Shown here: positions 1 to 64,000 of the stretch, piece after piece | Layout of the letters: each line of letters begins with the position of its first letter | Position numbering within the stretch: position 1 is the first letter of the stretch | Assembly (NCBI GenBank): GCA_025928545.1 | Contig: JAICJH010000001.1 | Coordinates: 124,001-188,000, forward strand | Source of the DNA: Bryobacteraceae bacterium | GTDB lineage: Bacteria > Acidobacteriota > Terriglobia > Bryobacterales > Bryobacteraceae | DNA length: 64,000 bases | Direction: 5' to 3' | Translations under genes and position numbers: made by a program | Notes under the pieces: generated by a model | Seen by the model: only the letters and a program-made list of their open reading frames with translations | What the model was told of the DNA's origin: nothing | Database searches by the model: none

Positions 1-3000
1 CGGATCATGGACGGTGGGCGAATCCACCCGCTGCAGGATCGTGGCCGACGCATCCGCGAATTTCCCGTCCAGATCGTGGAATGCGGCCGTGATCTTGTTT
101 GTTCCTTCCGGCAGCGAATCGATCGTCAGGAAGGCTACGCCGACTCTCGTTGAATACGGCCCTCCGATGACTTGGGTTCCGTTGAAGAGGGTGATCTGCA
201 GCCCGGGCGCGAAAGCAAAATTGAAGTTCGGGCCGACGCCGACCGAAAAGGTTACCGGTTCCCCTTTCGCCGCGGGCGTCTTGTTGGTAATCAGATACAC
301 CGTCTCGGGAATTGGCTGGCCGCTCGAGGCGGGATCTTCGGTCAATTGAAATGTCGCGGTGAGATTGTTGTAAGAAGCGGTAACGTTGAATTTTCCATCG
401 CTTCCCCAAATGGCGGCGCTGCTGCCATTCACGAAAGGAGATCTCGTGGAACTCAGCAGATTCAACACGGCGATCCCGTCCGCACCCGTTGTGGTGGTTG
501 CCGTCGCAGCCCCGCTGGGGTCGATGGCGCACTGAATTGTGCCGGGCGTGACGCACTTCCACGTGATCGCCAGCCCCGGAACCGGAGCGTTGTTCCAATC
601 CACAAACTGCACCTTCAGCGGCTGGTAAAAGGCCGCCGCCACCGCGGCCGATGTCTGGGCGCCGGAGAAACGGCTTTTTGTCTGAGCATCCCCGGAAATA
701 ATAATCGTCTTGACTGCCGGCGCGGTCCCTCCGAATCCGGCGTCCTGCGTGCGGATCGTAATGTCTCCCCAGTTGGGGACGTTGAGATCCATGTGTGGTG
801 TGTCGCCATCGTGCTGAAGGGCCGCGCACTCCAGTCTCGGCAGGTAAGCATCTGCGATGGCGTCCTCAATAAAATCTTCGATTTTGCCCAGAACTTTCCC
901 CACCACCCATCCCAAAACGGGGCCGAGTTCCGCGTCGGCCGCCTTATTGATGGCCGTGTTGATCACGTATGTGCCGATTCCGTAAGCCAGAGCCGACGTC
1001 CGCACCTTGCCGGTTGGATCGGCGGTTTCCCCGGTGTAAGCGGCGGAATATATCGGTCCACCCAAAACGGAAAGATCCAGCTGTGCTCCGCCCAACCCCT
1101 GCCCGGCCCAATCGAACAGATTGTCCTTATTGAACTGCGTATCCGTTTCCACGTTGTACAGCTTGTACCAGTCGATCGTGGCGCTTCCCTTCGGCGGAAT
1201 GGTGACCCCCAGCGCATCGGAACGCCAGTCGAACCAGGAGTTGTTGACGATGGTTCGGTAACAACCCGTCGCCGCCGATCCCTGACCGGACAGCGGGCCG
1301 CCCGGATCGGTAAGCGTGATTCCGGCCGTACCCCTTGTGTAGTAATTGGTCGCCACGAGAGGATAGCTTCTCGGAAAGTCTCCGGTTTGGCTCGCCGAGT
1401 TCAGATAAGGAAGTCCGAATTTGTTGTGAAGGTAGGTATCCGTAGGCAGGAAACTCCAGGCGCCGGGAGTTGCATGATAGTTACTCGTCTGTATCCCGAA
1501 AAACTTTCCACCCACCCATTGAAATGCTGCGGGCAGCGTAGCTCGTCCGTTCTTGTCCGTCAGCACCACAACCGAACCCGTCGTGGGTCCGTACTTATCG
1601 AGGTCGCCATTCGGCAGACAGCGATCTCCGCACGTGAAATTGACCGGAATGCCGGCCCCGGCGGGATAGCCGCTCGGCAGCGTCGCCTGGACCGTAACCG
1701 GCGCGTACAGCGCCACAAAACCCTGGTTCCAGTAAATCGGGTTAACGACAGGAACGGCGGGAACCATCGTGAGAGTGATGCCGGCAACCGCATCGCCTGA
1801 ACCCACGGTTTCGGTAAACGAAACCGTATTGGCGTATTGTTTGGATGTGATATCTCCGATCGTAATGAGGAATATGCCGGGGGAATCCTGCACGACGAAA
1901 CTGGCCGTCGCCGTTCCGTCAGCTCCACTGCGGACTGGTTGGTCATTGACAGTCCGCAGGCAAATGGAAGTCGTTCGGTAAAAACCCGTCACCGCGTTGC
2001 AACTGTAAGACAGATCCTTGTTGGCGGCCGGGATTCCATTGGAATCCTTTACCAGCACCGTCACCGTATACACGGACAGGCCCGACGGATCCATCGCGAT
2101 TGTCTGATTGCCCCCCGAAACAGCTTCCAGACTGAGCACGCCGGTAGTAGGCGCGGAAACGATATTCATCGCAAACGAGATGTTGGCGGGTGCCTTATCG
2201 AGCAAAGTTGCCGGACTCGAAACGGTTACCGTACACGTCCCCAGCCCGCCATACATCTTCACGCTGAAACCGCCCTGGGCGTTCGCCGTCGCCAGTCCTC
2301 CCTGTCCCGTGGTCACCGTCAGCGAGTTTTCCGAACCCGCCATCAGACAGTTGATTTTCGGTGTGCTCGGAGTTGCGGTGAAGGTGACGCTGGCGCCCAA
2401 AATCCCATTGCCTGCTAAGTCGGTCAGCCTCGCCACCAAAGGAGGAAACTGGTAGCACGGGCCTGGAATGCAGGTTCCCGGCCCGCTCAGGGCGCTGAAA
2501 TCGGTGACGGTCTGATCGGACGAAATCCGGCTGAGCGTGGCCGCGCCCTGAAGCGTCAGAGAAACGCCAAAGACCGGCACATTGTACGCCGTTGGACTGG
2601 TCGCGGTGATATTGCAGGTTCCCGGTCCGCCCGTCAGTTTTATCCCGAAGCCCCCCAGTGCTTTGGCCGTTGCCAGTCCTCCGGCGTCTGTCAATACTGT
2701 CAGAGAGTTCACCGGACCTGTCGGATTGTTCGGGTCGGTGGCGGAGATCTGGCACGCGACGCTACCGTCGCTCGCGGCTGCCGAAAAGGCGACCGGAAGT
2801 CCTGCCAGCGGATTCCCGGAAGCGTCAGTGAACTTTATGACCAGGGGATCGTACTGGTAGCAATCGGGATCGAGCGACGGCAAAAGACACGCGCCCTTGC
2901 CATGAATTCCCGCAGCCGTTGTTGTAGTCGCATCGCCTGAAACTTTTGTGAGGGTGCGGTTTGAACTCGCCCCAATGAGCAGTTTGGCTGATCCCAGAGC

Positions 3001-4668
3001 TACCGGCACCGGGCCGGTGCAGCCACCGCGGTCGACAAAGCCTACCGCTCCGCCGGCGCTGCAGATCAGCAGGTCGCTGTAGACTCCGCGTCCCGCGTTG
3101 ATAGTGTTGGCCGGAGGCACATACGTGGTCCCGTTTTGTCCCTGAACCCAAACCTGCTTGCCGGAATAAACGATCAGAAACTGAAGGTCCGTTGTCGCGT
3201 ATCTCTGCACGTCAGAGAACGCATTACCGAAGCACCCTGATCCGTTAAAGTACCCGACGATCGTTATTCCATACTGATCGTTCGCCTTGCACACCGCCTG
3301 GCCGCCATCGGGTGTCGTGACGACATTAGCCGGCGCCGAGGTGCCTGCGGCCCATAAATAAACGCCGGGAGTCTCAGGCGGCGGCGGAGGATCTGCCGTA
3401 AGAGAAAACTGGAAGGCTGCCGATCCTCCATGCCCGGCAGAGACAAAATACGTGCACGTACCCAGGCCGGTTTGCCTGACGCCGGCGAGGGTTCCCTGTC
3501 CATTGGAGTCCAGCGTCCCCTGACGGTCGGGACCGATATCGCAGTTCATGTCGTTTCCCGATGCGCTTCGAAGGACGTAAAAGCTGACAGAATCGCCTCC
3601 CAGCGGCGTTCCGCCAATGGATAACTCCTGGATCCTGATCGGAGGGAACTGGTAGCAGTTCGTGCCACAGTTTCCCGGTCCAGCCAGAGCCGCGGACGTG
3701 GAAAGGCTCTGATCGGCCGTGAATTTCAACAGCGTTGGGGGCGCGTACCCTGAAATTCTGAATTGAAAAAGAAGGCGATTTGACTCGGGTGTCGCAGCTG
3801 TTGCGGCATTAACCGCCGTAACGGAACACGTGCCTGGCTCATTGGACCAGACGAGCAGCGCGCTTGCCCGCCCACTCGCGTCGGTAAGAACATTGCCGGA
3901 ACCGTCGGGGCCGATCAACTGACAATTCGTGAATCCAACATAGTTCCTCACCGAACCGGGAGGAGCCGACGCGAACATCGCGACCGTAGCGCCGCTGACC
4001 GGATTACCCAGGCCATCCAGCAGCTCAACCTCAACCGGAAACTGGTAGCAGTCCTCCGTGGTGCACGCCCCCAGGCCGTTTCCAATATCGGAAAAAGCTA
4101 CCGTCTGATCGGTGGAAACTTTCTTGAGCGTCCGGGTGCTGAGCGTTCCCACCAGGACGGTAGTGATAAATGAGTTTCCCCCGGGGTTGGCGTATGTATA
4201 ACAATGGCCCTGCGATCCGCCGCCGATCTGGCCGCCTTCGCTGCAAATGACGCTGGATTCGTAATAGACTGAATTACCCGGTATCGTCCCGATGTCGCTG
4301 ATCTGCACCTTGCCCGTGCCGGCAACCCAACTCTGGCTGCCCGAAACCACGGTCAGAAACTCAACGTTGTTCGATTCATTAAAGAATCCGGAGCCGGGAT
4401 GGCTGACCGAACATGCAGTACCAGTCCAGGTACCCATCCAATAAGTCTGCGTCCCGTCTGGCGCTCTCTCGGGGTAGCGTGGGTCCACCGCACGGCACGC
4501 CGGAAGATACGGCGGATACGGTGCCGTAACTGCGTTCGCAGGTGGCGTTGATCCCGCGACGAACTGATAAACGGCCGGAACCGGAGCCTGCCCCTGCGCC
4601 CAAACCGCCGTGAACAAAAGGAATGAGGCAAGCCTCAGTAACGCGACCGAACGCCCGCTGTCCCCCAT
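1..4668 (-). CDS. Giant secreted Ig-like/DM9-like repeat protein (5' part; 3' end outside window)
   Basis: One uninterrupted frame runs from ATG 4668 to base 1 with no stop: at least 1,556 residues, C-terminus missing. The N-terminus (MGDSGRSVALLRLASFLLF, then TAVWAQG) is a signal peptide, so the product is exported. Two modules follow, each an approx. 130-residue block (about residues 30-165 and 435-575) plus two bacterial Ig-like domains. The Ig-like domains start with a K-V/I-S-x-D-Q-T-type strand and carry a C-Y-Q-F/Y motif near residues 206, 337, 603 and 737, with another Cys 4-9 residues before it. The approx. 130-residue blocks have a C-K/R-A ... G-x-C ... F-L-I/T-V pattern reminiscent of DM9/DUF3421 repeats (tentative). 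The part after residue 870 is more Ig-like sequence (T-V-x-V-L-V-K-D-S-N-G-I-P-A). Likely a surface or adhesive protein; function not known. No strong SD precedes the ATG; a candidate promoter lies upstream. Confidence 0.85.
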   Translation of the reverse strand, partial: MGDSGRSVALLRLASFLLFTAVWAQGQAPVPAVYQFVAGSTPPANAVTAPYPPYLPACRAVDPRYPERAPDGTQTYWMGTWTGTACSVSHPGSGFFNESNNVEFLTVVSGSQSWVAGTGKVQISDIGTIPGNSVYYESSVICSEGGQIGGGSQGHCYTYANPGGNSFITTVLVGTLSTRTLKKVSTDQTVAFSDIGNGLGACTTEDCYQFPVEVELLDGLGNPVSGATVAMFASAPPGSVRNYVGFTNCQLIGPDGSGNVLTDASGRASALLVWSNEPGTCSVTAVNAATAATPESNRLLFQFRISGYAPPTLLKFTADQSLSTSAALAGPGNCGTNCYQFPPIRIQELSIGGTPLGGDSVSFYVLRSASGNDMNCDIGPDRQGTLDSNGQGTLAGVRQTGLGTCTYFVSAGHGGSAAFQFSLTADPPPPPETPGVYLWAAGTSAPANVVTTPDGGQAVCKANDQYGITIVGYFNGSGCFGNAFSDVQRYATTDLQFLIVYSGKQVWVQGQNGTTYVPPANTINAGRGVYSDLLICSAGGAVGFVDRGGCTGPVPVALGSAKLLIGASSNRTLTKVSGDATTTTAAGIHGKGACLLPSLDPDCYQYDPLVIKFTDASGNPLAGLPVAFSAAASDGSVACQISATDPNNPTGPVNSLTVLTDAGGLATAKALGGFGIKLTGGPGTCNITATSPTAYNVPVFGVSLTLQGAATLSRISSDQTVTDFSALSGPGTCIPGPCYQFPPLVARLTDLAGNGILGASVTFTATPSTPKINCLMAGSENSLTVTTGQGGLATANAQGGFSVKMYGGLGTCTVTVSSPATLLDKAPANISFAMNIVSAPTTGVLSLEAVSGGNQTIAMDPSGLSVYTVTVLVKDSNGIPAANKDLSYSCNAVTGFYRTTSICLRTVNDQPVRSGADGTATASFVVQDSPGIFLITIGDITSKQYANTVSFTETVGSGDAVAGITLTMVPAVPVVNPIYWNQGFVALYAPVTVQATLPSGYPAGAGIPVNFTCGDRCLPNGDLDKYGPTTGSVVVLTDKNGRATLPAAFQWVGGKFFGIQTSNYHATPGAWSFLPTDTYLHNKFGLPYLNSASQTGDFPRSYPLVATNYYTRGTAGITLTDPGGPLSGQGSAATGCYRTIVNNSWFDWRSDALGVTIPPKGSATIDWYKLYNVETDTQFNKDNLFDWAGQGLGGAQLDLSVLGGPIYSAAYTGETADPTGKVRTSALAYGIGTYVINTAINKAADAELGPVLGWVVGKVLGKIEDFIEDAIADAYLPRLECAALQHDGDTPHMDLNVPNWGDITIRTQDAGFGGTAPAVKTIIISGDAQTKSRFSGAQTSAAVAAAFYQPLKVQFVDWNNAPVPGLAITWKCVTPGTIQCAIDPSGAATATTTTGADGIAVLNLLSSTRSPFVNGSSAAIWGSDGKFNVTASYNNLTATFQLTEDPASSGQPIPETVYLITNKTPAAKGEPVTFSVGVGPNFNFAFAPGLQITLFNGTQVIGGPYSTRVGVAFLTIDSLPEGTNKITAAFHDLDGKFADASATILQRVDSPTVHDP

Positions 4669-5009
4669 GGCCGGAAATCTTGCGTGTCCGCTGCCCTCTG
4701 CAATCATTTCCAGTCAGGAAGTCCCTTCGCCGGGCATGCCGGAACCTGCGGGCAAAGGCGGACAATGAGAGACGGACCCAACTCCTGGTTGTAACGCAAT
4801 GCTGAATAGTATGGAATAACACCGGACCGGGAGTCAATTGCCGGCCAGAGAATTAATGTTCACTTCCCAGTCGACCCGGCTGACCATTAAACACATCTGT
4901 AGTATTCCCCAACTCGTGGCAAAATCAGGCTCTTTGGGACGATCTTGCCCTTGCAGCGAGACGGTACGTCGCCCGGACGGAGGTTATGCAAACGCTTTTC
5001 GCCGGCTCA
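4669..5009. other. Intergenic region between xylanase and giant Ig-like gene
   Basis: This 341-base gap lies between two minus-strand genes. Apart from the candidate promoter at 4808-4837 I see no gene, no clear terminator hairpin and no repeat. The short frames here have no recognisable content. Confidence 0.5.
4808..4837 (-). promoter_or_regulatory. Candidate sigma70-type promoter for the giant Ig-like gene
   Basis: On the minus strand TTGACT (4837-4832) is followed after 18 bases by CATACT (4813-4808). The predicted start near 4800 would leave an approx. 130-base leader before ATG 4668. The -35 is good and the -10 is mediocre; no other evidence. Confidence 0.35.
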
Positions 5010-6758
5010 TCATTCCACAAACACAGTCACACTGGCGGGGCTGGACACACCCCCGACCGTGAGCACAACCGGTTGCTCCCCGGAAGGGACGCCTGCCGAA
5101 ACCAGCACATTTACCTGAGCGCCACCAGCCACCAGTCCAGGCGCCGCACCCGCATAGGAGACGGCGCAATCGACGCCGCCGATTGTAACCGTGGCCCTGG
5201 CGCTGAGTGAAGCGGTATCGGTTGCGAGCTGTCCATCCCCTGGAAGAGGACTCGTCAGGCCGGCCCCGGTGGCATAGAGAATTACATAGCCGCCGCGCCG
5301 CGCGGGGTTTGCGGCTGTGACGGGGTGATATGCAAGATCCAGGATCGCGCCCGGGCCGGATCCTGAAGCATTGGCGGCAAAGAGTGCCGGGTGAACCGGT
5401 GACACAGCTACTGTCACGGCTGCCGACTGAATACCTTTGTATTCGTACTGCATTTGCGTGGTCGATCTTCCCGCGAGGAAGAACGGCGCGATTGCCGCGG
5501 TCTGACCCGTCACAGTATAAAGCAGAGGTGCGGCAATACCGTCGAACAATAATCGGACGCCACTGAGCGAGGTGGGCAATCTGCCGTCTGTGAAATCGGC
5601 GACCGCGAGCGCGGCGGGCCCCGGATTCGTGTTGAAGAGCGCGACGATTTCACCGGGAGAAACGGAACCACCTCCGTAACTGGCCGCACTGACCAGATCG
5701 GCGGCAGCGAGGACAGGCGGCGTGTTGCTGAGTGCGCCAACCATCGACGCATAGGCGGGCTTTGGCCGATAACCGGCGTCGAATTCGAGCGCCGCACCCA
5801 AACCGGGGTAAGTGCCCGGAACCCAGGAATATTTATCGGTGAAGCCCCAGGTCTGCACGCCCCGGCAAAGAGGAATTTTGAGGCACACAGCGACGATGTC
5901 GTGGTAGGTTTGCGCCTCTGTTGCGAGCAAAGCGTCGCTGGCGATACCGGATGAATTGACCGTCAGCCGAACGTCCAGTTCCGTAATATCGATCATGAGC
6001 CCCAGATCCGCCAGGCGCCTCATGTTGGCTTCGATGCCGGTCAGGTTGGGCGCAGCCGACGTCAGATGCATCTGCATGCCAATGCCGTCGAGAGGCACGC
6101 CGCGGGCTTTGAAGTCCTTCGCCATGGCGTAAACGGCGTCGCTTTTAACGCCGGTTGACTCGGCGTTGTAGTCGTTGTAATAGAGGTAGGCTTTCGGACT
6201 GGCGGCCCGGGCCCATCGGAAGGCCTGTTCGATATATGCCGTTCCCGCGAGGCCGATGCCGGGCGAATTGCTCCAGATCGTGCTGCGGAGAGTGCCGTTG
6301 TCGTTGAAGGCTTCATTAACGACGTCCCAGGCGAAGACCTGGTCTTTGTAGTGGCCCACGACGGTGGAAATATGGTCCTGCAGGATATTCGAAAGCTGCG
6401 CGGTGGTCCATGTGGCGCCCGTTAGCCATGAAGGCAGGTTGCTGTGCCAGACCAGCGTGTGGCCACGCAGTGCCATGCCATGCGCGGCCGCAAAAGCCGC
6501 GATGGAATCGGCGCTCGCGAAGCTGTAAACGTTCAGGCCCGGATGTGTGGGGCCAAATTTCATGGCATTCTCCGGCTCCACCTGATTGAATTCACGGGCC
6601 AGAGTATCGCTGTACAGCGATTCGGAAAAATGCGAGGGGTCAACCGCCGCGCCAAACCTTAGGCCGCGTTCAGCGGCCAGATCGCGTATGGATTGAGCGC
6701 CCAGCGGAAAAACCGCCAGAGATGCAGTTGCCAGGCAGGGAAGAAGAAATCCTTTCAT
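5010..6758 (-). CDS. Secreted GH10 endo-1,4-beta-xylanase with C-terminal TIGR03437-type module
   Basis: 582 residues. A signal peptide (residues 1-21) leads into a glycoside hydrolase family 10 catalytic domain (about 25-345). Landmarks are HTLVWHS (100-106), the acid/base motif DVVNEAF with E149, HYKDQVFAWD (136-145), the nucleophile motif DITELD with E260, and TWGFTDKYSW (303-312). GH10 enzymes hydrolyse internal beta-1,4 xylosidic bonds with retention. Residues about 346-582 form the module typical of Solibacter-type secreted proteins (SAASYGGGSVSPGEIVALF, then a second half with GAGLTSPLPGDGQL). That module is of unknown function and sits on many unrelated secreted proteins in this group, so it is probably a cell-surface or sorting element (inference). 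Both catalytic Glu residues are present, so activity is expected. The start has no obvious SD but the signal peptide fixes it. Confidence 0.93.
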   Translation of the reverse strand: MKGFLLPCLATASLAVFPLGAQSIRDLAAERGLRFGAAVDPSHFSESLYSDTLAREFNQVEPENAMKFGPTHPGLNVYSFASADSIAAFAAAHGMALRGHTLVWHSNLPSWLTGATWTTAQLSNILQDHISTVVGHYKDQVFAWDVVNEAFNDNGTLRSTIWSNSPGIGLAGTAYIEQAFRWARAASPKAYLYYNDYNAESTGVKSDAVYAMAKDFKARGVPLDGIGMQMHLTSAAPNLTGIEANMRRLADLGLMIDITELDVRLTVNSSGIASDALLATEAQTYHDIVAVCLKIPLCRGVQTWGFTDKYSWVPGTYPGLGAALEFDAGYRPKPAYASMVGALSNTPPVLAAADLVSAASYGGGSVSPGEIVALFNTNPGPAALAVADFTDGRLPTSLSGVRLLFDGIAAPLLYTVTGQTAAIAPFFLAGRSTTQMQYEYKGIQSAAVTVAVSPVHPALFAANASGSGPGAILDLAYHPVTAANPARRGGYVILYATGAGLTSPLPGDGQLATDTASLSARATVTIGGVDCAVSYAGAAPGLVAGGAQVNVLVSAGVPSGEQPVVLTVGGVSSPASVTVFVE

Positions 6759-7114
6759 CCAAACAGTGACGGTATCATGCTTCCCCGCACACTCATGGTC
6801 TGCCCGACCACGAAAGTGCAGACCACGAAAGTGGAGCTTGACTCCGGAATGGCCTCATCATAGGTTCCACCGTTTGCGATTACGTCATGGTGACCTTTCC
6901 CGACGAAGCAGACATGACTGCCTGTCTGGTGGCTATCAACCCTCAGTACCTGGTGTACGAGAGGCCGGACACCACTTGATACCGCCTGAACCAGTGATAA
7001 GCTCGTTGCTGCGATGGATCTCATCGCACAGGGGCAGTATGTCTGCGCGCTGGCGGGCAGTGCTCTGTTGCCGTTTGGACAGCGTGAACAGGATATCGGG
7101 GTATTGAAAGAATC
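6759..7114. other. Intergenic region with a short tandem repeat
   Basis: This 356-base divergent gap lies between the xylanase and the epimerase-like gene. A 13-bp word (GACCACGAAAGTG) occurs at 6806-6818 and 6821-6833, period 15. Overlapping short frames exist on both strands but none has a recognisable motif or an SD. Promoters for both flanking genes should lie here; I could not pick convincing -35/-10 pairs. Confidence 0.5.
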
Positions 7115-8326
7115 ATGCGCATGAGACACATTTTCGTGTTTGCGGTATTAGTGGCCATGGCGACTGCTCGGCCTTCATCCGCGAAGCAATATGAGGCTGG
7201 CCAGGTGGGCGAGGTCATCCAGCTGAGGGACACGACCAGGCATATGGTGGTCTCTGTCATCCCCTCGATTGGGAATATGGTGACCGAGTTCTCGGTCAAC
7301 GGCAAGAACGTGTTGCGTTGGCCGTATACTTCGCTCGAAGATTACAAATCGCGTGGCGGGGGCTCCAGCGGCATCCCGTTTCTGGGGCCATGGGCCAACA
7401 GACTGGACGAAGACGCCTTCTACGCGAACGGCAAAAAATACAGCTTCGACATGGATCTCGGAAACGTGCGCGGAGCCATTCCCCTCCACGGGTTCCTGTC
7501 AACGACCGACAAGTGGCAGGTTGTGGAAGTAAAGGCCAACAACAAATCGGCATGGGTAACCAGCAGGCTCGAAGTCTGGAAACAGCCGATGTGGATGAAG
7601 CAGTGGCCATTCGCGCATACGATCGAGATCACTCAGCGGCTGCAGGATGGCGAACTGGAGGTCCAGACGAAAATCACCAATCTGAGCGCCGAGCCAATGC
7701 CCGTAGCCGTGGGATTTCACTCCTACTATCAACTCACCGATTCACCGAGGGAAGAGTGGACCGTCACCTTGCCCGTAAAAACCCGTTATTTGTTGACCGG
7801 TGCGAAGATTCCGAGCGGGGAAACCGAGATGGTTGAAAAGTTATTTCCCAATCGGCAGGGCACGCTGAAGGACTACAACCTCGACGACTTGTTCGGCGAT
7901 CCGGAGCGCGATTCTCAGGGTCGTTCCCATACCATCGTCAAAGGCAGGCAGCAGTCGCTGGACATCATGTTCGGCCCTAACTATTACGCCGAGGTGATCT
8001 ATTCACCGAACCCAAACGGCCAGGGTCTTGGGAGCAACGCTCCCCAAAATCCGAACCCGGGGGGGCGTGGGCCTGGTCAGCTGCCCGGACAGGGACTGGG
8101 GCGCGGTGGAAGCGGCGGGCTCGGACGTGGTGGGAGCGGTGGGATCGGGCGCGGCCGGGGTACGCCGAATCCGCTGGCAACGCCTAACTATATTTGCGTC
8201 GAGCCCATGCCCGGCATCACCAATGCCATCAACCTGGCGCAAAAGGGCATCGTCAAAAATCTGCAATCGGTTGCGCCCAATAAGACCTGGGAAGCGAGCT
8301 TTTGGGTGAAGCCCAGCGGGTTCTGA
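7115..8326 (+). CDS. Secreted aldose 1-epimerase (GalM)-like protein with Gly-rich insert
   Basis: 403 residues with a signal peptide (about 1-23). The body matches the galactose mutarotase superfamily: an early sugar-site strand (GIPFLGPWANRLD), IPLHGFLS with the conserved H, VGFHSYYQL with the second conserved H, and ICVEPMPG with the catalytic-type E near the C-terminus. These enzymes interconvert alpha and beta anomers of aldoses; export suggests action on sugars in the periplasm. An approx. 60-residue Gly/Pro/Asn/Arg-rich stretch (about 297-357, units like GRGGSGG) lies between the YAEVIYSPN strand and ICVEPMPG, where relatives have a short loop. The insert is in frame and both halves of the fold are intact, so the protein is probably functional. 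Part of the 3' end is repeated 1 kb downstream. Confidence 0.82.
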   Translation: MRMRHIFVFAVLVAMATARPSSAKQYEAGQVGEVIQLRDTTRHMVVSVIPSIGNMVTEFSVNGKNVLRWPYTSLEDYKSRGGGSSGIPFLGPWANRLDEDAFYANGKKYSFDMDLGNVRGAIPLHGFLSTTDKWQVVEVKANNKSAWVTSRLEVWKQPMWMKQWPFAHTIEITQRLQDGELEVQTKITNLSAEPMPVAVGFHSYYQLTDSPREEWTVTLPVKTRYLLTGAKIPSGETEMVEKLFPNRQGTLKDYNLDDLFGDPERDSQGRSHTIVKGRQQSLDIMFGPNYYAEVIYSPNPNGQGLGSNAPQNPNPGGRGPGQLPGQGLGRGGSGGLGRGGSGGIGRGRGTPNPLATPNYICVEPMPGITNAINLAQKGIVKNLQSVAPNKTWEASFWVKPSGF

Positions 8327-8962
8327 CCGAAGCGACAGCACGAACAGGCAACGTCAAAGATCGGCACGCTGGCTTTATACTCCGGGTCGCGTTTGTTGAC
8401 ATGAACCCCTGTGCTTCCGGTGACACAGGCTGGCGATCCACAATACTTTGGTGGAAGCGCCGCGCTGGGTTTTTCATTCTTTCGAAAAATTCCCGCCTGA
8501 AGCCTATTTGCCAGGAAGTCCTCTCGGGTCGTGTTGTCGGGGAGCAGGCCGACGGAAGGTGGCGAAGCCACCGAAGCCAGCGCGGCGTTCGCGCTCAATC
8601 CGGCCGCGCTGGAGCACCTTTTTAAAATCTTTTGGGGTGCGTAAAATAGCCGACCTGCCAGCCTTTGAAGTGCTTATTGAGGTGACCTCCAGAGAAGGGG
8701 CTGCCACAGGCTCCCGCCTCGCGGCATGGCGCACATACCCGAAAATCAACGTATCGTAAGATTCCTGAGGGACGTTGTCTTATGGAGCGTACGGTCGAAT
8801 TCACGCATGTGCTCTGTATGAGCGCTGCTGGTCGGAATCAACTATGAAATCAAGTGGATCTCGCCCATAACGGTTTTTCGCCAGGCAAACGATTGTACGC
8901 CTGGTGGCCTGGAAAGGAGATGTTTGATCATGGAAGCCGCGCGCCGAAGGTTGGACAGGCTC

Positions 8963-9052
8963 TTACATAATCCGACGTTATCCGGAGCCGGCCGCGCCGC
9001 GCTTAAGCGCATAGCTCAAACCATTAGCCTCCGATAACTCGGCATTATGTAA
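8963..9052. repeat. Imperfect terminal inverted repeat element (approx. 90 bp, MITE/REP-like)
   Basis: The left arm (8963-8987) begins TTACATAATCCGACGTTATC. The right arm (9029-9052), read on the other strand, begins TTACATAATGCCGAGTTATC. Both arms end CGGAG; they are 24-25 bases with a few mismatches and one gap. The 41-base interior holds the palindrome GCGCTTAAGCGC. The layout is that of a non-autonomous mobile element or a recombination site pair. There is no coding capacity, and target-site duplications were not evident. Confidence 0.55.
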
Positions 9053-9176
9053 TCGCAAACAGCATCCGCTCCCGCGGCGCCGTGTGCGGGCTCAGATCCG
9101 TCCCGGACCGCCGCGAAGAAAGACCACCTAATATCGGGAAAAGGGGGCCGCCGGTCAGCTCGGAATAAATTTCTCT

Positions 9177-9368
9177 GCTGGGGCGGGTGGGAGCGGCGGG
9201 ATCGGACGTGGTGGTAGCGATGGGATCGGGCGCGGCCGGGGTACGCCGAATCCGCTGGCAACGTCTAACTATGAGCCCGTGCCCGGCATCACCAATGCCA
9301 TCGACCTGGCGCAAAAGGGCCTCCTCAAGAATCTGCAATCGATTGCGCCCAATAAGGCTGGTGAATGA
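9177..9368 (+). pseudogene. Truncated duplicate of the 3' end of the aldose epimerase-like gene
   Basis: In frame the segment reads GGSGGIGRGGSDGIGRGRG, TPNPLATSNYEPVPGITNAI, DLAQKGLLKNLQSIAPNKAGE and stop. This is a close copy of the end of the gene at 7115-8326 (source bases about 8093-8290). Relative to the source it has lost nine bases, in frame, that encode the I-C-V just before the catalytic E-P. It ends early at a TGA (9366-9368) and has no upstream coding part. It cannot make an enzyme. The source copy is intact, so this is the derived copy. Similarity may extend weakly upstream to about 9153. Confidence 0.8.
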
Positions 9369-9531
9369 AACGACGCCGCGTGTGGCATCGGGCGGAGATT
9401 GGCCGCCAGATGGCGGGGCCACGGCGTGGAAACATGCCCGGAAACTGATCAGAGATACGTCCCGGCTGTTGTGATCCTTTGTCGCAGGAAACGCGCCTAC
9501 AAGCGCCGTTGCAGCGAGTACTAGGGCGCTT

Positions 9532-12291
9532 TCAACACGAAAGGATGCCTGCGAAAAGAGAGGTGACTCCGTGACGAACCTTGCTCTCCAACTCGTCCGA
9601 TGTCGGCGTCCGCAGAGATTCGCAGAGCGCGCCTTCTTGTGTTTGCAGGTTTTCCACGATTGCGCGGCTGTCGCCGTCTGGGCCCTTCCGAATCCCAGAG
9701 CGGAAAATGGCACGAAGCAACAAACCGCGTGACTCGTCCGTTTCCTCCCGACATGAATCAGCGGTGATCAGATAAGCGTGGAGCGACTGGCCTATCTCGG
9801 TCCATAATCCTGACGTATCTCGTCGGAGCGTCTGCTTCAAGAAAACAAGAGCACCGAATGCGCCTGTAGAAAGGCCATTGGGAAGAGGGATTCCATCGGG
9901 CCAGCGAAGCCAGGCTGCCCCCGCAAACTGGGCCGGAAAAGCAATCTTCCGAAGGATCTCAGCAGCCTCGGGTCGATTCAATCCAAACTTCGGCGTCGGA
10001 TTACCGTCCGGACCATAGACTAACGCGTCCGAGTGTTCATCGAAAAGAAAAGCTTGTCCGCCCGGAAAACAGTACACCTTTGCGTCTTCTTCTATGCGGT
10101 TCACGGCCGCCCCACTTCGCCGAAAGCGGGTTGTCTTGTGTCCGGGTTCGGGAACCGCGTCGCCGTATTGCTCATAGAAGGCGCCAATGTCATCCCACTG
10201 CAGCAAACCTGAATTCTGTGATTGAATCGACCGTTGCTGATCGCCAAACCGGTCATGAAACCGTTTCCATGCCTGAAAGCCGTTCTGCACCATGGTCGCC
10301 AGCCGCTCCTGGTCCGCATCGCTAAATGGAGAAGCTGAATTGTTGAGCATGAGATCCTGCAATTCATCCTGGGAGACGAGACACATCACCCGGCTGAAAA
10401 CCGCCTCAAACCGCTCAGGCTCTACCAACGTTCTAGTGATGAGCTTTAACTTTTCACGGGCGATCCGGAACGCGTCGGCTTCGCGACTGTCTTCGACCAC
10501 AACGGTGTCTACGATGATTGTTTCTCTCGATCCAAACCTGTGTACTCGGCCAACACGCTGTTCCATATCCATGGGATTCCACGGCACATCGATGTGAATT
10601 AGCCGCCGGGATACCTGTAGGTTGATACCCTCGCCGCCCGCCCTGGACGAAACCAGAAATTGGGGTCCATCCAAGCGTTTGAATGCCGCCACCTGCTCTT
10701 GGCGTTGCATGTCGTCTTGTCCGCCGATAATCATGGCTGGTGCCCGGCCCGTCGCTCGCTCTAAAAAGCGCGCGAGCGCAGACACAGTTTCGATGGGCTG
10801 AGCGAATAAAACTGCTTTTTCCCCCGCGACGCCCGCGAGCAGTTGGTTCCAAATGATCAGCCACTTGTCATCACCTGCCTTACAAACCAGATCGATTCCC
10901 TGCGAGATCAGGCTCTTGAGGCCAGCAGCCGAGCCTATATCGCGTGGATCGCCGGGAATGAAATCTTCAATGTCATCCACGTCGTCATCTCGATCCTGCC
11001 GGTCTATCTCAGCGTAGATTCGCTGATAGAGAGCATCTACAGCCTCGTCCTGCGAACCGAGCCTATATGGGCGAAGGGCAGCAAGCGCGTCGCGCAGAGT
11101 TGGATCGGAAGCCTTCCAATTTGCGCGAATGGCTTGTCTTGTCAAATACCCGAGGCCTGCCTGAGGGCTCGAAGCGGCCCACTGCATCGCCTGCGCACAA
11201 CGCCAGCCCGTGGCGCGGCGGCGAGCCTGCCCCATGGACGATTCGCGAGACGGCCGGTAGAAATCATGAATCGCATCCATCCAGGCGCGATGCTGTGGAC
11301 CAAGATTTACTATTAGTGGTTCGTTTACCTGACGGTTCGGAAAGACCGGATTTCCGTCCCAATCCCGAATATCGTCTTTGGTCCGGTAGATCACCCGGCC
11401 CGTAAGCATGCGGGAGTCCTCACCAGCGGATTTGAGCAAGTTCAGCAGATTCTCAAATCGGGTCTGATGCCCCTGATGTGGAGTACCGCTCATCAGAATT
11501 ACTCGTCCGTTGGTGCCCTGTCGTTCGATCAGTGCCTGGACAAGCTTATACGCCTGACTTGGTTTGCCACCATCCTGCTCCCAGGCAGACAAATGATGGC
11601 ACTCATCAACAATGATTACGTCCCACGGCTTCGACTCGGCGATGCTGTCGAAATGCCCTCTATGCACAGCTCGGTGAATCGAAGCCACGACCATGCTGTC
11701 TGTCAGTCGGGCATCGGCACCCTGCGCAGACCAGCGCCGGAAGGGTAGGTTCAAACGATCAAACTCCGTCAGAACGTTGTTTACCAGCCGCGCCGGGGCC
11801 AAATAAAGGATCCGCAGCTCTGGGCGCTGATCCAGCAGCGCACGAACAATTAATCCAGCCTCGACGGTCTTACCCAATCCGACTTCGTCTGCAATCATTA
11901 CCCGCCGAAGGGATTCGTGTTGTAGAACGTGCTGGACCAGACTGACTTGGTGAGACAGTGTTTCGACCTCGCGAGCATCCATACGCCGCTGCGGATCTTC
12001 GCAGATGAGAAAATGCGCCTGGAGTCTGCCCACACTTCTGCGGCTTTGAGAGGGCCAATTCTCACCGGCTGGCAGCGCCATCAAGAGCGATGCCGGCGAC
12101 GTTAAGGCTCGGACGCGGCTCGCCTGTAGGCCAACCTCCACGCATCCATCCGTCGTCTCCTGATCCGACCAAAAACGTCGGGGCGGAGCGACAATGTCGA
12201 TAGCATCCAGACCGAAGTCGTCGTACTCACGTAACAGCGCATACGGCAGATTCGATTCGGGCTTCAACAACAAACATCCTGTTTTCATCAT
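9532..12291 (-). CDS. SNF2-family DEAD/DEAH helicase/translocase of putative defence island
   Basis: 919 residues. The helicase motifs are in order: motif I ADEVGLGKT (134-142), motif II DECHH (229-233), motif III MSGTPHQG (267-274), motif V SSRAGGEGINLQ (548-559), motif VI QRVGRVHRFG (578-587). This is the superfamily 2 SNF2/RapA-like architecture: an ATP-driven double-strand DNA translocase rather than a strand-separating helicase. DrmD of DISARM and RapA are family relatives. The C-terminal third (about 650-919) has no motif I recognise; no nuclease or methylase motif was seen. The start overlaps the stop of the upstream dynamin-like gene (TAATGATG), so translation is coupled; the second ATG (12288) could also be used. 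Probably acts on DNA together with the GTPase. Confidence 0.88.
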   Translation of the reverse strand: MMKTGCLLLKPESNLPYALLREYDDFGLDAIDIVAPPRRFWSDQETTDGCVEVGLQASRVRALTSPASLLMALPAGENWPSQSRRSVGRLQAHFLICEDPQRRMDAREVETLSHQVSLVQHVLQHESLRRVMIADEVGLGKTVEAGLIVRALLDQRPELRILYLAPARLVNNVLTEFDRLNLPFRRWSAQGADARLTDSMVVASIHRAVHRGHFDSIAESKPWDVIIVDECHHLSAWEQDGGKPSQAYKLVQALIERQGTNGRVILMSGTPHQGHQTRFENLLNLLKSAGEDSRMLTGRVIYRTKDDIRDWDGNPVFPNRQVNEPLIVNLGPQHRAWMDAIHDFYRPSRESSMGQARRRATGWRCAQAMQWAASSPQAGLGYLTRQAIRANWKASDPTLRDALAALRPYRLGSQDEAVDALYQRIYAEIDRQDRDDDVDDIEDFIPGDPRDIGSAAGLKSLISQGIDLVCKAGDDKWLIIWNQLLAGVAGEKAVLFAQPIETVSALARFLERATGRAPAMIIGGQDDMQRQEQVAAFKRLDGPQFLVSSRAGGEGINLQVSRRLIHIDVPWNPMDMEQRVGRVHRFGSRETIIVDTVVVEDSREADAFRIAREKLKLITRTLVEPERFEAVFSRVMCLVSQDELQDLMLNNSASPFSDADQERLATMVQNGFQAWKRFHDRFGDQQRSIQSQNSGLLQWDDIGAFYEQYGDAVPEPGHKTTRFRRSGAAVNRIEEDAKVYCFPGGQAFLFDEHSDALVYGPDGNPTPKFGLNRPEAAEILRKIAFPAQFAGAAWLRWPDGIPLPNGLSTGAFGALVFLKQTLRRDTSGLWTEIGQSLHAYLITADSCREETDESRGLLLRAIFRSGIRKGPDGDSRAIVENLQTQEGALCESLRTPTSDELESKVRHGVTSLFAGILSC

Positions 12292-14663
12292 TATGCACCG
12301 GCTGTCGCAGTCTGAACCCCTGGGACATTTCGCAAGAGCGCAGCTGTCTGCTCCAGAATTGGTTTTCGCTTTTGCGCATCACTCCGCAATCTATACTGTT
12401 CCTGGGAAGCAACAATCGCCTCAGCCATCGCTTCCAAAGGATTCTGATGCTCCTGTAGCGTCTGCAGAATTTCCTGCTCGACTTCTCCGAAGAACCTGGT
12501 CAGAATACGCAAGGCAGGTTTTTCGGCCGCGTCAGGTATTTCGTCAGCTAATTGCTCGAAAAGCGCGAGAATCCGATTTTTCACTCCCGGGCCAACATCT
12601 GCATTGTCATCGACAAACCGTTTGCACTTCATTCGGATGGGCCCGTCAATCGCATTGATCAAATCAGTCGAATTCTTCTCTCTGACCTCCTTAATCATCT
12701 CTCGTCCGACGGTCTTCAGTCGCGCAGCATCGATCCTGATACTTTCCTTCTGTGCTTCAACCACGCTTTGTTGCACGCGGGCACCCTGTTCTCTTGCCCA
12801 TGCAGCGGTTTCCTCGACAAGCCCATAGCACTGGTCGGCATACTCATTCGTCCGCTTTCGAATATCTTTCAGGATCTCTTGTCCCCACGCTTCCGCGAGT
12901 GGCTCTTCGCAACGCAATGCGAACTCTTGTTGCAAATTGACGTCGGTCGCTCCAGAGAACCTGCCACCCTTTCGAACCGATGCTCGCAGGGTCGCCCAGT
13001 GAGCCGTTCCAAGTCGCCTGAGGTATTTGCCGATTTGATTCCTCGACCGCTCTTTGCCGGACTTGACCAAGTCCGATATCCGCTGCGGTGCGGTTTGGCG
13101 CAGAAACTCCCGATACTGCCCCTGCAGCGTTGCAAACTTGGTCCGCAGGGGCCGAATAAAAGTTTCCAGATCCTTTCGAAGTTGCTCAATTTCCTCCGCG
13201 AGATGCGCTTCGTCCGTCCACTGCGCCTCCACAAGCCTAATCTCGGATACGGTTCCATCCCTCAGCGATTGAAAGTACGTTTCCACTCTACTCGCCCGCT
13301 CCAGTTCCTGAGTTGCACGGATCTCGCCGAGTGACGTTGCGATGGCGGGGATATTCGTCTCGCCTACATCCTGAAGTCGCGCCCCGTCATCAGAAACCAG
13401 CGCCTCAAATTCAACAGCAGAAACTGGATGGACGCGGAGAGTCTGAAGCAATTTGTCGATTACTTCCTGCTTCGCATGGTGTAACTCGCCGTCGTCTTTC
13501 CAAAGGGCTTCTAGTTCGTTCCGGAGCTGATTTCTGATAAAAGGGACCATCTCTTCGCAGACTGCGGCGAAGTGCGCAGCGAATGTTCGGCTCTTATCGG
13601 CAAGTCGACGGGTGCGTGCAATATCGTCCACCTTGGTGATTGCAATTAATAGAACTGGATTCCCTTCGGGCTCATCGGACGTATGAAGGAGCCGCGTTAG
13701 AAACTCACTCTGCCGCAGCAGCATCGCCACAGGTTCCGTAACTCCCCGATGGTCGACAACAAGCACAAGAACCTTTGCACTCTCCCGGATGAACTTCCGA
13801 GTGATCTCAGGTCGGGGATCGCCAATCACCCCCAAACCCGGAAGATCCACCAAAGTCACACCCGATTGAAGCAGAGGCGAGTTCCACCAAACTGTAGCTT
13901 TTCGGATGAGGGGCGCAAGAAAACCGCAGGCATGATCGTTCAGAACCGAAGCCAGTTCAGCCGGGGTTCCTTCACGAACAAATCGTTCACCTCTCTTGGC
14001 CAAGGTGAGAGCGGTCCGTATTCTCCCAATCCGTTCGGCGTCCTCATGGTTTGCCTGTGTTGCCCATGGACGGCCGTGACCCAGCGCGTCCCGGAGTCCG
14101 TCGACGAGGTATCGAATCGTCACATCGGAAGACTGCTTCCCGGTGATAAGCAGTTCCGCAACGCTCTTCGTATCGCGACGCTGGCGTTCGCGGGTACTCA
14201 GTTCATCCTCCTCCGGTTCCGTGAGCATATCGATGAACAGAGTCTCGCCTTCCTCGTCAGTCAACTCCGCCAAGTGCTCTCCGGGAGCTCCCAACTCGAA
14301 TTTCCAGGAATTCTCCAAGCCGAACACCAACTGATTCAAGCGTTCGCGGCTGTGGTATTCGGCTTCGATTTTCGGGCTCGCGCCGTAGCGCACTGTGAGT
14401 GCCTGCGCCGTGAGTGGTCCAACGCCCCCCGACGGGACTACAGCTTGGCCGCCACCAGTGAGAGCGTTTATCAGGGTACTCTTCCCGACGCCCGAATTAC
14501 CAAGGAAGCAAACGGAAAGCTCGTCGCCCATCAGGGAGTCTGCCTTTTGGAGGCGTGCGCAATCTCGGTCGAACTCCTCAACTTTTTCGGCACAATGCCG
14601 CTCAAGAAAAGGCTTGGCCTGTGTTTTATACCAATGCACTAGACTTTGCGCACTCTTCGTCAT
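12291..14663 (-). CDS. Dynamin-like large GTPase of putative defence island
   Basis: 790 residues from ATG 14663, chosen because GAGAGGAG lies 8 bases upstream; an in-frame ATG at 14720 has no SD and adds 19 unlikely residues. GTPase motifs: G1 GNSGVGKST (55-63), G2 region VGPLTAQ with T85, G3 DLPGLG (273-278), G4 TKVD (343-346). The long G2-G3 spacing, the size and the helical coiled C-terminal half (about 480-770, many E/R/Q) fit bacterial dynamin-like proteins. No clear transmembrane segment is visible. Known bacterial dynamins remodel membranes, and some act in phage defence; pairing with a DNA translocase is unusual. The stop overlaps the helicase start by one base. The next upstream gene is 309 bases away, so this pair may have its own promoter. 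Confidence 0.87.
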   Translation of the reverse strand: MTKSAQSLVHWYKTQAKPFLERHCAEKVEEFDRDCARLQKADSLMGDELSVCFLGNSGVGKSTLINALTGGGQAVVPSGGVGPLTAQALTVRYGASPKIEAEYHSRERLNQLVFGLENSWKFELGAPGEHLAELTDEEGETLFIDMLTEPEEDELSTRERQRRDTKSVAELLITGKQSSDVTIRYLVDGLRDALGHGRPWATQANHEDAERIGRIRTALTLAKRGERFVREGTPAELASVLNDHACGFLAPLIRKATVWWNSPLLQSGVTLVDLPGLGVIGDPRPEITRKFIRESAKVLVLVVDHRGVTEPVAMLLRQSEFLTRLLHTSDEPEGNPVLLIAITKVDDIARTRRLADKSRTFAAHFAAVCEEMVPFIRNQLRNELEALWKDDGELHHAKQEVIDKLLQTLRVHPVSAVEFEALVSDDGARLQDVGETNIPAIATSLGEIRATQELERASRVETYFQSLRDGTVSEIRLVEAQWTDEAHLAEEIEQLRKDLETFIRPLRTKFATLQGQYREFLRQTAPQRISDLVKSGKERSRNQIGKYLRRLGTAHWATLRASVRKGGRFSGATDVNLQQEFALRCEEPLAEAWGQEILKDIRKRTNEYADQCYGLVEETAAWAREQGARVQQSVVEAQKESIRIDAARLKTVGREMIKEVREKNSTDLINAIDGPIRMKCKRFVDDNADVGPGVKNRILALFEQLADEIPDAAEKPALRILTRFFGEVEQEILQTLQEHQNPLEAMAEAIVASQEQYRLRSDAQKRKPILEQTAALLRNVPGVQTATAGA

Positions 14664-14701
14664 GCGGTACACTCCTCTCGATTCGTAACAGCTTCCGGGA
14701 A

Positions 14702-14720
14702 ATGGTTCTCTAGAAACCAT
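14702..14720. promoter_or_regulatory. Inverted repeat centred on TCTAGA upstream of dynamin-like gene
   Basis: ATGGTT (14702-14707) and AACCAT (14715-14720) flank CTCTAGA. The site lies 39-57 bases before the GTPase start codon, where an operator could overlap promoter or leader. Confidence 0.25.
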
Positions 14721-14839
14721 TTGCGATTGGAAGTATTAGCCGACAGCCGATTTTTTGATTGGAACACAGCCCGTCGGTCCGTTACATTGGTCTCACCTTT
14801 TGCGCGAGCAACGCGAGCAACTCAACAAAAGCATCGGCT

Positions 14840-14857
14840 TCCGACTTGGAAGTCGGA
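14840..14857. promoter_or_regulatory. Perfect inverted repeat, candidate operator or terminator stem
   Basis: TCCGACTT (14840-14847) and AAGTCGGA (14850-14857) are perfectly complementary with a 2-base centre. It sits 177-194 bases upstream of the dynamin-like gene start on its strand. A T-run does not directly follow, so a dimeric repressor site seems as likely as a terminator. Confidence 0.35.
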
Positions 14858-14972
14858 CATGTCTGTGTGTTGCCCTCATTTGCAGCGTCGAATCCAGTGA
14901 AGCTAAGTAGTGTGCGTTCAGACATTCAGCCGCGGAAGAGCCGATTGTACAGCCTCAGAATGTGCGACGTGC

Positions 14973-15929
14973 TCAAGCGGCACAAACCTTAGGGCTTCGG
15001 TATTCGAGTGCCTTGGCCGAAAACTCGGTGCTGAAAGCAACTTCGGCTTGCAGGTGCTGCTCCGAAACGGATTCGAAATTATACGTCGCTCTTCTCCACA
15101 AATCGGGCCCTTCAAGAATCGCAAGCCCGGCATCGGTCTTGAGATTCCATGATTGATCAAACCGAAAATAGCGGTAATGATATCGAGCAGCAAAAACGGA
15201 ATCTTCAGCGAGATACAAGGTGAGGGTGTACCCAGCTGGCAGCAAATGCCCGATTGCCGTTTCTATGGCTAATCTTACATCCGATTGCGTACCGTATTCG
15301 CTCCCCTCTTTGGCGAAACCAGTGTAGAGTCTCAACTGGGTTTCCCGATTTTTTTTAGGGAGGCGATCGAGCAAGCTGAGCAAGCCGCTCCGCCTTTCAG
15401 CCTTGCACGTCAGGAGATCGCGGCCCGCGTATCTGTCCATGATTGTCATGGTGTCAGCATGTTGTACGAGCCGCGAAAAACAGATATCCCAAATCTTATC
15501 GCAGGATGTTCGCTCCGGGAACTCGCCCGCACGCGTCTCCCACAATCCCTTCACAACTTCTGACAGGTTGAGGCAGTCGATGCGGCAGGCCTCGCAGCCG
15601 AGTTCTTCGTCTTTGACAGCCACGATATCCTTCAGCCCCTTTCCTATGAACCAATCTGTGCTTACTAATGACAACTGAACTTGCTTGACAAGACTCGCCA
15701 GCGGCCCAACAAACTGACGTCGGTTAACCGCGAATGCGACGGCTTCTTGCCATCTTTTTCTTTGGTTCTGAGGTAAGCAGCCGACAGCTGCCGCGAAGGG
15801 TTGAGGAACGACTAGAATTCCGTGCTCACGCCAAAAACGGATCACTAGGTCTGTCTGGGACAAACGCATCGCAGGATCGATATGTAATAGCGCCAGGGCC
15901 TCTGGTTGCACAGTAAATCTGGCAATCAC
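14973..15929 (-). CDS. ATPase-associated protein with PLD-like C-terminal features (island)
   Basis: 318 residues starting at GTG 15929, which overlaps the ATPase stop as GTGA, so the two are co-translated. I do not recognise a named family with confidence. The N-terminal part (1-105) is helical with RFWREHGILVVPQPF. The middle has a Cys cluster (C112, C115, C119). From about 150 the pattern H-A-D-T-M-T-I-M-D-R-Y (157-167) and, near 248-270, R-Y-H-Y-R-Y-F-R-F-D with W261 and DAGLAI recall the strand-His-x-Arg and G-L-D-I segments of PLD-fold domains paired with ATPases (weak inference). It is probably the effector or partner of the DUF3696-type ATPase. No signal peptide or membrane segment. 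Confidence 0.72.
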   Translation of the reverse strand: MIARFTVQPEALALLHIDPAMRLSQTDLVIRFWREHGILVVPQPFAAAVGCLPQNQRKRWQEAVAFAVNRRQFVGPLASLVKQVQLSLVSTDWFIGKGLKDIVAVKDEELGCEACRIDCLNLSEVVKGLWETRAGEFPERTSCDKIWDICFSRLVQHADTMTIMDRYAGRDLLTCKAERRSGLLSLLDRLPKKNRETQLRLYTGFAKEGSEYGTQSDVRLAIETAIGHLLPAGYTLTLYLAEDSVFAARYHYRYFRFDQSWNLKTDAGLAILEGPDLWRRATYNFESVSEQHLQAEVAFSTEFSAKALEYRSPKVCAA

Positions 15930-17410
15930 GATTGCACCGGAAACATTTCTCGATAGGATTCCTCAAAAAATCCGTCGGGCCACTCGTCCACAAACTCTCC
16001 GGACGAATCCATTCGCAAACGCGAGATCGCGGCTCCATTCCGGCCGGCGGGTTGCACATACAAAACAGAAACAGCGTTCGGTTCGAGCTTACCTTCGCGT
16101 ATCCGCCGCTGCAAACGAAGAATAAGCGCTTCGCTATGGGTTTCGACAATCCACTGATTGCCGGTTGGTCTTGACCTTGCTGCTGACCGGTCAGCCGACA
16201 GGCGCGTTGTCGCAATAAGGAAATCTGCCAAATGCGCCTGCAAGCGTGGATGTAAATGAATTTCCGGCTGTTCAACGCATATAACCTGTCCAACCGAAAT
16301 CAAGCCCTGAACAACGATAGGCAGAAGTTGACCAATTCCAAAACCAACATCAGACGGCGCCACATCGACTAGCGACCGCGAATCGGTCAGAGTCATGGTC
16401 ACCAGTTCTCCCATCACATCATCCGCCAATAGTTTTGTTTTGAGCGTGTAAGGGATCTCGAATTTGCCGAACCATTGATTGATCAAACGCGTGAGTGGTG
16501 CTGCACGCCTGTGAATAACTTGTGAGGTGAACTGCCCCGCACGGCCCACCGTTGACTCATTCCGCCCTGAAATCAGATAGTGCCGTTCAGGTGCCTCCCG
16601 TAGCGGTCCGAGGTATTGAATATTCTTGATCAATTCCGTTAGCTCCGAATTCACTCCTTCCATCGGAGACGCGGCACCGCCAAGATACCGCTGGTAGCTC
16701 CAGAATTCTTCAGATCTGGCTGATGCTTTCTTCGGTATGAGCCGCGACGGCAGGAGGCCCCCACCCGCCATACACGCATCGGCAAGGAATTGTTTGACCT
16801 GTTCTCGTTCAAGATGGGGCCGAATCCCGGGCAAAGGCCGCCTCTCGGCGCGCTCTACAAAATATGCGCTCAACGATTCAACGGATGATTCATCTGCCCA
16901 TTCAAACAGAGCATTCGGTATTATCTCGTCCACATCTTCGTCTGGAACCGAGATCATCCGCTTCAGAGCAATTCGAAAATCAGACTCGCCCGACAACTCC
17001 ATTACGACATCACTTAGTATCGGCGAGCCACTTCCGGCCGCGGCATCCTCGGATCGGAAAACCATCCTGGCCGAACGAACTGCCAGAGGCGGAAACCTGA
17101 ATCTTGTAGGACGAATTTCCCTAGGCATGAGGCGCCCATCGAACGTCACCCCAATTGTGAGCGCCTTCTGCAAGTCATGCGAAAACAGAAGCGACCGAAA
17201 ACTCCCGAGGTCAATGAGATCGCCCCTCGGAATCAGCGAGAAGTCCTCGCCGCCGGACCTGCCGATCGATTGTTGTAAAAGCAACAGCGCCTGAATCAGC
17301 GAACTTTTCCCGCTGGAGTTCGGCCCATAGATGAGTGTGATGGGCGCGAGTTCTGGGGTTTGGGCTACGCCAAACGGCTTGAAGTTATGCACTTCCAGCG
17401 ATCTGATCAA
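15926..17410 (-). CDS. DUF3696-type ABC/AAA ATPase (OLD/RecF-like) of putative defence island
   Basis: 494 residues from TTG 17410, preceded by GAGGAG five bases upstream. Motifs: N-terminal strand SLEVHNFKPF, Walker A GPNSSGKSS (29-37), Q-loop LLLLQQS (42-48), ABC-signature-like GFGIGQ (356-361), Walker B VICVEQPEIHLHP (376-388), H-loop ETHSE (423-427). The last 50 residues (SVLYVQ ... FVDEWPDGFFEE) are the DUF3696-type tail. There is no TOPRIM nuclease domain at the C-terminus, unlike OLD nucleases and GajA, so nuclease or other output must come from a partner. Such ATPases act as dimeric sensors in several anti-phage systems. First gene of the island; no promoter could be pinned down. Confidence 0.88.
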   Translation of the reverse strand: MIRSLEVHNFKPFGVAQTPELAPITLIYGPNSSGKSSLIQALLLLQQSIGRSGGEDFSLIPRGDLIDLGSFRSLLFSHDLQKALTIGVTFDGRLMPREIRPTRFRFPPLAVRSARMVFRSEDAAAGSGSPILSDVVMELSGESDFRIALKRMISVPDEDVDEIIPNALFEWADESSVESLSAYFVERAERRPLPGIRPHLEREQVKQFLADACMAGGGLLPSRLIPKKASARSEEFWSYQRYLGGAASPMEGVNSELTELIKNIQYLGPLREAPERHYLISGRNESTVGRAGQFTSQVIHRRAAPLTRLINQWFGKFEIPYTLKTKLLADDVMGELVTMTLTDSRSLVDVAPSDVGFGIGQLLPIVVQGLISVGQVICVEQPEIHLHPRLQAHLADFLIATTRLSADRSAARSRPTGNQWIVETHSEALILRLQRRIREGKLEPNAVSVLYVQPAGRNGAAISRLRMDSSGEFVDEWPDGFFEESYREMFPVQS

Positions 17411-17530
17411 GATTGCTCCTCATCGCCGTTTGAGCACGACGACCAATCTGCAAGCGGATTCGGAATCTTAAGTTGCAGTGCAGACTTCGCTACAGTGTAT
17501 CGCGCAGACGGGAGTTATCCTGGAAAAAGT

Positions 17531-17549
17531 TCCGTCTTCAAGAGACGGA
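17531..17549 (-). terminator. Hairpin followed by T-run on minus strand
   Basis: TCCGTCT and AGACGGA form a perfect 7-bp stem with a 5-base loop. On the minus strand the stem is followed by ACTTTTTCC, a weak intrinsic terminator shape. It would insulate the island from transcription entering from the right. Confidence 0.4.
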
Positions 17550-17643
17550 GGTCGTGAATCCACAGGCAGGGCTTGACCCAGCGTCCTTAAATGGTTTCAT
17601 TTAACAAACAATTAAGGCAGTTATTTAGCAGTGCAATCAACCA

Positions 17644-17848
17644 TCATGAAAGGCATTCCCCGTCATCTGAATGCGGAAACAGCATCTCACCGCGATCCGA
17701 AATTTCTTTAAAGTGCTCGGGACGCGACACGCCGTGGTTCTCAATCCGGCATTCTCCGTTCGCGGCGAGCGCTATCTTTAACAGTTGTCGATATCCCCGA
17801 GCGTGCGTTCCTCTCGCGAAATAAATCGCGGGGCGAAGCCCTTTTTTC
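17644..17848 (-). CDS. Doubtful small ORF (67 aa)
   Basis: Reading frame MKKGLRPAIYFARG... ending HSDDGECLS. The codon choice looks coding-like and a terminator-like hairpin lies downstream at 17531-17549. There is no SD before the ATG, and the frame stays open upstream into Arg/Gly-rich sequence that looks non-coding. It may be the remnant of a decayed gene. No family recognised. Confidence 0.2.
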
Positions 17849-18302
17849 ATCCGAGTCCGGCGAATTTCAAAGAAACCCGAAATCTGAGTGACAGCAAAAT
17901 AAAATCCCCCTATCCGCCTGAACCCAAACGCCTTACCCGCAAAATCCCCCCTCCCCCAACCCCGATTTCTAGACACCATCATGTAGAGTCGAATCGGATA
18001 ATGACCATGCGACGCTCACAACCGATGAAAACCGCCTCCCCGAAACTCGCCGCCCCACCGACCGCGACGACCAAAACCACCTGGGCCATCCCCACCCACC
18101 CATCCAGTCCGTCGCCCCTCGCCCAAGAAGCAAAAAAAATGCCCGTACCAAGCGAACCCGCCACCCTGAACAAAACAAAGGAACTCCCAAAATTCACGAA
18201 CCCATTTAAAGGCCTGGCGAACCCGGGAAAACGCCCCCACCACCCCCTTTTGAGCCACCCGAACCCCATTCCGAACCCGCGCGAGGCCACCCGCCGAAAC
18301 CA

Positions 18303-18327
18303 CCCTGGCCCTCCCCAAACGTTCCCC
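18303..18327 (-). other. G-quadruplex motif
   Basis: On the minus strand four G-runs (GGGG, GGGG, GGG, GGG) are separated by loops of 7, 1 and 3 bases, which fits the canonical G3+N1-7 pattern. It lies about 30 bases upstream of the possible -10 box of the ABC operon, so it could influence its transcription. Sequence pattern only. Confidence 0.55.
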
Positions 18328-18444
18328 TTACGCGCGCAACCCTTGCACCCTGGTATGATGGTTGGCGCTGAGGGTTCAGCCCTGCAACTCCGTAACCCTC
18401 CAGCTGGTTATCCGTCAAATAAAACTGTTACCTCCACTAACTCT

Positions 18445-19431
18445 ATGATCAAAGTCGAAGGTCTGACCAAGCGATACGCTCGCAACTACGCGGTCAAGAA
18501 TATTTCCTTCGAAGTCGGCAAGGGCGAGATTGTAGGCTTCCTCGGCAAGAACGGCGCTGGGAAAACCACCACCATGCGCGTCCTCACCTGCTTTCTGCCC
18601 CCCACTTCGGGCAAAGTCAGCGTCGCCGGTTTCGATGTCCTGGAGCAATCGCTCGATGTCCGCAAAAACATCGGCTACCTCCCCGAAACTCCTCCCGTTT
18701 ACCCCGAAATGGAGGTCAACGAGTACCTCTCCTTCGTCGCCAAACTCAAAGGCATCTCCGGCGCCGACGTGGCCAAACGGGTCGATGAAGTCATCGAGCG
18801 CACCGCCCTCGGCAGCGTCCGCAACACCATCATCGGCAAGCTTTCCAAGGGTTACCGCCAGCGCGTCGGCATCGCTCAGGCCATCATCCACAACCCGCCG
18901 GTGCTCATTCTCGACGAGCCTACTTCCGGTCTCGATCCCGAGCAGCAGCGCGAAGCCCGCCAGCTGATCGCCAGCCTCTCCGGCGATCACACCATCATTC
19001 TCAGCACCCACATCCTGTCGGAAGTCGAACAGTCGTGCAGCAAAGTCATCATTATTAATGCGGGTGAAATTGTCGCGGTGGATTCCGTCGCCAACCTGCA
19101 TCACCGCCGCCAGGGTGGCGAAATGGTGGCCGTACAGGTCAAGGGAGCTACCGAAAATCAGGTGCGCCAGAAGCTGGAACAGGTGAGCGGCGTCGCCAAA
19201 GTCATGGCCCGCGAAGCCCCCGAAGGCCTCGTCGCCTTTGAAATCGAAAGTATGGAACAATATGCCGTTCGTCCCGATCTCGCCCGTGCCATCGTGCAGT
19301 CCGGCTGGGATCTGACCGAACTCCGCACCGTCGGCGAATCGCTCGAAGAAATCTTCCTCGATCTCACGAAATCCGAAAAGACTGCGTCCCCCGCGGCTTC
19401 GGAAGCCACCGTTATAAAGGGAGACGCCTGA
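18445..19431 (+). CDS. ABC transporter ATP-binding protein (GldA-like)
   Basis: 328 residues from ATG 18445, where the conserved MIKVEGLTKRY starts; upstream in-frame sequence is low complexity and rejected. Walker A GKNGAGKTT (34-42), Q-loop YLPETPPVYP (78-87), signature LSKGYRQR (133-140), Walker B LILDEPT (154-160), D-loop SGLDP, H-loop LSTHILSEVE. A C-terminal regulatory extension (about 215-328) is usual for this family. It energises the permease encoded next and matches GldA of Bacteroidetes gliding loci in order and type. In Acidobacteria such operons are common without proven gliding; substrate unknown. Its stop overlaps the permease start (TGATG). Confidence 0.9.
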   Translation: MIKVEGLTKRYARNYAVKNISFEVGKGEIVGFLGKNGAGKTTTMRVLTCFLPPTSGKVSVAGFDVLEQSLDVRKNIGYLPETPPVYPEMEVNEYLSFVAKLKGISGADVAKRVDEVIERTALGSVRNTIIGKLSKGYRQRVGIAQAIIHNPPVLILDEPTSGLDPEQQREARQLIASLSGDHTIILSTHILSEVEQSCSKVIIINAGEIVAVDSVANLHHRRQGGEMVAVQVKGATENQVRQKLEQVSGVAKVMAREAPEGLVAFEIESMEQYAVRPDLARAIVQSGWDLTELRTVGESLEEIFLDLTKSEKTASPAASEATVIKGDA

Positions 19432-20198
19432 TGAGAAACGTACTCACAATCTGCGGTAAAGAAGTTAGAGCCTACTTCACGTCGCCCATAGCCTACCTCT
19501 TAATGGGCATGTTCGGGCTCATCACCGGCTTCATGTTCTACAGCGCCACAGTCTACTTCATCAATGCCGGAACCCAGCAGCAAATGTCCGGCCAGACTGG
19601 CGCCATGAGCATTAACGATTACGTCATCGCTCCCCTGCTCGGCAACGCCGGAGTCATTGGTCTGTTCCTCGTTCCCCTGATATCCATGCGATTGTTCGCC
19701 GAAGAGAAACGCGCCGGCACCATCGAACTCCTGCTGACTTCCCCGCTCAGCGATTGGGAAATCATCCTCGGCAAATGGCTGGGCGCGATGACCATGTACC
19801 TTTGCGTGATCGGTATGTCGATGATCAACATCGCCCTGCTCTTCGCCTGGAGCACGCCCGACTGGCGGCCCATCCTGACCGGCTACCTCGGCCTCATCCT
19901 CCAGGGCGCGACAGTCCTCGCCATCGGAACCTTTATCTCGACAACGACTCGCAATCAGATCATCGCCGGCGGCACCACTTTCGCCGTTTGCCTGCTGCTC
20001 TGGGTGCTCTCCTGGGTCAGCAACTACAGTGACACCGCCTTCGGCAAGGCCATCGCATATTGCTCCATTCTGGTTCACTTCGAACCGTTTTCGAAAGGCA
20101 TCATCGATACCAAAGACGTGATCTTCTATCTCTCTGCCATCTTCCTGGGCCTGTTCCTGACCGCCCGGTCGCTCGAATCTTTAAGGTGGAGGGCGTAA
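19431..20198 (+). CDS. ABC-2 type permease (GldF-like)
   Basis: 255 residues with six predicted membrane segments, starting MRNVLTICGKEVRAYFTSPIAYL. The motif RLFAEEKRAGTIELLLTSPLSDWEIILGKW after the second membrane segment is typical of ABC-2 permeases of the gld/CcmB-like group. An SD (GGGAG) lies inside the end of the ATPase gene and the start overlaps its stop by one base. It forms the membrane channel with the GldA-like ATPase, and the next gene supplies the extracytoplasmic partner. Confidence 0.9.
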   Translation: MRNVLTICGKEVRAYFTSPIAYLLMGMFGLITGFMFYSATVYFINAGTQQQMSGQTGAMSINDYVIAPLLGNAGVIGLFLVPLISMRLFAEEKRAGTIELLLTSPLSDWEIILGKWLGAMTMYLCVIGMSMINIALLFAWSTPDWRPILTGYLGLILQGATVLAIGTFISTTTRNQIIAGGTTFAVCLLLWVLSWVSNYSDTAFGKAIAYCSILVHFEPFSKGIIDTKDVIFYLSAIFLGLFLTARSLESLRWRA

Positions 20199-20200
20199 CC

Positions 20201-21565
20201 ATGGCCGAAACATCCTGGATGAAAACTCGTCAGACCAAATACGGCGCCTACGCAGCCGTCTACATCCTGATTATTCTGGCCGTGCTCGTTGTCGGTAACT
20301 GGCTCGCCAGCAGCCACAACAAATCGGTCGATGTCACCTCCAACAAGCAATACACGCTTTCGGATCAGACAAAAAAGGTAGTCGGCAATCTCAAGTCCGA
20401 CATCAACATCTATTACTTCGATCAGTCCGCCGGTTACGACCGCGCCCGCGACATTCTGGATCGCTACGCCAATATTTCTTCGAAGGTGAAGATCACCTAC
20501 GTCGATCCCGATAAGAAGCCCGATATCGCCCGCGTCGAAGGCGCGCGCGCCATGGGCGACGTGATTGTCGATAACGGCGTGAAGAAGGAAACCGCCAAGT
20601 CCCTCACCGAAGAAGAGCTCACCGGAGCCATCATCCGCACCATCAAAACCGGCACTCGCATGGCTTGTTTCGTGCAGGGTTCAGGCGAGCACAAGATCGA
20701 CGACACCGGCCGTGACGGCTACTCGACAGTCAAGACCGCGCTCGAAAGGAACAACTACAAAACCCAGTCGATCTCGCTTCTTGAAAAGCCCGATGTTCCC
20801 TCGGACTGCACCATCGTGGTTGTCGGCGGCCCCAAGCGCGATTACCTCCAGCCCGCCATTGATGCTCTGAAGAAGTTCGTCACCAATGGTGGCCGCCTCA
20901 TTATCAATCTCGATCCCGCTCTGAATCTGCCTCCACCCGATGGCAAACTCGGAGACACCCCCGGCCTCGTCGCCATGGCTGCCGACTGGGGCGTCACCTA
21001 TAAGGGCGACGTCGTGCTCGATATGAGTTCCGCCAGCCAGATGTTTGGCCAGCTGTCTCCGGTCGTCGGCACCTACGGCACTCATCCCATCGTCCGCGTC
21101 ATGCAGGACAACGCCTCGGTGATGCCGCTGTCGCGCAGCATGGAAGCCAAGTCGCCCGCCGAGACGCTCTTCTCGTCTACTGCGGACAGCTACTCGCTGA
21201 CCGATCCAAAGCTCCCCATCCATCAGGCCGATATTGAAAAGGGCGCCAAGGGCCCGTTCGTTCTCGGAGCCGCCGCCACCATCGGCACCGGCGATAAGGC
21301 CGGCCGTGTCGTCATGGTCGGCAGTTCCGACTGGATGTCGAATTTCATTCTCAGCGCCCCCATCGCCAACCGCGATCTCGCGCTCAACATGATGAACTGG
21401 CTGACCTCCGATGAGGATCTGATCTCGATTCGCCCCAAAGAAGCCTCCGACCGCCGCCTGCACATTACCGGCACCGGCATCCGCATGCTGTTCTTCGTAA
21501 GCGTCATCGGGATTCCGCTGTTCGTGATCCTCTCCGGAGTTTCCGTTTGGTGGAAACGAAGGTAA
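20201..21565 (+). CDS. GldG-like ABC auxiliary protein (ABC_transp_aux domain)
   Basis: 454 residues. ATG 20201 is chosen because GGTGGAGGG lies just upstream and it begins two bases after the permease stop. An N-terminal membrane anchor (about 18-37) is followed by a large extracytoplasmic region with the VDVTSNKQYTLSDQT opening of GldG-type proteins, an internal ITYVDPDKKPD and a ThuA-like VVVGGPKRDYL section. A second membrane segment sits at 430-450, then WWKRR. The order ATPase-permease-GldG-DUF4340 is conserved in many phyla; it may export or sense a cell-envelope ligand. The longer frame from 20060 is an overlap artefact. Confidence 0.87.
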   Translation: MAETSWMKTRQTKYGAYAAVYILIILAVLVVGNWLASSHNKSVDVTSNKQYTLSDQTKKVVGNLKSDINIYYFDQSAGYDRARDILDRYANISSKVKITYVDPDKKPDIARVEGARAMGDVIVDNGVKKETAKSLTEEELTGAIIRTIKTGTRMACFVQGSGEHKIDDTGRDGYSTVKTALERNNYKTQSISLLEKPDVPSDCTIVVVGGPKRDYLQPAIDALKKFVTNGGRLIINLDPALNLPPPDGKLGDTPGLVAMAADWGVTYKGDVVLDMSSASQMFGQLSPVVGTYGTHPIVRVMQDNASVMPLSRSMEAKSPAETLFSSTADSYSLTDPKLPIHQADIEKGAKGPFVLGAAATIGTGDKAGRVVMVGSSDWMSNFILSAPIANRDLALNMMNWLTSDEDLISIRPKEASDRRLHITGTGIRMLFFVSVIGIPLFVILSGVSVWWKRR

Positions 21566-21580
21566 ATCGCTGAACCAACC

Positions 21581-22891
21581 ATGCTGAAACCACACGGTCT
21601 CATCACTGCCGCCGGCGTGCTCGCCATCCTGGGCGGCTATGCCTGGTGGGCCAATCGCCACCCGGTCTCCGATACCAACACCACAACTCCGCCCGCGCCA
21701 AAAATCCTGGCCCTGACGGCGGATCAGATTACCAACATCAAAATTGCAAAGACCGACGAAGACCCGGTCGTCCTGAACAAGACTGGCGATAAGTGGGTCA
21801 TCGCAGCCGCCAAGCCCCTGGCGGCCGACAACGACGCTGTCAGCACTCTGACCGGAGCCTTGTCGCCTCTGACTTCGGACCGCCTCATAGATGAGCATCC
21901 GCAAGGCCTGACCGCCTTCGGTCTCGATAAGCCGACCGCGGAACTCGACGTCACCACTAAGGGCGGCAAAACCCAAAAGCTCCTCTTCGGCTCCGACACG
22001 CCCTCCGGCAGCGACACTTACGTCAAGCTGGATTCAGACCCGAAGGTCTACAGCATCGCCTCCGGAACGAAATCGAACTTCATCAAAGCCGTCAACGATC
22101 TTCGCGATAAGCGTCTCCTCACCCTGAACTCGGATAAGATCACCTCCGTCACCCTGAACGCCAAAGGCGCGCAGATCGAATTCAACAAGAACTCCGGTGG
22201 CGACTGGCAGATCACCAAACCGAAACCGATCCGCGCCGATGGCTCCGCGGTCGACGATCTCGTCGGCAAACTCAAAGACGCGAAGATGGATCTCACCACC
22301 ATCCCGACCCCCGCCGAATTCTCAGCCGCCCCCAAGGTCGGCTCGGCGACGTTCGTGGACGACAAGGGTCCCCAGTCGATCGAAGTCCATAAAGCAAAAG
22401 ACAGCACCATCTACGCGAAATCCTCGGCAGTCGATGGCATCTACAAGGTTGCCGCCGACGTCGGCACAGCCGTCGATAAGAGTGTCGAGGATTTCCGTAA
22501 CAAGAAGCTCTTCGACTTCGGCTTCACCGATCCTTCGAAAGTAGATCTCGGCGGCAAGCTTTACGAGAAGACCGGCGACAAGTGGTTCAACGGATCCGCT
22601 CAGATCGACTCCGCGAGTATCCAGGCAGTCGTAGACAAACTTCGCGATCTGTCGGCCACGAAGTTCTCGGATAAGATTGCCGGCTCCCCCGCCCTCGCCA
22701 TTGCAGTCACCTGGGGCGAGAAGAGCAAGGTCGATAAAGTCACCATCAATAAGAATGGCGCCGACTACATCGGCGTGCGCGATGGCGATGCCACCGCCTA
22801 CGGCCTCGATGCGAAGGCGTTCGACGATCTGCAACAGACCATCGGCGCGATCAAGCCGGCTCAGACCCCGAAGGCTGATACTAAGAAGTAG
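21581..22891 (+). CDS. DUF4340 domain protein of the gld-like ABC operon
   Basis: 436 residues with an N-terminal membrane anchor (about 6-24), then DUF4340 repeats. Landmarks are the recurring LTADQITNIKI and LNSDKITSVTL strands, FGLDKPTAELDVTT and LLFGSDTPSGSDTYVKLDSDPKVY. DUF4340 proteins typically close GldA/F/G-like operons and sit at the outer face of the membrane, function unknown. It follows the GldG-like gene by 15 bases. Very Lys/Asp-rich, with a low-complexity C-terminus (PAQTPKADTKK). Confidence 0.87.
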   Translation: MLKPHGLITAAGVLAILGGYAWWANRHPVSDTNTTTPPAPKILALTADQITNIKIAKTDEDPVVLNKTGDKWVIAAAKPLAADNDAVSTLTGALSPLTSDRLIDEHPQGLTAFGLDKPTAELDVTTKGGKTQKLLFGSDTPSGSDTYVKLDSDPKVYSIASGTKSNFIKAVNDLRDKRLLTLNSDKITSVTLNAKGAQIEFNKNSGGDWQITKPKPIRADGSAVDDLVGKLKDAKMDLTTIPTPAEFSAAPKVGSATFVDDKGPQSIEVHKAKDSTIYAKSSAVDGIYKVAADVGTAVDKSVEDFRNKKLFDFGFTDPSKVDLGGKLYEKTGDKWFNGSAQIDSASIQAVVDKLRDLSATKFSDKIAGSPALAIAVTWGEKSKVDKVTINKNGADYIGVRDGDATAYGLDAKAFDDLQQTIGAIKPAQTPKADTKK

Positions 22892-22950
22892 ATGCCGCGA
22901 GCCTCCGCCAACGATGTCCTGCCGGCCCCGTGCCGTCGGGAGGGCCTCCT

Positions 22951-24249
22951 GTGAACGGCCTCCTGACAGACCTCTACGAACTCACCATGGCCGCGGGCTA
23001 TTTCGCCGCCGGCAAGCACGAAGAAACCGCGACCTTCGAACTGACCATTCGCCGCCTCCCGCGTAACCGCGACTTCGTCATCGCCGCCGGTCTCCATCGG
23101 GCCATCGACTACCTGATCAACCTGAAGTTCACGGCCAACGAGATCGCCTACCTGCGCGGCCTCCCCAGCTTCCGCAACGCCTCCCCCGCATTCTGGGATT
23201 ACCTCGCAGCCTTCCAGTTCACCGGCGACGTCTTCGCTGTCCCGGAAGGCACCGTCCTCTACGAAGGCCAGCCCGTCATGAACGTGCGGGCTCCGCTGAT
23301 GAAGGGTCAGATTCCGGAGACGTACCTGCTCGCCGCCATCGGTTACGAAACTCTGGTGGCCACCAAAGCCGCCCGCATCGTGCACGCCGCCGAAGGCCGC
23401 GAAATCATCGAATTCGGAACCCGCCGCGCCCACACTCCGGAAGCGGGCGTCATCGGAGCGCGTGCCGCATACATCGGCGGTTGCGCCGGCACCAGCAACA
23501 CACTCGCGGGCTATCGCTACGCAATCCCGGTACTCGGCACCGCGGCCCATTCGTGGGTGATGTCGTTCGCCTCCGAATCCGAAGCTTTTGAGCGCCTCCA
23601 GCGCCTGCTCGGCGAGCGGACCGTGCATCTCATCGACACCTACGACACTCTCGAGGGCGCCCGCACCGCGGCGAAACTCGGACGCCCGTTGTGGGGTGTG
23701 CGGATCGACAGCGGCGATCTCGTGCAGCTCTCGCGTGAGGTTCGCGCCATTCTCGACGCCGCCAACCTGAACGACGCGAAGATCATGGCAAGTGGCGACC
23801 TCGACGAAGTGAAGATCGAGGCCATCGTGAAAGCCGGGGCTCCCATCGATGCCTTCGGAGTCGGCACCGAACTCACCACTTCCGCCGATGCGCCTTCCAT
23901 CGGGGCCGTTTATAAAGTAGTCGCCATCGGCAATCCAGGCAACGTGCGCTATCCCATCAAGTCGAGCCCGGAGAAGCATACGTTCCCCGGCGCCAAGCAG
24001 ATCTTCCGCTTCCCTGATCGTGATGTTCTGGGTCTCGCAACCGAGTGCTTCACTGGTTCGGAAGCTTTGCTGCGGCCAGTCATCCTCTCGGGCAAAGTCG
24101 TTGGCGCCTTACCCGATGCCGCCGAGGTCCGCGAGCGCGCCACCCAATCGCTCAACCCGTGGCCGAGCCCGAATCGCCGCACCGAGATGTCGGAACGTCT
24201 CCAGGCCCTCACAACGCAGGTTCGCGGCGAACTCGAGGTCTCCGCGTGA
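22951..24249 (+). CDS. pncB: Nicotinate phosphoribosyltransferase
   Basis: 432 residues from GTG 22951, chosen for the SD GGGAGG seven bases upstream; a GTG at 22930 has none. The product joins nicotinate with PRPP to give nicotinate mononucleotide, in the NAD salvage (Preiss-Handler) route. Motifs: TDLYELTMAAGYF at the start, RRAHTPEAG, GTAAHSWVM with the phospho-accepting H, LIDTYDTLEGA, VRIDSGDL, ASGDLDE, FGVGTELTTS. The length fits the shorter bacterial NAPRTases. The stop overlaps the GTG of the next gene (GTGA); together they form a two-step nicotinamide salvage unit. Confidence 0.92.
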   Translation: MNGLLTDLYELTMAAGYFAAGKHEETATFELTIRRLPRNRDFVIAAGLHRAIDYLINLKFTANEIAYLRGLPSFRNASPAFWDYLAAFQFTGDVFAVPEGTVLYEGQPVMNVRAPLMKGQIPETYLLAAIGYETLVATKAARIVHAAEGREIIEFGTRRAHTPEAGVIGARAAYIGGCAGTSNTLAGYRYAIPVLGTAAHSWVMSFASESEAFERLQRLLGERTVHLIDTYDTLEGARTAAKLGRPLWGVRIDSGDLVQLSREVRAILDAANLNDAKIMASGDLDEVKIEAIVKAGAPIDAFGVGTELTTSADAPSIGAVYKVVAIGNPGNVRYPIKSSPEKHTFPGAKQIFRFPDRDVLGLATECFTGSEALLRPVILSGKVVGALPDAAEVRERATQSLNPWPSPNRRTEMSERLQALTTQVRGELEVSA

Positions 24250-24830
24250 GAACCTTTTTCGATATCGATACGCAGCTCGATTTCATGGTGCCTGGCGGAG
24301 CGCTTTATGGACCGGGAGCCGAGCGTCTCATCCCCGCCATCGCCGCGCTGAACCGCTACGCGGGCGAGAACAAGATCCCGCTGATTTCAACCACAGACGC
24401 GCACCCGGAGAATGCGGAAGAATTTCGCGTCTGGCCGCCACACTGTGTCGCAGGCACTTTCGGCCAGCGGAAGCCCGCTGCCACGCTTCTGGCAAATCAC
24501 GCAGTCGTGCCATATGACACGGCGTTCGATCTCGACACGCTCGATGCCGCTGCGAGCCAAATCATCGTTGAGAAGAACGATCTCGACATGTTCACCAATC
24601 CGCACTCTCTGGCCTTGCTGAACAAACTGAACATCACCGAGTGTATTGTCTACGGAATCTTCATCGATTACTGCGTGAAGTGCGCGATCATGGGCCTGCT
24701 CCGCTCCGGCAGACAGGTTTCGCTCGTCACCGATGCCTCTGCCAGCATTTCGGCCGAAGCCGGTGATTTGGTCACCCGCGATTTCATTGCAGCCGGTGGG
24801 CGTCCGATTGCTAGCAGGGATGTCATATGA
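24246..24830 (+). CDS. pncA: Nicotinamidase (isochorismatase-family cysteine hydrolase)
   Basis: 194 residues from GTG 24246, coupled to pncB by GTGA. Nicotinamidases deaminate nicotinamide to nicotinate, the substrate of the upstream gene product. The catalytic triad is visible as D8 (FDIDTQLDF), K110 (VEKNDLDMF) and C143 (IDYCVKC). The metal-site pattern D51-x-H53 (DAHP) with H66 (WPPHCVAGTFG) is diagnostic for nicotinamidase against other isochorismatase-like hydrolases. Its stop overlaps the start of the secreted protein gene as ATGA. Confidence 0.9.
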   Translation: MRTFFDIDTQLDFMVPGGALYGPGAERLIPAIAALNRYAGENKIPLISTTDAHPENAEEFRVWPPHCVAGTFGQRKPAATLLANHAVVPYDTAFDLDTLDAAASQIIVEKNDLDMFTNPHSLALLNKLNITECIVYGIFIDYCVKCAIMGLLRSGRQVSLVTDASASISAEAGDLVTRDFIAAGGRPIASRDVI

Positions 24831-26785
24831 TCCGTTTTCTTCTTCTGGCCGCCATGCTGGCAGCCACGCTGTCGGCCGATGCCCCTGTCTGGGACAACAC
24901 CGGCAATGGCCAGCTCAAGGGCGATTACAACTTCCGCCAGGTGCTATATGTTTCAGACGGTTCCGGCACCATCAGTCAACAAATCGCTTACTTCGGAACC
25001 ATCACGTTTAGCGGTACCGGCGCCTATACTCTTTCGGGATCCAACACGCAGGTGAACACGGGAAGCCCTGTGTCAATCCAACCCACCGGCACTTATTCCG
25101 TCGCAACCAGCGGTTTTGGATTTCTTTCCAATCCGCTCCTGCCCGGAGCCTCTGTATATTTCCTGGTCGCCAAAGGGGTTTTGGTTGGCAGCTCCACCGA
25201 AACCACCGGCGCGCGTGGAGCCTACGATAACGATCTGTTTATCGCTGCTCCGGCCACTCCCGCGTTCACGAACGCGAGCTTCACGGGTGCGTACACCTGG
25301 GCTGGTTTTCTTCCCGGCCTTGCTCCTGCGACAACCGCCGACATATCGGTTCAGCTCAGTTCCGATGGAGCCGGAAAACTGACCACCGTGAATTCATCCG
25401 GATACCGTGGCGCATCCCCAACCGCCCTCTCGCAGTCATTCACAGATGTGCCGTATTCCTTCTCGGGCGGCACAGGAGTCATTACGTTCCCCGTTTCCCT
25501 GCTGCCGCTGAAGTTCTACTCCGGCCCCGAAAACATTTACGTATCTCCCGATTCCAACTTCATCTTCGGCGGCTCGCCCACTGGCTATGACATGTTCGTC
25601 GGGGTTCGAACCTCGGGCACTGCCAGCGTAGCATCGGGTCTCTATTACGAAGTCGGCCTCGATGAGGACAACTCGCAGCTCCTCACCGACGAGTTCGGAA
25701 GCCTCGATACTTATTACGGCGTGTTCAACGCGTTCAGCGGCAATATTCTCGGACACGAGCGGCTGCTCTATGCCGGCTCCTCCGCGGAAGGAACGGCCTA
25801 TAACTCGACTTATCCGTCGGCATCCTACACAGGGCCGGCCAACGTCGGTCAACTGGATCCCTCGGCGACCGTCCGCTATGTGACGGGTGCGGGCAGCATC
25901 CGAATCGGCTTTGGCATTGGTCCCTGGCTTGGGATTGAAGTGGCACTTCCCGCATCTCCTGCCACAGCGCCGGGCGGCGCACCCTTTCTCGATGCCACCG
26001 GTATCGTGAACACAGCCAGTTCCGCCCCCTTCACCGCAGGCATCTCGCCCGGCGAGTTTATTACCATCTACAATGGCGTCGGCCTCGCCGGAGCCTCGCA
26101 GGATTGCTGGACCGCCGGGCCTCCTTATCCCAAATCGCTCGATGGAGTTCAGGTTCTGATCGATGGCATTCAGGCGCCGATTTATTGCGTCGGCCCGCAG
26201 ATCACCGTCATTGTCCCTTTCGCGGTGAAAGATTTTCCCATCGCATCGATTCAGGTGATCAATAACAACGCTCTCTCCAACGTCGCGACTACCTACGTCT
26301 ACAAAACAAATCCCGGAGTCTTCACCGTGCCGGCCGGTGGTCTTGGTTTTGCGGCAGCTCAGCGCGGGCCGAATCTTTCCCTGATCACACCGGATAATCC
26401 GGCCCGGCCTGGCGAAACCATCGTTGTCTATCTTTCCGGTCTCGGCAATGTCTTTCCCGTGAACGGCCAGCCGCCCGTGGATGGCGGCGCAGCCGGTCCC
26501 AACGGGGATACGGTCATCAGTAACATCCAGGTGGATGTCTCCGGCATAGGTTCAACCTCAATCCCCTACGCCGGTCTCACCCCAGGCACTGCCGGTTTAT
26601 ATCAGATCAATTTTCAGGTGCCGCCGAACGCGCCGGTCGGCAGCGATCCCCTTGCCATCGTCGGACCGAACTCCTTTTCGTCACAGGCATTGTTACCGGT
26701 GGGCAACGGACCCGGAGCGGATCCAGCCGTACCTGCGATGCAGGATACACATTTACCGCGTCTGCGAGGAACGATTCCCCGTTGA
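24827..26785 (+). CDS. Secreted protein with C-terminal TIGR03437-type module (paralog A)
   Basis: 652 residues with a signal peptide (about 1-17). The N-terminal region (18-385) is all-beta with repeated short units such as FTGAYTWAGFLPG, LSSDGAGKLTTVNSSGYRG and IYVSPDSNFIFGGSPTGYDMFVG; function unknown. From about 388 (GIVNTASSAPFTAGISPGEF) to 622 lies the two-part module typical of Solibacter-type secreted proteins, ending with ...YAGLTPGTAGLYQINFQVP. The next gene encodes a close paralog. ATGA coupling to the cytoplasmic nicotinamidase is probably a by-product of compact gene packing. Export and wall association are inferred. Confidence 0.87.
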   Translation: MIRFLLLAAMLAATLSADAPVWDNTGNGQLKGDYNFRQVLYVSDGSGTISQQIAYFGTITFSGTGAYTLSGSNTQVNTGSPVSIQPTGTYSVATSGFGFLSNPLLPGASVYFLVAKGVLVGSSTETTGARGAYDNDLFIAAPATPAFTNASFTGAYTWAGFLPGLAPATTADISVQLSSDGAGKLTTVNSSGYRGASPTALSQSFTDVPYSFSGGTGVITFPVSLLPLKFYSGPENIYVSPDSNFIFGGSPTGYDMFVGVRTSGTASVASGLYYEVGLDEDNSQLLTDEFGSLDTYYGVFNAFSGNILGHERLLYAGSSAEGTAYNSTYPSASYTGPANVGQLDPSATVRYVTGAGSIRIGFGIGPWLGIEVALPASPATAPGGAPFLDATGIVNTASSAPFTAGISPGEFITIYNGVGLAGASQDCWTAGPPYPKSLDGVQVLIDGIQAPIYCVGPQITVIVPFAVKDFPIASIQVINNNALSNVATTYVYKTNPGVFTVPAGGLGFAAAQRGPNLSLITPDNPARPGETIVVYLSGLGNVFPVNGQPPVDGGAAGPNGDTVISNIQVDVSGIGSTSIPYAGLTPGTAGLYQINFQVPPNAPVGSDPLAIVGPNSFSSQALLPVGNGPGADPAVPAMQDTHLPRLRGTIPR

Positions 26786-26824
26786 AACGCAATACTCGTA
26801 GGCTTCGTCACCTATCCTGAACTT

Positions 26825-28726
26825 ATGAAGACTGCCCGCACACTTCTCATCCTGGCCGCCGTCGCGGTACCCACCTTTGCCGCGGCCCCCACCTGGGACA
26901 CCAGCGGGAACGGCTTGCTGAGCGGTACGTACTACTTCCGTGAGGTTGTGTATGTCGCGGATTCCAGCGGCAACACCAGTCGCGCGCTGACGCTCTATGG
27001 CAATGCTACGTTTACCTCCGGCGCGTTTACCCTGACCGGTTTGGGTGGCCTCGATTCCGGCAGCCAGAGCGGGGCGCCAGCCGTCAACTCTACCGGCACC
27101 TATTCGCTCTCGGCCAGCGGCTACGGCTTCATGACCGATCCCTTAATCACGGGTTCCACCATCTCGATCCTCGTCTCGAACAATGTCATCATGGGCAGCG
27201 ACACGGAAAGCGGCTATAACGGCATGTTCGTGGCGGCGCCGTCGACCTCCATCAGCACTTCCAGCTTTCAGGGGTCTTACACGCTCGCCGGATATTTTCC
27301 CGGCACCACGGCCGCCGGTTCTGTCGATGCCACTTATCAGCTGAATCCCGACGGCGCCGGCAAGCTGAACACGGTTAGTATCTCCGGCTACCTCGGTTCG
27401 GGCTCGACACTTTCCCAGAGTTCATCGGGTGTCACCTACAAAGTCTCGAACAACGCCATCGCCATCACCTATCCCACCAGCACCTCGGCCAATTTCTATT
27501 CCGGGCAGGTTTTCCTGTATATCTCTCCCGATGGCAATTTCGTGTTTGGAGGCTCTCCGACCGACTTCGATATGTTTGTCGGCGTCAAGACGGGAGGGGC
27601 CACATCGTTATCGGGCCTCTATTACGAAGCCGGCGTGGAGAACAATACCTCATCCGGCGTGGATTCTTACTACGGCACCTTCAACGCCTTCAATGGCGCC
27701 GTGATTGGTTACCAACGCCTTCTGTATTCGGCCTTCGCCCCTCAGGGGTTCAGCTTCTACACGTCATATCCCCAATCGTTCAGCGGCACGTATAACGACC
27801 CGCCCAACACGACTACATACACGGTCGGCCAGGGCGGCATCCGGATCGCCTATGGGATAAAAGGCTATCTCGGCATCGGAGTCGCTTTCCCATATACTCC
27901 TCCGGCCCCCACCGGCGCCGTCTACATCGAGCCCACGGGCATAGTGAACACGGCAAGTTCGGCGCCCTATACGGCGGGAATCTCTCCGGGCGACTTCATA
28001 ACGATCTACAGCGGAACCAACCTGGCAAATTCCACCGTCATCGCGTCAACCACTCCATTTCCCACTCAGCTCGGTGGAGTCAAGGTTCTGATCGATGGAA
28101 TTCCAGCGCCGCTCTATTACGTGAGTACGACCCAGATCTCTTTCATCGTGCCTTACGACGTAAGCACTTTTCCCGTTGCCACCATCCAGGTCTCGAACAA
28201 TGGCGTCTTATCCAACACCGTCACCATGAACGTGAATAAGACGACGCCCGGAGTTTTCACGGCCAATCCGGTCGGCGGCATCGGCATCGCCGCCATGCTG
28301 GACTTCCCTGCCTCCGGCGGATACTACATCGTTAGTGGCAGTAAGCCAGCCCACCCAGGCGACACTGTCGCTCTCTATCTGACGGGCCTTGGCGCTCCCT
28401 TTCCCTCCAATCCAAGCGGCGATGTGGGCCCGTTGAGCGGTGACATTCTGGTCCAGACCATCAGCGTCGATGTATCGGGAACCGACGTGGGGACTCTGGC
28501 CTATGCCGGACTCGCCCCCGGTCTTGCCGGACTGTACCAGATCAATTTCAAGATTCCGTCCACCGCGGTCGCAGGTAACAATTCCATCGGTATCAGCGGC
28601 CCCGATAGTTATACAACCGAGTCGTACATTCCGATCGTCGCGCTGACCGCTTCAGACCGCCCATCTGCGCTGGCCACTCCCGCCAATACGAGGCGTATGC
28701 TGCCGAGACTATCCAGTCCCCGATAG
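26825..28726 (+). CDS. Secreted protein with C-terminal TIGR03437-type module (paralog B)
   Basis: 633 residues with a signal peptide ending around FAAAPTWD. It aligns along its whole length with the preceding gene product: WDTSGNGLLSGTYYFREV, FQGSYTLAGYFPG, LNPDGAGKLNTVSISGYLG, IYSPDGNF-type strand (LYISPDGNFVFGGSPTDFD), then the C-terminal module from about 368. The two genes thus arose by tandem duplication. The D-G-A-G-K-L unit also occurs in the secreted protein at 56842-57654, which suggests a shared beta fold. Function unknown. Confidence 0.87.
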   Translation: MKTARTLLILAAVAVPTFAAAPTWDTSGNGLLSGTYYFREVVYVADSSGNTSRALTLYGNATFTSGAFTLTGLGGLDSGSQSGAPAVNSTGTYSLSASGYGFMTDPLITGSTISILVSNNVIMGSDTESGYNGMFVAAPSTSISTSSFQGSYTLAGYFPGTTAAGSVDATYQLNPDGAGKLNTVSISGYLGSGSTLSQSSSGVTYKVSNNAIAITYPTSTSANFYSGQVFLYISPDGNFVFGGSPTDFDMFVGVKTGGATSLSGLYYEAGVENNTSSGVDSYYGTFNAFNGAVIGYQRLLYSAFAPQGFSFYTSYPQSFSGTYNDPPNTTTYTVGQGGIRIAYGIKGYLGIGVAFPYTPPAPTGAVYIEPTGIVNTASSAPYTAGISPGDFITIYSGTNLANSTVIASTTPFPTQLGGVKVLIDGIPAPLYYVSTTQISFIVPYDVSTFPVATIQVSNNGVLSNTVTMNVNKTTPGVFTANPVGGIGIAAMLDFPASGGYYIVSGSKPAHPGDTVALYLTGLGAPFPSNPSGDVGPLSGDILVQTISVDVSGTDVGTLAYAGLAPGLAGLYQINFKIPSTAVAGNNSIGISGPDSYTTESYIPIVALTASDRPSALATPANTRRMLPRLSSPR

Positions 28727-28770
28727 TGCACGGGTCCCGCTATAATGGAGCGCAGAAGCCTTGACTCTCC

Positions 28771-29265
28771 ATGCTGGACGTCCGTAAGAAACTAGAAGAG
28801 GAAATCGCCGCGCTCGAATATGAGCTGCGCAACGAACTTCCCAAAGAAATCCTGAAGGCGCGCGCCCATGGCGACCTGAGCGAGAACGCCGAATACCACG
28901 CCGCGAAGGAGCGCCAGGGCTTCGTCAACGCCCGTCTCGGGCAGCTCAAGAAGCGCATGGGCGAAGTCGCGATGATCGATGTCACCAAGATCCCGCGTGA
29001 TCGGGTGGGGCTCGGTTCCCGTGTCGTCATTCTGGATACCAGCAAGGGCGAAGAGATTGCGTACCATCTGGTGACAAGCGAAGATGCCGACGTCACGCAG
29101 GGCCGCGTGTCGACCAGTTCTCCCATCGGCAAATCTCTGCTCGGCAAAGAAGTCGGCGATATGGTCAAGCTCGTAACCCCCGGCGGCACGCGCGAACTCG
29201 AGATCCTGTCGCTGCAGACGATTCACGATTTCATGCCGCCAGCGGCTGAAACACCGCAATCATGA
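28771..29265 (+). CDS. greA: Transcription elongation factor GreA
   Basis: 164 residues, normal length. The N-terminal coiled coil carries ARAHGDLSENAEYHAAKERQ with the acidic tip residues D35 and E38 that enter the RNA polymerase secondary channel and stimulate transcript cleavage. The C-terminal FKBP-like domain has SPIGKSLLGKEVGD. Rescues backtracked polymerase. The next gene starts inside its stop codon (ATGA). Confidence 0.95.
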   Translation: MLDVRKKLEEEIAALEYELRNELPKEILKARAHGDLSENAEYHAAKERQGFVNARLGQLKKRMGEVAMIDVTKIPRDRVGLGSRVVILDTSKGEEIAYHLVTSEDADVTQGRVSTSSPIGKSLLGKEVGDMVKLVTPGGTRELEILSLQTIHDFMPPAAETPQS

Positions 29266-29867
29266 CCATCACGAGAGGCATCGGCCTCTTTTTTGGCCGC
29301 ATCATTCAGGCCATTGTAAGCGCACTGGCGCTATCCAGAGTTCACCCCAACGTCCTGACCTTCATCGGGCTGCTGATCAACATCTGGGCGGCGGTGCTGT
29401 TCAGTTACGGCAAGTTCGTTCCTGCCGGGCTGGTGGTCATCGGTGCGGGCCTGTTCGACATGGTGGATGGACGTGTGGCGCGCGAGACCAATCGTGTGAC
29501 ACGCTTTGGCGGCTTCTTCGATTCCGTGCTGGACCGTTATTCGGACCTTGCGCTGCTGGTGGGCCTGCTGGTGTACTACGCGTCGATCAATCGATTCTTT
29601 TATGTGGTGCTGACGGCGATTGTGATGACCGGAACCGTGCTGATCAGTTATGCGCGCTCGCGCGCCGAAAACACGATTCCGAAATGTAAGGTAGGCTTTC
29701 TCGAACGGCCCGAGCGCGTGGTGCTCATCATCATCGGCGCGCTGGCGAACCGGATGGCTCCGGTACTCTGGACCATCGCGGTGTTATCCAACATCACGGT
29801 TATCAGCCGCATCATCTATACCTGGGAAGAAACCAAGCGCATCGGAGAAGTTCCCTCATCCAAATGA
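29262..29867 (+). CDS. CDP-alcohol phosphatidyltransferase
   Basis: 201 residues, membrane protein with about six segments. The family motif D-x2-D-G-x2-A-R...G-x3-D-x3-D is complete: D66, D69, G70, A73, R74, G83, D87, D91 (LFDMVDGRVAR ... GFFDSVLDRYSD). Such enzymes transfer a phosphatidyl group from CDP-diacylglycerol, or related, to an alcohol such as glycerol phosphate, serine or inositol phosphate. The acceptor cannot be read from the sequence. Translationally coupled to greA; a strong hairpin follows. Confidence 0.9.
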   Translation: MTITRGIGLFFGRIIQAIVSALALSRVHPNVLTFIGLLINIWAAVLFSYGKFVPAGLVVIGAGLFDMVDGRVARETNRVTRFGGFFDSVLDRYSDLALLVGLLVYYASINRFFYVVLTAIVMTGTVLISYARSRAENTIPKCKVGFLERPERVVLIIIGALANRMAPVLWTIAVLSNITVISRIIYTWEETKRIGEVPSSK

Positions 29868-29871
29868 CGAA

Positions 29872-29906
29872 CGCGTTGTTGTGACTTCATTCGTCACAAC
29901 AACGCG
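29872..29906. terminator. Strong bidirectional terminator hairpin
   Basis: CGCGTTGTTGTGAC (29872-29885) and GTCACAACAACGCG (29893-29906) form a perfect 14-bp stem with a 7-base loop. It lies exactly between the convergent CDP-alcohol transferase and small basic protein genes. There is no long T-run on either side. Confidence 0.75.
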
Positions 29907-29934
29907 CTGTTCTCATGCCTGGTTTTCTTTCCGG

Positions 29935-30213
29935 CTACGCGGCTTTCGAAGCTTTCGCCTGTTTCCGATGTTCCGCCCAGCGCTTCTTCTGCGCGGCCGC
30001 AATTCTTTTACGCGCCGACGCGCTCAGGACACGTTTCCTGGGAGCCGCAGATTCCTCGCCGGATGAGGCTGCCGCCGCGGGTGAACTGGTCCGCTGACCA
30101 AGTTGACTATTGATGTGATCTATCTTTTGCTGGATCTGATCGCGTTCCCGCTCCAGATGTGTCAGGGCATAACGGAGTATATCCGAGTGTGTATTCGACT
30201 TGACTATTGCCAT
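29935..30213 (-). CDS. Small protein: coiled coil plus basic Ala/Lys/Arg C-terminal tail
   Basis: 92 residues. Residues 10-40 form an amphipathic helix (LTHLERERDQIQQKIDHI). A Ser/Ala linker follows, then a strongly basic tail SASARKRIAAAQKKRWAEHR. The K-R-x-A-x-A-Q-x-x-R-W pattern is common in small acidobacterial proteins and resembles histone-H1-like or DNA-binding tails. I know no assigned function. It starts 31 bases from the divergent dtd gene; no SD is visible and TATATT lies just upstream on its strand, so a short leader is likely. Confidence 0.7.
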   Translation of the reverse strand: MAIVKSNTHSDILRYALTHLERERDQIQQKIDHINSQLGQRTSSPAAAASSGEESAAPRKRVLSASARKRIAAAQKKRWAEHRKQAKASKAA

Positions 30214-30244
30214 TAAACACAGAATATATCATTGTAAGTAACTT

Positions 30245-30697
30245 ATGCGAGTGCTGGTGCAGCGTGTTAGTCGGGCAGAAGTGCGTATTGATACAAAGTG
30301 CGAGGGGCGCATCGATAACGGCATCGTCGCACTTATCGGAGTAGCCAGGACGGACACACGGCGCGATGCGGACTATCTGGCGGATAAGCTGATTCACCTC
30401 CGGATCTTCTCCGACAGCGACGGCAAGATGAACCTGAGCGCGATGGATACAAAGGCCGGCATCCTGCTGATCTCGCAATTCACGTTGTATGGCGATTGTC
30501 GCAAAGGCCGGCGGCCCGGCTTCGATTCCGCCGCGCCGCCCGACATCGCACGGGAACTATATCTCTACTTCGTCGAAAAGGTTCGCGAGAGCGGACTGCT
30601 CACGCAAACCGGCGTCTTCCAGGCGCACATGGAAGTTGAGCTGGTCAATGACGGGCCTGTAACCCTTTTGCTCGAATCGCCCGCCCCGTTATACTGA
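30245..30697 (+). CDS. dtd: D-aminoacyl-tRNA deacylase
   Basis: 150 residues, full family length. Hydrolyses D-amino acids, and glycine mischarged on tRNA-Ala, from tRNA. The diagnostic SQFTLYGDCRKGRRPGF (77-93) and the cross-subunit Gly-cisPro motif NDGPVTLLLES near the C-terminus are both present; MRVLVQRVSRAEV opens the protein as expected. Followed after 11 bases by purM. Confidence 0.95.
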   Translation: MRVLVQRVSRAEVRIDTKCEGRIDNGIVALIGVARTDTRRDADYLADKLIHLRIFSDSDGKMNLSAMDTKAGILLISQFTLYGDCRKGRRPGFDSAAPPDIARELYLYFVEKVRESGLLTQTGVFQAHMEVELVNDGPVTLLLESPAPLY

Positions 30698-30708
30698 GGG
30701 TTCCCCTC

Positions 30709-31746
30709 ATGCCTTCACCTGTTTCTTATCGCGATGCCGGCGTCAATATCGATGAAGCCGATCGCGCAGTCGGCGCCATCCGCAAGATGGCTAAAGCAAC
30801 GTTCACTAAGGGCGTCCTCACCGAGATCGGTTCATTCGGCGGCTGCTTTGCGCTGCCGAAGATGCGGCAGCCCGTATTAGTCAGTTCGGTCGACGGCGTC
30901 GGGACCAAACTCAAGGTCGCATTCGCAGCCGGGCGTCACGATACGGTCGGTGAAGACCTGGTGAACCATTGCGTCAACGACATTGCGGTCCAGGGAGCAA
31001 TGCCGCTGTTCTTTCTCGATTATCTTGCGATCGGGAAGCTGGATGCCGGAGTTGCGGCACAGGTCGTTTCCGGCATTGCCCGCGGATGTTCCGCCAACGG
31101 CTGCGCGCTCATTGGCGGCGAGACCGCTGAGATGCCCGGGATGTACCACGATGGCGAATACGATCTGGCGGGTTCGATTGTCGGTGTCGTGGAGAAATCG
31201 AAAATACTGACCGGCGCCAAAGTCCGTCAGGGGGATGTGCTGCTGGCGCTGGCATCCACCGGTTTGCATACCAACGGCTATTCGCTGGCCCGGAAGCTGC
31301 TGTTCGACGTGGCCGGATTGAAGCCCGAGTCACATGTCCCCGAACTGGCCTCTGTGCTGGGCGACGTGCTGCTCCAGGTGCACCGCAGCTACCTCAGACC
31401 GTTACAGTCGCTCGTGAAAGCGGATTCCATATCAGCGGCCGCCCACATCACCGGCGGCGGCGTGACCGATAACCTGCCTCGTGTACTGCCCAAAGGTATG
31501 GCGGCTGCCATTGACACGAATTCCTGGCAGGTGCCGCCGGTGTTCGAGATGCTGCGGCGAATTGGATCCGTTCCCGAAGCGGATTGGCGCAGAACATTCA
31601 ACCTCGGCGTGGGAATGATCTTCGTGGTGCCTGCGAAGAAGGCGGACAAGGCGCTGCGAACGCTGACCCGCAACGGCGAGAAGCCGTGGATCATCGGCGA
31701 AGTGACCGCGCAGAGACGCGGCAAAGGCCGGGTGGAGTACCGGTAG
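30709..31746 (+). CDS. purM: Phosphoribosylformylglycinamidine cyclo-ligase (AIR synthetase)
   Basis: 345 residues, complete. Catalyses the ATP-dependent ring closure of FGAM to AIR in purine synthesis. Motifs: SVDGVGTKLKVAF, NHCVNDIAVQGA, GGETAEMPGMY, ASTGLHTNGYSLAR and HITGGGVTDNLPRVLP. Two bases separate its stop from purN, so the pair is one unit. Confidence 0.95.
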   Translation: MPSPVSYRDAGVNIDEADRAVGAIRKMAKATFTKGVLTEIGSFGGCFALPKMRQPVLVSSVDGVGTKLKVAFAAGRHDTVGEDLVNHCVNDIAVQGAMPLFFLDYLAIGKLDAGVAAQVVSGIARGCSANGCALIGGETAEMPGMYHDGEYDLAGSIVGVVEKSKILTGAKVRQGDVLLALASTGLHTNGYSLARKLLFDVAGLKPESHVPELASVLGDVLLQVHRSYLRPLQSLVKADSISAAAHITGGGVTDNLPRVLPKGMAAAIDTNSWQVPPVFEMLRRIGSVPEADWRRTFNLGVGMIFVVPAKKADKALRTLTRNGEKPWIIGEVTAQRRGKGRVEYR

Positions 31747-31748
31747 GG

Positions 31749-32360
31749 ATGCGCCTCGGTATCCTGATTTCCGGTCGCGGTTCGAATTTCGAAGCCATTG
31801 CGAACGCTATTTCAAGGCGCAAGCTGGACGCCGAGATCGCCATCGTGATCTGTAACCGCCCCAACGCCGGCGGACTGGATTTCGCCCGCGAGCGCGGCAT
31901 TCCCATGCGGGTGATCGAGTCGCGCGGCATGGAACGCGAAGCTTACGACAAGCTGGTGATCGATGAACTGCGTACGCATGAAGTGGACCTCGTGTGCCTT
32001 GCCGGCTTCATGCGGTTGCTCAGTGCTTCGTTTGTGCACGCGTTTCCGAATCGCGTGCTGAACATTCATCCTTCCCTGCTCCCGGCGTTTCCGGGTCTTG
32101 ATGCGCAGCGCCAGGCACTGGAGTACGGCGTCCGAATCACCGGCTGCACGGTGCATGTGGTGGATGAATTCCTGGATTCGGGACCGATCCTTGTGCAATC
32201 GGCGGTTCCGGTCCTCGATACCGACACGGTGGAAACGCTCTCCGCGCGGATCCTGGCGCAGGAGCATGCTATTTATCCGAAGGCGATCCAGTTGATGGTG
32301 GAACGCCGGATTACACTCCAGGGTCGACGCGCGATGATTCGCGAGGATGAAGTCGACTGA
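31749..32360 (+). CDS. purN: Phosphoribosylglycinamide formyltransferase
   Basis: 203 residues from ATG 31749, two bases after purM. Transfers a formyl group from 10-formyl-THF to GAR. SGRGSNF (8-14) binds phosphate. The catalytic triad N105, H107 and D143 sits in VLNIHPSLLPAFPG and VVDEFLDSGPI. The longer frame upstream overlaps purM and is rejected. The next gene is convergent with only six bases between stops. Confidence 0.94.
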   Translation: MRLGILISGRGSNFEAIANAISRRKLDAEIAIVICNRPNAGGLDFARERGIPMRVIESRGMEREAYDKLVIDELRTHEVDLVCLAGFMRLLSASFVHAFPNRVLNIHPSLLPAFPGLDAQRQALEYGVRITGCTVHVVDEFLDSGPILVQSAVPVLDTDTVETLSARILAQEHAIYPKAIQLMVERRITLQGRRAMIREDEVD

Positions 32361-32366
32361 TTTCGT

Positions 32367-34076
32367 TCAGAATTCCAGCCGGCGGATGATTCCGGCCGAT
32401 TGCTGGTTGGTCACGCTCGCAGGAGCATACTCCACCGTCACCTGATAAGGCTGGAGGGGGCCGCATTTCATCTCGGCCTTACTGCCGGGGAGTCTTGCCA
32501 CCTCGACAGCGTCCGCATCGGGTAAATCGAACAGCATCTGTTTGCCCTCGATCAGAACGCCCATTTTGGATAAGGAGTCCGTGCCGGGTGCGACGCAACG
32601 CAGGCCTACGGCGGTTCCGGTCGCACGCATCAGCCGCTCGCCTTTCAACGCCGCTGCCGGCCCTTTCGCGCGGGCCTCGATCAGCTTCATCAGACGGTCG
32701 GCGGCTTGCACCTCACCGGGGCTTTTGGCAGCGTTACGCGCGGCCTCCGCATTGGTACGCGCCATCTCGATGTTGCCTTTTTGCAGGTGGGAATAAGCCA
32801 GAGCGGACCGGTAGATGCCCGTGCGCTCCGGCGGTACGGTACCCACTCTGCCCAGGAGATCGAGCGCGGCATCAATCTCGCGTGCATCCACTTTCATAAT
32901 CCCTAACTGAAATATGGCTTCGCTGAAATCCGGCCGGAGTTGTATCGCACGCGCCAGTTCTTCCATCACTACCGGGGCGGGTTGTTTGGCTTCGCGATCG
33001 AGAGCGGCCAGTTGCATACAGAGAAGCGGATCGTTGGTTCCCAGCGAAAACGCCTTATGAAACTCTGCACGGGCAGCAGGCTTGTCCCCTGTCTGCACCG
33101 CGACATAACCCGCGCCGGCGAAGGCTTCGGGGCGCTTCGGATCGTCCGTTTGCAATGCGCGGTAAGCGCGGTTCGCGTCCGGCATGTGATTCGCCGCGGC
33201 GTGGAGATCCGCGAGCATCAGATTCGCATCGTACGGCGCCACAGAAGAGATGGATGGAGCTTCCCCCGATTTTTCGAAAGGTGTCAGGAAGACAGTGCCG
33301 TAGAGTTTCTTGCGCGACAGATACGACTGGAGGTCCGCAAACACCTGATCGGAGGTTTTGGTGAAGGCGGTCTGAACAGCCTCTTCGAACGGACGCCCCT
33401 GATTCAGCGCGTTGACGAACTTCGGGAAGTTGCTTTTGTAATCGGGCGAGAGATAAAGCATGTGGGTCAGTGCCCAGCTTTCGGCATAGAAAATGCCTGC
33501 CCGCGCGGATTCGTTATAGTCGTGCGAACGGTTGTCGATTCTTTCCAGATCGCTCAGGCTGAACCAGCCGCCGCGATTCAGGGCGGCCATATGCCGCTGA
33601 ATCAGATCGCCAACCGCAACGCCATCCTTCTCCGGTCTCAGCGTGGAATAGACTTCGGCCCAGCCTTCATTCAGCCAAAGGGGTAGACGCAGGCCACTGT
33701 GTTTGACCACCAGGTGAACGTATTCATGGATCGTCACGGGATAGTTCGGAGGCGACGGATCGCTCATCACGATGGAATCGCGAACCGGTCCCGGAGCGTA
33801 GAATGCCGCGGCCAACGGACTCGGCGCGTAGACGTGCATCATCTCCGCATCTCTGAAGACCACGATTCTCGTGGGGAACTCCGCCGGAGGACGGACCGGA
33901 GAAGCCAGCATGAAGAAATCCCGCACGCGCTCGAAGTAGAGGATGGCTTCATGCGCCTTTTTCTCATCGGCGTTCGTGTACATCTCGAAATGGCTGGTGG
34001 TTAGACGGGTCCAGCGATCCTGGGCGACGGCTGGCATGGTGACCAGCAGCAGGCAAACCGTCACCCCGAACTTCAC
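32367..34076 (-). CDS. Secreted gluzincin-type metallopeptidase-like protein with TPR repeats
   Basis: 569 residues from GTG 34076, which gives a clean signal peptide ([19 protein letters not shown]) and has GAGGTG upstream. The zinc motif HEYVH (H117, E118, H121) is followed by LNEGWAE (E137/E141), the gluzincin third-ligand pattern of the peptidase MA/DUF1570 type. Residues about 230-500 are helical repeats of TPR style (ANRAYRALQTDDPKRPEAFA), and the last 80 residues are an uncharacterised beta region. The active-site residues are intact, so activity is plausible; substrate unknown. Start and upstream stop overlap (GTGA). Confidence 0.85.
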   Translation of the reverse strand: MKFGVTVCLLLVTMPAVAQDRWTRLTTSHFEMYTNADEKKAHEAILYFERVRDFFMLASPVRPPAEFPTRIVVFRDAEMMHVYAPSPLAAAFYAPGPVRDSIVMSDPSPPNYPVTIHEYVHLVVKHSGLRLPLWLNEGWAEVYSTLRPEKDGVAVGDLIQRHMAALNRGGWFSLSDLERIDNRSHDYNESARAGIFYAESWALTHMLYLSPDYKSNFPKFVNALNQGRPFEEAVQTAFTKTSDQVFADLQSYLSRKKLYGTVFLTPFEKSGEAPSISSVAPYDANLMLADLHAAANHMPDANRAYRALQTDDPKRPEAFAGAGYVAVQTGDKPAARAEFHKAFSLGTNDPLLCMQLAALDREAKQPAPVVMEELARAIQLRPDFSEAIFQLGIMKVDAREIDAALDLLGRVGTVPPERTGIYRSALAYSHLQKGNIEMARTNAEAARNAAKSPGEVQAADRLMKLIEARAKGPAAALKGERLMRATGTAVGLRCVAPGTDSLSKMGVLIEGKQMLFDLPDADAVEVARLPGSKAEMKCGPLQPYQVTVEYAPASVTNQQSAGIIRRLEF

Positions 34077-34390
34077 GCGGGCACCTCTATTTCCATGCGC
34101 AGCAGCGCAGTGCTGAGCGTTTTGCCCTGAGGATCGGCCCGCAGGGAGAGCGTTCCACCGCCATCCAGCGCGTCGTGCAGGACGAAGTTCATGGCGTTGA
34201 GGTTGGCCAGTTCGAAGCGCTCGACCTTGCCAAGGCAAACGCCCGCAAAATGCTCTTTGACCCGTTCGGCGGTTACCTGTTCGACAAGAATCGGGTAGTA
34301 TTCGGGCTTAAGGGCAATCAAACCGATATTGCTTCTGTTGCCTTTATCGCCGGAACGCGCATGGGCAATATCGACTAAACGAACTTTCAT
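34073..34390 (-). CDS. AtuA-associated small domain protein (AtuA C-terminal ferredoxin-fold type)
   Basis: 105 residues. [27 protein letters not shown] matches the small domain fused to, or encoded beside, AtuA-like proteins of acyclic terpene utilisation. Here it is a separate gene overlapping the AtuA-like gene by four bases (ATGA), so a two-subunit version is likely. The exact biochemical role is not established. Confidence 0.85.
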
Positions 34391-35742
34391 AAAGACACCA
34401 CCGGGGAAACTTCAGTCCTGGGAATCAACGCCGGCCAGTAGGCGACTACTTCCTCGACTTTGGGACGGCCCGCGCCGAGGCCAGTCACGGAGGGAGGGCC
34501 GCTGAGAACGAGCGGCGCGATCTCCTTCGTGAATCGATCGACGGCCGCGCGGTTCTTCGAGCGCACTCCGAAGCGCATGACGACTTCGGGTAATTGCGCC
34601 GCAAGTTCCGGAGACGGCTCAGCGGAAGGGATTCCATGGCAGGCATTCGCACCCAACAGTTCGCTGTGTACTGCTTCGAATTCAAAACCAAGGCGCGATA
34701 CTCTTTCGGCCAGGATGCGCGCTCCAGCCTGCGCTTTCCGGTAGGCATCGGGCCACGCATAGGCTACGGAACCAATGGCGCGATAGCCCGCCGCGTAACT
34801 GATGGAAACCTTGTAGCTCGGTGTGGCGGGAGTACCGCGAACGCCCACGAAGCGTACCCGCTCGGCGCCCTCCTGTTTCAGATGAAACGAGGTGAAGTCC
34901 GCGCCGCAATCCGGCGTTAAGTAAGCCCTCGGGTCTCCGATCTCGTAGACCAATTGTTCGGTCACGGAGGCAACAGTCACACGGCCGCCGGTTCCCGCGT
35001 GCTTTGTAACGACGAACGAACCGTCGGCTTCGGCTTCTACGATGGGGTATCCCACATCGGCCAGTGCCGGAATCGTCGACCAGTCGTCCTGGCAATTGCC
35101 GCCGCTGCCCTGCGCGCCGCATTCGATCGCGTGGCCCGCCACGATCCCTGCCGCGAGCTTATCCCACTCATCGGCTTTCCAGCCAAACTCATGGATCATG
35201 GGACCGAGCACGAGGGCTGCGTCGGCGCATCTGCCGGTAATCACAATCCGCGCGCCGCCATCGAGTGCCTGCGCAATGGGAAAGGCTCCGAAGTAGACAC
35301 TGGCGCTGCGAACCTGATCCCGAATGACGGACAGAGGCTCACCGGTATCCATGTTGATGAAGTCGACACCGCGGGCCAGCAGTTCGTCGAGGCGAGTGGT
35401 GATGTCGTCGCCGGAAACCGTGGCGATGGGAACGTCGATGCCGTGACGCGCGGCGACGGCCCGGACAGCGCGGCGGCAAGCTTCGGGATTCAGCCCGCCG
35501 GCGTTAGCTACCAGGCGGATGTTCTTCGAAACGAGATCCGGCAGGACGCGATCGACTACGTCCACAAAATCACGGGCATAGCCGAGTTCGGGATCGCGCG
35601 AACGCTGCTTCTGGAGGATCGACATGGTCACTTCGGCCAGATAGTCGAGGGTCAGGTAATCGATGGGACCGCGGCGTACCTGGTCGAGCGGGGCGTCCGG
35701 CGAATCTCCCCAAAAGCCCTGCCCATTTGCAATTCGAATCAA
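34387..35742 (-). CDS. AtuA-like acyclic terpene utilisation protein (DUF1446)
   Basis: 451 residues from TTG 35742, just before the conserved [17 protein letters not shown] lies nine bases upstream. Longer in-frame starts add over 100 non-conserved residues that overlap the divergent gene. Motifs: [69 protein letters not shown]. AtuA belongs to the citronellol/geraniol degradation cluster of Pseudomonas, but its reaction is unknown. None of the carboxylase genes of that pathway are nearby, so another branched-chain or CoA-linked role is possible. Confidence 0.86.
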
Positions 35743-35881
35743 GCGTTCTGTCTCCGTTTTTGGAATCCGGGACTCCGTCTCCGATGATACGACGGCAGAC
35801 CCATTCCGACGATGCGGAGAGCCTGCTCTGCCAGCGGTTGACTTCAGGGCGGGTTTAACGCTAAAGTGGCTGCAAATCCAG

Positions 35882-36883
35882 ATGGCAACCACCCAATTTG
35901 CTGTACCCACTCCGTCCAGTGAACAATTGACTTCGTTTGAGCAGTCGCTTGTGACGAAGACAGAAGCGGCACTCCGCGATGGGCTCCAACTGGAGCGCTG
36001 GACCCGCGACCCGAATCGCAAGATCGAGAAGCACCTCCTGAGCCTGAACCGGCAATACAAGCTCAAGAACAAGGCCTATGGTTATCTTGCCGAAGTCAGC
36101 ATCAGCGGCAAGACTTTGACCGCGCTCGGCGCGCTCCAGGAAGTCGAGTTCGGCAGAATGACCGGGCCGAATCAGGAACAGCGCCTGAAGGACTTCGTCT
36201 TCAAGCACTTCCTCAATACCGCCTGCTGGACTTACGACGACGGCGATGCCGGCGGCTTCACGTTCAAGCAGATGCTCCGCTGCACGGCCGACGGCAAGGT
36301 GGAACGGTTCCCGGACAATCAACTCACACAGACAGTGGACTGGAACCTCATCGGCTCGAAGTACAAGTGGTCACTGGGTACGATCTACCTGCACGATTTC
36401 GTCATCTATCTCGGGCCGATCAAGAAGGTTCTCAGCGAGGCGGTGGCTGTGGTGCAGCATCCGGACTTCATCCATATCGTGGAGAACCCGAAGCCTGGGT
36501 ACAAGCTCGAAGTGGCTATCGGCTACCCGTTTATCGACTTCGCTCCGATTCCGAATTACTTTGGCTTCGGTCCCGGCAAATTCAACTGGGCGGTCAAGAC
36601 TTTTTCGTTCCTGCTTCGCGATAACGGCGAAGTTCGCTGCGATATGGACTTCGTCGCCGGCGCCCGGACGAAGAAGGTTTTCGACTTCGGGAAGTTCATA
36701 CCGGATCCGCTGTACGGGACTTCCGACGCGTTGCAGGTCTTGACGCTGGGGGCTTACAAGAGCCAGGTGTTCCACGACTTCATGGATCTTCAGATGTCCA
36801 CGCAGCATTCCCGTGTCCATCAGGCCCTGATGGAGGGGAGCTCGAAAGTGTTTGCGGCCTGGCTCAAAGAGAACCCGGCTTAG
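35882..36883 (+). CDS. Conserved-looking protein of unknown function (333 aa)
   Basis: 333 residues from ATG 35882, divergent from the AtuA-like gene with 139 bases between. No signal peptide or membrane segment. I recognise no family. The N-terminal third is helical and charged ([20 protein letters not shown]); the rest is rich in aromatic beta-strand sequence ([38 protein letters not shown]). Its stop overlaps the stop of the convergent SRPBCC gene by two bases. Codon use matches the neighbours, so it is probably a real native gene. Confidence 0.8.
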
Positions 36884-37836
36884 CGCGTACTCAGATGTGT
36901 GGCCAGGCTGTCGAGGCTCTGATTCCAGCCTGCCTCCATGCCGCGCAACATCATCGGAGCGAAATCGACCAGACCAACCGCTCGGGTCTGCAAGGTTAGT
37001 TTGGTCTTGCCGCCCTGCTCCGCGAAAGTCACGGTGGTGAAGCCCTGTAGCAGGCGTTTGCCGGTGTGGTCCACCGCGTCGTTTGTGAACACGAGACGCT
37101 CCGGTTTTACGACTTCGGAATAGATCCCTTCGCAACGGAAATCCGTTCCATCCGGAGATCGCATGACGATTTGCCACGCGCCGCCGGGGCGCACATCCAG
37201 TTCGCAGCTGTGGTTAGTGAACACACCCGGACCCCACCATTGGGTCATGTGTTCCGGCTCGGTCCAGGCCCGGTAGACGAGCTCGCGCGGGGCGTCAAAG
37301 ACCCGGGTAATCTCCAGTTCCTTTTCCATGGGATTGTCCGCGGGATCGGGGCCGGTTGGCCGGCCTGCCAGCAGGTCGTCCAGGCGGTCGAAGGTCTCCG
37401 CAGCGCCCTGTTCCATGCCGGAGTTGAAGTGACCGTCGCGGTTTTGTTTTGACGGGTGAACAACCCGGCTGGTCATCTTCGTTTTGCCGCCGCAGTCTTC
37501 GAGCGTCATCGTGGTCTGCCATTCGGGATTGCCGAATTGCGGGGCGTGAAAACACTCGGTGCAAAACAGGCGTTCCGGCGGCGTGATTTCGTGGAATATG
37601 CCCGTGAACGTCATCTGTTGGCCGCCGGGCAGGTTGATGACGTAGCGCCACGTGCCGCCGGGACGGACGTCGATTTCGCAGGTGTCGAAAGTACTGATCC
37701 GCGGTCCCCACCAACGAGTGATGTGTTCCGGCTTTGTCATGGCGGCGAACACCATTTCGCGCGGCGCATCAAACATCCGTGTCATCAGGATCTCTGTGTC
37801 GGATGGCAGTGTAATCGTCAACTTATGTCGCTGCAT
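36880..37836 (-). CDS. Tandem SRPBCC (AHSA1-like) domain protein
   Basis: 318 residues made of two SRPBCC/START-like domains (about 8-150 and 172-316). Both open with I-T/M-R-x-F-D-A-P-R-E followed by W-W-G-P and D-V-R-P-G-G-x-W. Single-domain relatives are small hydrophobic-ligand binding proteins commonly encoded with an ArsR regulator; the fusion of two in one chain is less usual. The gene overlaps its upstream ArsR-type regulator by 14 bases, so both are under the same palindromic operator. Ligand unknown. Confidence 0.9.
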   Translation of the reverse strand: MQRHKLTITLPSDTEILMTRMFDAPREMVFAAMTKPEHITRWWGPRISTFDTCEIDVRPGGTWRYVINLPGGQQMTFTGIFHEITPPERLFCTECFHAPQFGNPEWQTTMTLEDCGGKTKMTSRVVHPSKQNRDGHFNSGMEQGAAETFDRLDDLLAGRPTGPDPADNPMEKELEITRVFDAPRELVYRAWTEPEHMTQWWGPGVFTNHSCELDVRPGGAWQIVMRSPDGTDFRCEGIYSEVVKPERLVFTNDAVDHTGKRLLQGFTTVTFAEQGGKTKLTLQTRAVGLVDFAPMMLRGMEAGWNQSLDSLATHLSTR

Positions 37837-38200
37837 GTTTCGTTTTCTCCTGTTTGCGGCCTTTCTGTTTGGCGGCGCCGGCTTTCATTTCGATCAGGTA
37901 TTCATCCAGCCGGTCAAAGCTCTGTTCCCAGAACCGGCGGTATTCTTCCACCCACGCCGCCACTTCCCTGATGGGCGCGGCTTCCAGTTTGCAGGGACGC
38001 CATTGAGCCTGCCTGCCCTGCGAAATCAGTCCGGCGCGCTGCAAAACTTTCAGGTGCTTTGTAATGGCCGGGGGGCTGATGCGAAAGGGTTCGGCAAGCT
38101 CTTTGACCGTCGTCTCGCCCAGTGACAAACGGGCGAGAATCGCGCGTCGGGTGGGGTCCGCAAGGGCCGCAAAAGTTGTGTTGAGATGATCGGGCTGCAT
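37823..38200 (-). CDS. ArsR-family transcriptional regulator
   Basis: 125 residues. Winged helix-turn-helix of the ArsR/SdpR type: ALADPTRRAILARLS, then recognition helix region ISPPAITKHLKVLQRAGLIS. No metal-binding Cys pairs are present, so it belongs to the non-metal, AHSA1-associated branch. The C-terminal basic tail is GAAKQKGRKQEKTKHAAT. A perfect 16-bp palindrome begins five bases upstream of the start codon, implying autorepression. Confidence 0.92.
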   Translation of the reverse strand: MQPDHLNTTFAALADPTRRAILARLSLGETTVKELAEPFRISPPAITKHLKVLQRAGLISQGRQAQWRPCKLEAAPIREVAAWVEEYRRFWEQSFDRLDEYLIEMKAGAAKQKGRKQEKTKHAAT

Positions 38201-38205
38201 CTTAC

Positions 38206-38221
38206 TTAACCAATTGGTTAA
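38206..38221. promoter_or_regulatory. Perfect 16-bp palindrome, likely ArsR operator
   Basis: TTAACCAATTGGTTAA reads the same on both strands and lies immediately upstream of the ArsR-type gene start. Position and symmetry fit a dimeric winged-helix regulator blocking its own transcription or translation start region. It could also affect the divergent thymidine kinase gene 86 bases away. Confidence 0.75.
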
Positions 38222-38306
38222 TTCACCTATCAGGATATTACATCAGACGTTCCGCTTGTGTCAAGAGGCAACAAGCTATGCTTGAACTTTCCCTGGGAGA
38301 TTTCGA

Positions 38307-38972
38307 TTGGCGCGAGGACGGTTCCTGAGGTTGTTTATCGGCAATATGGCGTCGGGGAAGACCCGTCATTTGTTGACTGAGATCGACACATTGCGGAAGT
38401 ACGGCAACAAGAAGATTGCCGTCTTCAAACCGCGCACGGATGTTCGCAGCGGGATGAATCTCATCAAGAGCCGCAAGGGCGATGAGGACTCAGCGGAAGA
38501 GATTTCGGCAACGCATCCGGCCGAACTGTGGCCCATCCTGCGTGCGAAGGAATCGGCCATCGGCTGCCGCTTTCAGGTGATCGCCTTCGATGAGGTGCAG
38601 TTCTTTCCGCGCGACTCCGGATTCTTCCAACTTGTCAACCAACTACTGAACGAAGGCTATGATGTCCTCGCATCGGGGCTGGCCTTCGATTTCCGGGGGG
38701 AACCGTTCGGCTCGACTCCCGACCTGGCGATGCTGGCGGAGGATCGCTGCATGTGGCTGACTGCGTATTGCACGAAGTGCGGCGCACGGGCACCGTATCC
38801 GCAGCGAATCATCGACGGCATCCCGGCGCATTACAACAGCCAGCAGGTACTGGTGGGCGGCGATGAGACGTATGAACCGCGCTGCGACGATCACTTCGTA
38901 CTGCCGGGCCGATCAACAGCCGGGCAGGAAGATGCTTCCGCGCAACGGAAGATCTGGCCTACTGAGCCATAA
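38307..38972 (+). CDS. tdk: Thymidine kinase (type II)
   Basis: 221 residues from TTG 38307 with GGGAGA six bases upstream. Phosphorylates thymidine for dTMP salvage. P-loop GNMASGKT (12-19), DEVQFF (95-100) with E96 as probable catalytic base, and a structural zinc site C155, C158 (CTKCG), C193, H196 (PRCDDH). Normal length with a short Pro/Ser-rich tail. The last 14 bases overlap the convergent aldo/keto reductase gene. Confidence 0.92.
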   Translation: MARGRFLRLFIGNMASGKTRHLLTEIDTLRKYGNKKIAVFKPRTDVRSGMNLIKSRKGDEDSAEEISATHPAELWPILRAKESAIGCRFQVIAFDEVQFFPRDSGFFQLVNQLLNEGYDVLASGLAFDFRGEPFGSTPDLAMLAEDRCMWLTAYCTKCGARAPYPQRIIDGIPAHYNSQQVLVGGDETYEPRCDDHFVLPGRSTAGQEDASAQRKIWPTEP

Positions 38973-39909
38973 AAGCGGTGATCTCGGCGATCTCGCTCTC
39001 ACTGAGCCGGAAATCCGCGGCGCCGATTATGCCATCCACCTGTGCGGGCGAACGCATCCCGACGATTGCGGCGGTGACTTCCGTTCTGCTTAACGTCCAG
39101 GCGATCGCGACTTCCCCGGTTGTGCGGCCATGGCGCTCGCCGATTCCGCGCAGCAGGTCGGCGAGGTTCAGATTACGGGTGAGCAGCGGTTCCTGGTAGT
39201 GTGGCGTGCGGCGGCGGAAATCGTCGGCAGGCATTGCGGCAACCCGCTCGCGCGACATGGCCCCGCTCAACAAACCGGACTTCATCGGCGAATAGACGAT
39301 TGTGCCGATATTGTTGGCCCCACAATACGGCAAAATGCTCTCTTCGATTTCAGGCGAAATAATACTGTAGGGCGGTTGAAGAGAGGTGATGGGAGCAATG
39401 GCTTTCGCTCTGGCCAATTGCGCGGCATTGAAGTTACAGACACCGATCCAACGGACTTTGCCGGCTTTCTGTAGTTCGGCGCAGGCTGCCCAGCCTTCTT
39501 CCACGTCTTCATCGGGCTCGGGCCAGTGGATCTGATAGAGATCGATGACGTCGATGCCGAGACGTTTGAGGCTGTCTTCGCATTCGCCGATGATGGAATC
39601 CCGCTTGAGGCTCTTGAAAATGACGCGGTCGTCACCCCACCTGCGCTCGCACTTCGTGAAGACATAGGGACGCACGGAGCGGCCCTTGAGCGCACGGCCG
39701 ACTACCTCTTCGGAGTGCCCGAGTCCGTATACGGCAGCGGTATCGATCCAGTTGATGCCTTTATCCAGGGCTGCGTGAATGGCGCCGATGGAGGCGTTGT
39801 CATCCTGCTCACCCCAGGAGAAGGCCCACCCCGCCCCCCCCATGGCCCAGGCGCCGATACCGAGCGGCGTAATGTGAAGGTCGCTATTTCCCAGCTGTCT
39901 GGTCTTCAT
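38959..39909 (-). CDS. Aldo/keto reductase
   Basis: 316 residues, TIM-barrel oxidoreductase. The catalytic tetrad is visible: D56 (WIDTAAVYG), Y61, K86 (FTKC), H128 (YQIHWP). NADPH-binding segments near the C-terminus (AIVGMRSPAQVDGII) are present. It resembles the subfamily reducing sugar-derived or general carbonyls; substrate not predictable. Confidence 0.92.
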   Translation of the reverse strand: MKTRQLGNSDLHITPLGIGAWAMGGAGWAFSWGEQDDNASIGAIHAALDKGINWIDTAAVYGLGHSEEVVGRALKGRSVRPYVFTKCERRWGDDRVIFKSLKRDSIIGECEDSLKRLGIDVIDLYQIHWPEPDEDVEEGWAACAELQKAGKVRWIGVCNFNAAQLARAKAIAPITSLQPPYSIISPEIEESILPYCGANNIGTIVYSPMKSGLLSGAMSRERVAAMPADDFRRRTPHYQEPLLTRNLNLADLLRGIGERHGRTTGEVAIAWTLSRTEVTAAIVGMRSPAQVDGIIGAADFRLSESEIAEITAFMAQ

Positions 39910-39976
39910 TAGATTTACGGTACCGCGCGACCTTCGCTCGGCGCGGTATAGGGTATGGGATTGGTTCGTTTTCGAA

Positions 39977-40078
39977 GACCGCTTCCTTGCGGTCGCGGCT
40001 CAGTAACGTCGGGTAAGGCCACGGGCGGTTGTGGCGTGGCAAGGTCAGGACCGCTTCCTTGCGGTCGCGGCTCAGTAA
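39977..40078. repeat. Two identical 30-bp direct repeats with internal hairpin
   Basis: Identical 30-base copies lie at 39977-40006 and 40049-40078, period 72. Each begins GACCGCTTCCTTGCGGTC, a perfect 6-bp stem with a 6-base loop, and ends GCGGCTCAGTAA. They lie upstream of the sugar-nucleotide gene, outside any supported gene. It looks like a dispersed acidobacterial repeat family (from memory, not checked). Confidence 0.85.
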
Positions 40079-40141
40079 TCGGTGGGGCGGTGTTAAATTC
40101 GGGTAAGTGCCGACCGATAACAGTAAGCGAAGAAGACTCCA

Positions 40142-41083
40142 GTGAAGCGCGTCGCGATTTCCGGCGCGGCCGGTTTTGTTGCCTCCCATCTGTGCGACAG
40201 GTTGCTCTCCGAAGGCTACTCGGTGCTGGGTCTGGACAACTTCCTGACCGGCGCGGAGCGCAACATCGCCCATCTGGCGGGAAATGCGGCGTTCGAGTTC
40301 CGCCGCCAGGATGTCACGCTGCCGTTCCAGGTGGACGGGCCTGTCGATTACGTGATTCACGCCGCTTCGCCCGCCAGTCCGAAAGATTACCTGGCATATC
40401 CGATCGAGACGATGGATGTCGGCTCGGCCGGTACCCGCAACATGCTCGAACTGGCGGAGAAGAAGGGCGCCAAGTTTCTGGTGACGTCCACTTCGGAATC
40501 GTACGGCGATCCGACGGTTCATCCGCAGACTGAGAGCTACTGGGGGAACGTGAATCCGGTAGGCCCGCGCTCGTGCTACGACGAGAGCAAGCGCTACGCG
40601 GAGGCGCTCACGATGGCGTGGCACCGATCGCGGGGAGTGCGTACCAGCATTGCGCGCATCTTCAACACGTATGGCCCGCGCATGAAGCTGAACGACGGGC
40701 GCGTGGTGCCTGCCTTTCTGGATCAGGCTCTGCAAGACCAGCCCATCACGGTTTTCGGGGACGGCACTCAGACGCGCAGCTTCTGCTATGTGAGCGATCT
40801 GGTGGACGGTCTGTACCGGCTGATGCTCTCGGATGAGGCGATGCCGGTGAATCTGGGGAATCCGCGCGAGATGACAATTCTCGAGTTCGCTACCGTCATC
40901 ATCCAGATGACCGGGAGCAAGAGCACGCTGGAGCGGAAACCACTGCCGGAAGACGATCCGAAGCAACGCAGGCCGGATATCGCCAAGGCGCGGCGGATTC
41001 TGGGCTGGGAGCCCAAAGTCGTGCTTGAGGATGGGTTGCGGCCTACGATTGACTATTTTCAAGGGATTATTTCCAGGGGCTGA
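40142..41083 (+). CDS. NAD-dependent sugar-nucleotide epimerase/dehydratase, probable UDP-glucuronate decarboxylase
   Basis: 313 residues from GTG 40142. Extended SDR fold: Rossmann motif GAAGFVASH (8-16), which deviates slightly from GGAGFIGSH, catalytic S118 and Y146-x3-K150. The stretch [20 protein letters not shown] and [10 protein letters not shown] are the hallmark of the UDP-xylose synthase branch, and [10 protein letters not shown] near the C-terminus fits too. It would convert UDP-glucuronate to UDP-xylose for surface polysaccharide. Only a weak SD is seen. A strong terminator follows. Confidence 0.88.
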
Positions 41084-41089
41084 CACGCA

Positions 41090-41124
41090 AAAACGCTCCG
41101 CCGGATCACCCAGCGGAGCGTTTT
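41090..41124. terminator. Bidirectional intrinsic terminator
   Basis: AAAACGCTCCGC and GCGGAGCGTTTT form a perfect 12-bp stem with an 11-base loop. A/T ends on both sides serve the convergent UDP-sugar gene and pnp. Confidence 0.88.
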
Positions 41125-41147
41125 GTTGTTGCCGATTTTAAGAGTGT

Positions 41148-43253
41148 TTATGCGCCGGTTTTGATCTTCTCGCGCTGTTCCTTGAGAACGGCCTTGCGGG
41201 AGAGCTTGATCTTGTTGCCTTCGAGGCCGATCACCTTCACCAGAATCTGATCGTCTTCCTTCAGCTCGTCGCGAACTTCCTTCACACGGCTCTCGGCAAT
41301 TTCGCTGATGTGCAGCAAGCCGTCGGTACCGGGGAAGATTTCAACGAAGGCTCCGAAATCGACAATCCGCACCACTTTACCGAGGTACGTTTTACCCATT
41401 TCAGCCGAAGCCGTGAGATCGCGAATGATCTGGAGCGCCTTGTTGGAGGCAACCGGATCGCTGGAGGCCACGTTCACGGTACCGTCGTCAGAGACGTCGA
41501 TCTTGACGCCGGTCTGTTCGATGATGCCGCGAATGACCTTACCGCCCGGTCCGATGACGTCACGGATCTTGTCGACGGGGATCTTGAGGGTGTAGATGCG
41601 TGGGGCATGGGGCGACATTTCGCCGCGGGACTGAGCAAGCACTCCGTCCATGGCTTCGAGGATGTGGAGACGTCCACGCCGCGCCTGTTCGAGCGCTTCC
41701 TTCATCAGAGTTGCGGTGACGTTGGGCACCTTGATGTCCATCTGAAGGGCGGTGATGCCGTCTTTGGTTCCGGCAACCTTGAAATCCATGTCGCCGTAGT
41801 GGTCTTCGGCGCCGGCGATGTCGGTCAGGATGGCGTACTTGTCGCCTTCCTTCACCAGACCCATGGCCACGCCGCTGACAGCGGCCGTGATCGGCACACC
41901 GGCATCCATCAGCGCCAGGCTGGCGCCGCAGACGCTGGCCATCGAGCTGGAACCGTTGGATTCCAGAATGTCGCTGACCACGCGAAGCGTGTAGGGGAAT
42001 TTGTCCTGATCGGGAATGACAGCGTTGACGGCGCGTTCCGCAAGAGCACCATGGCCGATTTCGCGACGGCCGGCTCCACGCATGAAGCCAACTTCACCGA
42101 CGCTGAACGGCGGGAAGTTGTAGTGGAGCATGAAGCGCTTGAAGTATTCACCGGCTTCGAGGAGTTCGATGCGCTGTTCATCGTCCTTGGTGCCGAGGGT
42201 GACGGTGACCAGGGCCTGCGTTTCGCCGCGGGTGAAGAGGGCGGAACCATGGGTGCGGGGCAGGAGGCCTGCTTCGCCCCAGATGGCGCGAACTTCGTCG
42301 AACTTGCGGCCATCGGGACGGCGATGGGAATCGAGCATTTCGTCGCGGAAAATGCGCTCTTTCAGATTGCCGAAAATCGCATTGGCTTCGGCTTTCTGTT
42401 CGTCGGGGACATCGGCGATGGCGGCATCGTGCAGTGCATCGATTTTCGCGTAGCTTTCGAGCTTGGAGTATTTCTTGGTATCGAGCGCGTCCGTCAGATC
42501 GACGCGGACTTTCTTTTCGATGGCCGCGTAGAGTTCCTTGTTCAGTTCGGGAGCGACGAAGACCTTTTTCGTCTTGCCCGCGGCTGCAACAAGCTTCTTG
42601 ATCGCTTCGGCGATCTTCTTGACGTTTTCGTGGCCGAATTCCAGGGCTCCGAGGATCTCGGCTTCGGACGCCTGCTGGGCGCCGGATTCCACCATGACGA
42701 TCCCGTCGGGGGTGGCGGCAATCGTAATGTTGAGCTTGGCCGCGCGCGTCTGTTCGTAGGTGGGGTTGACGATGTACTTGCCATCCACCATGCCAACGCG
42801 AACCGCGCTGACGATGTGGCTAAAGGGAATTTCGGAAATGGCGAGGGCCGCGCCAGCGCCGACGATGCCGAGGACACCGGGATCGTTATCCGGATCGGCC
42901 GAGAGCACAAAGGCGATGATCTGGGTTTCGTTGAGGAAGCCTTCGGGGAAAAGCGGACGCAGCGGCCGATCGATCATGCGGCTGGTGAGCGTTTCCTTTT
43001 CGGACATTCGCCCTTCGCGCTTGATGTAGCCGCCCGGAATCTTACCGGCGGAGTAAGTGTACTCGCGGTAATCGCAGGTCAGGGGGAAAAAGCTCTGGTT
43101 GGGCTTGGGTTTGGGCGCCATGCAGGCGCTGACCAGGACTACGGAATCTCCAAAGCGCACGACAACGCTGCCGCTGGATTGTTTGGCGATCTTGCCCGTC
43201 TCGATCGTGAGCTTGCGCCCGTCGAGATCGACTTCAACTGTTTGTATGTTCAT
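41148..43253 (-). CDS. pnp: Polyribonucleotide nucleotidyltransferase (PNPase)
   Basis: 701 residues, full length. Two RNase PH domains (about 1-220 and 310-540) are separated by a helical domain, then come KH (IRDVIGPGGKVIRGIIEQTG) and S1 (GKTYLGKVVRIVDFGAFVEI) RNA-binding domains. Degrades RNA 3'-5' by phosphorolysis as a trimer. Landmarks: FFPLTCDYREYTYSAGKIPGG is the expected early loop and DIAGAEDHYGDMDFKVAGT the catalytic region of the second core. Downstream of rpsO in the usual order, with a structured leader. Confidence 0.97.
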   Translation of the reverse strand: MNIQTVEVDLDGRKLTIETGKIAKQSSGSVVVRFGDSVVLVSACMAPKPKPNQSFFPLTCDYREYTYSAGKIPGGYIKREGRMSEKETLTSRMIDRPLRPLFPEGFLNETQIIAFVLSADPDNDPGVLGIVGAGAALAISEIPFSHIVSAVRVGMVDGKYIVNPTYEQTRAAKLNITIAATPDGIVMVESGAQQASEAEILGALEFGHENVKKIAEAIKKLVAAAGKTKKVFVAPELNKELYAAIEKKVRVDLTDALDTKKYSKLESYAKIDALHDAAIADVPDEQKAEANAIFGNLKERIFRDEMLDSHRRPDGRKFDEVRAIWGEAGLLPRTHGSALFTRGETQALVTVTLGTKDDEQRIELLEAGEYFKRFMLHYNFPPFSVGEVGFMRGAGRREIGHGALAERAVNAVIPDQDKFPYTLRVVSDILESNGSSSMASVCGASLALMDAGVPITAAVSGVAMGLVKEGDKYAILTDIAGAEDHYGDMDFKVAGTKDGITALQMDIKVPNVTATLMKEALEQARRGRLHILEAMDGVLAQSRGEMSPHAPRIYTLKIPVDKIRDVIGPGGKVIRGIIEQTGVKIDVSDDGTVNVASSDPVASNKALQIIRDLTASAEMGKTYLGKVVRIVDFGAFVEIFPGTDGLLHISEIAESRVKEVRDELKEDDQILVKVIGLEGNKIKLSRKAVLKEQREKIKTGA

Positions 43254-43377
43254 CTATCGTTCGTTGCCAGGGTAACATTCCCCGGCTATCCTTTAATTCC
43301 GTCGGCGCGTGCTGGTAAACCAGACGGCACGACTGTTATGAACTAAAGCGAGCGATTAAAATAAGGAGGGTACGGCG

Positions 43378-43458
43378 AACCGTTCCAGAAAAACGGTTAC
43401 CGCAGTTCGCAGCCCTTTGGACGGACATGCGAAAACGCCTGCAACGGCTACAAGCCGT
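43378..43458 (-). promoter_or_regulatory. Structured pnp leader (hairpins between rpsO and pnp)
   Basis: AACCGTT (43378-43384) pairs with AACGGTT (43392-43398). An alternative outer pairing is GCGAAC (43375-43380) with GTTCGC (43405-43410). A second stem, ACGGCT/AGCCGT, spans 43444-43458 with a 3-base loop. In other bacteria hairpins at this place are cut by RNase III and allow PNPase to repress its own mRNA; the same is inferred here. Confidence 0.5.
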
Positions 43459-43494
43459 ACAAAACAAGCGCTTCGAGTATGAACCCCGAAAAAA

Positions 43495-43764
43495 TTAGTG
43501 ACGGATCGAGAGCTTCAGCAGGACCGCTTTATAGCGTTCCGGGCCGGTGTTCTTCAGGTACGTCAACAAGCGGCGGCGTTTCGCCACGAGGGTCAACAGA
43601 CCGCGCCGGGACGAATGATCCTTCTTGTGAGACTTGAAATGCTCGGTCAACTGAGCGATACGAGTGCTCAGCAATGCGATCTGCACTTCCGGTGAACCGG
43701 TATCGGACTTGTGGGTCTGATTACTGGTTACGATCTTTTTTTTTGCTTCTGCCGCCAATGCCAT
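43495..43764 (-). CDS. rpsO: 30S ribosomal protein S15
   Basis: 89 residues from ATG 43764, the usual length. [21 protein letters not shown] and [21 protein letters not shown] are family signatures; the protein binds 16S rRNA in the central domain. AGGAG lies 13 bases upstream, a rather long spacing; no closer start codon exists. Sits directly before pnp as in most bacteria. Confidence 0.97.
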
Positions 43765-43890
43765 CCGGGGGTTGCTACTCCTTCTATATCTTTCTCGTTT
43801 AGTTTCAAAGCTAGTGTAGCACATCCGACATCGACGGCTGTCGGACTTCAGATATTCGTGCGGAGCAGGATACGGAAAAACCTCAATAGC

Positions 43891-43917
43891 CGCCGATTCA
43901 CGCCGATTCACGCCGAT
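43891..43917. repeat. Short tandem repeat (10-bp unit)
   Basis: CGCCGATTCA occurs twice and a third partial unit (CGCCGAT) follows, between the SEC-C gene stop and rpsO. Too short for a CRISPR or an origin array. Confidence 0.7.
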
Positions 43918-43928
43918 AAAGCCTTTTT

Positions 43929-44738
43929 TCAGGCCCCCTCACGCCGCGGCATCCAGGGGAGGGCGTTTCGACCGCAGCATCGCTTGTACTTCTGTCCGGA
44001 CTTGCAGGGACAGGGAGCGTTGCGCGCCAGTTCGGCCGGCTTTGGGGCCGGTTTCTGCTGGGCAGGAGCTGCCGGTTGGGTTTGTTTTGTCAAATGGGAG
44101 TTCGCGGCCAGGCTCCGTGCTTCGAGATCGATGCCCGCCAGCAATTCATCCATTTCCCCCATCTTTTGGCGGCGCTGATCGGCGGCGGCTCGTCCGGCCC
44201 CTTTCACTACTTCGGCGAAATCGCAAATGCCGAGGCCTTCGCAGAGGAAGCCCCCGGGGAGGACTTCGTTGCGATAGTGGCGCTCGGTCTGAAGGCGGCG
44301 GAGTTCGAACGTGCATTTGTGCAGGAGGCGATTGGCCTGGGAGCGGGCGCGGTCGACGGAAAGCTGGAGTTTCGCGGTGGCGTCGTTCTGGATGGGGTCG
44401 ACGAGCGGCCCGGCCTGGGTATCGCGCTGGACGGTGGCTGCCAGTTGAGTGGCGAGCGCTTCCTCCACGACTCGGCAACGGCGGAGGCGCCACATGGCGC
44501 TGAGGATTTCCTGCACCAGGTTGAACTCGATGGTGCCGGCGGGGGCGAGTTCGCTGTCGAGGGTATTTTCGAGTTCGGCGTAGATGGATTGTTCGCCGGG
44601 GCCGATGAAATCATGAGCGGCGAAGAGGCCGGACTTCACGGCGTTTTGAGAGGAGATGGCGCGGCCATCTTCGGAGCGCGGTCCTGTTGAGAGCTGCGCG
44701 TTGGCGATGTTGGCTGCGATCTGGGCTGGCGTCGACAT
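43929..44738 (-). CDS. SEC-C motif zinc-binding protein of unknown function
   Basis: 269 residues from ATG 44738, with AAGGA seven bases upstream. The C-terminus carries a SEC-C zinc finger, [14 protein letters not shown] (C243, C245, C254, C255), as at the end of SecA. The rest opens with [21 protein letters not shown], a phrase I associate with soil-bacterial proteins of unknown function, then a helical middle ([21 protein letters not shown]) and an Ala/Pro/Gln-rich linker. A nucleic-acid or ribosome-associated role is possible but not shown. Confidence 0.82.
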
Positions 44739-44954
44739 GTTGTTTCCTTCCGTTCGGGGATGAAGCGCGAGGTGCTTCCCCGGCCTCAGAATAGAACGAG
44801 TGTCAAGAGTTTTGGAGCGCGTTTTTTGAATTTGTGTTGATAACAGGGGAAATAGAAGTTGAATTTCGTTGTCACCGGGATTTTCATATGTGTAGGAATG
44901 CCATTGCGCCGGTCCAATCCTCCATGAAACAGCAACCGGTCGCACTCCTCCAGA

Positions 44955-45878
44955 TCAGTTCTCGGAGGGTCGGTCCGCATGGTCGATGACGATATATCCG
45001 TGCTGTCCCTTAACAGGCACCAGTTTTAAGCCGAGTTGCTGTTCGAGTGAGGTAAAGATTGAGCTGGCGGGTGAAATTTCCGAGCTCGGGTCAACTTTCG
45101 GAGCGCCGGGCAAACCAGGTGTGTTCTCATCAGGCGCGTATTCAAGATGGATATCGAAGATTCCATCAGAGTCCGTCGTATCGATTACATGCCGGTCCAC
45201 ACGGACGGAAAGCGCATCGGCCAAAGCTCCGAGTTTATTGGTTATATGAATAGTCCGGTTGGGGCCGTGCGTATCCCCGATAATCGTGTTGCATACTGGC
45301 CTGGGGCCGGCGAATTCCGCCGGAGTGAGAGGTTTCGAAGGATCATGAACGACGCAGTCGCCCGGTCCCAAAGGCTTCACCTTGAGGCCACCTTTCGCTA
45401 CGATCAGGGCGTACATCGAAACCTCTTCCACATCGCGGTGGACTTTGACCTGGAACCGATCTTCGAGAAGGGTCCGAAGCATCGGGCCCCGCATGATCAT
45501 GGATCCTGGCGTATTCAGCCGATTAGCCGGGCCATTCGCAACGGGATTATCCGTCACCGCTTCGATGGAATACGAGTCAGAACGCGCCCAGAAGGGGCCA
45601 CCTGTCACTTGCCGGGTATCGGACAGCCCGCCGCCGTTGAGGAGCGGATTATCCGAGGTGTACGCCATTTCGATCAGGTTCTGCAAACTCATGCAGTGGA
45701 CGTGAAACCGTCCCGGCGAAGTGCTGAAATTTCCCCCGCCGCTTCTTCCGCCCGGAACCAGAGGCGCGTTCGCATCTGCGGCGGTACATGGTTTGATTGA
45801 CGCGACATTGAAAGAAGTCTGTGCGCATAACGTTGCGGCTAACAGGCCCAATAATCCGGCTACGAGTCGCCTCAGCAT
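44955..45878 (-). CDS. Secreted TIGR03435/DUF3738 family protein
   Basis: 307 residues with a signal peptide (about 1-19, ending LCAQ). Family signatures: FNVASIKPC right after the signal, FHVHCMSLQNLIEMAY, MLRTLLEDRFQVKVHRDVEE, MYALIVAKGGLKVKP, and the C-terminal SIFTSLEQQLGLKLVPVKG. This family is strongly expanded in Acidobacteria and has no known function; many copies sit by peptidase or sigma-factor genes, but not here. Confidence 0.9.
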   Translation of the reverse strand: MLRRLVAGLLGLLAATLCAQTSFNVASIKPCTAADANAPLVPGGRSGGGNFSTSPGRFHVHCMSLQNLIEMAYTSDNPLLNGGGLSDTRQVTGGPFWARSDSYSIEAVTDNPVANGPANRLNTPGSMIMRGPMLRTLLEDRFQVKVHRDVEEVSMYALIVAKGGLKVKPLGPGDCVVHDPSKPLTPAEFAGPRPVCNTIIGDTHGPNRTIHITNKLGALADALSVRVDRHVIDTTDSDGIFDIHLEYAPDENTPGLPGAPKVDPSSEISPASSIFTSLEQQLGLKLVPVKGQHGYIVIDHADRPSEN

Positions 45879-45990
45879 TGTCGATTCCTCTTGACGGCTT
45901 TCGACGGTGCCGTCTGAATGTCGGTTTCACACTTTCAACTGTGGCTGAAGCAACTGTGGTGCGTTTAAAGCGGAATACGGCTACGAGCGT

Positions 45991-46647
45991 TCACCCGGCA
46001 ATTCTCGTTGCTAACCAGGTGTCGAGGCGCGGATCGTTAAAGTCGCTGGCCAGTAATGACACTCCCGGCAATTCGGCAAACGTCGTCGTGATGCCCACCA
46101 CCCGCATGCCGGCTGCCAGACCCGCTGCCACGCCGCCGTGCGAATCCTCAAAAACGACGCAATTCGCCGGAGGCACGCCGAGCAACTCCGCCGCCCGCAG
46201 GTAGACGTCCGGATGCGGTTTGGGATTGGCGACCTGGTGCCCATCCACGGTGAAGCGGAAAAATCGGGCAAGACCGGCCTCGCGGAGGACGAGTTCCACG
46301 TTCGGCGGTTCCGCGTTGGTCGCAATTGCCTTGGGCATATCCGGATGGCGCTCCAGAAAATCCCTTAACCCCGGCACCAGGGTTTCAGCCAGGCGCGGCC
46401 CCAGCATTTCGCGATACAGCTTTTCCTTGGCCGCGCCGTGCGCGAAGACCTCGGCGTCGGTCAGATTCGCGCCGAAGAAGTCGCGAACAATCACGTCGTT
46501 GCGCTTGCCGTACATCCGCTGGTGCATTTCCTCGGTGGTTGCGAGGCCGTGCCGGCGATTGTATTCGGTCCACGATTCGCGGTGCAGCGGATTGGAATCG
46601 ACGATAACGCCGTCCATGTCAAAAATAAAGGCCCGGATCTCAGGCAT
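45991..46647 (-). CDS. HAD-superfamily hydrolase (beta-phosphoglucomutase/phosphatase-like)
   Basis: 218 residues from ATG 46647, where the conserved FIFDMDGVIVDSN begins. HAD motifs: D10/D12 (motif I), IATNA (motif II), NPKPHPDVY with the motif III Lys, VVFEDSHGGVAAG (motif IV). A helical cap between I and II is as in beta-phosphoglucomutase and small sugar-phosphate phosphatases. The start overlaps the end of cutA by eight bases. Confidence 0.9.
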   Translation of the reverse strand: MPEIRAFIFDMDGVIVDSNPLHRESWTEYNRRHGLATTEEMHQRMYGKRNDVIVRDFFGANLTDAEVFAHGAAKEKLYREMLGPRLAETLVPGLRDFLERHPDMPKAIATNAEPPNVELVLREAGLARFFRFTVDGHQVANPKPHPDVYLRAAELLGVPPANCVVFEDSHGGVAAGLAAGMRVVGITTTFAELPGVSLLASDFNDPRLDTWLATRIAG

Positions 46648-46999
46648 CGGCGCTTTCTGATTGTGAAGGCTGCTCTGAATCGGCACCCAGCTCTTTGTCC
46701 AGCCAGGCGAGGTAATTCGGGGAACCATCCACGACGGGAAGGGCGAGGACTTCCGGCAACTCATACGAGTGTGCGGCTTCGAGCACTGTGCGGAGCGCTT
46801 CGAAACGGAACCGGGAAGTCTTGACGATCAGCATCCATTCCGTGGCATCCTCTACCCTGCCCTGCCACCGATAGAAGCTCCTCACACGCGGCACCAGATT
46901 TACGCAGGCGGCGAGGTGGCCCTCCACTAACTTCTTCGCGATGCGGACTGCCTCCTCTTCCGAGCCGCATGTGCTGATCACGACAATTTTTTCTGTCAT
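46640..46999 (-). CDS. cutA: Divalent-cation tolerance protein CutA
   Basis: 119 residues from ATG 46999, giving the family start MTEKIVVISTCGSEEEA. An in-frame ATG at 47041 would add 14 residues and overlap the divergent gene. Motifs LAACVNLVPRVRSFYRWQG and EWMLIVKTSRFRFEAL are typical of the trimeric ferredoxin-like CutA1. Role in copper tolerance is debated. Confidence 0.92.
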   Translation of the reverse strand: MTEKIVVISTCGSEEEAVRIAKKLVEGHLAACVNLVPRVRSFYRWQGRVEDATEWMLIVKTSRFRFEALRTVLEAAHSYELPEVLALPVVDGSPNYLAWLDKELGADSEQPSQSESADA

Positions 47000-47039
47000 T
47001 GGAACTAATTCAATGTTACTATTGTTTCCAGATTTATTC

Positions 47040-47348
47040 ATGAGAAACCCCGCTTTAAAGACTGCTTACGCGATCGTGATTCTGGGCTGTGTCGCGTATG
47101 CGTTCGTTGAGCTCGAAGGTCCGAACGGCATTCCGGCCCTGCTGGCGAAACGCCATCAGGTGGCTGAGTACCAGCAGAAGAATCAGGAGATTCTGCGGGA
47201 AAACGTGCAGAAGGAACAGCGGATCGAGCGTTTGGAGAACAACCCGATCGAGCAGGAAATGGAAATCCGCCAGAGACTGAAGCTGGCGAAGCCGGGCGAG
47301 AAGATCTATATTCTCGACGACACTAACAACCCGGCAAATAAGAAATAA
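47040..47348 (+). CDS. Septum formation initiator (FtsB/DivIC-like) protein
   Basis: 102 residues from ATG 47040. A single N-terminal membrane helix (about 8-24) is followed by a coiled coil (RHQVAEYQQKNQEILRENVQ) and the conserved end QEMEIRQRLKLAKPGEKIYIL. FtsB/DivIC-type bitopic proteins link FtsL and FtsQ in the divisome. Divergent from cutA with a short gap; no SD visible. Confidence 0.88.
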   Translation: MRNPALKTAYAIVILGCVAYAFVELEGPNGIPALLAKRHQVAEYQQKNQEILRENVQKEQRIERLENNPIEQEMEIRQRLKLAKPGEKIYILDDTNNPANKK

Positions 47349-47480
47349 ATCAGCATTATTCCGATTTAATTTTGGTTACAAATTCTGCTTAATTTGAGTT
47401 GCAACGCTGGCTCCGGGATTCCCGCCGTGCACACCCATTGCAGCGAAAGCTGACGGGCCGTTTCGCAAAGAGCTGTTTGC

Positions 47481-47486
47481 TATTAT
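47481..47486 (+). promoter_or_regulatory. Likely -10 box of the tRNA-Thr promoter
   Basis: TATTAT ends eight bases before the mature tRNA 5' end, a plausible -10. No good -35 was found at the right distance. Confidence 0.35.
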
Positions 47487-47494
47487 GAGGAAGC

Positions 47495-47570
47495 GCCACC
47501 CTAGCTCAGCTGGTAGAGCATCTCATTCGTAATGAGAGGGTCGCCAGTTCGATCCTGGCGGGTGGCTCCA
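47495..47570 (+). tRNA. tRNA-Thr (anticodon CGT)
   Basis: 76 bases with all arms. The acceptor stem pairs GCCACCC with GGGTGGC, the D arm is in AGCTCAGCTGGTAGAGC, and the anticodon stem CTCAT/ATGAG surrounds TCGTA (anticodon 47528-47530). The T arm GCCAGTTCGATCCTGGC follows. The 3' CCA is encoded and the discriminator base is T. Reads ACG codons. Confidence 0.96.
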
Positions 47571-47581
47571 GACTTCAAAAT

Positions 47582-47614
47582 AACGGGTGATTCGGTACTT
47601 CCGGATCACCCGTT
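47582..47614 (+). terminator. Intrinsic terminator after tRNA-Thr
   Basis: AACGGGTGAT and ATCACCCGTT form a 10-bp perfect stem with a 13-base loop, followed by TTCAATT and located 12 bases after the tRNA. Confidence 0.75.
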
Positions 47615-47803
47615 TTCAATTGCGGGGCGGGCTGCGGAAACCGAAAACCCGGCCCGTAACTCCTTCCGGACGAAACAAAACCGACCCCGGCGATCACTCT
47701 TTCTCCAGCAGGAAAATACCTGGGCTGGTCTGGCTGGCTGAAGTTGTGTGGCGATGTCATAATACCCCGTAGTATCGGCAGCCAATGCCGGGTCCGGTTT
47801 TGA

Positions 47804-48388
47804 ATGGCCGAGGAGCGGAGTCCCTTGCAGAACGCAAACGAACAGCAAAAATTCGGTGAACCCCTGAGCGATTTTTCGCTGCGAAGCCTGAGTGGCCCCC
47901 CGGTTTCAGTCAGTTCCAGGCTGAGCGGGAAGAAGGGCGCGGTGGTCGTGATCTGGTCGAGCACCTGCTCGCATTGCATCCGCTACGACAAATATTTCAA
48001 CAGCTTCGAGCAGCGCTTTCCGGATCTGAGCCTCATTATTGTGTCGGCCCGGCACGGCGAAAGCGAGGAGGCCGTTCGCAAGGCGGCCGACCAGCGGAAG
48101 CTCGGTTTCTGTATCGTGCACGATCCCACCGGCAGCGTAGCGCGCGAGTGGTTTACGCAGCAAACGCCGCGGGCGTTCCTGCTGGGTCCGAATCGCGAAC
48201 TTTTATATCGGGGCGCCATCGACAACTATAAATACCCGGAGGATCCGGAGTATGTCGCCTATCTCGAACCTGCCATTGCGCAGTTCTTGAGCGGAAGCCC
48301 CGTTACGCGGCAGGAAACCGCCAGCTACGGCTGCGCGATCCAGTCCGTTTACTACAATTTGCCGAAGGCTTTCACGAAGGGCCAATGA
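47804..48388 (+). CDS. Redoxin (AhpC/thioredoxin-like) protein, cassette 1
   Basis: 194 residues from ATG 47804; an in-frame TTG at 47825 has AGGAG eight bases upstream and may be the true start. Thioredoxin fold: GEPLSDFSLRSLSG, then AVVVIWSSTCSHCIRYDKYF with a CSHC redox centre, QTPRAFLLGPNRELLYRGAIDN with the cis-Pro. A conserved C-terminal GCAIQSVYYNLP adds a further Cys. There is no signal peptide. Overlaps the FG-GAP gene by ATGA. A paralog (53613-54173) precedes the second FG-GAP gene in the same way, so the redoxin probably serves that protein, for instance in thiol or disulphide handling (inference). Confidence 0.87.
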   Translation: MAEERSPLQNANEQQKFGEPLSDFSLRSLSGPPVSVSSRLSGKKGAVVVIWSSTCSHCIRYDKYFNSFEQRFPDLSLIIVSARHGESEEAVRKAADQRKLGFCIVHDPTGSVAREWFTQQTPRAFLLGPNRELLYRGAIDNYKYPEDPEYVAYLEPAIAQFLSGSPVTRQETASYGCAIQSVYYNLPKAFTKGQ

Positions 48389-50733
48389 GCGCGCCAACCA
48401 CTCCCGCAAAATCCATCCTCGGATCACCCGCTTCCCTGCTCGAATCCGGCCTGGTCATGGCGCAAAGCGCGATGAAGACCGCCCAGCGCACTATCGACAA
48501 GCTGACCGGACTGAACACTTCCGAAGTAAAGGGCGCGCCGCTCGAAGGGCCCGAAGATCTGGACCTCGCGGTGGAAGACTTCGCGAACCGACTGACGCGC
48601 GTCTTCCGCTACTCGCCGCTGGAACTCTCTCAACTGCCGGCGGCGTCGCGCGATATTCTGGCGGCGGCAAAAGAATCGTTCCGGAATGTGAATATCGGGG
48701 ATCCCCGCAACCTCACGTTGCCGGTGCAGCTGGCTCTTTCGATGGGCACGCTGATGACGGAATCCGCACTGCGCGGACTTGTCACATACGATGTGGTGGG
48801 ACCGGCCCGGATTCCCCGCCTCGTGGAAGATTTCTTCGAGATGTTCACGGAGTCCCCGGTATTCGCGGGGCTTGAGTACGGCGATCTCATCGACCGCTGT
48901 GAGACGCGCCTGGCGGCGGTGCCGGACGATTACCGGATGCGCCTCGAACTGGCGCGCGTGCTTTCCAAGTGCGGGCGTTATGAAGACGCCGACCGCGAAT
49001 TCAAGAAGATACCGATCGAATCCCACTATTACGCCGTCGCGATGCATGAGGCGGGGGTTGCGCTGTACCGGGCGAGCCGGTATGAGGCGGCTATTCGCGC
49101 GGGAGTGCAGGCGATGGAGACGAATCCGGCCGACGATCGTCCGCGTTCCATCATGTTCCATGCGGCCAATAAGCTGGGAGGCTATCCGGCGTGGGTCCCG
49201 CAGCAGTTCCGGATGGAAGTAAAGGCCGGTTTCGCGCGGCCGACCGTTCAGTTCGAGGATATTGCGGCGCGCATCGGGATCGACAAGACCAGCGGCGGGC
49301 GCGGCACGGCGGTTTTCGATTACAACAACGACGGTCTGCTGGATCTCGCCATCACATCCGCGTTCGGCGGAGCGACTCTGTTCCGCAACAACGGAGACGG
49401 CACTTTCACCGACGTAACGGTGGATACCGGGCTGGACACCGCCACCAATACTTTCGGCATTGCGGCGGGCGATTACAATAACGATGGTTTTACGGATCTC
49501 TACATCACCCGCGCCGGATTTTACGCCGGGGAAGGCATGCTGTTCCGCAACAACGGAGACGGCACCTTCACTGACGTAACGGTGGAAGCGGGTCTGGAAA
49601 AAGTGTGGGGACCGGCATTCAGCGCGTCGTGGGTCGATTACGATAACGACGGACTGCTGGACCTTTTTGTCGCCAACAATCTGGGCAGCCTTTTCGAGCG
49701 CAAAACGCCCAATCGCCTGTTCCACAACAATGGCGACGGCACGTTCACGGAAGTCACCGAGCAGGCCGGGCTGAAGACGCTTTGGCCCACGATCAGCGGC
49801 ACGTGGGGCGACTACGATAACGACGGCAGAATGGACCTGTTCCTCAGCAACGGGATCGGCCGGTCGCAGCTTTATCACAACAACGGGGATGGCACGTTCA
49901 CCGACGTCAGCGAGCGTGCCGGCGTGAATGCGATGGGCTTCGGCAGCCCGGCGTTCTGGTGGGATTACGACAACGACGGATGGATGGACATCGGGCAGTT
50001 TATCTGGTCGGATCACGACAACGTGATCTACACGATGAGAAATGGCGAAGCCCCGGCAGGCGGGCAGTACATGCGCGTGTATCACAACAATCGCGACGGG
50101 ACGTTCACGATGATGAGTAAGGAACTGGGCCTCAACCAATGCTGGGGCACGATGAGCGGCTCGTTCGGCGATTTCAACAACGACGGCAATCTGGATCTAG
50201 CGCTCGGCAACGGCAGTCCCAAGCTGGATCGTCTGGACCCGCTGATCGTCTTTGAGAGCGATGGCGAGAAGTTCCGCAATACGTCTTTCGCGGCGGGCCT
50301 GCCTTTCACCGGCAAGAGCCATGGCGTCAACATCGCGGATCTGTTCGGCGATGGACGGCTTTCGATCATCGTGGGCGCAGGCGGAGCGTATCCGGGGGAC
50401 CTGCTCACGACCAGCGTTTACTGTCCGAAAACGCTGCCTGGAAATTATCTGAATGTGAGGCTGGTGGGGGTGAAGAGCAACCGGTCCGCAATTGGCGCGC
50501 GCATCACGGTGGAGGCCGGCGGCAAGATGCAATACCGGGAAGTTTCCGGCGGCAGCAACTTCGGCTGCATGCCTTTCGAGCAGCATTTCGGTTTGGCGGA
50601 GATTCCGGTTATCGGCGCGGTGGAGGTTCGCTGGCCCAGCGGTCTGCTGCAGCGATTCGAGGGCCTGCCGATCAATAAAACGGTGGAGTTTGTGGAAGGC
50701 GAAAGCGCCTGGCGCGACGTTTACAGCAAGTGA
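48385..50733 (+). CDS. FG-GAP/VCBS repeat protein with ASPIC/UnbV domain, cassette 1
   Basis: 782 residues. The N-terminal approx. 280 residues are helical (LAVEDFANRLTRVF; ARVLSKCGRYEDADREF, TPR-like) and carry no signal peptide. From about 305 come at least six FG-GAP/VCBS repeats, each with a Ca-binding-style D-x-N-N-D-G-x-x-D-L loop (FDYNNDGLLDLAI, VDYDNDGLLDLFV) followed by N-N-G-D-G-T-F-T-D-V. The end (about 690-770) is the ASPIC/UnbV domain with EQHFGLAEIPVIGAVEVRWP. UnbV-type proteins occur in enediyne loci and in many soil bacteria. Lack of a signal peptide on a normally exported repeat type is unusual. Paralog at 54170-56539. Confidence 0.88.
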   Translation: MSAPTTPAKSILGSPASLLESGLVMAQSAMKTAQRTIDKLTGLNTSEVKGAPLEGPEDLDLAVEDFANRLTRVFRYSPLELSQLPAASRDILAAAKESFRNVNIGDPRNLTLPVQLALSMGTLMTESALRGLVTYDVVGPARIPRLVEDFFEMFTESPVFAGLEYGDLIDRCETRLAAVPDDYRMRLELARVLSKCGRYEDADREFKKIPIESHYYAVAMHEAGVALYRASRYEAAIRAGVQAMETNPADDRPRSIMFHAANKLGGYPAWVPQQFRMEVKAGFARPTVQFEDIAARIGIDKTSGGRGTAVFDYNNDGLLDLAITSAFGGATLFRNNGDGTFTDVTVDTGLDTATNTFGIAAGDYNNDGFTDLYITRAGFYAGEGMLFRNNGDGTFTDVTVEAGLEKVWGPAFSASWVDYDNDGLLDLFVANNLGSLFERKTPNRLFHNNGDGTFTEVTEQAGLKTLWPTISGTWGDYDNDGRMDLFLSNGIGRSQLYHNNGDGTFTDVSERAGVNAMGFGSPAFWWDYDNDGWMDIGQFIWSDHDNVIYTMRNGEAPAGGQYMRVYHNNRDGTFTMMSKELGLNQCWGTMSGSFGDFNNDGNLDLALGNGSPKLDRLDPLIVFESDGEKFRNTSFAAGLPFTGKSHGVNIADLFGDGRLSIIVGAGGAYPGDLLTTSVYCPKTLPGNYLNVRLVGVKSNRSAIGARITVEAGGKMQYREVSGGSNFGCMPFEQHFGLAEIPVIGAVEVRWPSGLLQRFEGLPINKTVEFVEGESAWRDVYSK

Positions 50734-50758
50734 TGCTCTGAACGCCTAGCCAGAATCA

Positions 50759-52012
50759 ATGTTATTCGATAACAAATTATTCCTGCTCCAGATCGCCGTC
50801 ATCATCGGGTTCTCACACCTGGTGGCGGCGCTGTTCCGCAGGTTCGGTCAGCCGAAAGTGGTGGGCGAGATGGCGGCCGGAATCGCGTTGGGGCCGACCC
50901 TGTTCGGGCTGTTTGCGCCGCATTCGTTCCACGCTCTTTTTCCGCCCGCTTCGCTCGGGTATCTGAACGCGCTGAGCCAGGCGGGGCTCACGATTTTCAT
51001 CTTTCTGGTGGGCGTCCGGGTGGATTTCGCGGAACTTCGTCATCAGAGCAGGATCGCGTTCGTCACCAGCAACGTCAGCGTCATTCTCCCGCTCCTGATG
51101 GGTCTTGGCGTGGCGCAGTACATCTTCCCGCGCTACGGGACTGGCTCTCCGCTGGCTTTCGCGCTGTTCATCGGAACCGCGATGAGCGTCACGGCGTTCC
51201 CCGTTCTGGCGCGCATCCTGATGGAGCGAAACCTTCTCACCACGCGCCTGGGTTCGGTGGCGATTGCCTGCGCGGCGGTGGACGACATGACGGCGTGGAT
51301 TCTGCTGGCGGTGATTGTGGCCATGACCAAACACGATCCGCATGCGCAGTCGCTGCCCTCGATGATGGTTTATATCGCCGTCTATCTGGTGGTCGCTTTC
51401 ATCCTGCGCTGGGCGCTGGAAGTCTGGGCAAAACGCTTTAACGACAGAAAAATACCGCTCGATTCGATTCTCGTCTTCGTGGTGCTGGCGCTGGTTTCGG
51501 GCGCGGTCGGCGAGCAGTTGGGTGTGCATGCGCTGGTAGGGGCGTTCATAGCGGGCCTGGTCACGCCGCGAAGATTTCGCGAGCAACTGGTGGACAAGCT
51601 GGAGGCCGTCACGCTGATCATCCTGATGCCGTTGTTTTTCGCCCTGACGGGCATCCGCACAAATTTCATATTCAATGCGGGCGCGGGTATGTATTTCGAC
51701 TTCTTCCTGATCCTGCTGGTGGCGGTGGCAAGCAAATGGGGCGGCGCTGCGATCGGCGCGCGCGCCATGGGTATGGGATGGCGGGAAGCATCTCAGCTGG
51801 GGTTGCTGATGAACACGCGAGGCCTGGTGGGCCTTGTGGTGCTCAACGTTGGTCTCGACCTCGGCATTCTTTCACCGCAATTGTTTTCGATGATGGTAGC
51901 GATGGCACTGGTCACTACGTTCATGGCGACTCCGCTGATGGATGTCTTTGCCGCGAAGAAGGCGGGCAAGCCCGTGGCCGTTCCTGAACGCGTGAAAGCG
52001 GTCTCAGGCTGA
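50759..52012 (+). CDS. CPA2-family cation:proton antiporter
   Basis: 417 residues, 11-13 membrane segments, Kef/NapA-like. FGQPKVVGEMAAGIALGPTL near the start and the ion-binding AAVDDMTAW in the fifth segment are CPA2 signatures. No C-terminal RCK/TrkA-N domain, so it is the short, ungated type. Exchanges Na+ or K+ for protons. It lies between the two redoxin/FG-GAP cassettes, 25 bases after the first, so it may be cotranscribed; CPA2 antiporters also occur in natural-product clusters. Confidence 0.9.
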   Translation: MLFDNKLFLLQIAVIIGFSHLVAALFRRFGQPKVVGEMAAGIALGPTLFGLFAPHSFHALFPPASLGYLNALSQAGLTIFIFLVGVRVDFAELRHQSRIAFVTSNVSVILPLLMGLGVAQYIFPRYGTGSPLAFALFIGTAMSVTAFPVLARILMERNLLTTRLGSVAIACAAVDDMTAWILLAVIVAMTKHDPHAQSLPSMMVYIAVYLVVAFILRWALEVWAKRFNDRKIPLDSILVFVVLALVSGAVGEQLGVHALVGAFIAGLVTPRRFREQLVDKLEAVTLIILMPLFFALTGIRTNFIFNAGAGMYFDFFLILLVAVASKWGGAAIGARAMGMGWREASQLGLLMNTRGLVGLVVLNVGLDLGILSPQLFSMMVAMALVTTFMATPLMDVFAAKKAGKPVAVPERVKAVSG

Positions 52013-52154
52013 GCCAGGCTCAGGCTGAGACTCGGCCATGGGTACCGATGCCGGAAGTTAAACCTTGTACGACGGGCGCAAATAGAGTTAAACTCATGTG
52101 ATCGGTAACTGTTGTTAACAACACTGTTAATCAATGTTTGAGGAGAGGGTCCAT

Positions 52155-53585
52155 ATGCGGGAAGCGATAGCGACGTTTGCGAGTTTTGGCCTTGCCAAGA
52201 CGCTTTATGCGGCACAGTCAGTTGCGAAAGTATTAGGCGTTCCGTCCGATTTCGTTAACGCGAAAAACCCTCCCGGACCCGGCCCGGACGCGAAGGATCC
52301 ACCCACGCTCACGGGAAAGCTGTATCACAGCACGAAGAAAACCATGGAAAAGTTCGGCGATCCGGCTGCCGTCGCATTCCTCGCGGGCGACGAATACATT
52401 TCGAAGGGCGTTGACGCCGTTTTCAACCTTGTCTCGAAACCCAGGGGCTTTCTGCCTTACTGGGGTAATCTGCCGGGCCAGATTGCGACTCAGGCCGGAC
52501 TGGCCGGCGCCGCCATCGGGCCCAACAGTTCGCTTTATGCGCAGCAGGCCAACAACACCAGTTTTATTTTCGTGCTGGTCCGCAACAATCCCGAAGAAAT
52601 CGGCATCCCTCAGTCCGGCGAATTCGATCTGGCGTATTTCATCGATAAGGCTTACAGTGTCGGGGAGTTCGAAAACATCTGGTGCGTGGAAGGTCTTGGC
52701 CACGTTTATGCGCAGCGCACCTGGATTCTGAAGCACAACGTCAGCGAAGATGCCCAGGGCATCATGATCGACGGGCAGGCTGCCTGTCTGCCGGATAAAT
52801 CGCTGACCATGATGCACGCGGGCATGGGGCTCGCCTTCAGTGAATCGATCATCAAGCAGCTCACGGTGGACAGCACCACGCAGGAAGTGGAGCGTGTGCT
52901 CAAAGCCTACATCCGGCTCTGCAACAACAATTCGCGCCCCGGCTACGTTGGCTGCGCGCTCGAATCGCTTGGACTGGTCACGCGCTGCTTCAATTACCCG
53001 ATGGTCAACCTGATCCAGAAGGTGCTCAGCGACGTAGACCCGATCGCGTGGGAACACTTCTGGCGGGGCGCCGGCCGCGCACTTTACTTTTCGCCCGGCC
53101 ACATGATGCAGCCGCTGTTCTCGCCATGGATTGCCGCCGAGCAGGAGGCTCCGAACGAGAGAGCGTTCAAGATTCTGAAGTCCGGCATCACGTGGGCCGC
53201 GAATGTCGTGAATATGCGCCAGCCGGAGATCTTCGAAGATCTCATCAAACGCCGCGGCGCCGCCGAAGAGCATGAAGGCACCATTCGTCAGGGCGTGGCC
53301 GCATCCACAACCATGGCCATGGACACCACTCCGAATCATCCGGTGGTGAAGGCGTACCTCGAATATAAGCCGAAGAGCACGGACCCGAAAGTCGTGGACC
53401 TGTGGCAGAAGCTGGTGCATGAGCCGGTTTACCGGTCGGTACATCGTTATCAGCCGATTCTCAGCAGGCACAAGATGATGGATCAGATCTTCCGCTTCCA
53501 GGATCTGGATGCTCTGGCGGATCGGCTGGAAGCCTCGGAGCATGCGAAATCGGGCAAGCGTCACGCCGCGGAACCAAAATCGTAA
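52155..53585 (+). CDS. DUF1702-like protein (enediyne-locus type), between the two cassettes
   Basis: 476 residues from ATG 52155, with AGGAGAGGG five bases upstream; ATG 52134 has no SD. No catalytic motif recognised. The order of short motifs, CVEGLGHVYAQRTW, MHAGMGLAFSESI, GYVGCALESLGLVTRCF and WRGAGRALYFSPGHMMQP, resembles DUF1702 proteins, which are encoded with UnbV/ASPIC genes in enediyne clusters (recognition by eye, moderate confidence). It is flanked here by UnbV-type genes on both sides, which supports the link, but no polyketide synthase is in the window. The C-terminus is charged, with a YRSVHRYQPILSRHKMMDQ stretch. Confidence 0.8.
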   Translation: MREAIATFASFGLAKTLYAAQSVAKVLGVPSDFVNAKNPPGPGPDAKDPPTLTGKLYHSTKKTMEKFGDPAAVAFLAGDEYISKGVDAVFNLVSKPRGFLPYWGNLPGQIATQAGLAGAAIGPNSSLYAQQANNTSFIFVLVRNNPEEIGIPQSGEFDLAYFIDKAYSVGEFENIWCVEGLGHVYAQRTWILKHNVSEDAQGIMIDGQAACLPDKSLTMMHAGMGLAFSESIIKQLTVDSTTQEVERVLKAYIRLCNNNSRPGYVGCALESLGLVTRCFNYPMVNLIQKVLSDVDPIAWEHFWRGAGRALYFSPGHMMQPLFSPWIAAEQEAPNERAFKILKSGITWAANVVNMRQPEIFEDLIKRRGAAEEHEGTIRQGVAASTTMAMDTTPNHPVVKAYLEYKPKSTDPKVVDLWQKLVHEPVYRSVHRYQPILSRHKMMDQIFRFQDLDALADRLEASEHAKSGKRHAAEPKS

Positions 53586-53612
53586 TTAACGGCTCGCTTC
53601 GTTGAAATTGCT

Positions 53613-54173
53613 ATGGCGACTGAACGTACAGCTCCGAAGGTTCAGGCAATTGGTCGCCAGGCCGTCGATTTTACGCTGCCGGACCTCGACGGGAACGCAC
53701 GGACTCTGAGCGCTGAACTCGCCGGCAGGAAAGCCGCGGTTGTGGTTTTCTGGTCCGGCGTTTGTTCGCATTGCCATCGTTATGACGAGTACCTGAATTC
53801 GTTTGGCGCACGGCATCCGGAAATCGCTTTGCTGGCTGTAGCGTCGCGGCAATCGGAATCTCCCGAAATGCTGCGCCGCACGATTGCCGAACGCAGGCTC
53901 ACATTCCCGATCGCGATCGACGCCGGAAGCGTTATCGCGCGGCAGTGGGCCACCGAACAGACTCCCCGCGCTTTTCTGATTGCGGGCGACCTGTCGCTGC
54001 AATATCGCGGCGCGATCGATAATTTCCAGTTCGAAGGAACGCCCGATTATTCGGCCTACCTCGAACCCGCAATTGCGGATTTCCTGGCGGGCCGTCCCGT
54101 TTCCCAGCCGGAGACGCCGAGCTTCGGCTGCGCCATTCAGTCGGTCTATTACCAGCTACCCAAAATCATATGA
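53613..54173 (+). CDS. Redoxin (AhpC/thioredoxin-like) protein, cassette 2
   Basis: 186 residues. Close paralog of the gene at 47804: VDFTLPDLDGNARTLSAEL, AVVVFWSGVCSHCHRYDEYL with the CSHC centre, QTPRAFLIAGDLSLQYRGAI and the shared C-terminal GCAIQSVYYQLP. No signal peptide. It overlaps the following FG-GAP/UnbV gene by ATGA, exactly as in cassette 1. Starts 27 bases after the DUF1702-like gene. Confidence 0.88.
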   Translation: MATERTAPKVQAIGRQAVDFTLPDLDGNARTLSAELAGRKAAVVVFWSGVCSHCHRYDEYLNSFGARHPEIALLAVASRQSESPEMLRRTIAERRLTFPIAIDAGSVIARQWATEQTPRAFLIAGDLSLQYRGAIDNFQFEGTPDYSAYLEPAIADFLAGRPVSQPETPSFGCAIQSVYYQLPKII

Positions 54174-56539
54174 ATTTTTCTTTGCAGAACCTGCAGAAGC
54201 TGTTCCAGCTGCCTGCCGAGGTTCTGGAAACCGGCCTCAACACGCTGAGCGAAGGCGCGCGCACGCTTCAGACCACGCTTGAGGGCCTTTCCGGCCAGGG
54301 CTCGTATGCAGCGAAACACGAAGCGCCGCTGAAGGGTCCGCAGAATCTCGACAGCGCGCTGGCGGAGTTTGCCAATCAGCTCGTGCGCATCGGGCGCACC
54401 ACTCGTCCGGATTCCGACGACCTCCTGACAACCGCGAAAGAAGCCGTTGCCTCGGCGCGGCGCAGCTTCGGGTATATCGATGCGTCCGATCCACGCTCGG
54501 CGGCCCTGGCCCTGGCTCTGCCGCTCTCCGCCGCGGGCATGGTTGCTGAGAGCATGCTGCGCGGTCTGGTTTTCTTCAATATTCTGGGGCCGAAGCGCTT
54601 TCCGAAGTCGACGCTGGATTTCATGGAGTCCACCTCCGATATCGCGCCTTTCGTACGGCTGCAGTACAACGACCTGATCGAACGCCATCGCGAACGGCTT
54701 GCCAAAGCGCCGGACGATGCGGCGACGCGCCGCGAACTCGGCCGGGTGTATATCAAGTGCGGACGCTATGCGGATGCCATCGATGAGTTGCAGGCCGCGG
54801 GCAAAGATGCAGCCGTGCGGGCGAACGCGATGTACGATTCCTGCGTCGCGCATTATCGCGCCGGCAAATTCAACGGAGCCATTCAGGACGGCGTGGAGGC
54901 TCTCACCGCCAATCCCGATAACGAGCGGGCGCGCTACTGGCTGTGGCTGGCGGCGCAACAGGTCGGCGGTTATCCGGAAACCGTACCTGGGCGCTTCCGC
55001 ATGGACCTGCGCGCCGGGATGGCGCCCACCAATCTTCACTACGAAAACATTGCCGCACAGATCGGACTGAACAAGACCAGCGGCGGCCGCGGCACCGCTG
55101 TCTTCGATTACAACAACGACGGGCTGCCGGACATCGCCATCACGTCGGCTCACGGCGGCACGAGCCTTTACCGCAACAACGGCGACGGCACCTTCACCGA
55201 CGTTTCCATCGAATCAGGACTCGATCAGGCGGTCAACGGCTTTTCGATTATCGCGGGCGATTACGATAACGACGGCTTTACCGATCTCTACATCACACGC
55301 CTGGGTTGGTATGCCGGAGACGGCACGCTCTTCCACAACAACGGCGATGGCACGTTTACCGATGTCACCGCGCAGGCCGGCCTCGCCACGTGGGGCCCGT
55401 GCTTTTCCGCCTCATGGGTGGATTACGATTGCGACGGGTACCTGGACCTCTTCATCCCGAACAACGCGGGCGGCGTTTTCGACCGCCACATTCCCAACCG
55501 GCTGTTCCACAACAACGGCGACGGAACATTTACCGATGTGACGAATGAATCCGGCGTGGGCGGATTGATGCCCGCCATCGGGTCCTCATGGGGCGACTAC
55601 AACAACGACGGCTTTCCCGATTTGTTCGTCAGCGCGCTGGGCCATGCGCAGCTGCTGCGGAATAACGGCGACGGAACTTTCACCGATGTCAGCGCCGCTG
55701 CCGGTCTGACAGACCCATCCATCGGCACCGTCTGTGCGTGGTGCGATTACGATAACGACGGCTGGCTCGATGTTGCGCAGTATGTGTGGTCGGAGTATGA
55801 AGACATCATCCACACAATGAAAACCGGCCATGGCCCCGATGACGGCAAGCCGCTCCGGATTTATCACAACAATCGCGACGGCACGTTCACGCTGAAAGAC
55901 CGCGAACTGGGTCTCGATGGCTGCTGGGGCACGATGAGCGGGTCGTTCGGCGATCTTGACAACGATGGCAACCTGGATTTCGTGCTGGGTAACGGCGCGC
56001 CGCCGATGGACAGGATCGAGCCGCTGGTAATCCTCCAGAGCGACGGCGCGAAGTTCCGCAACGTAACATTCTCGGCAGGCCTGCCGTTCACAGGGAAGAG
56101 CCATGGGGCCAACTGCGCCGATCTGTTCGGCGATGGACGCCTCTCGATCATCGTTGCCGCGGGTGGTTTATATCCGGGCGACCTGATGACCAGCACTGTC
56201 TTCTGCCCGAAAGAGCGGCCCGGCAATTATCTGAACGTGAGACTGAAGGGCACGAAATGCAATCGCGATGCGATCGGTGCCCGCGTTACTTTGCTGACGG
56301 GAGACCGGCGGCAGATGCGCGAAGTGGGGGGCGGCACCAATTTCGGTTGTCTGCCCACTGAACAGCATTTCGGTCTGGGCGAAGGCAAGGAGATCGCGGC
56401 GGTGGAAATCCGCTGGCCCGGCGGCGACACGCAGCGGGTGGAGAACCCGCCCGTCAACGCCACAATCAGTATCACTGAGGGTCAACCTGGATTCAGGAAA
56501 TTGAGATTCCCCAAGGCAAAGGTCCGCCACAAAACCTAA
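54170..56539 (+). CDS. FG-GAP/VCBS repeat protein with ASPIC/UnbV domain, cassette 2
   Basis: 789 residues, colinear with the gene at 48385: helical N-terminus (SLQNLQKLFQLPAEVLETGL), TPR-like GRYADAIDELQAAGK, then FG-GAP repeats (FDYNNDGLPDIAI, YDNDGFTDLYIT, NNGDGTFTDV) and a C-terminal ASPIC/UnbV domain with EQHFGLGEGKEIAAVEIRWP. As in the first copy there is no signal peptide. Conserved features include GCWGTMSGSFGDLDNDGNLD and LPFTGKSHGANCADLFGDGR. The two copies are clearly diverged at sequence level, so the duplication is old or the pair is maintained for distinct roles. Confidence 0.88.
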   Translation: MNFSLQNLQKLFQLPAEVLETGLNTLSEGARTLQTTLEGLSGQGSYAAKHEAPLKGPQNLDSALAEFANQLVRIGRTTRPDSDDLLTTAKEAVASARRSFGYIDASDPRSAALALALPLSAAGMVAESMLRGLVFFNILGPKRFPKSTLDFMESTSDIAPFVRLQYNDLIERHRERLAKAPDDAATRRELGRVYIKCGRYADAIDELQAAGKDAAVRANAMYDSCVAHYRAGKFNGAIQDGVEALTANPDNERARYWLWLAAQQVGGYPETVPGRFRMDLRAGMAPTNLHYENIAAQIGLNKTSGGRGTAVFDYNNDGLPDIAITSAHGGTSLYRNNGDGTFTDVSIESGLDQAVNGFSIIAGDYDNDGFTDLYITRLGWYAGDGTLFHNNGDGTFTDVTAQAGLATWGPCFSASWVDYDCDGYLDLFIPNNAGGVFDRHIPNRLFHNNGDGTFTDVTNESGVGGLMPAIGSSWGDYNNDGFPDLFVSALGHAQLLRNNGDGTFTDVSAAAGLTDPSIGTVCAWCDYDNDGWLDVAQYVWSEYEDIIHTMKTGHGPDDGKPLRIYHNNRDGTFTLKDRELGLDGCWGTMSGSFGDLDNDGNLDFVLGNGAPPMDRIEPLVILQSDGAKFRNVTFSAGLPFTGKSHGANCADLFGDGRLSIIVAAGGLYPGDLMTSTVFCPKERPGNYLNVRLKGTKCNRDAIGARVTLLTGDRRQMREVGGGTNFGCLPTEQHFGLGEGKEIAAVEIRWPGGDTQRVENPPVNATISITEGQPGFRKLRFPKAKVRHKT

Positions 56540-56841
56540 AACCGGCCCGCTGTAACGGAATCACCCAAGCAGACATCGCAGCCGTAACTGCAATGTGCGA
56601 TTCGAAGGGCAAAACGTTTCACGTTAACCGAATAAATAATCATGAGCGATTCCGATTGCCAACGTATCGCAAGTTAGCTGCAGTTTGAGTTGCAAAACGC
56701 GCCTTAAAATGTATTGACAGACGTCTATGGTCAAACGATAATCGATATTACACTAACGGCAGGATTAACTTCCCGATGTCCGTCGGGATGCCGTAGTTGG
56801 CAGTCAAAATCAAATTCATATTGCCGGAGCCAAAGAATACG
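56540..56841. other. Intergenic region with strong promoter and leader
   Basis: 302 bases. No coding potential seen. It contains the near-consensus promoter at 56714-56742 and, in the leader, a small CCCGA/TCGGG hairpin (56772-56787). Nothing resembling a known riboswitch was recognised. Confidence 0.6.
56714..56742 (+). promoter_or_regulatory. Near-consensus sigma70-type promoter
   Basis: TTGACA (56714-56719), a 17-base spacer and GATAAT (56737-56742): a perfect -35 and five of six -10 bases. The start would be near 56749, leaving an approx. 93-base leader before the ATG at 56842. Likely drives the secreted-protein/GMC/FadL cluster. Confidence 0.8.
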
Positions 56842-57654
56842 ATGAAACGAGCAAACGTCTTTTTGGGATGCGCCGGGTTGTTTTTACTGGGCACTTGTGC
56901 AACGGTTCAGGGGGCGACGATTACCTGCTCCACCGCCGATTACAACGGTACCTATGCTTTCATCACCACAGGAAATTTCCTGCAGTTGCCTCCGGCCGCG
57001 GCGGCGCTGCTCGGCAGCTTCGCTCAGGCGGGTGTTTTCATCAGCGATGGCCTGGGTCATGTCACGATTCAATCCAACGCAAGCTATAACGGTTTGTTTC
57101 TGCCTGCCAACGTACCGGGCACCTACACGGTCAACCCGGATTGCACCACGGTCTTTAAAGTGACCCTTCCTCCGCCGCTGTCGATTCCATCCACGTTTTC
57201 TGGTGTATTGAGCGGCGACAACCGCTCGATGGCGCTGGTCATCAGCGACCCTCCGGGAACGGTGGTCATCGGGACGCATGTGAAACAGGACATCCGGTTC
57301 TGCGGGACATCGACTTTCAGCGGATCCTATGCGCTCGATATTGGCGGCGCTCTCGCGGGGACGTCCTCACAGGCTGGCCCCTTCCGCCGGGTGGGAAGGC
57401 TGGTCGCTGACGGCGCGGGCAAGTTCACGGCGAAGACTATAGCAGACTACGCCGGCACTTCGGTGGCGGAGGATCTCACCGGGACGTACAGTGTCAGCGG
57501 GGACTGTGGAATTACGCTGACCTATAAACCGGACAGCGGTTCGAATGCGATCAATCTCGGCGGATATCTGGCGGGACACGGTGATGTAGCAATGATTATG
57601 ATCACCACTTCCGGGTGGGCGGTTTCCGGGAGCCTGAAGGCTCAGCAGCCCTAA
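56842..57654 (+). CDS. Secreted two-domain beta-rich protein of unknown function
   Basis: 270 residues from ATG 56842, with a signal peptide (NVFLGCAGLFLLGTCATVQG). Two homologous halves: CSTADYNGTYAFITTGNFLQ ... FISDGLGHVTI ... GTYTVNPDCTTVFKV, and CGTSTFSGSYALDIGGALAG ... VADGAGKFTAKTI ... GTYSVSGDCGITLTY. Each half is about 130 residues, all-beta, with one Cys at the start and one in G-x-x-C, perhaps a disulphide. Related in style to repeats in the proteins at 24827-28726. First gene behind the strong promoter. Confidence 0.83.
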   Translation: MKRANVFLGCAGLFLLGTCATVQGATITCSTADYNGTYAFITTGNFLQLPPAAAALLGSFAQAGVFISDGLGHVTIQSNASYNGLFLPANVPGTYTVNPDCTTVFKVTLPPPLSIPSTFSGVLSGDNRSMALVISDPPGTVVIGTHVKQDIRFCGTSTFSGSYALDIGGALAGTSSQAGPFRRVGRLVADGAGKFTAKTIADYAGTSVAEDLTGTYSVSGDCGITLTYKPDSGSNAINLGGYLAGHGDVAMIMITTSGWAVSGSLKAQQP

Positions 57655-57737
57655 GCGCGTAATCGCAAGGGCCTGCATTGCGGCGGACACGGCCAGTCCA
57701 TTTGCTGACTGTTTCCAGGGCGAAGGATAAACAATCT

Positions 57738-58670
57738 ATGCGCGGTATTCTTTCAATCTGCAGGCGTTTCCTGATTCTGGCGGTTTGTGCCGGTATTCCA
57801 GGGGCATTCGCCCAGTTCGGCGGTCGAACGAACGAAGTTGTCCTCTATCTGGTCAACACTAAGGGAAGCCCCACTCCGCAAATCGTTCCGTCTTCCACAG
57901 TTAATACGGCAACGGGTTTCACGGTCATCGACCCAACGGCGCAAACGCCCGTTCCGTTCGGTCCGAATTTCGCCGGTGAATTCTACGTCAATCTCCACAA
58001 CGAGTCGAACGACAATTTTCGCTACATCATTCAGAAGGAAGGCATCGTCACCCAGCACAATACGTTCCTGGGGCCGGGAAAGCTGCTGATCGCGCAGGGC
58101 ATCGACCGGCTGCTGATCCCGACCCAGACGGATCCGACCGATCTGACTGCCGGCCTCTACGCGCCATTCCCGCAGGGAGTTGATTTTGGCCCCGAAGTTC
58201 CGGAAGTGGAAGCGCACTCTTTCCTCTGGACGCCCGCTTCGGTGTTCCCTCTGCTTCAACCGGCGGACCCAGGCTATCGCAGCCCGCTCGACCCGCCCGG
58301 CAAGGATGGCAGCCAGTATGTGCTGTCGTTGGGAACGTTTGACGCATTGGTTCAGTGGATCGGGTGGAACGTGACATATCCGAATGTCGGCTGGCCGTGG
58401 GGAATCGACTCGCGGTTGATCGAGACCGATGCTGTGTTGGGCGCGACAGTAAGAATGGTGCGGCTGCGGCCCGGGAAAAAAACTCCGACTTTCCGGATCG
58501 CCGCCAACACGCACATCGCGGTGTTGTCTGGTAGTGTTCAAATTACTCCGGCAAACGGCAAAGCGATAACTTTAAAAGCTAATCAGTATGCATTTGTTCC
58601 TAACGGATTCGCCATTTCGCTCGCCAACCCGATTGCCTATACGGGCCCGACCACGTTGCCTTCGTTTTAG
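57738..58670 (+). CDS. Secreted protein with cupin-like C-terminus
   Basis: 310 residues from ATG 57738, with a signal peptide ending GAFAQ. The middle is unassigned (FYVNLHNESNDNFRYIIQKE, HSFLWTPASVFPLLQPADPG). The last approx. 75 residues (VRMVRLRPGKKTPTFRIAAN, HIAVLSGSVQITPANGK, LKANQYAFVPNGFAISLAN) look like a cupin barrel, but the metal-binding His pattern is not obvious. Second gene of the cluster, 83 bases after the first. Confidence 0.8.
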   Translation: MRGILSICRRFLILAVCAGIPGAFAQFGGRTNEVVLYLVNTKGSPTPQIVPSSTVNTATGFTVIDPTAQTPVPFGPNFAGEFYVNLHNESNDNFRYIIQKEGIVTQHNTFLGPGKLLIAQGIDRLLIPTQTDPTDLTAGLYAPFPQGVDFGPEVPEVEAHSFLWTPASVFPLLQPADPGYRSPLDPPGKDGSQYVLSLGTFDALVQWIGWNVTYPNVGWPWGIDSRLIETDAVLGATVRMVRLRPGKKTPTFRIAANTHIAVLSGSVQITPANGKAITLKANQYAFVPNGFAISLANPIAYTGPTTLPSF

Positions 58671-58803
58671 GAGAGTGGTTTTTATGTCGTAGCAGACGGC
58701 AGGTTACGCTCGGCCGATCTGAATGAAAGGGCAGTTCAAAGAGCTGTTCCGCAATTGTTTGAGACTGGTCTCGGCCAGTATGGATTCTTAGCTGGAGGAA
58801 GAT

Positions 58804-60483
58804 TTGGCGGACACTTACGACGTAATCATCTGCGGCGCTGGTTCGGGAGGCGGCTTTATGGCTGGCCAGATTGCTCCCAATGGGTCCGTCTTGATTCTCG
58901 ACGCGGGTCCGCATTTTGCGGAACCGGCGAATCCGGGAACGGGGGTTCTGTCCCGGCGAACGTTATCGACCCAGATGAGCCTCGGGACCTGGATCCCATC
59001 CAGCAAAGCGAGCAACCGGGGCAGCGTTTTCTATTCCTATCCGATGTACATGGATACTTCGAATCCGTTTACGTCAACCGCCCAGCACGAAGCGAGAATT
59101 GTGGGGGGAGGATCTGCGGTCAACGTGGGCGCGTGGCTGCGGCCGAGGCTGGTGGACTGGGATGGCTTCTCTTCCGAAACCGGCGTGCAGGGCTGGACGA
59201 AGTATGACTTCGAGCCGCATTTTCAGCGGGCCGAGCGCATCCTGAACGTTCATCGCGATGCGCGCGCGTACTGGAACAAAGCGAGTGTGCTTTACGAGCA
59301 GGCCGCGCTGAGCATGGGGATTCCGGTATTTGAAACGGCATCGAACCGGAAAAACTGCATCTTCTGCGGACACCGCCTCAATGCCGGCATGCCGTGCAAA
59401 TACGACTCCCTGATGGGAACTCATCTGACCCAGATCCCGAAGGCTATTGCAGCCGGCGCAACTCTGATTCCCAACGCCACGGTGACCCGGATCAACGTTA
59501 CGAATAAGGTTGCCACGGGCGTTACCTATACGGTCAACGGCCAGACGTTTACCGCCAATGCCAGAAAGCTGGTTGTGGTCGCGGCTGGTGCAATGGGCAC
59601 GCCTCTCATTCTTCGCGACTCCGGTGTTCACCTGACGAACCCGAATGTCGGAATGTATTTACGCGCTCATCCGGGCGTACCGATGGACGTTCTGATGCCC
59701 GGTGAGGACTGGAACACGGATCGCGGTTATCAGTGGAATTGCCACCATCACGTAATGGATCGGACCGGGCAGCCAACGGATGCCGTGGTTCACGTCAGCG
59801 CCGGATTCATGGCGACCACGATGTGGGTTGCGGCCGCCTTCCAGATAGGTCTGTTCGGCACGCCCTACAAAAATGTGATGCGGCAGTGGAGGCAACGTGC
59901 CGGAGCATTTATCTTCGCGATGAAACCCGCGATCACCGGACGAGTGACAGGCACGATCGCCAATCCGATCATTCTTTACCCAATCACCGATCCTACCGGA
60001 GTTCTCGAACCCAAAACGATGAACGACCTTCTCGCCGCCATCGAGCAGGTTGCCGCGGTGTACAAGAAGCTCGGTGCGTTTTCGACGTTTCCGAATCCGA
60101 CCGTGCCGACTTCTGTCCTCAAGCAGCAGATCAGCCTGTTCGTCACCACGTCCGGCGCCCTGCACCCTCAGGGAACCTGCCGCGCAGGTTCGGGACCCGC
60201 GAATTCAGTCGTTGACACCAACTGCATGTCGTGGGATATCGGCAATCTGATGATTAACGATGCGAGCGTCATCCCCAATGCCTTGAGTGCTAATCCAAAT
60301 GCCATGATCATGGCGGTTTCGAGCCGCGCTTCGGATTTCGTGAACCGTCAGATTCTGGGCGCCGCGTCGGCTCCAACCGCGAACGATGAAATGGTTGCGC
60401 TGGCGCGGGCAAAACGAGAGGCTGCGGAACGAGAAGCAGCCGCACGGGAAGCCGCGGACAGACAGGGGGCGCACCGTGATTGA
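58804..60483 (+). CDS. GMC-family FAD-dependent oxidoreductase
   Basis: 559 residues from TTG 58804, with GGAGG five bases before. FAD-binding GAGSGGG (11-17) and ILDAGPHF; GMC signature GGGSAVNVGAWLRP; the catalytic His in ALHPQGTCRAG near the C-terminus. A Cys group (CIFCGHRLNAGMPC) fits the dehydrogenase branch that passes electrons to a partner rather than to O2. No export signal of its own; the next product has a Tat signal and could carry it out. A charged Ala/Arg/Glu tail follows (KREAAEREAAAREAA). Substrate may be a long-chain alcohol, given the FadL neighbour (inference). Confidence 0.88.
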   Translation: MADTYDVIICGAGSGGGFMAGQIAPNGSVLILDAGPHFAEPANPGTGVLSRRTLSTQMSLGTWIPSSKASNRGSVFYSYPMYMDTSNPFTSTAQHEARIVGGGSAVNVGAWLRPRLVDWDGFSSETGVQGWTKYDFEPHFQRAERILNVHRDARAYWNKASVLYEQAALSMGIPVFETASNRKNCIFCGHRLNAGMPCKYDSLMGTHLTQIPKAIAAGATLIPNATVTRINVTNKVATGVTYTVNGQTFTANARKLVVVAAGAMGTPLILRDSGVHLTNPNVGMYLRAHPGVPMDVLMPGEDWNTDRGYQWNCHHHVMDRTGQPTDAVVHVSAGFMATTMWVAAAFQIGLFGTPYKNVMRQWRQRAGAFIFAMKPAITGRVTGTIANPIILYPITDPTGVLEPKTMNDLLAAIEQVAAVYKKLGAFSTFPNPTVPTSVLKQQISLFVTTSGALHPQGTCRAGSGPANSVVDTNCMSWDIGNLMINDASVIPNALSANPNAMIMAVSSRASDFVNRQILGAASAPTANDEMVALARAKREAAEREAAAREAADRQGAHRD

Positions 60484-61192
60484 TCCACGCCAGGCATTTC
60501 TCGCCATGGACAGCGCTCTGTCCCGGCGCGCGTTTTTTGGCCGCGTGTTCAAGGGAATGGCTGTCGGCGCCGGGACTTTGGCCGCGCTCGATCAGTTCGG
60601 GCCGCGATTGTTCGGACAGGCTCAGACCGTGCAGCAACAGTACGACACCGGTCTCAAGATCGTAAGCGCCTTCGGACAAATGGTAATCCCTGTCGATCAC
60701 GATTCCGGGTGGGCCACTTTCGAACCCGATATCACTGTTTACGCGCTCGATGTTTACATTCGCCAGGTTTTCAACCTGGGGGTCGATCTGGCATTCAACG
60801 GTTATCTCCAGGCTGTCAACTCTTTCAACACGATTCCGCCGCTGATTGCCTACGGCCCGGAATTCCTGAGCATGGACGTTCCTACCAGATCGCAGTACCT
60901 GACCGATATTCTGATTGGGAACTTTGAGAATAACGGAGTGCAGGACATTGTGGCATTCGCCGGGGTTTTCATGCTGCTGGCGACCAAGATGGTTTTCTTC
61001 CAGAACTTTCCCCATCATCTGGCCAATCCGAATTCCGAATTCCAGAACGTCCTGGGGAACACGCCGAACACCGCCTGGGACATGGTGAGATACCGCGGCC
61101 CGGTCCTCGCCCCCGAGGAGGCGGCCTTGCGCGCGGCCGCCGCAAATGCTCCCGAGCTTCCGGGGGTGGATTTGCGCAATCCATTTATTTAA
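60476..61192 (+). CDS. Tat-exported small-subunit-like partner of the GMC oxidoreductase
   Basis: 238 residues from GTG 60476, overlapping the GMC stop by eight bases, with AGGGGG six bases upstream. The N-terminus SRRAFFGRVFKGMAVGAG is a twin-arginine signal. The mature part resembles gluconate 2-dehydrogenase subunit 3-type proteins in size and helical nature (LKIVSAFGQMVIPVDHDSG), which accompany GMC large subunits in periplasmic dehydrogenases. No haem motif is present, so a cytochrome would be needed from elsewhere. Confidence 0.82.
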   Translation: MIDPRQAFLAMDSALSRRAFFGRVFKGMAVGAGTLAALDQFGPRLFGQAQTVQQQYDTGLKIVSAFGQMVIPVDHDSGWATFEPDITVYALDVYIRQVFNLGVDLAFNGYLQAVNSFNTIPPLIAYGPEFLSMDVPTRSQYLTDILIGNFENNGVQDIVAFAGVFMLLATKMVFFQNFPHHLANPNSEFQNVLGNTPNTAWDMVRYRGPVLAPEEAALRAAAANAPELPGVDLRNPFI

Positions 61193-61326
61193 CTTGCTTG
61201 CCGCTGAGCGAACGGAGTGTCGATAAGGATGAGGGTTCGAGCAATAGTTATGTGGAAAGCGATTTTGACTGGCGCGCGTCCGGTGACAGGAAACCGTCGA
61301 CCCGGTTTCGGCAAGGTCGGCGACTA

Positions 61327-62766
61327 ATGCGCCTACGGACCGCGACAGTATTGCTTATTTGCAGTCTGAGCGGCGCCCAATGGGCGCATGGCTCGGCATT
61401 CGCCATTAATGAGCTTGGTGTCAGAGCGATGGGAATGGGAGGCGCATTTGCCGCGACTGCCGATGATGCTTCGGCCATTTTCTATAATCCCGCCGGCATT
61501 GCGTTTCAAAAGGGCAATCAGATGGAATCGGACCTGATGGCTGTCATCGGTCTTTTTCGCTTTTTCCCCAGTGATCAACCGACTGGCCAGATCGTCCCGT
61601 CAAACGGGTTCAGTGGTCTGGTGAAGCCCCACTTCATTCCGGTCGGCGGCATGTACATGACTCACCCGCTCACCCCCAAATTCACTCTTGGGTTCGGGGT
61701 TTTCGTTCCTTTCGGCCTCGCCTCAAATTTTGAAAACTTCCATGACGGCGATCCGGCCATAACCAAATATCCTGGCCGTTATGCCGGTGATCGCGCGGCA
61801 TTGCAGGAATACTGGTTCCAGCCGACAGTGGCATACCGCCTCTCTGAGAACAGCAGCATCTCCGTTGGCATTGCGTTTGTCCATACGCATATTTTTCTTC
61901 AGCAGAGCATTCTGAATCCGCTGACGGACGGCAAGGATTTCGGAAAAGCGTTCGCCTCCACCATCTTCCCCAATATCGATCCAACTCTGGCTGCGGCGTC
62001 TATCGCGCGGCTCCTGCCCGAAGGCCGCTCGCGTGCCGCTGCCACTGCCAACTCGCCAGGCTTCGCCGCCGGCTATATGTACAAGCATCCGGGCTCGAAG
62101 ACGAACATCGGACTCAGCTGGCGCAGTGCGGTCGCCAACCACCTGCACGGCGATGCCGCTTTTGCTTTTCTCCCCGGTGCGGCTCTTCCTCAGTTCCTTC
62201 CCTCGGGCACGACGATGAATACGCTCTTCCCGAATCAAAAGATCAGCGGCACTTTCACCACTCCTGCGACATATACCATGGGCATCTCGAATTCGGCGTT
62301 CCATAACACGACGGTCGAAGCCGATTTTGAAGTGCAGGACTTCCACCGCTTTAAGGATTTCCCGATCAATTTTTCGCAGGCTTCCAAAGACACCGGGACT
62401 CCCGCCGAACAGCGCCTGATTTTCAACTTCAGCAATTCGTACATCTTTAAGCTCGGCCTGGAAAAGCGGCTTCAGAAAATCACAGCTGTGCGCGTGGGCT
62501 ATTCGTACGACCATTCGCCGGTCCCTGACGAAAGCGTCAGTGCGCTGTTCCCCGACAGCAACCGCAATAGCTTTACGTTTGGGCTTTCGCAGGTCCGCGG
62601 CAACCTTGAGTTCAGCGCCTATTATCAGGCGATGTTTTTCATGGATCGTGTCACCAACGTCGCGGCCAATGCCAATCAGTTCACGAACGGCGACTATTCC
62701 AACTTCGCCCATCTGGCCGGACTCGGCCTGCGGATTTTCCCAGGTGGCCGCGTGGCGACTAAATAA
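61327..62766 (+). CDS. OmpP1/FadL-family outer-membrane transporter
   Basis: 479 residues from ATG 61327, which begins the signal peptide (TATVLLICSLSGAQWAHGS). The FadL hallmark MGMGGAFAATADDASAIFYN and PAGIA follows directly; HPLTPKFTLGFGVFVPFG and repeating amphipathic strands continue to a final strand GLGLRIFPGGRV. FadL porins take up hydrophobic compounds such as fatty acids, alkanes and aromatics. This supports a hydrophobic-substrate role for the adjacent GMC dehydrogenase. Confidence 0.9.
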   Translation: MRLRTATVLLICSLSGAQWAHGSAFAINELGVRAMGMGGAFAATADDASAIFYNPAGIAFQKGNQMESDLMAVIGLFRFFPSDQPTGQIVPSNGFSGLVKPHFIPVGGMYMTHPLTPKFTLGFGVFVPFGLASNFENFHDGDPAITKYPGRYAGDRAALQEYWFQPTVAYRLSENSSISVGIAFVHTHIFLQQSILNPLTDGKDFGKAFASTIFPNIDPTLAAASIARLLPEGRSRAAATANSPGFAAGYMYKHPGSKTNIGLSWRSAVANHLHGDAAFAFLPGAALPQFLPSGTTMNTLFPNQKISGTFTTPATYTMGISNSAFHNTTVEADFEVQDFHRFKDFPINFSQASKDTGTPAEQRLIFNFSNSYIFKLGLEKRLQKITAVRVGYSYDHSPVPDESVSALFPDSNRNSFTFGLSQVRGNLEFSAYYQAMFFMDRVTNVAANANQFTNGDYSNFAHLAGLGLRIFPGGRVATK

Positions 62767-62771
62767 TGCCA

Positions 62772-64000
62772 ATGAGACTCATGAAAATACTGAAATCGAT
62801 TGGAATGCGGGCTCGGTTTCTTGCGGGCGCGCTCCCGGTGTTCCTGCTCCTGTCTCCCGCGAGCGCGCCTGCCCAGAAACTCGACACAACACAATTCATC
62901 GTGATCGGCGAAGGGCTGGCGTCCGGCATGGCGGACTTCGCTCTGCGGGACGTCTATCAGAAGACGAGTTTTCCCGCCCAGATGGCCGCGCAGATGAACA
63001 CAGCATTCCCCATGCCGTTGATTCAATCCCCGGGAATCTCGTTTGGCACCCCGGGCTTCAACCAACTGTCCGCCGGTCTGCCTTTCACTCTGCAGGGTTC
63101 GGGCCGCAATGACTTTCCTCCCCAGCTTTTTGTATTCAACCTGGCAATGCCCGGCGCCACCGTCACTGACGCGCTGAATCTCCGCCCTGCCACTCCATTG
63201 ATTCAGGCGGGGAACCCCAAACAGACTCTCGCGAACCTCGTTCTTGGCTATCCCAGTCTGATCATCGAGAACAACGTTCCCTACTGGAGTCAGGTGGAGT
63301 ATGCACTTGCCATGAATCCAACACTGGTCGTCGTCGAACTCGGCTATTCCGAAGTTCTGGCCGCAGCCGCCACCAACGATCCGTCGAAACTGCCGAACGC
63401 CGCCACCTTTGCCACCAACTATGGCACGCTTCTTTCCCGGCTCAAGTCAGGCGGACCGGCTGGACCCCAGATTGTAGTCATGACGATTCCCGATCCCTTC
63501 GACACGGCCTACTTCACGTCGGTGAACAACGCGACTAATTTCCTGGGCGGCGCGCCCCCCGACACCATTGCAGCCTTTCTCGCAATGAAGCAGGGCGACT
63601 ACTTCACGCCTAATGGATTGCTCCAGGCCGTTTCCGCTCTGGTCACAGGCAACGTGAATCCCTTCTTTAACCCGTTTTCGGCGCAGGCCGGCACCGTGGT
63701 GAATGCGGCTACCCAAACCGCTGTCGAAAGTAACCTGACCGCGCTCAATGCCGGCATTACGGCTGCCGCAAAGAACTCGGGCGCCGTCGTATTTGACCTG
63801 CAGGCGCTGATGCACCAGTTCCGGCAAAACGGTATTACGGTAGGCTCCCAGACGCTCACCGCCGATTACCTCGGCGGTATTTACTCGCTCGATGGCTATT
63901 ATCCGGGGAGCCTCGGACAGGCTGTAATCGCCAATCAAATGCTCTCTCTGCTGAATACGACCTACAAAAGAAACTTCCCGATGCTCGATCTGGTTTCGAT
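62772..64000 (+). CDS. Secreted SGNH/GDSL-hydrolase-like protein with altered catalytic sites (3' end outside window)
   Basis: At least 409 residues, open to the right edge. Start ATG 62772; ATG 62766, which overlaps the FadL stop (TAATG), is an in-frame alternative. Signal peptide about 1-35 (LPVFLLLSPASAPAQ). The layout matches the large SGNH hydrolases that follow FadL genes, but each catalytic block is altered. Block I G-D-S-L reads GEGLASG (46-52), so Ser is Gly. Block III G-N-N-D reads LGYSEVLAA (near 190). Block V D-G-x-H-P reads SLDGYYPG (near 370-377), so His is Tyr. Probably a non-catalytic binding or transport-assist protein (inference). Confidence 0.82.
   Translation, partial: MRLMKILKSIGMRARFLAGALPVFLLLSPASAPAQKLDTTQFIVIGEGLASGMADFALRDVYQKTSFPAQMAAQMNTAFPMPLIQSPGISFGTPGFNQLSAGLPFTLQGSGRNDFPPQLFVFNLAMPGATVTDALNLRPATPLIQAGNPKQTLANLVLGYPSLIIENNVPYWSQVEYALAMNPTLVVVELGYSEVLAAAATNDPSKLPNAATFATNYGTLLSRLKSGGPAGPQIVVMTIPDPFDTAYFTSVNNATNFLGGAPPDTIAAFLAMKQGDYFTPNGLLQAVSALVTGNVNPFFNPFSAQAGTVVNAATQTAVESNLTALNAGITAAAKNSGAVVFDLQALMHQFRQNGITVGSQTLTADYLGGIYSLDGYYPGSLGQAVIANQMLSLLNTTYKRNFPMLDLVS

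Follow-up and report, generated by a model that had tools for sequence, protein, structure and literature searches.

A dynamin-like GTPase and a SNF2-type ATPase form a candidate antiviral pair beside a separate ATPase cassette in a Bryobacteraceae genome

Comparison with related loci indicates that four consecutive genes of a Bryobacteraceae bacterium, which the first-pass annotation had put forward as one candidate defence system of four genes, are two independent two-gene cassettes placed side by side at an accessory site. One of them, a dynamin-like GTPase gene followed by a SNF2-type ATPase gene, is best read as a compact accessory pair, for which we infer a probable antiviral role. Within the window (the whole stretch of 64,000 nucleotides that was analysed), the four large open reading frames (ORFs) occupy positions 9532-17410 as claimed, all on the minus strand. 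The SNF2-type SF2 ATPase (9532-12291, 919 aa) has matches in Pfam, PADLOC and NCBIfam. The dynamin-like GTPase (12291-14720) has a Dynamin_N match and comprises 809 aa as an ORF, or 790 aa from the probable start at 14663, which lies behind a GAGGAG sequence. These are accompanied by an AAA_21/DUF3696 ATPase related to NsnB, PDC-M55A and HEC-03B (15926-17410, 494 aa) and its partner (14973-15929, 318 aa). Pfam supports the dynamin, SNF2 and DUF3696-type classes proposed earlier, and the reported translational coupling is real in both pairs, through a GTGA overlap between ATPase and partner and a TAATG overlap between dynamin and SNF2.

The single-system reading is not borne out, because each pair recurs without the other. 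DNA similarity between the window and its nearest related locus, L021 (75% over 5187 columns by blastn), covers only 9524-14701, an extent that we take as the boundary of the dynamin-SNF2 cassette, and the rest of L021 gave no further alignment at 1e-5 with window positions 6001-19000. No match to the ATPase or its partner was found near the other four copies of the dynamin-SNF2 pair (L021-L024; 14-20 kb per locus), and the partner occurs in only 2 of 257 genomes of the order, the window's own and G462. One defence system in which the two pairs work together would agree with four consecutive genes on the same strand and with a GC content (0.52-0.56) below that of the flanks (0.58-0.59). Against it stand, besides the separate recurrence, a slight difference in GC between the pairs (0.52-0.54 vs 0.55-0.56) and a gap of 252 nt, or about 309 nt from the likelier dynamin start; we regard such a system as very improbable. 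On the minus strand of this gap, a search for promoter-like matches returned none, and there is one terminator-like match (shuffled sequences: mean 0.6, sd 0.9). The locus shows that an inviting candidate for a system of four genes may consist of two neighbouring cassettes.

The left edge of the island (8105-9365, plus strand) is formed by the 3′ end of an aldose epimerase gene (8105-8293) and a decayed copy of it at 9186-9365, which is 89% and 94% identical in two stretches and aligns by blastn at 89% over 189 nt. On the right, Pfam identified an ABC transporter/GldG-like operon together with a nicotinate phosphoribosyltransferase gene (17785-24249, plus strand). At 1e-50, the GldG-like protein has a match in 18 of the 19 genomes that represent the genus, the window's own counted, and in all 8 same-genus stretches inspected around this flank no ORF had an island gene as its best match.

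The dynamin and SNF2 genes are neighbours in the same order in all five copies of the pair, the window's included, which are distributed over 4 of the 257 genomes of the order. All five belong to one family and come from draft genomes; the SNF2 frame is broken in L023, and one genome carries two divergent copies. Both genes are under purifying selection (pN/pS against L021 of about 0.14 for dynamin and about 0.10 for SNF2), and the two proteins co-diverge, their identities correlating with r 0.98 over 10 non-independent comparisons. The relatives do not share one conserved neighbourhood: none of 42 flanking ORFs matched an ORF at another of the loci. When 20 of the 37 flanking ORFs of L021-L024 were compared with PADLOC, a Uma2 protein (PDC-S03, 68 bits), a Ser/Thr-kinase-like protein (PD-T4-6, 330 bits) and one weak match (24 bits) were obtained; we judge the PD-T4-6 match to be a generic kinase match, and no clear defence gene was found among these ORFs.

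Beyond the order, two draws from the phylum (297 and 396 genomes) and one from the class (299 genomes) returned only the window's genome at strong E-values, with seven additional weak matches in one draw; these draws overlap, and 2-3 candidates were scored per genome, so misses are possible. A scan of genome contigs with P-loop patterns yielded at least 36 loci whose dynamin matches were short or weak; none had a SNF2 match at 1e-3, which says little on absence elsewhere. Viral contigs gave 1 locus with the dynamin query, at which no SNF2 match was found, 17 with the SNF2 query and 0 with a DNA motif of the dynamin C-terminus. The 72,556 plasmid records searched contain nothing that matches the window dynamin at 1e-5 or the L024 dynamin at 1e-3, and three plasmid SNF2 relatives (27-31%) had no annotated dynamin adjoining. 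These results bear on a reading in which the pair belongs to a mobile element that has escaped recognition, as its cargo or as part of its machinery, with a function in stability or transfer. The varying surroundings, the two divergent copies in one genome and the lowered GC of the pair would suit such an element, but the DNA alignment with L021 stops with the two genes, the plasmid records lack matches to the window and L024 dynamins, and no integrase, transposase or relaxase match occurs in the four window genes, which leaves this explanation rather improbable.

The dynamin assignment of the GTPase is based on a Dynamin_N match (1.8e-12, 48 bits vs a cut-off of 27) and on the GKST P-loop, DLPG and T..D motifs (G1, G3 and G4), which are kept in all five copies; by sequence, the protein is thus predicted to contain a GTPase domain of the dynamin superfamily. 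Its best profile matches among solved proteins are the P-loops of Der/EngA GTPases, followed by the bacterial dynamins 5owv (1.5e-4) and 2j68 (0.0068). No paddle-like hydrophobic segment stands out in the hydropathy profile. As bacterial dynamin-like GTPases, the Eleos proteins and DynA of Bacillus subtilis resemble the window protein. Eleos comprises the two dynamins LeoA and LeoBC, whereas the window lacks a second dynamin and has a SNF2 motor as the partner; LeoBC scores 32.7 bits, in the P-loop region, and LeoA 13.5 bits (PADLOC). Leo proteins are reported to be dynamins (PMC4159319), and the reported delay of phage lysis by DynA (PMC8844932) is a precedent for a dynamin that acts against phages.

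The SNF2 protein consists of an N-terminal region of ~100 aa, a helicase core (~105-640) with SNF2-rel_dom (7.6e-9) and Helicase_C (1.4e-17) matches above the Pfam cut-offs, and a C-terminal region (~640-919) without an assigned domain. DECHH, SGTPHQ and QRVGRVHRFGS are present in all five aligned rows and GLGKT in four, the frame of L023 breaking there, in the Walker A region; these motor motifs indicate an SF2 ATPase of the SNF2 family. HmaA is its top PADLOC match (147 bits), with DrmD, BrxH and DpdE also among the best; of the proteins with solved structures, RapA is the closest in sequence (112 bits). The RapA model gives 143 bits (cut-off 576), close to what the models of defence helicases give. 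The core groups with RapA and these helicases, at scores that fall far short of the curated cut-offs of the named families. It differs from RapA in being coupled to a dynamin and in its accessory distribution. RapA is a housekeeping RNA-polymerase partner, and this proximity, together with the fact that no clear defence gene turned up in the ORFs scanned around the other four copies, would be compatible with an accessory chromosome- or transcription-maintenance device in which a RapA-like remodeller works with a GTPase outside defence. We consider such a device unlikely, given that the pair is rare and patchy and has no fixed neighbourhood, and that a distant dynamin lies inside an Hma operon.

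The four genes matched no named defence system in PADLOC or NCBIfam, as had been proposed, and the combination of a dynamin with a SNF2 helicase matches none of the named bacterial defence systems tested; nor did we recognise a description of the pair among the titles and abstract openings listed from literature on phages, defence and operons, a corpus without most subscription papers and bioRxiv. The stronger statement, that no described system joins these two classes, agrees with the PADLOC Hma models, which contain no dynamin, and needs qualifying in view of L025, where the full Hma operon of a relative holds a distant dynamin-like GTPase. Such a dynamin was seen in 1 of 11 inspected Hma loci, the slot being otherwise occupied by other genes, and the L025 protein has one plasmid match, within a three-dynamin cluster. 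The window SNF2 shares its core with Hma, but its HmaA match spans only residues 99-623, and in L025 the HmaA protein reaches 1712 bits; the HmaB methylase and the HmaC ATPase are absent from the best 25 PADLOC matches of each window gene. Pfam detected no methylase and no TOPRIM domain in the four genes, in line with the first-pass annotation, and neither DUF1156 nor DUF499, a further difference from Hma. The best models of DISARM DrmD, Dpd DpdE and BREX BrxHI-II reach 129-172 bits on the same core (DrmD 164 vs a curated cut-off of 610, DpdE 172 vs 500), but no partner gene of these systems was recognised among the four, and the drm genes of DISARM include a methylase. Membership of Hma, DISARM, Dpd, Eleos and Menshen was rejected. 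Among the SNF2 cores of the order for which no dynamin was seen, that of L123 is the closest (35%; its gene is followed by 1.1 kb of sequence before the contig stops). The L123 protein aligns up to about residue 611 of the window protein and carries an N-terminal PLD domain, in cis, where the window has a dynamin in trans. Both proteins score at most 100 against the phospholipD_antiphage model NF042964 (cut-off 1100).

Taken at the level of sequence, a defence role of the locus is plausible. We give about even weight to two independent cassettes of which the dynamin-SNF2 pair is antiviral or anti-plasmid, with SNF2 handling DNA and the dynamin acting as the effector. The two genes stand together in all five copies, similarity ends at the borders of the pair, the best PADLOC matches of its SNF2 protein are defence helicases, the closest SNF2 relative with no dynamin seen has a PLD domain, and a distant dynamin occurs in an Hma operon; counted against this are the few copies, the absence of clear defence neighbours, the single Hma locus of 11 with a distant dynamin, and the nearly equal RapA score. 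Like RapA, DrmD, DpdE and HmaA, SNF2 would be a translocase on dsDNA that engages foreign or actively transcribed or replicating DNA, and this engagement would switch on the GTPase. The latter may then assemble as an effector that stabilises or remodels the membrane and delays phage release, a version that is weak because no paddle-like segment stands out; alternatively, in the manner of Mx proteins, it may sequester the DNA or protein complex. We recognised a nuclease domain in neither protein, so the pair is not expected to act by cleaving DNA, although ~280 C-terminal SNF2 residues have no assignment. More tentatively, the pair could be a minimal two-gene immune system without a methylase or recognised nuclease, in which the DNA motor controls the dynamin, DNA sensing is coupled directly to dynamin assembly, and the dynamin takes the place of an L123-type PLD domain. 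If antiviral, the pair would connect DNA surveillance by SNF2 directly with a GTPase of the dynamin type. It would then parallel, in bacteria, the antiviral Mx-type dynamins, in a system of two genes small enough to dissect.

The second cassette would be a separate ATPase-effector module, combining the DUF3696 ATPase with an HxR partner, of a kind found beside type I restriction genes. The ATPase matches AAA_21 (3.1e-21) and passes the DUF3696 cut-off narrowly (23.5 vs 22); in PADLOC it scores 186 bits with NsnB, 181 with PDC-M55A and 158 with HEC-03B. NsnB is a Menshen (Nsn) component, which makes the ATPase the point of resemblance to that system. Menshen is described as having a DUF262 gene and an OLD/TOPRIM nuclease (PMC10952713), whereas the four window genes contain no DUF262 or TOPRIM domain and the partner here is an HxR protein. 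This partner has no Pfam or PADLOC match at E<=10 and no credible relative among solved structures, the sole one listed at E<=10 being a chance match. The PLD superfamily motif is HxK(x4)D, and the partner, with HYRYFRFD (H-x-R-x4-D), appears PLD-like by motif only. All six aligned partners have D(P/R)(Y/F) and a single H-x-R, with D165, H251 and R253 invariant, and GxNSxGKS, EQPE and ETHSE are invariant in all seven aligned ATPases. The ATPase and partner co-occur in L088, similar pairs are present in L087, L139, L140 and L141, and on plasmids such pairs adjoin type I restriction genes.

The island, bordered on the left by a gene for aldose epimerase and on the right by an ABC transporter operon, comprises four minus-strand ORFs encoding an ATPase (15926-17410), a 318-aa partner (14973-15929), a dynamin-like GTPase (12291-14720) and an SNF2 ATPase (9532-12291). 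We confirmed these coordinates and the GTGA and TAATG overlaps of the first-pass annotation, the dynamin start probably being 14663, with GAGGAG ahead of it, rather than 14720. Pfam identified AAA_21/DUF3696, Dynamin_N and SNF2/Helicase_C in the island and gave no match for the partner. In PADLOC and NCBIfam, the SNF2 core grouped with HmaA, DrmD, BrxH, DpdE and RapA (129-172 bits, best model each), far under NCBIfam's thresholds of 500-610; the ATPase was close to NsnB, PDC-M55A and HEC-03B. The dynamin's matches in NCBIfam and its top ones among solved proteins were mostly to the P-loops of GTPases of the Der, Era or YsxC type; among the solved proteins, bacterial dynamins came next (5owv, 1.5e-4; 2j68, 0.0068). 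Between the aldose epimerase gene and the island lies a decayed duplicate (9186-9365) of that gene's Gly-rich 3′ end (8105-8293).

The first-pass annotation had proposed a single four-gene system; the genes are instead two cassettes, since the two pairs recur separately and similarity to L021, the nearest relative of the dynamin-SNF2 pair, covers only one of them. This DNA similarity spans 9524-14701 and nothing else in 6001-19000. ATPase and partner matches were absent from the 14-20 kb examined of each of the four other loci with the dynamin-SNF2 pair (L021-L024). Across 257 genomes of the order, the window's genome and G462 were the only two to yield the partner, which is thus missing from the other three genomes that carry the dynamin-SNF2 pair.

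In the same 257 genomes, full-length dynamin relatives were confined to the window's genome, G306 (81%), G434 (42%) and G424, which has two copies (47% and 38% identity); ten more genomes gave weak or partial matches, with at most three candidates scored per genome among the matches listed. An independent SNF2-protein search recovered the same five loci, all at 46% identity or more, followed after a gap by a single 38% match in G339 (residues 65-615, 316 bits); the remaining matches reached at most 154 bits at 27-37% identity, and 32 of the 257 genomes had matches at 1e-25. The dynamin gene precedes the SNF2 gene on the same strand in each of L021-L024. The spacing is 3 nt in L021 and 679 nt in L024; the two genes overlap in L022 and lie adjacent in L023, where a break near the Walker A motif disrupts the SNF2 frame. 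In L024, the most distant pair, the SNF2 ORF (2832-6257) has about 220 additional N-terminal residues with no convincing Pfam match. Pairwise identities of the two proteins correlate across the five copies (r 0.98, 10 non-independent comparisons), and their ATP and GTP hydrolysis motifs are kept. Between the window and L021, pN/pS was about 0.14 for the dynamin and 0.10 for SNF2; because synonymous changes were saturated, no dN/dS was relied on.

The ATPase and partner occur together in G462 (L088, 717-3383; 47% and 23% identity), on a 6.9-kb contig that matched neither the dynamin nor SNF2. At four of four distinct plasmid loci, a DUF3696/AAA ATPase also precedes an HxR protein of about 300 aa, the two adjoining type I restriction genes in three, from Methylocella (L087, 5986-8591), Vibrio (L140, 5526-7882) and Azotobacter (L141, 5277-7891), and other genes in Deinococcus (L139, 5022-7897). 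The plasmid partners are akin to one another; their kinship to the window partner is weak, being based on gene order, the ATPase (24-32% identity) and common D and HxR positions, with 15-21% aligned identity to the window partner and a BLAST E of 0.88 for that of L087. None of the HxR partners checked against Pfam or PADLOC had a match. An Azospirillum locus (L086) has the ATPase without a recognised partner.

Evidence on a defence role for the dynamin-SNF2 pair points both ways. In its favour, the SNF2 core is kin to the helicases HmaA, DrmD, BrxH and DpdE, although RapA is about as near to it. A complete minus-strand Hma operon (L025, 1306-15518; HmaA 1712, HmaB 1070, HmaC 1049 bits) likewise supports defence, carrying between HmaB and HmaA a 773-aa dynamin-like GTPase (Dynamin_N and DUF7605) distantly related to the window dynamin (27% over 333 aa). 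Against this, L025 was the only one of 11 strong-HmaA loci inspected to carry a dynamin, so the slot takes varied cargo; the other ten, some cut by contig ends, had other genes, or none seen, there. A 583-aa ORF without assigned function shares the L025 slot, and the operon adjoins an RtcR-like CARF regulator. Also counted for defence is L123 (1102-3765), the nearest SNF2 relative with no dynamin seen in the 16 kb examined, on a contig ending 1.1 kb downstream of the gene; its fused N-terminal PLDc_2 domain, with a DrmC-like match, is thus an effector-like domain in the position that the dynamin takes in the pair. Counting against defence, PADLOC found no clear defence gene among 20 of the 37 ORFs flanking the other four copies (matches were Uma2, a kinase and one weak). 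Pfam, applied to ten flanking ORFs of which nine belong to that set of 20, gave a PIN domain and Uma2; its other matches were to metabolic, transport or unknown families. Two plasmid loci were recorded besides: an Aminobacter gene run encoding a DUF499 protein, three unknown proteins and an SNF2 protein with 31% identity to the window core (L066, 404-10640), and three successive 'dynamin family' genes adjoining a TnpB-IS605 element in Calditerrivibrio (L108, 6189-12025).

None of the named systems tested (Hma, DISARM, Dpd, Eleos, Menshen) matches, and the literature searched contained no paper joining dynamin and SNF2 in a phage context; the main text of a BREX survey contains neither 'dynamin' nor 'GTPase' (PMC12839542). 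On these grounds, we place the pair as a novel form of the known SNF2-centred accessory modules; a bolder reading would make it a categorically new defence pair. Mechanistically, the SNF2 motor would engage DNA and control assembly of the dynamin, which would be the effector. In published work, DynA acts at the membrane in phage infection (PMC8844932), Mx proteins are described as antiviral dynamins (PMC11789081) and LeoA is described as not binding lipid in vitro despite a paddle-like region (PMC4159319). The window dynamin has no strongly hydrophobic segment, the best 19-residue means (1.2-1.6) falling mostly in the GTPase core. Domain searches found no nuclease in the pair; the final ~280 residues of the SNF2 protein, without assigned domain, could conceal one.

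The 42 ORFs flanking the five loci gave no cross-locus match at 1e-5. Of 19 genomes in the genus, 18 carry the GldG-like gene of the right flank, and in eight of eight stretches around it (9-20 kb, with unequal upstream reach) no ORF had an island gene as its best match. GC content rises from 0.52-0.54 in the ATPase pair through 0.55-0.56 for the dynamin pair to 0.58-0.59 in the flanks.
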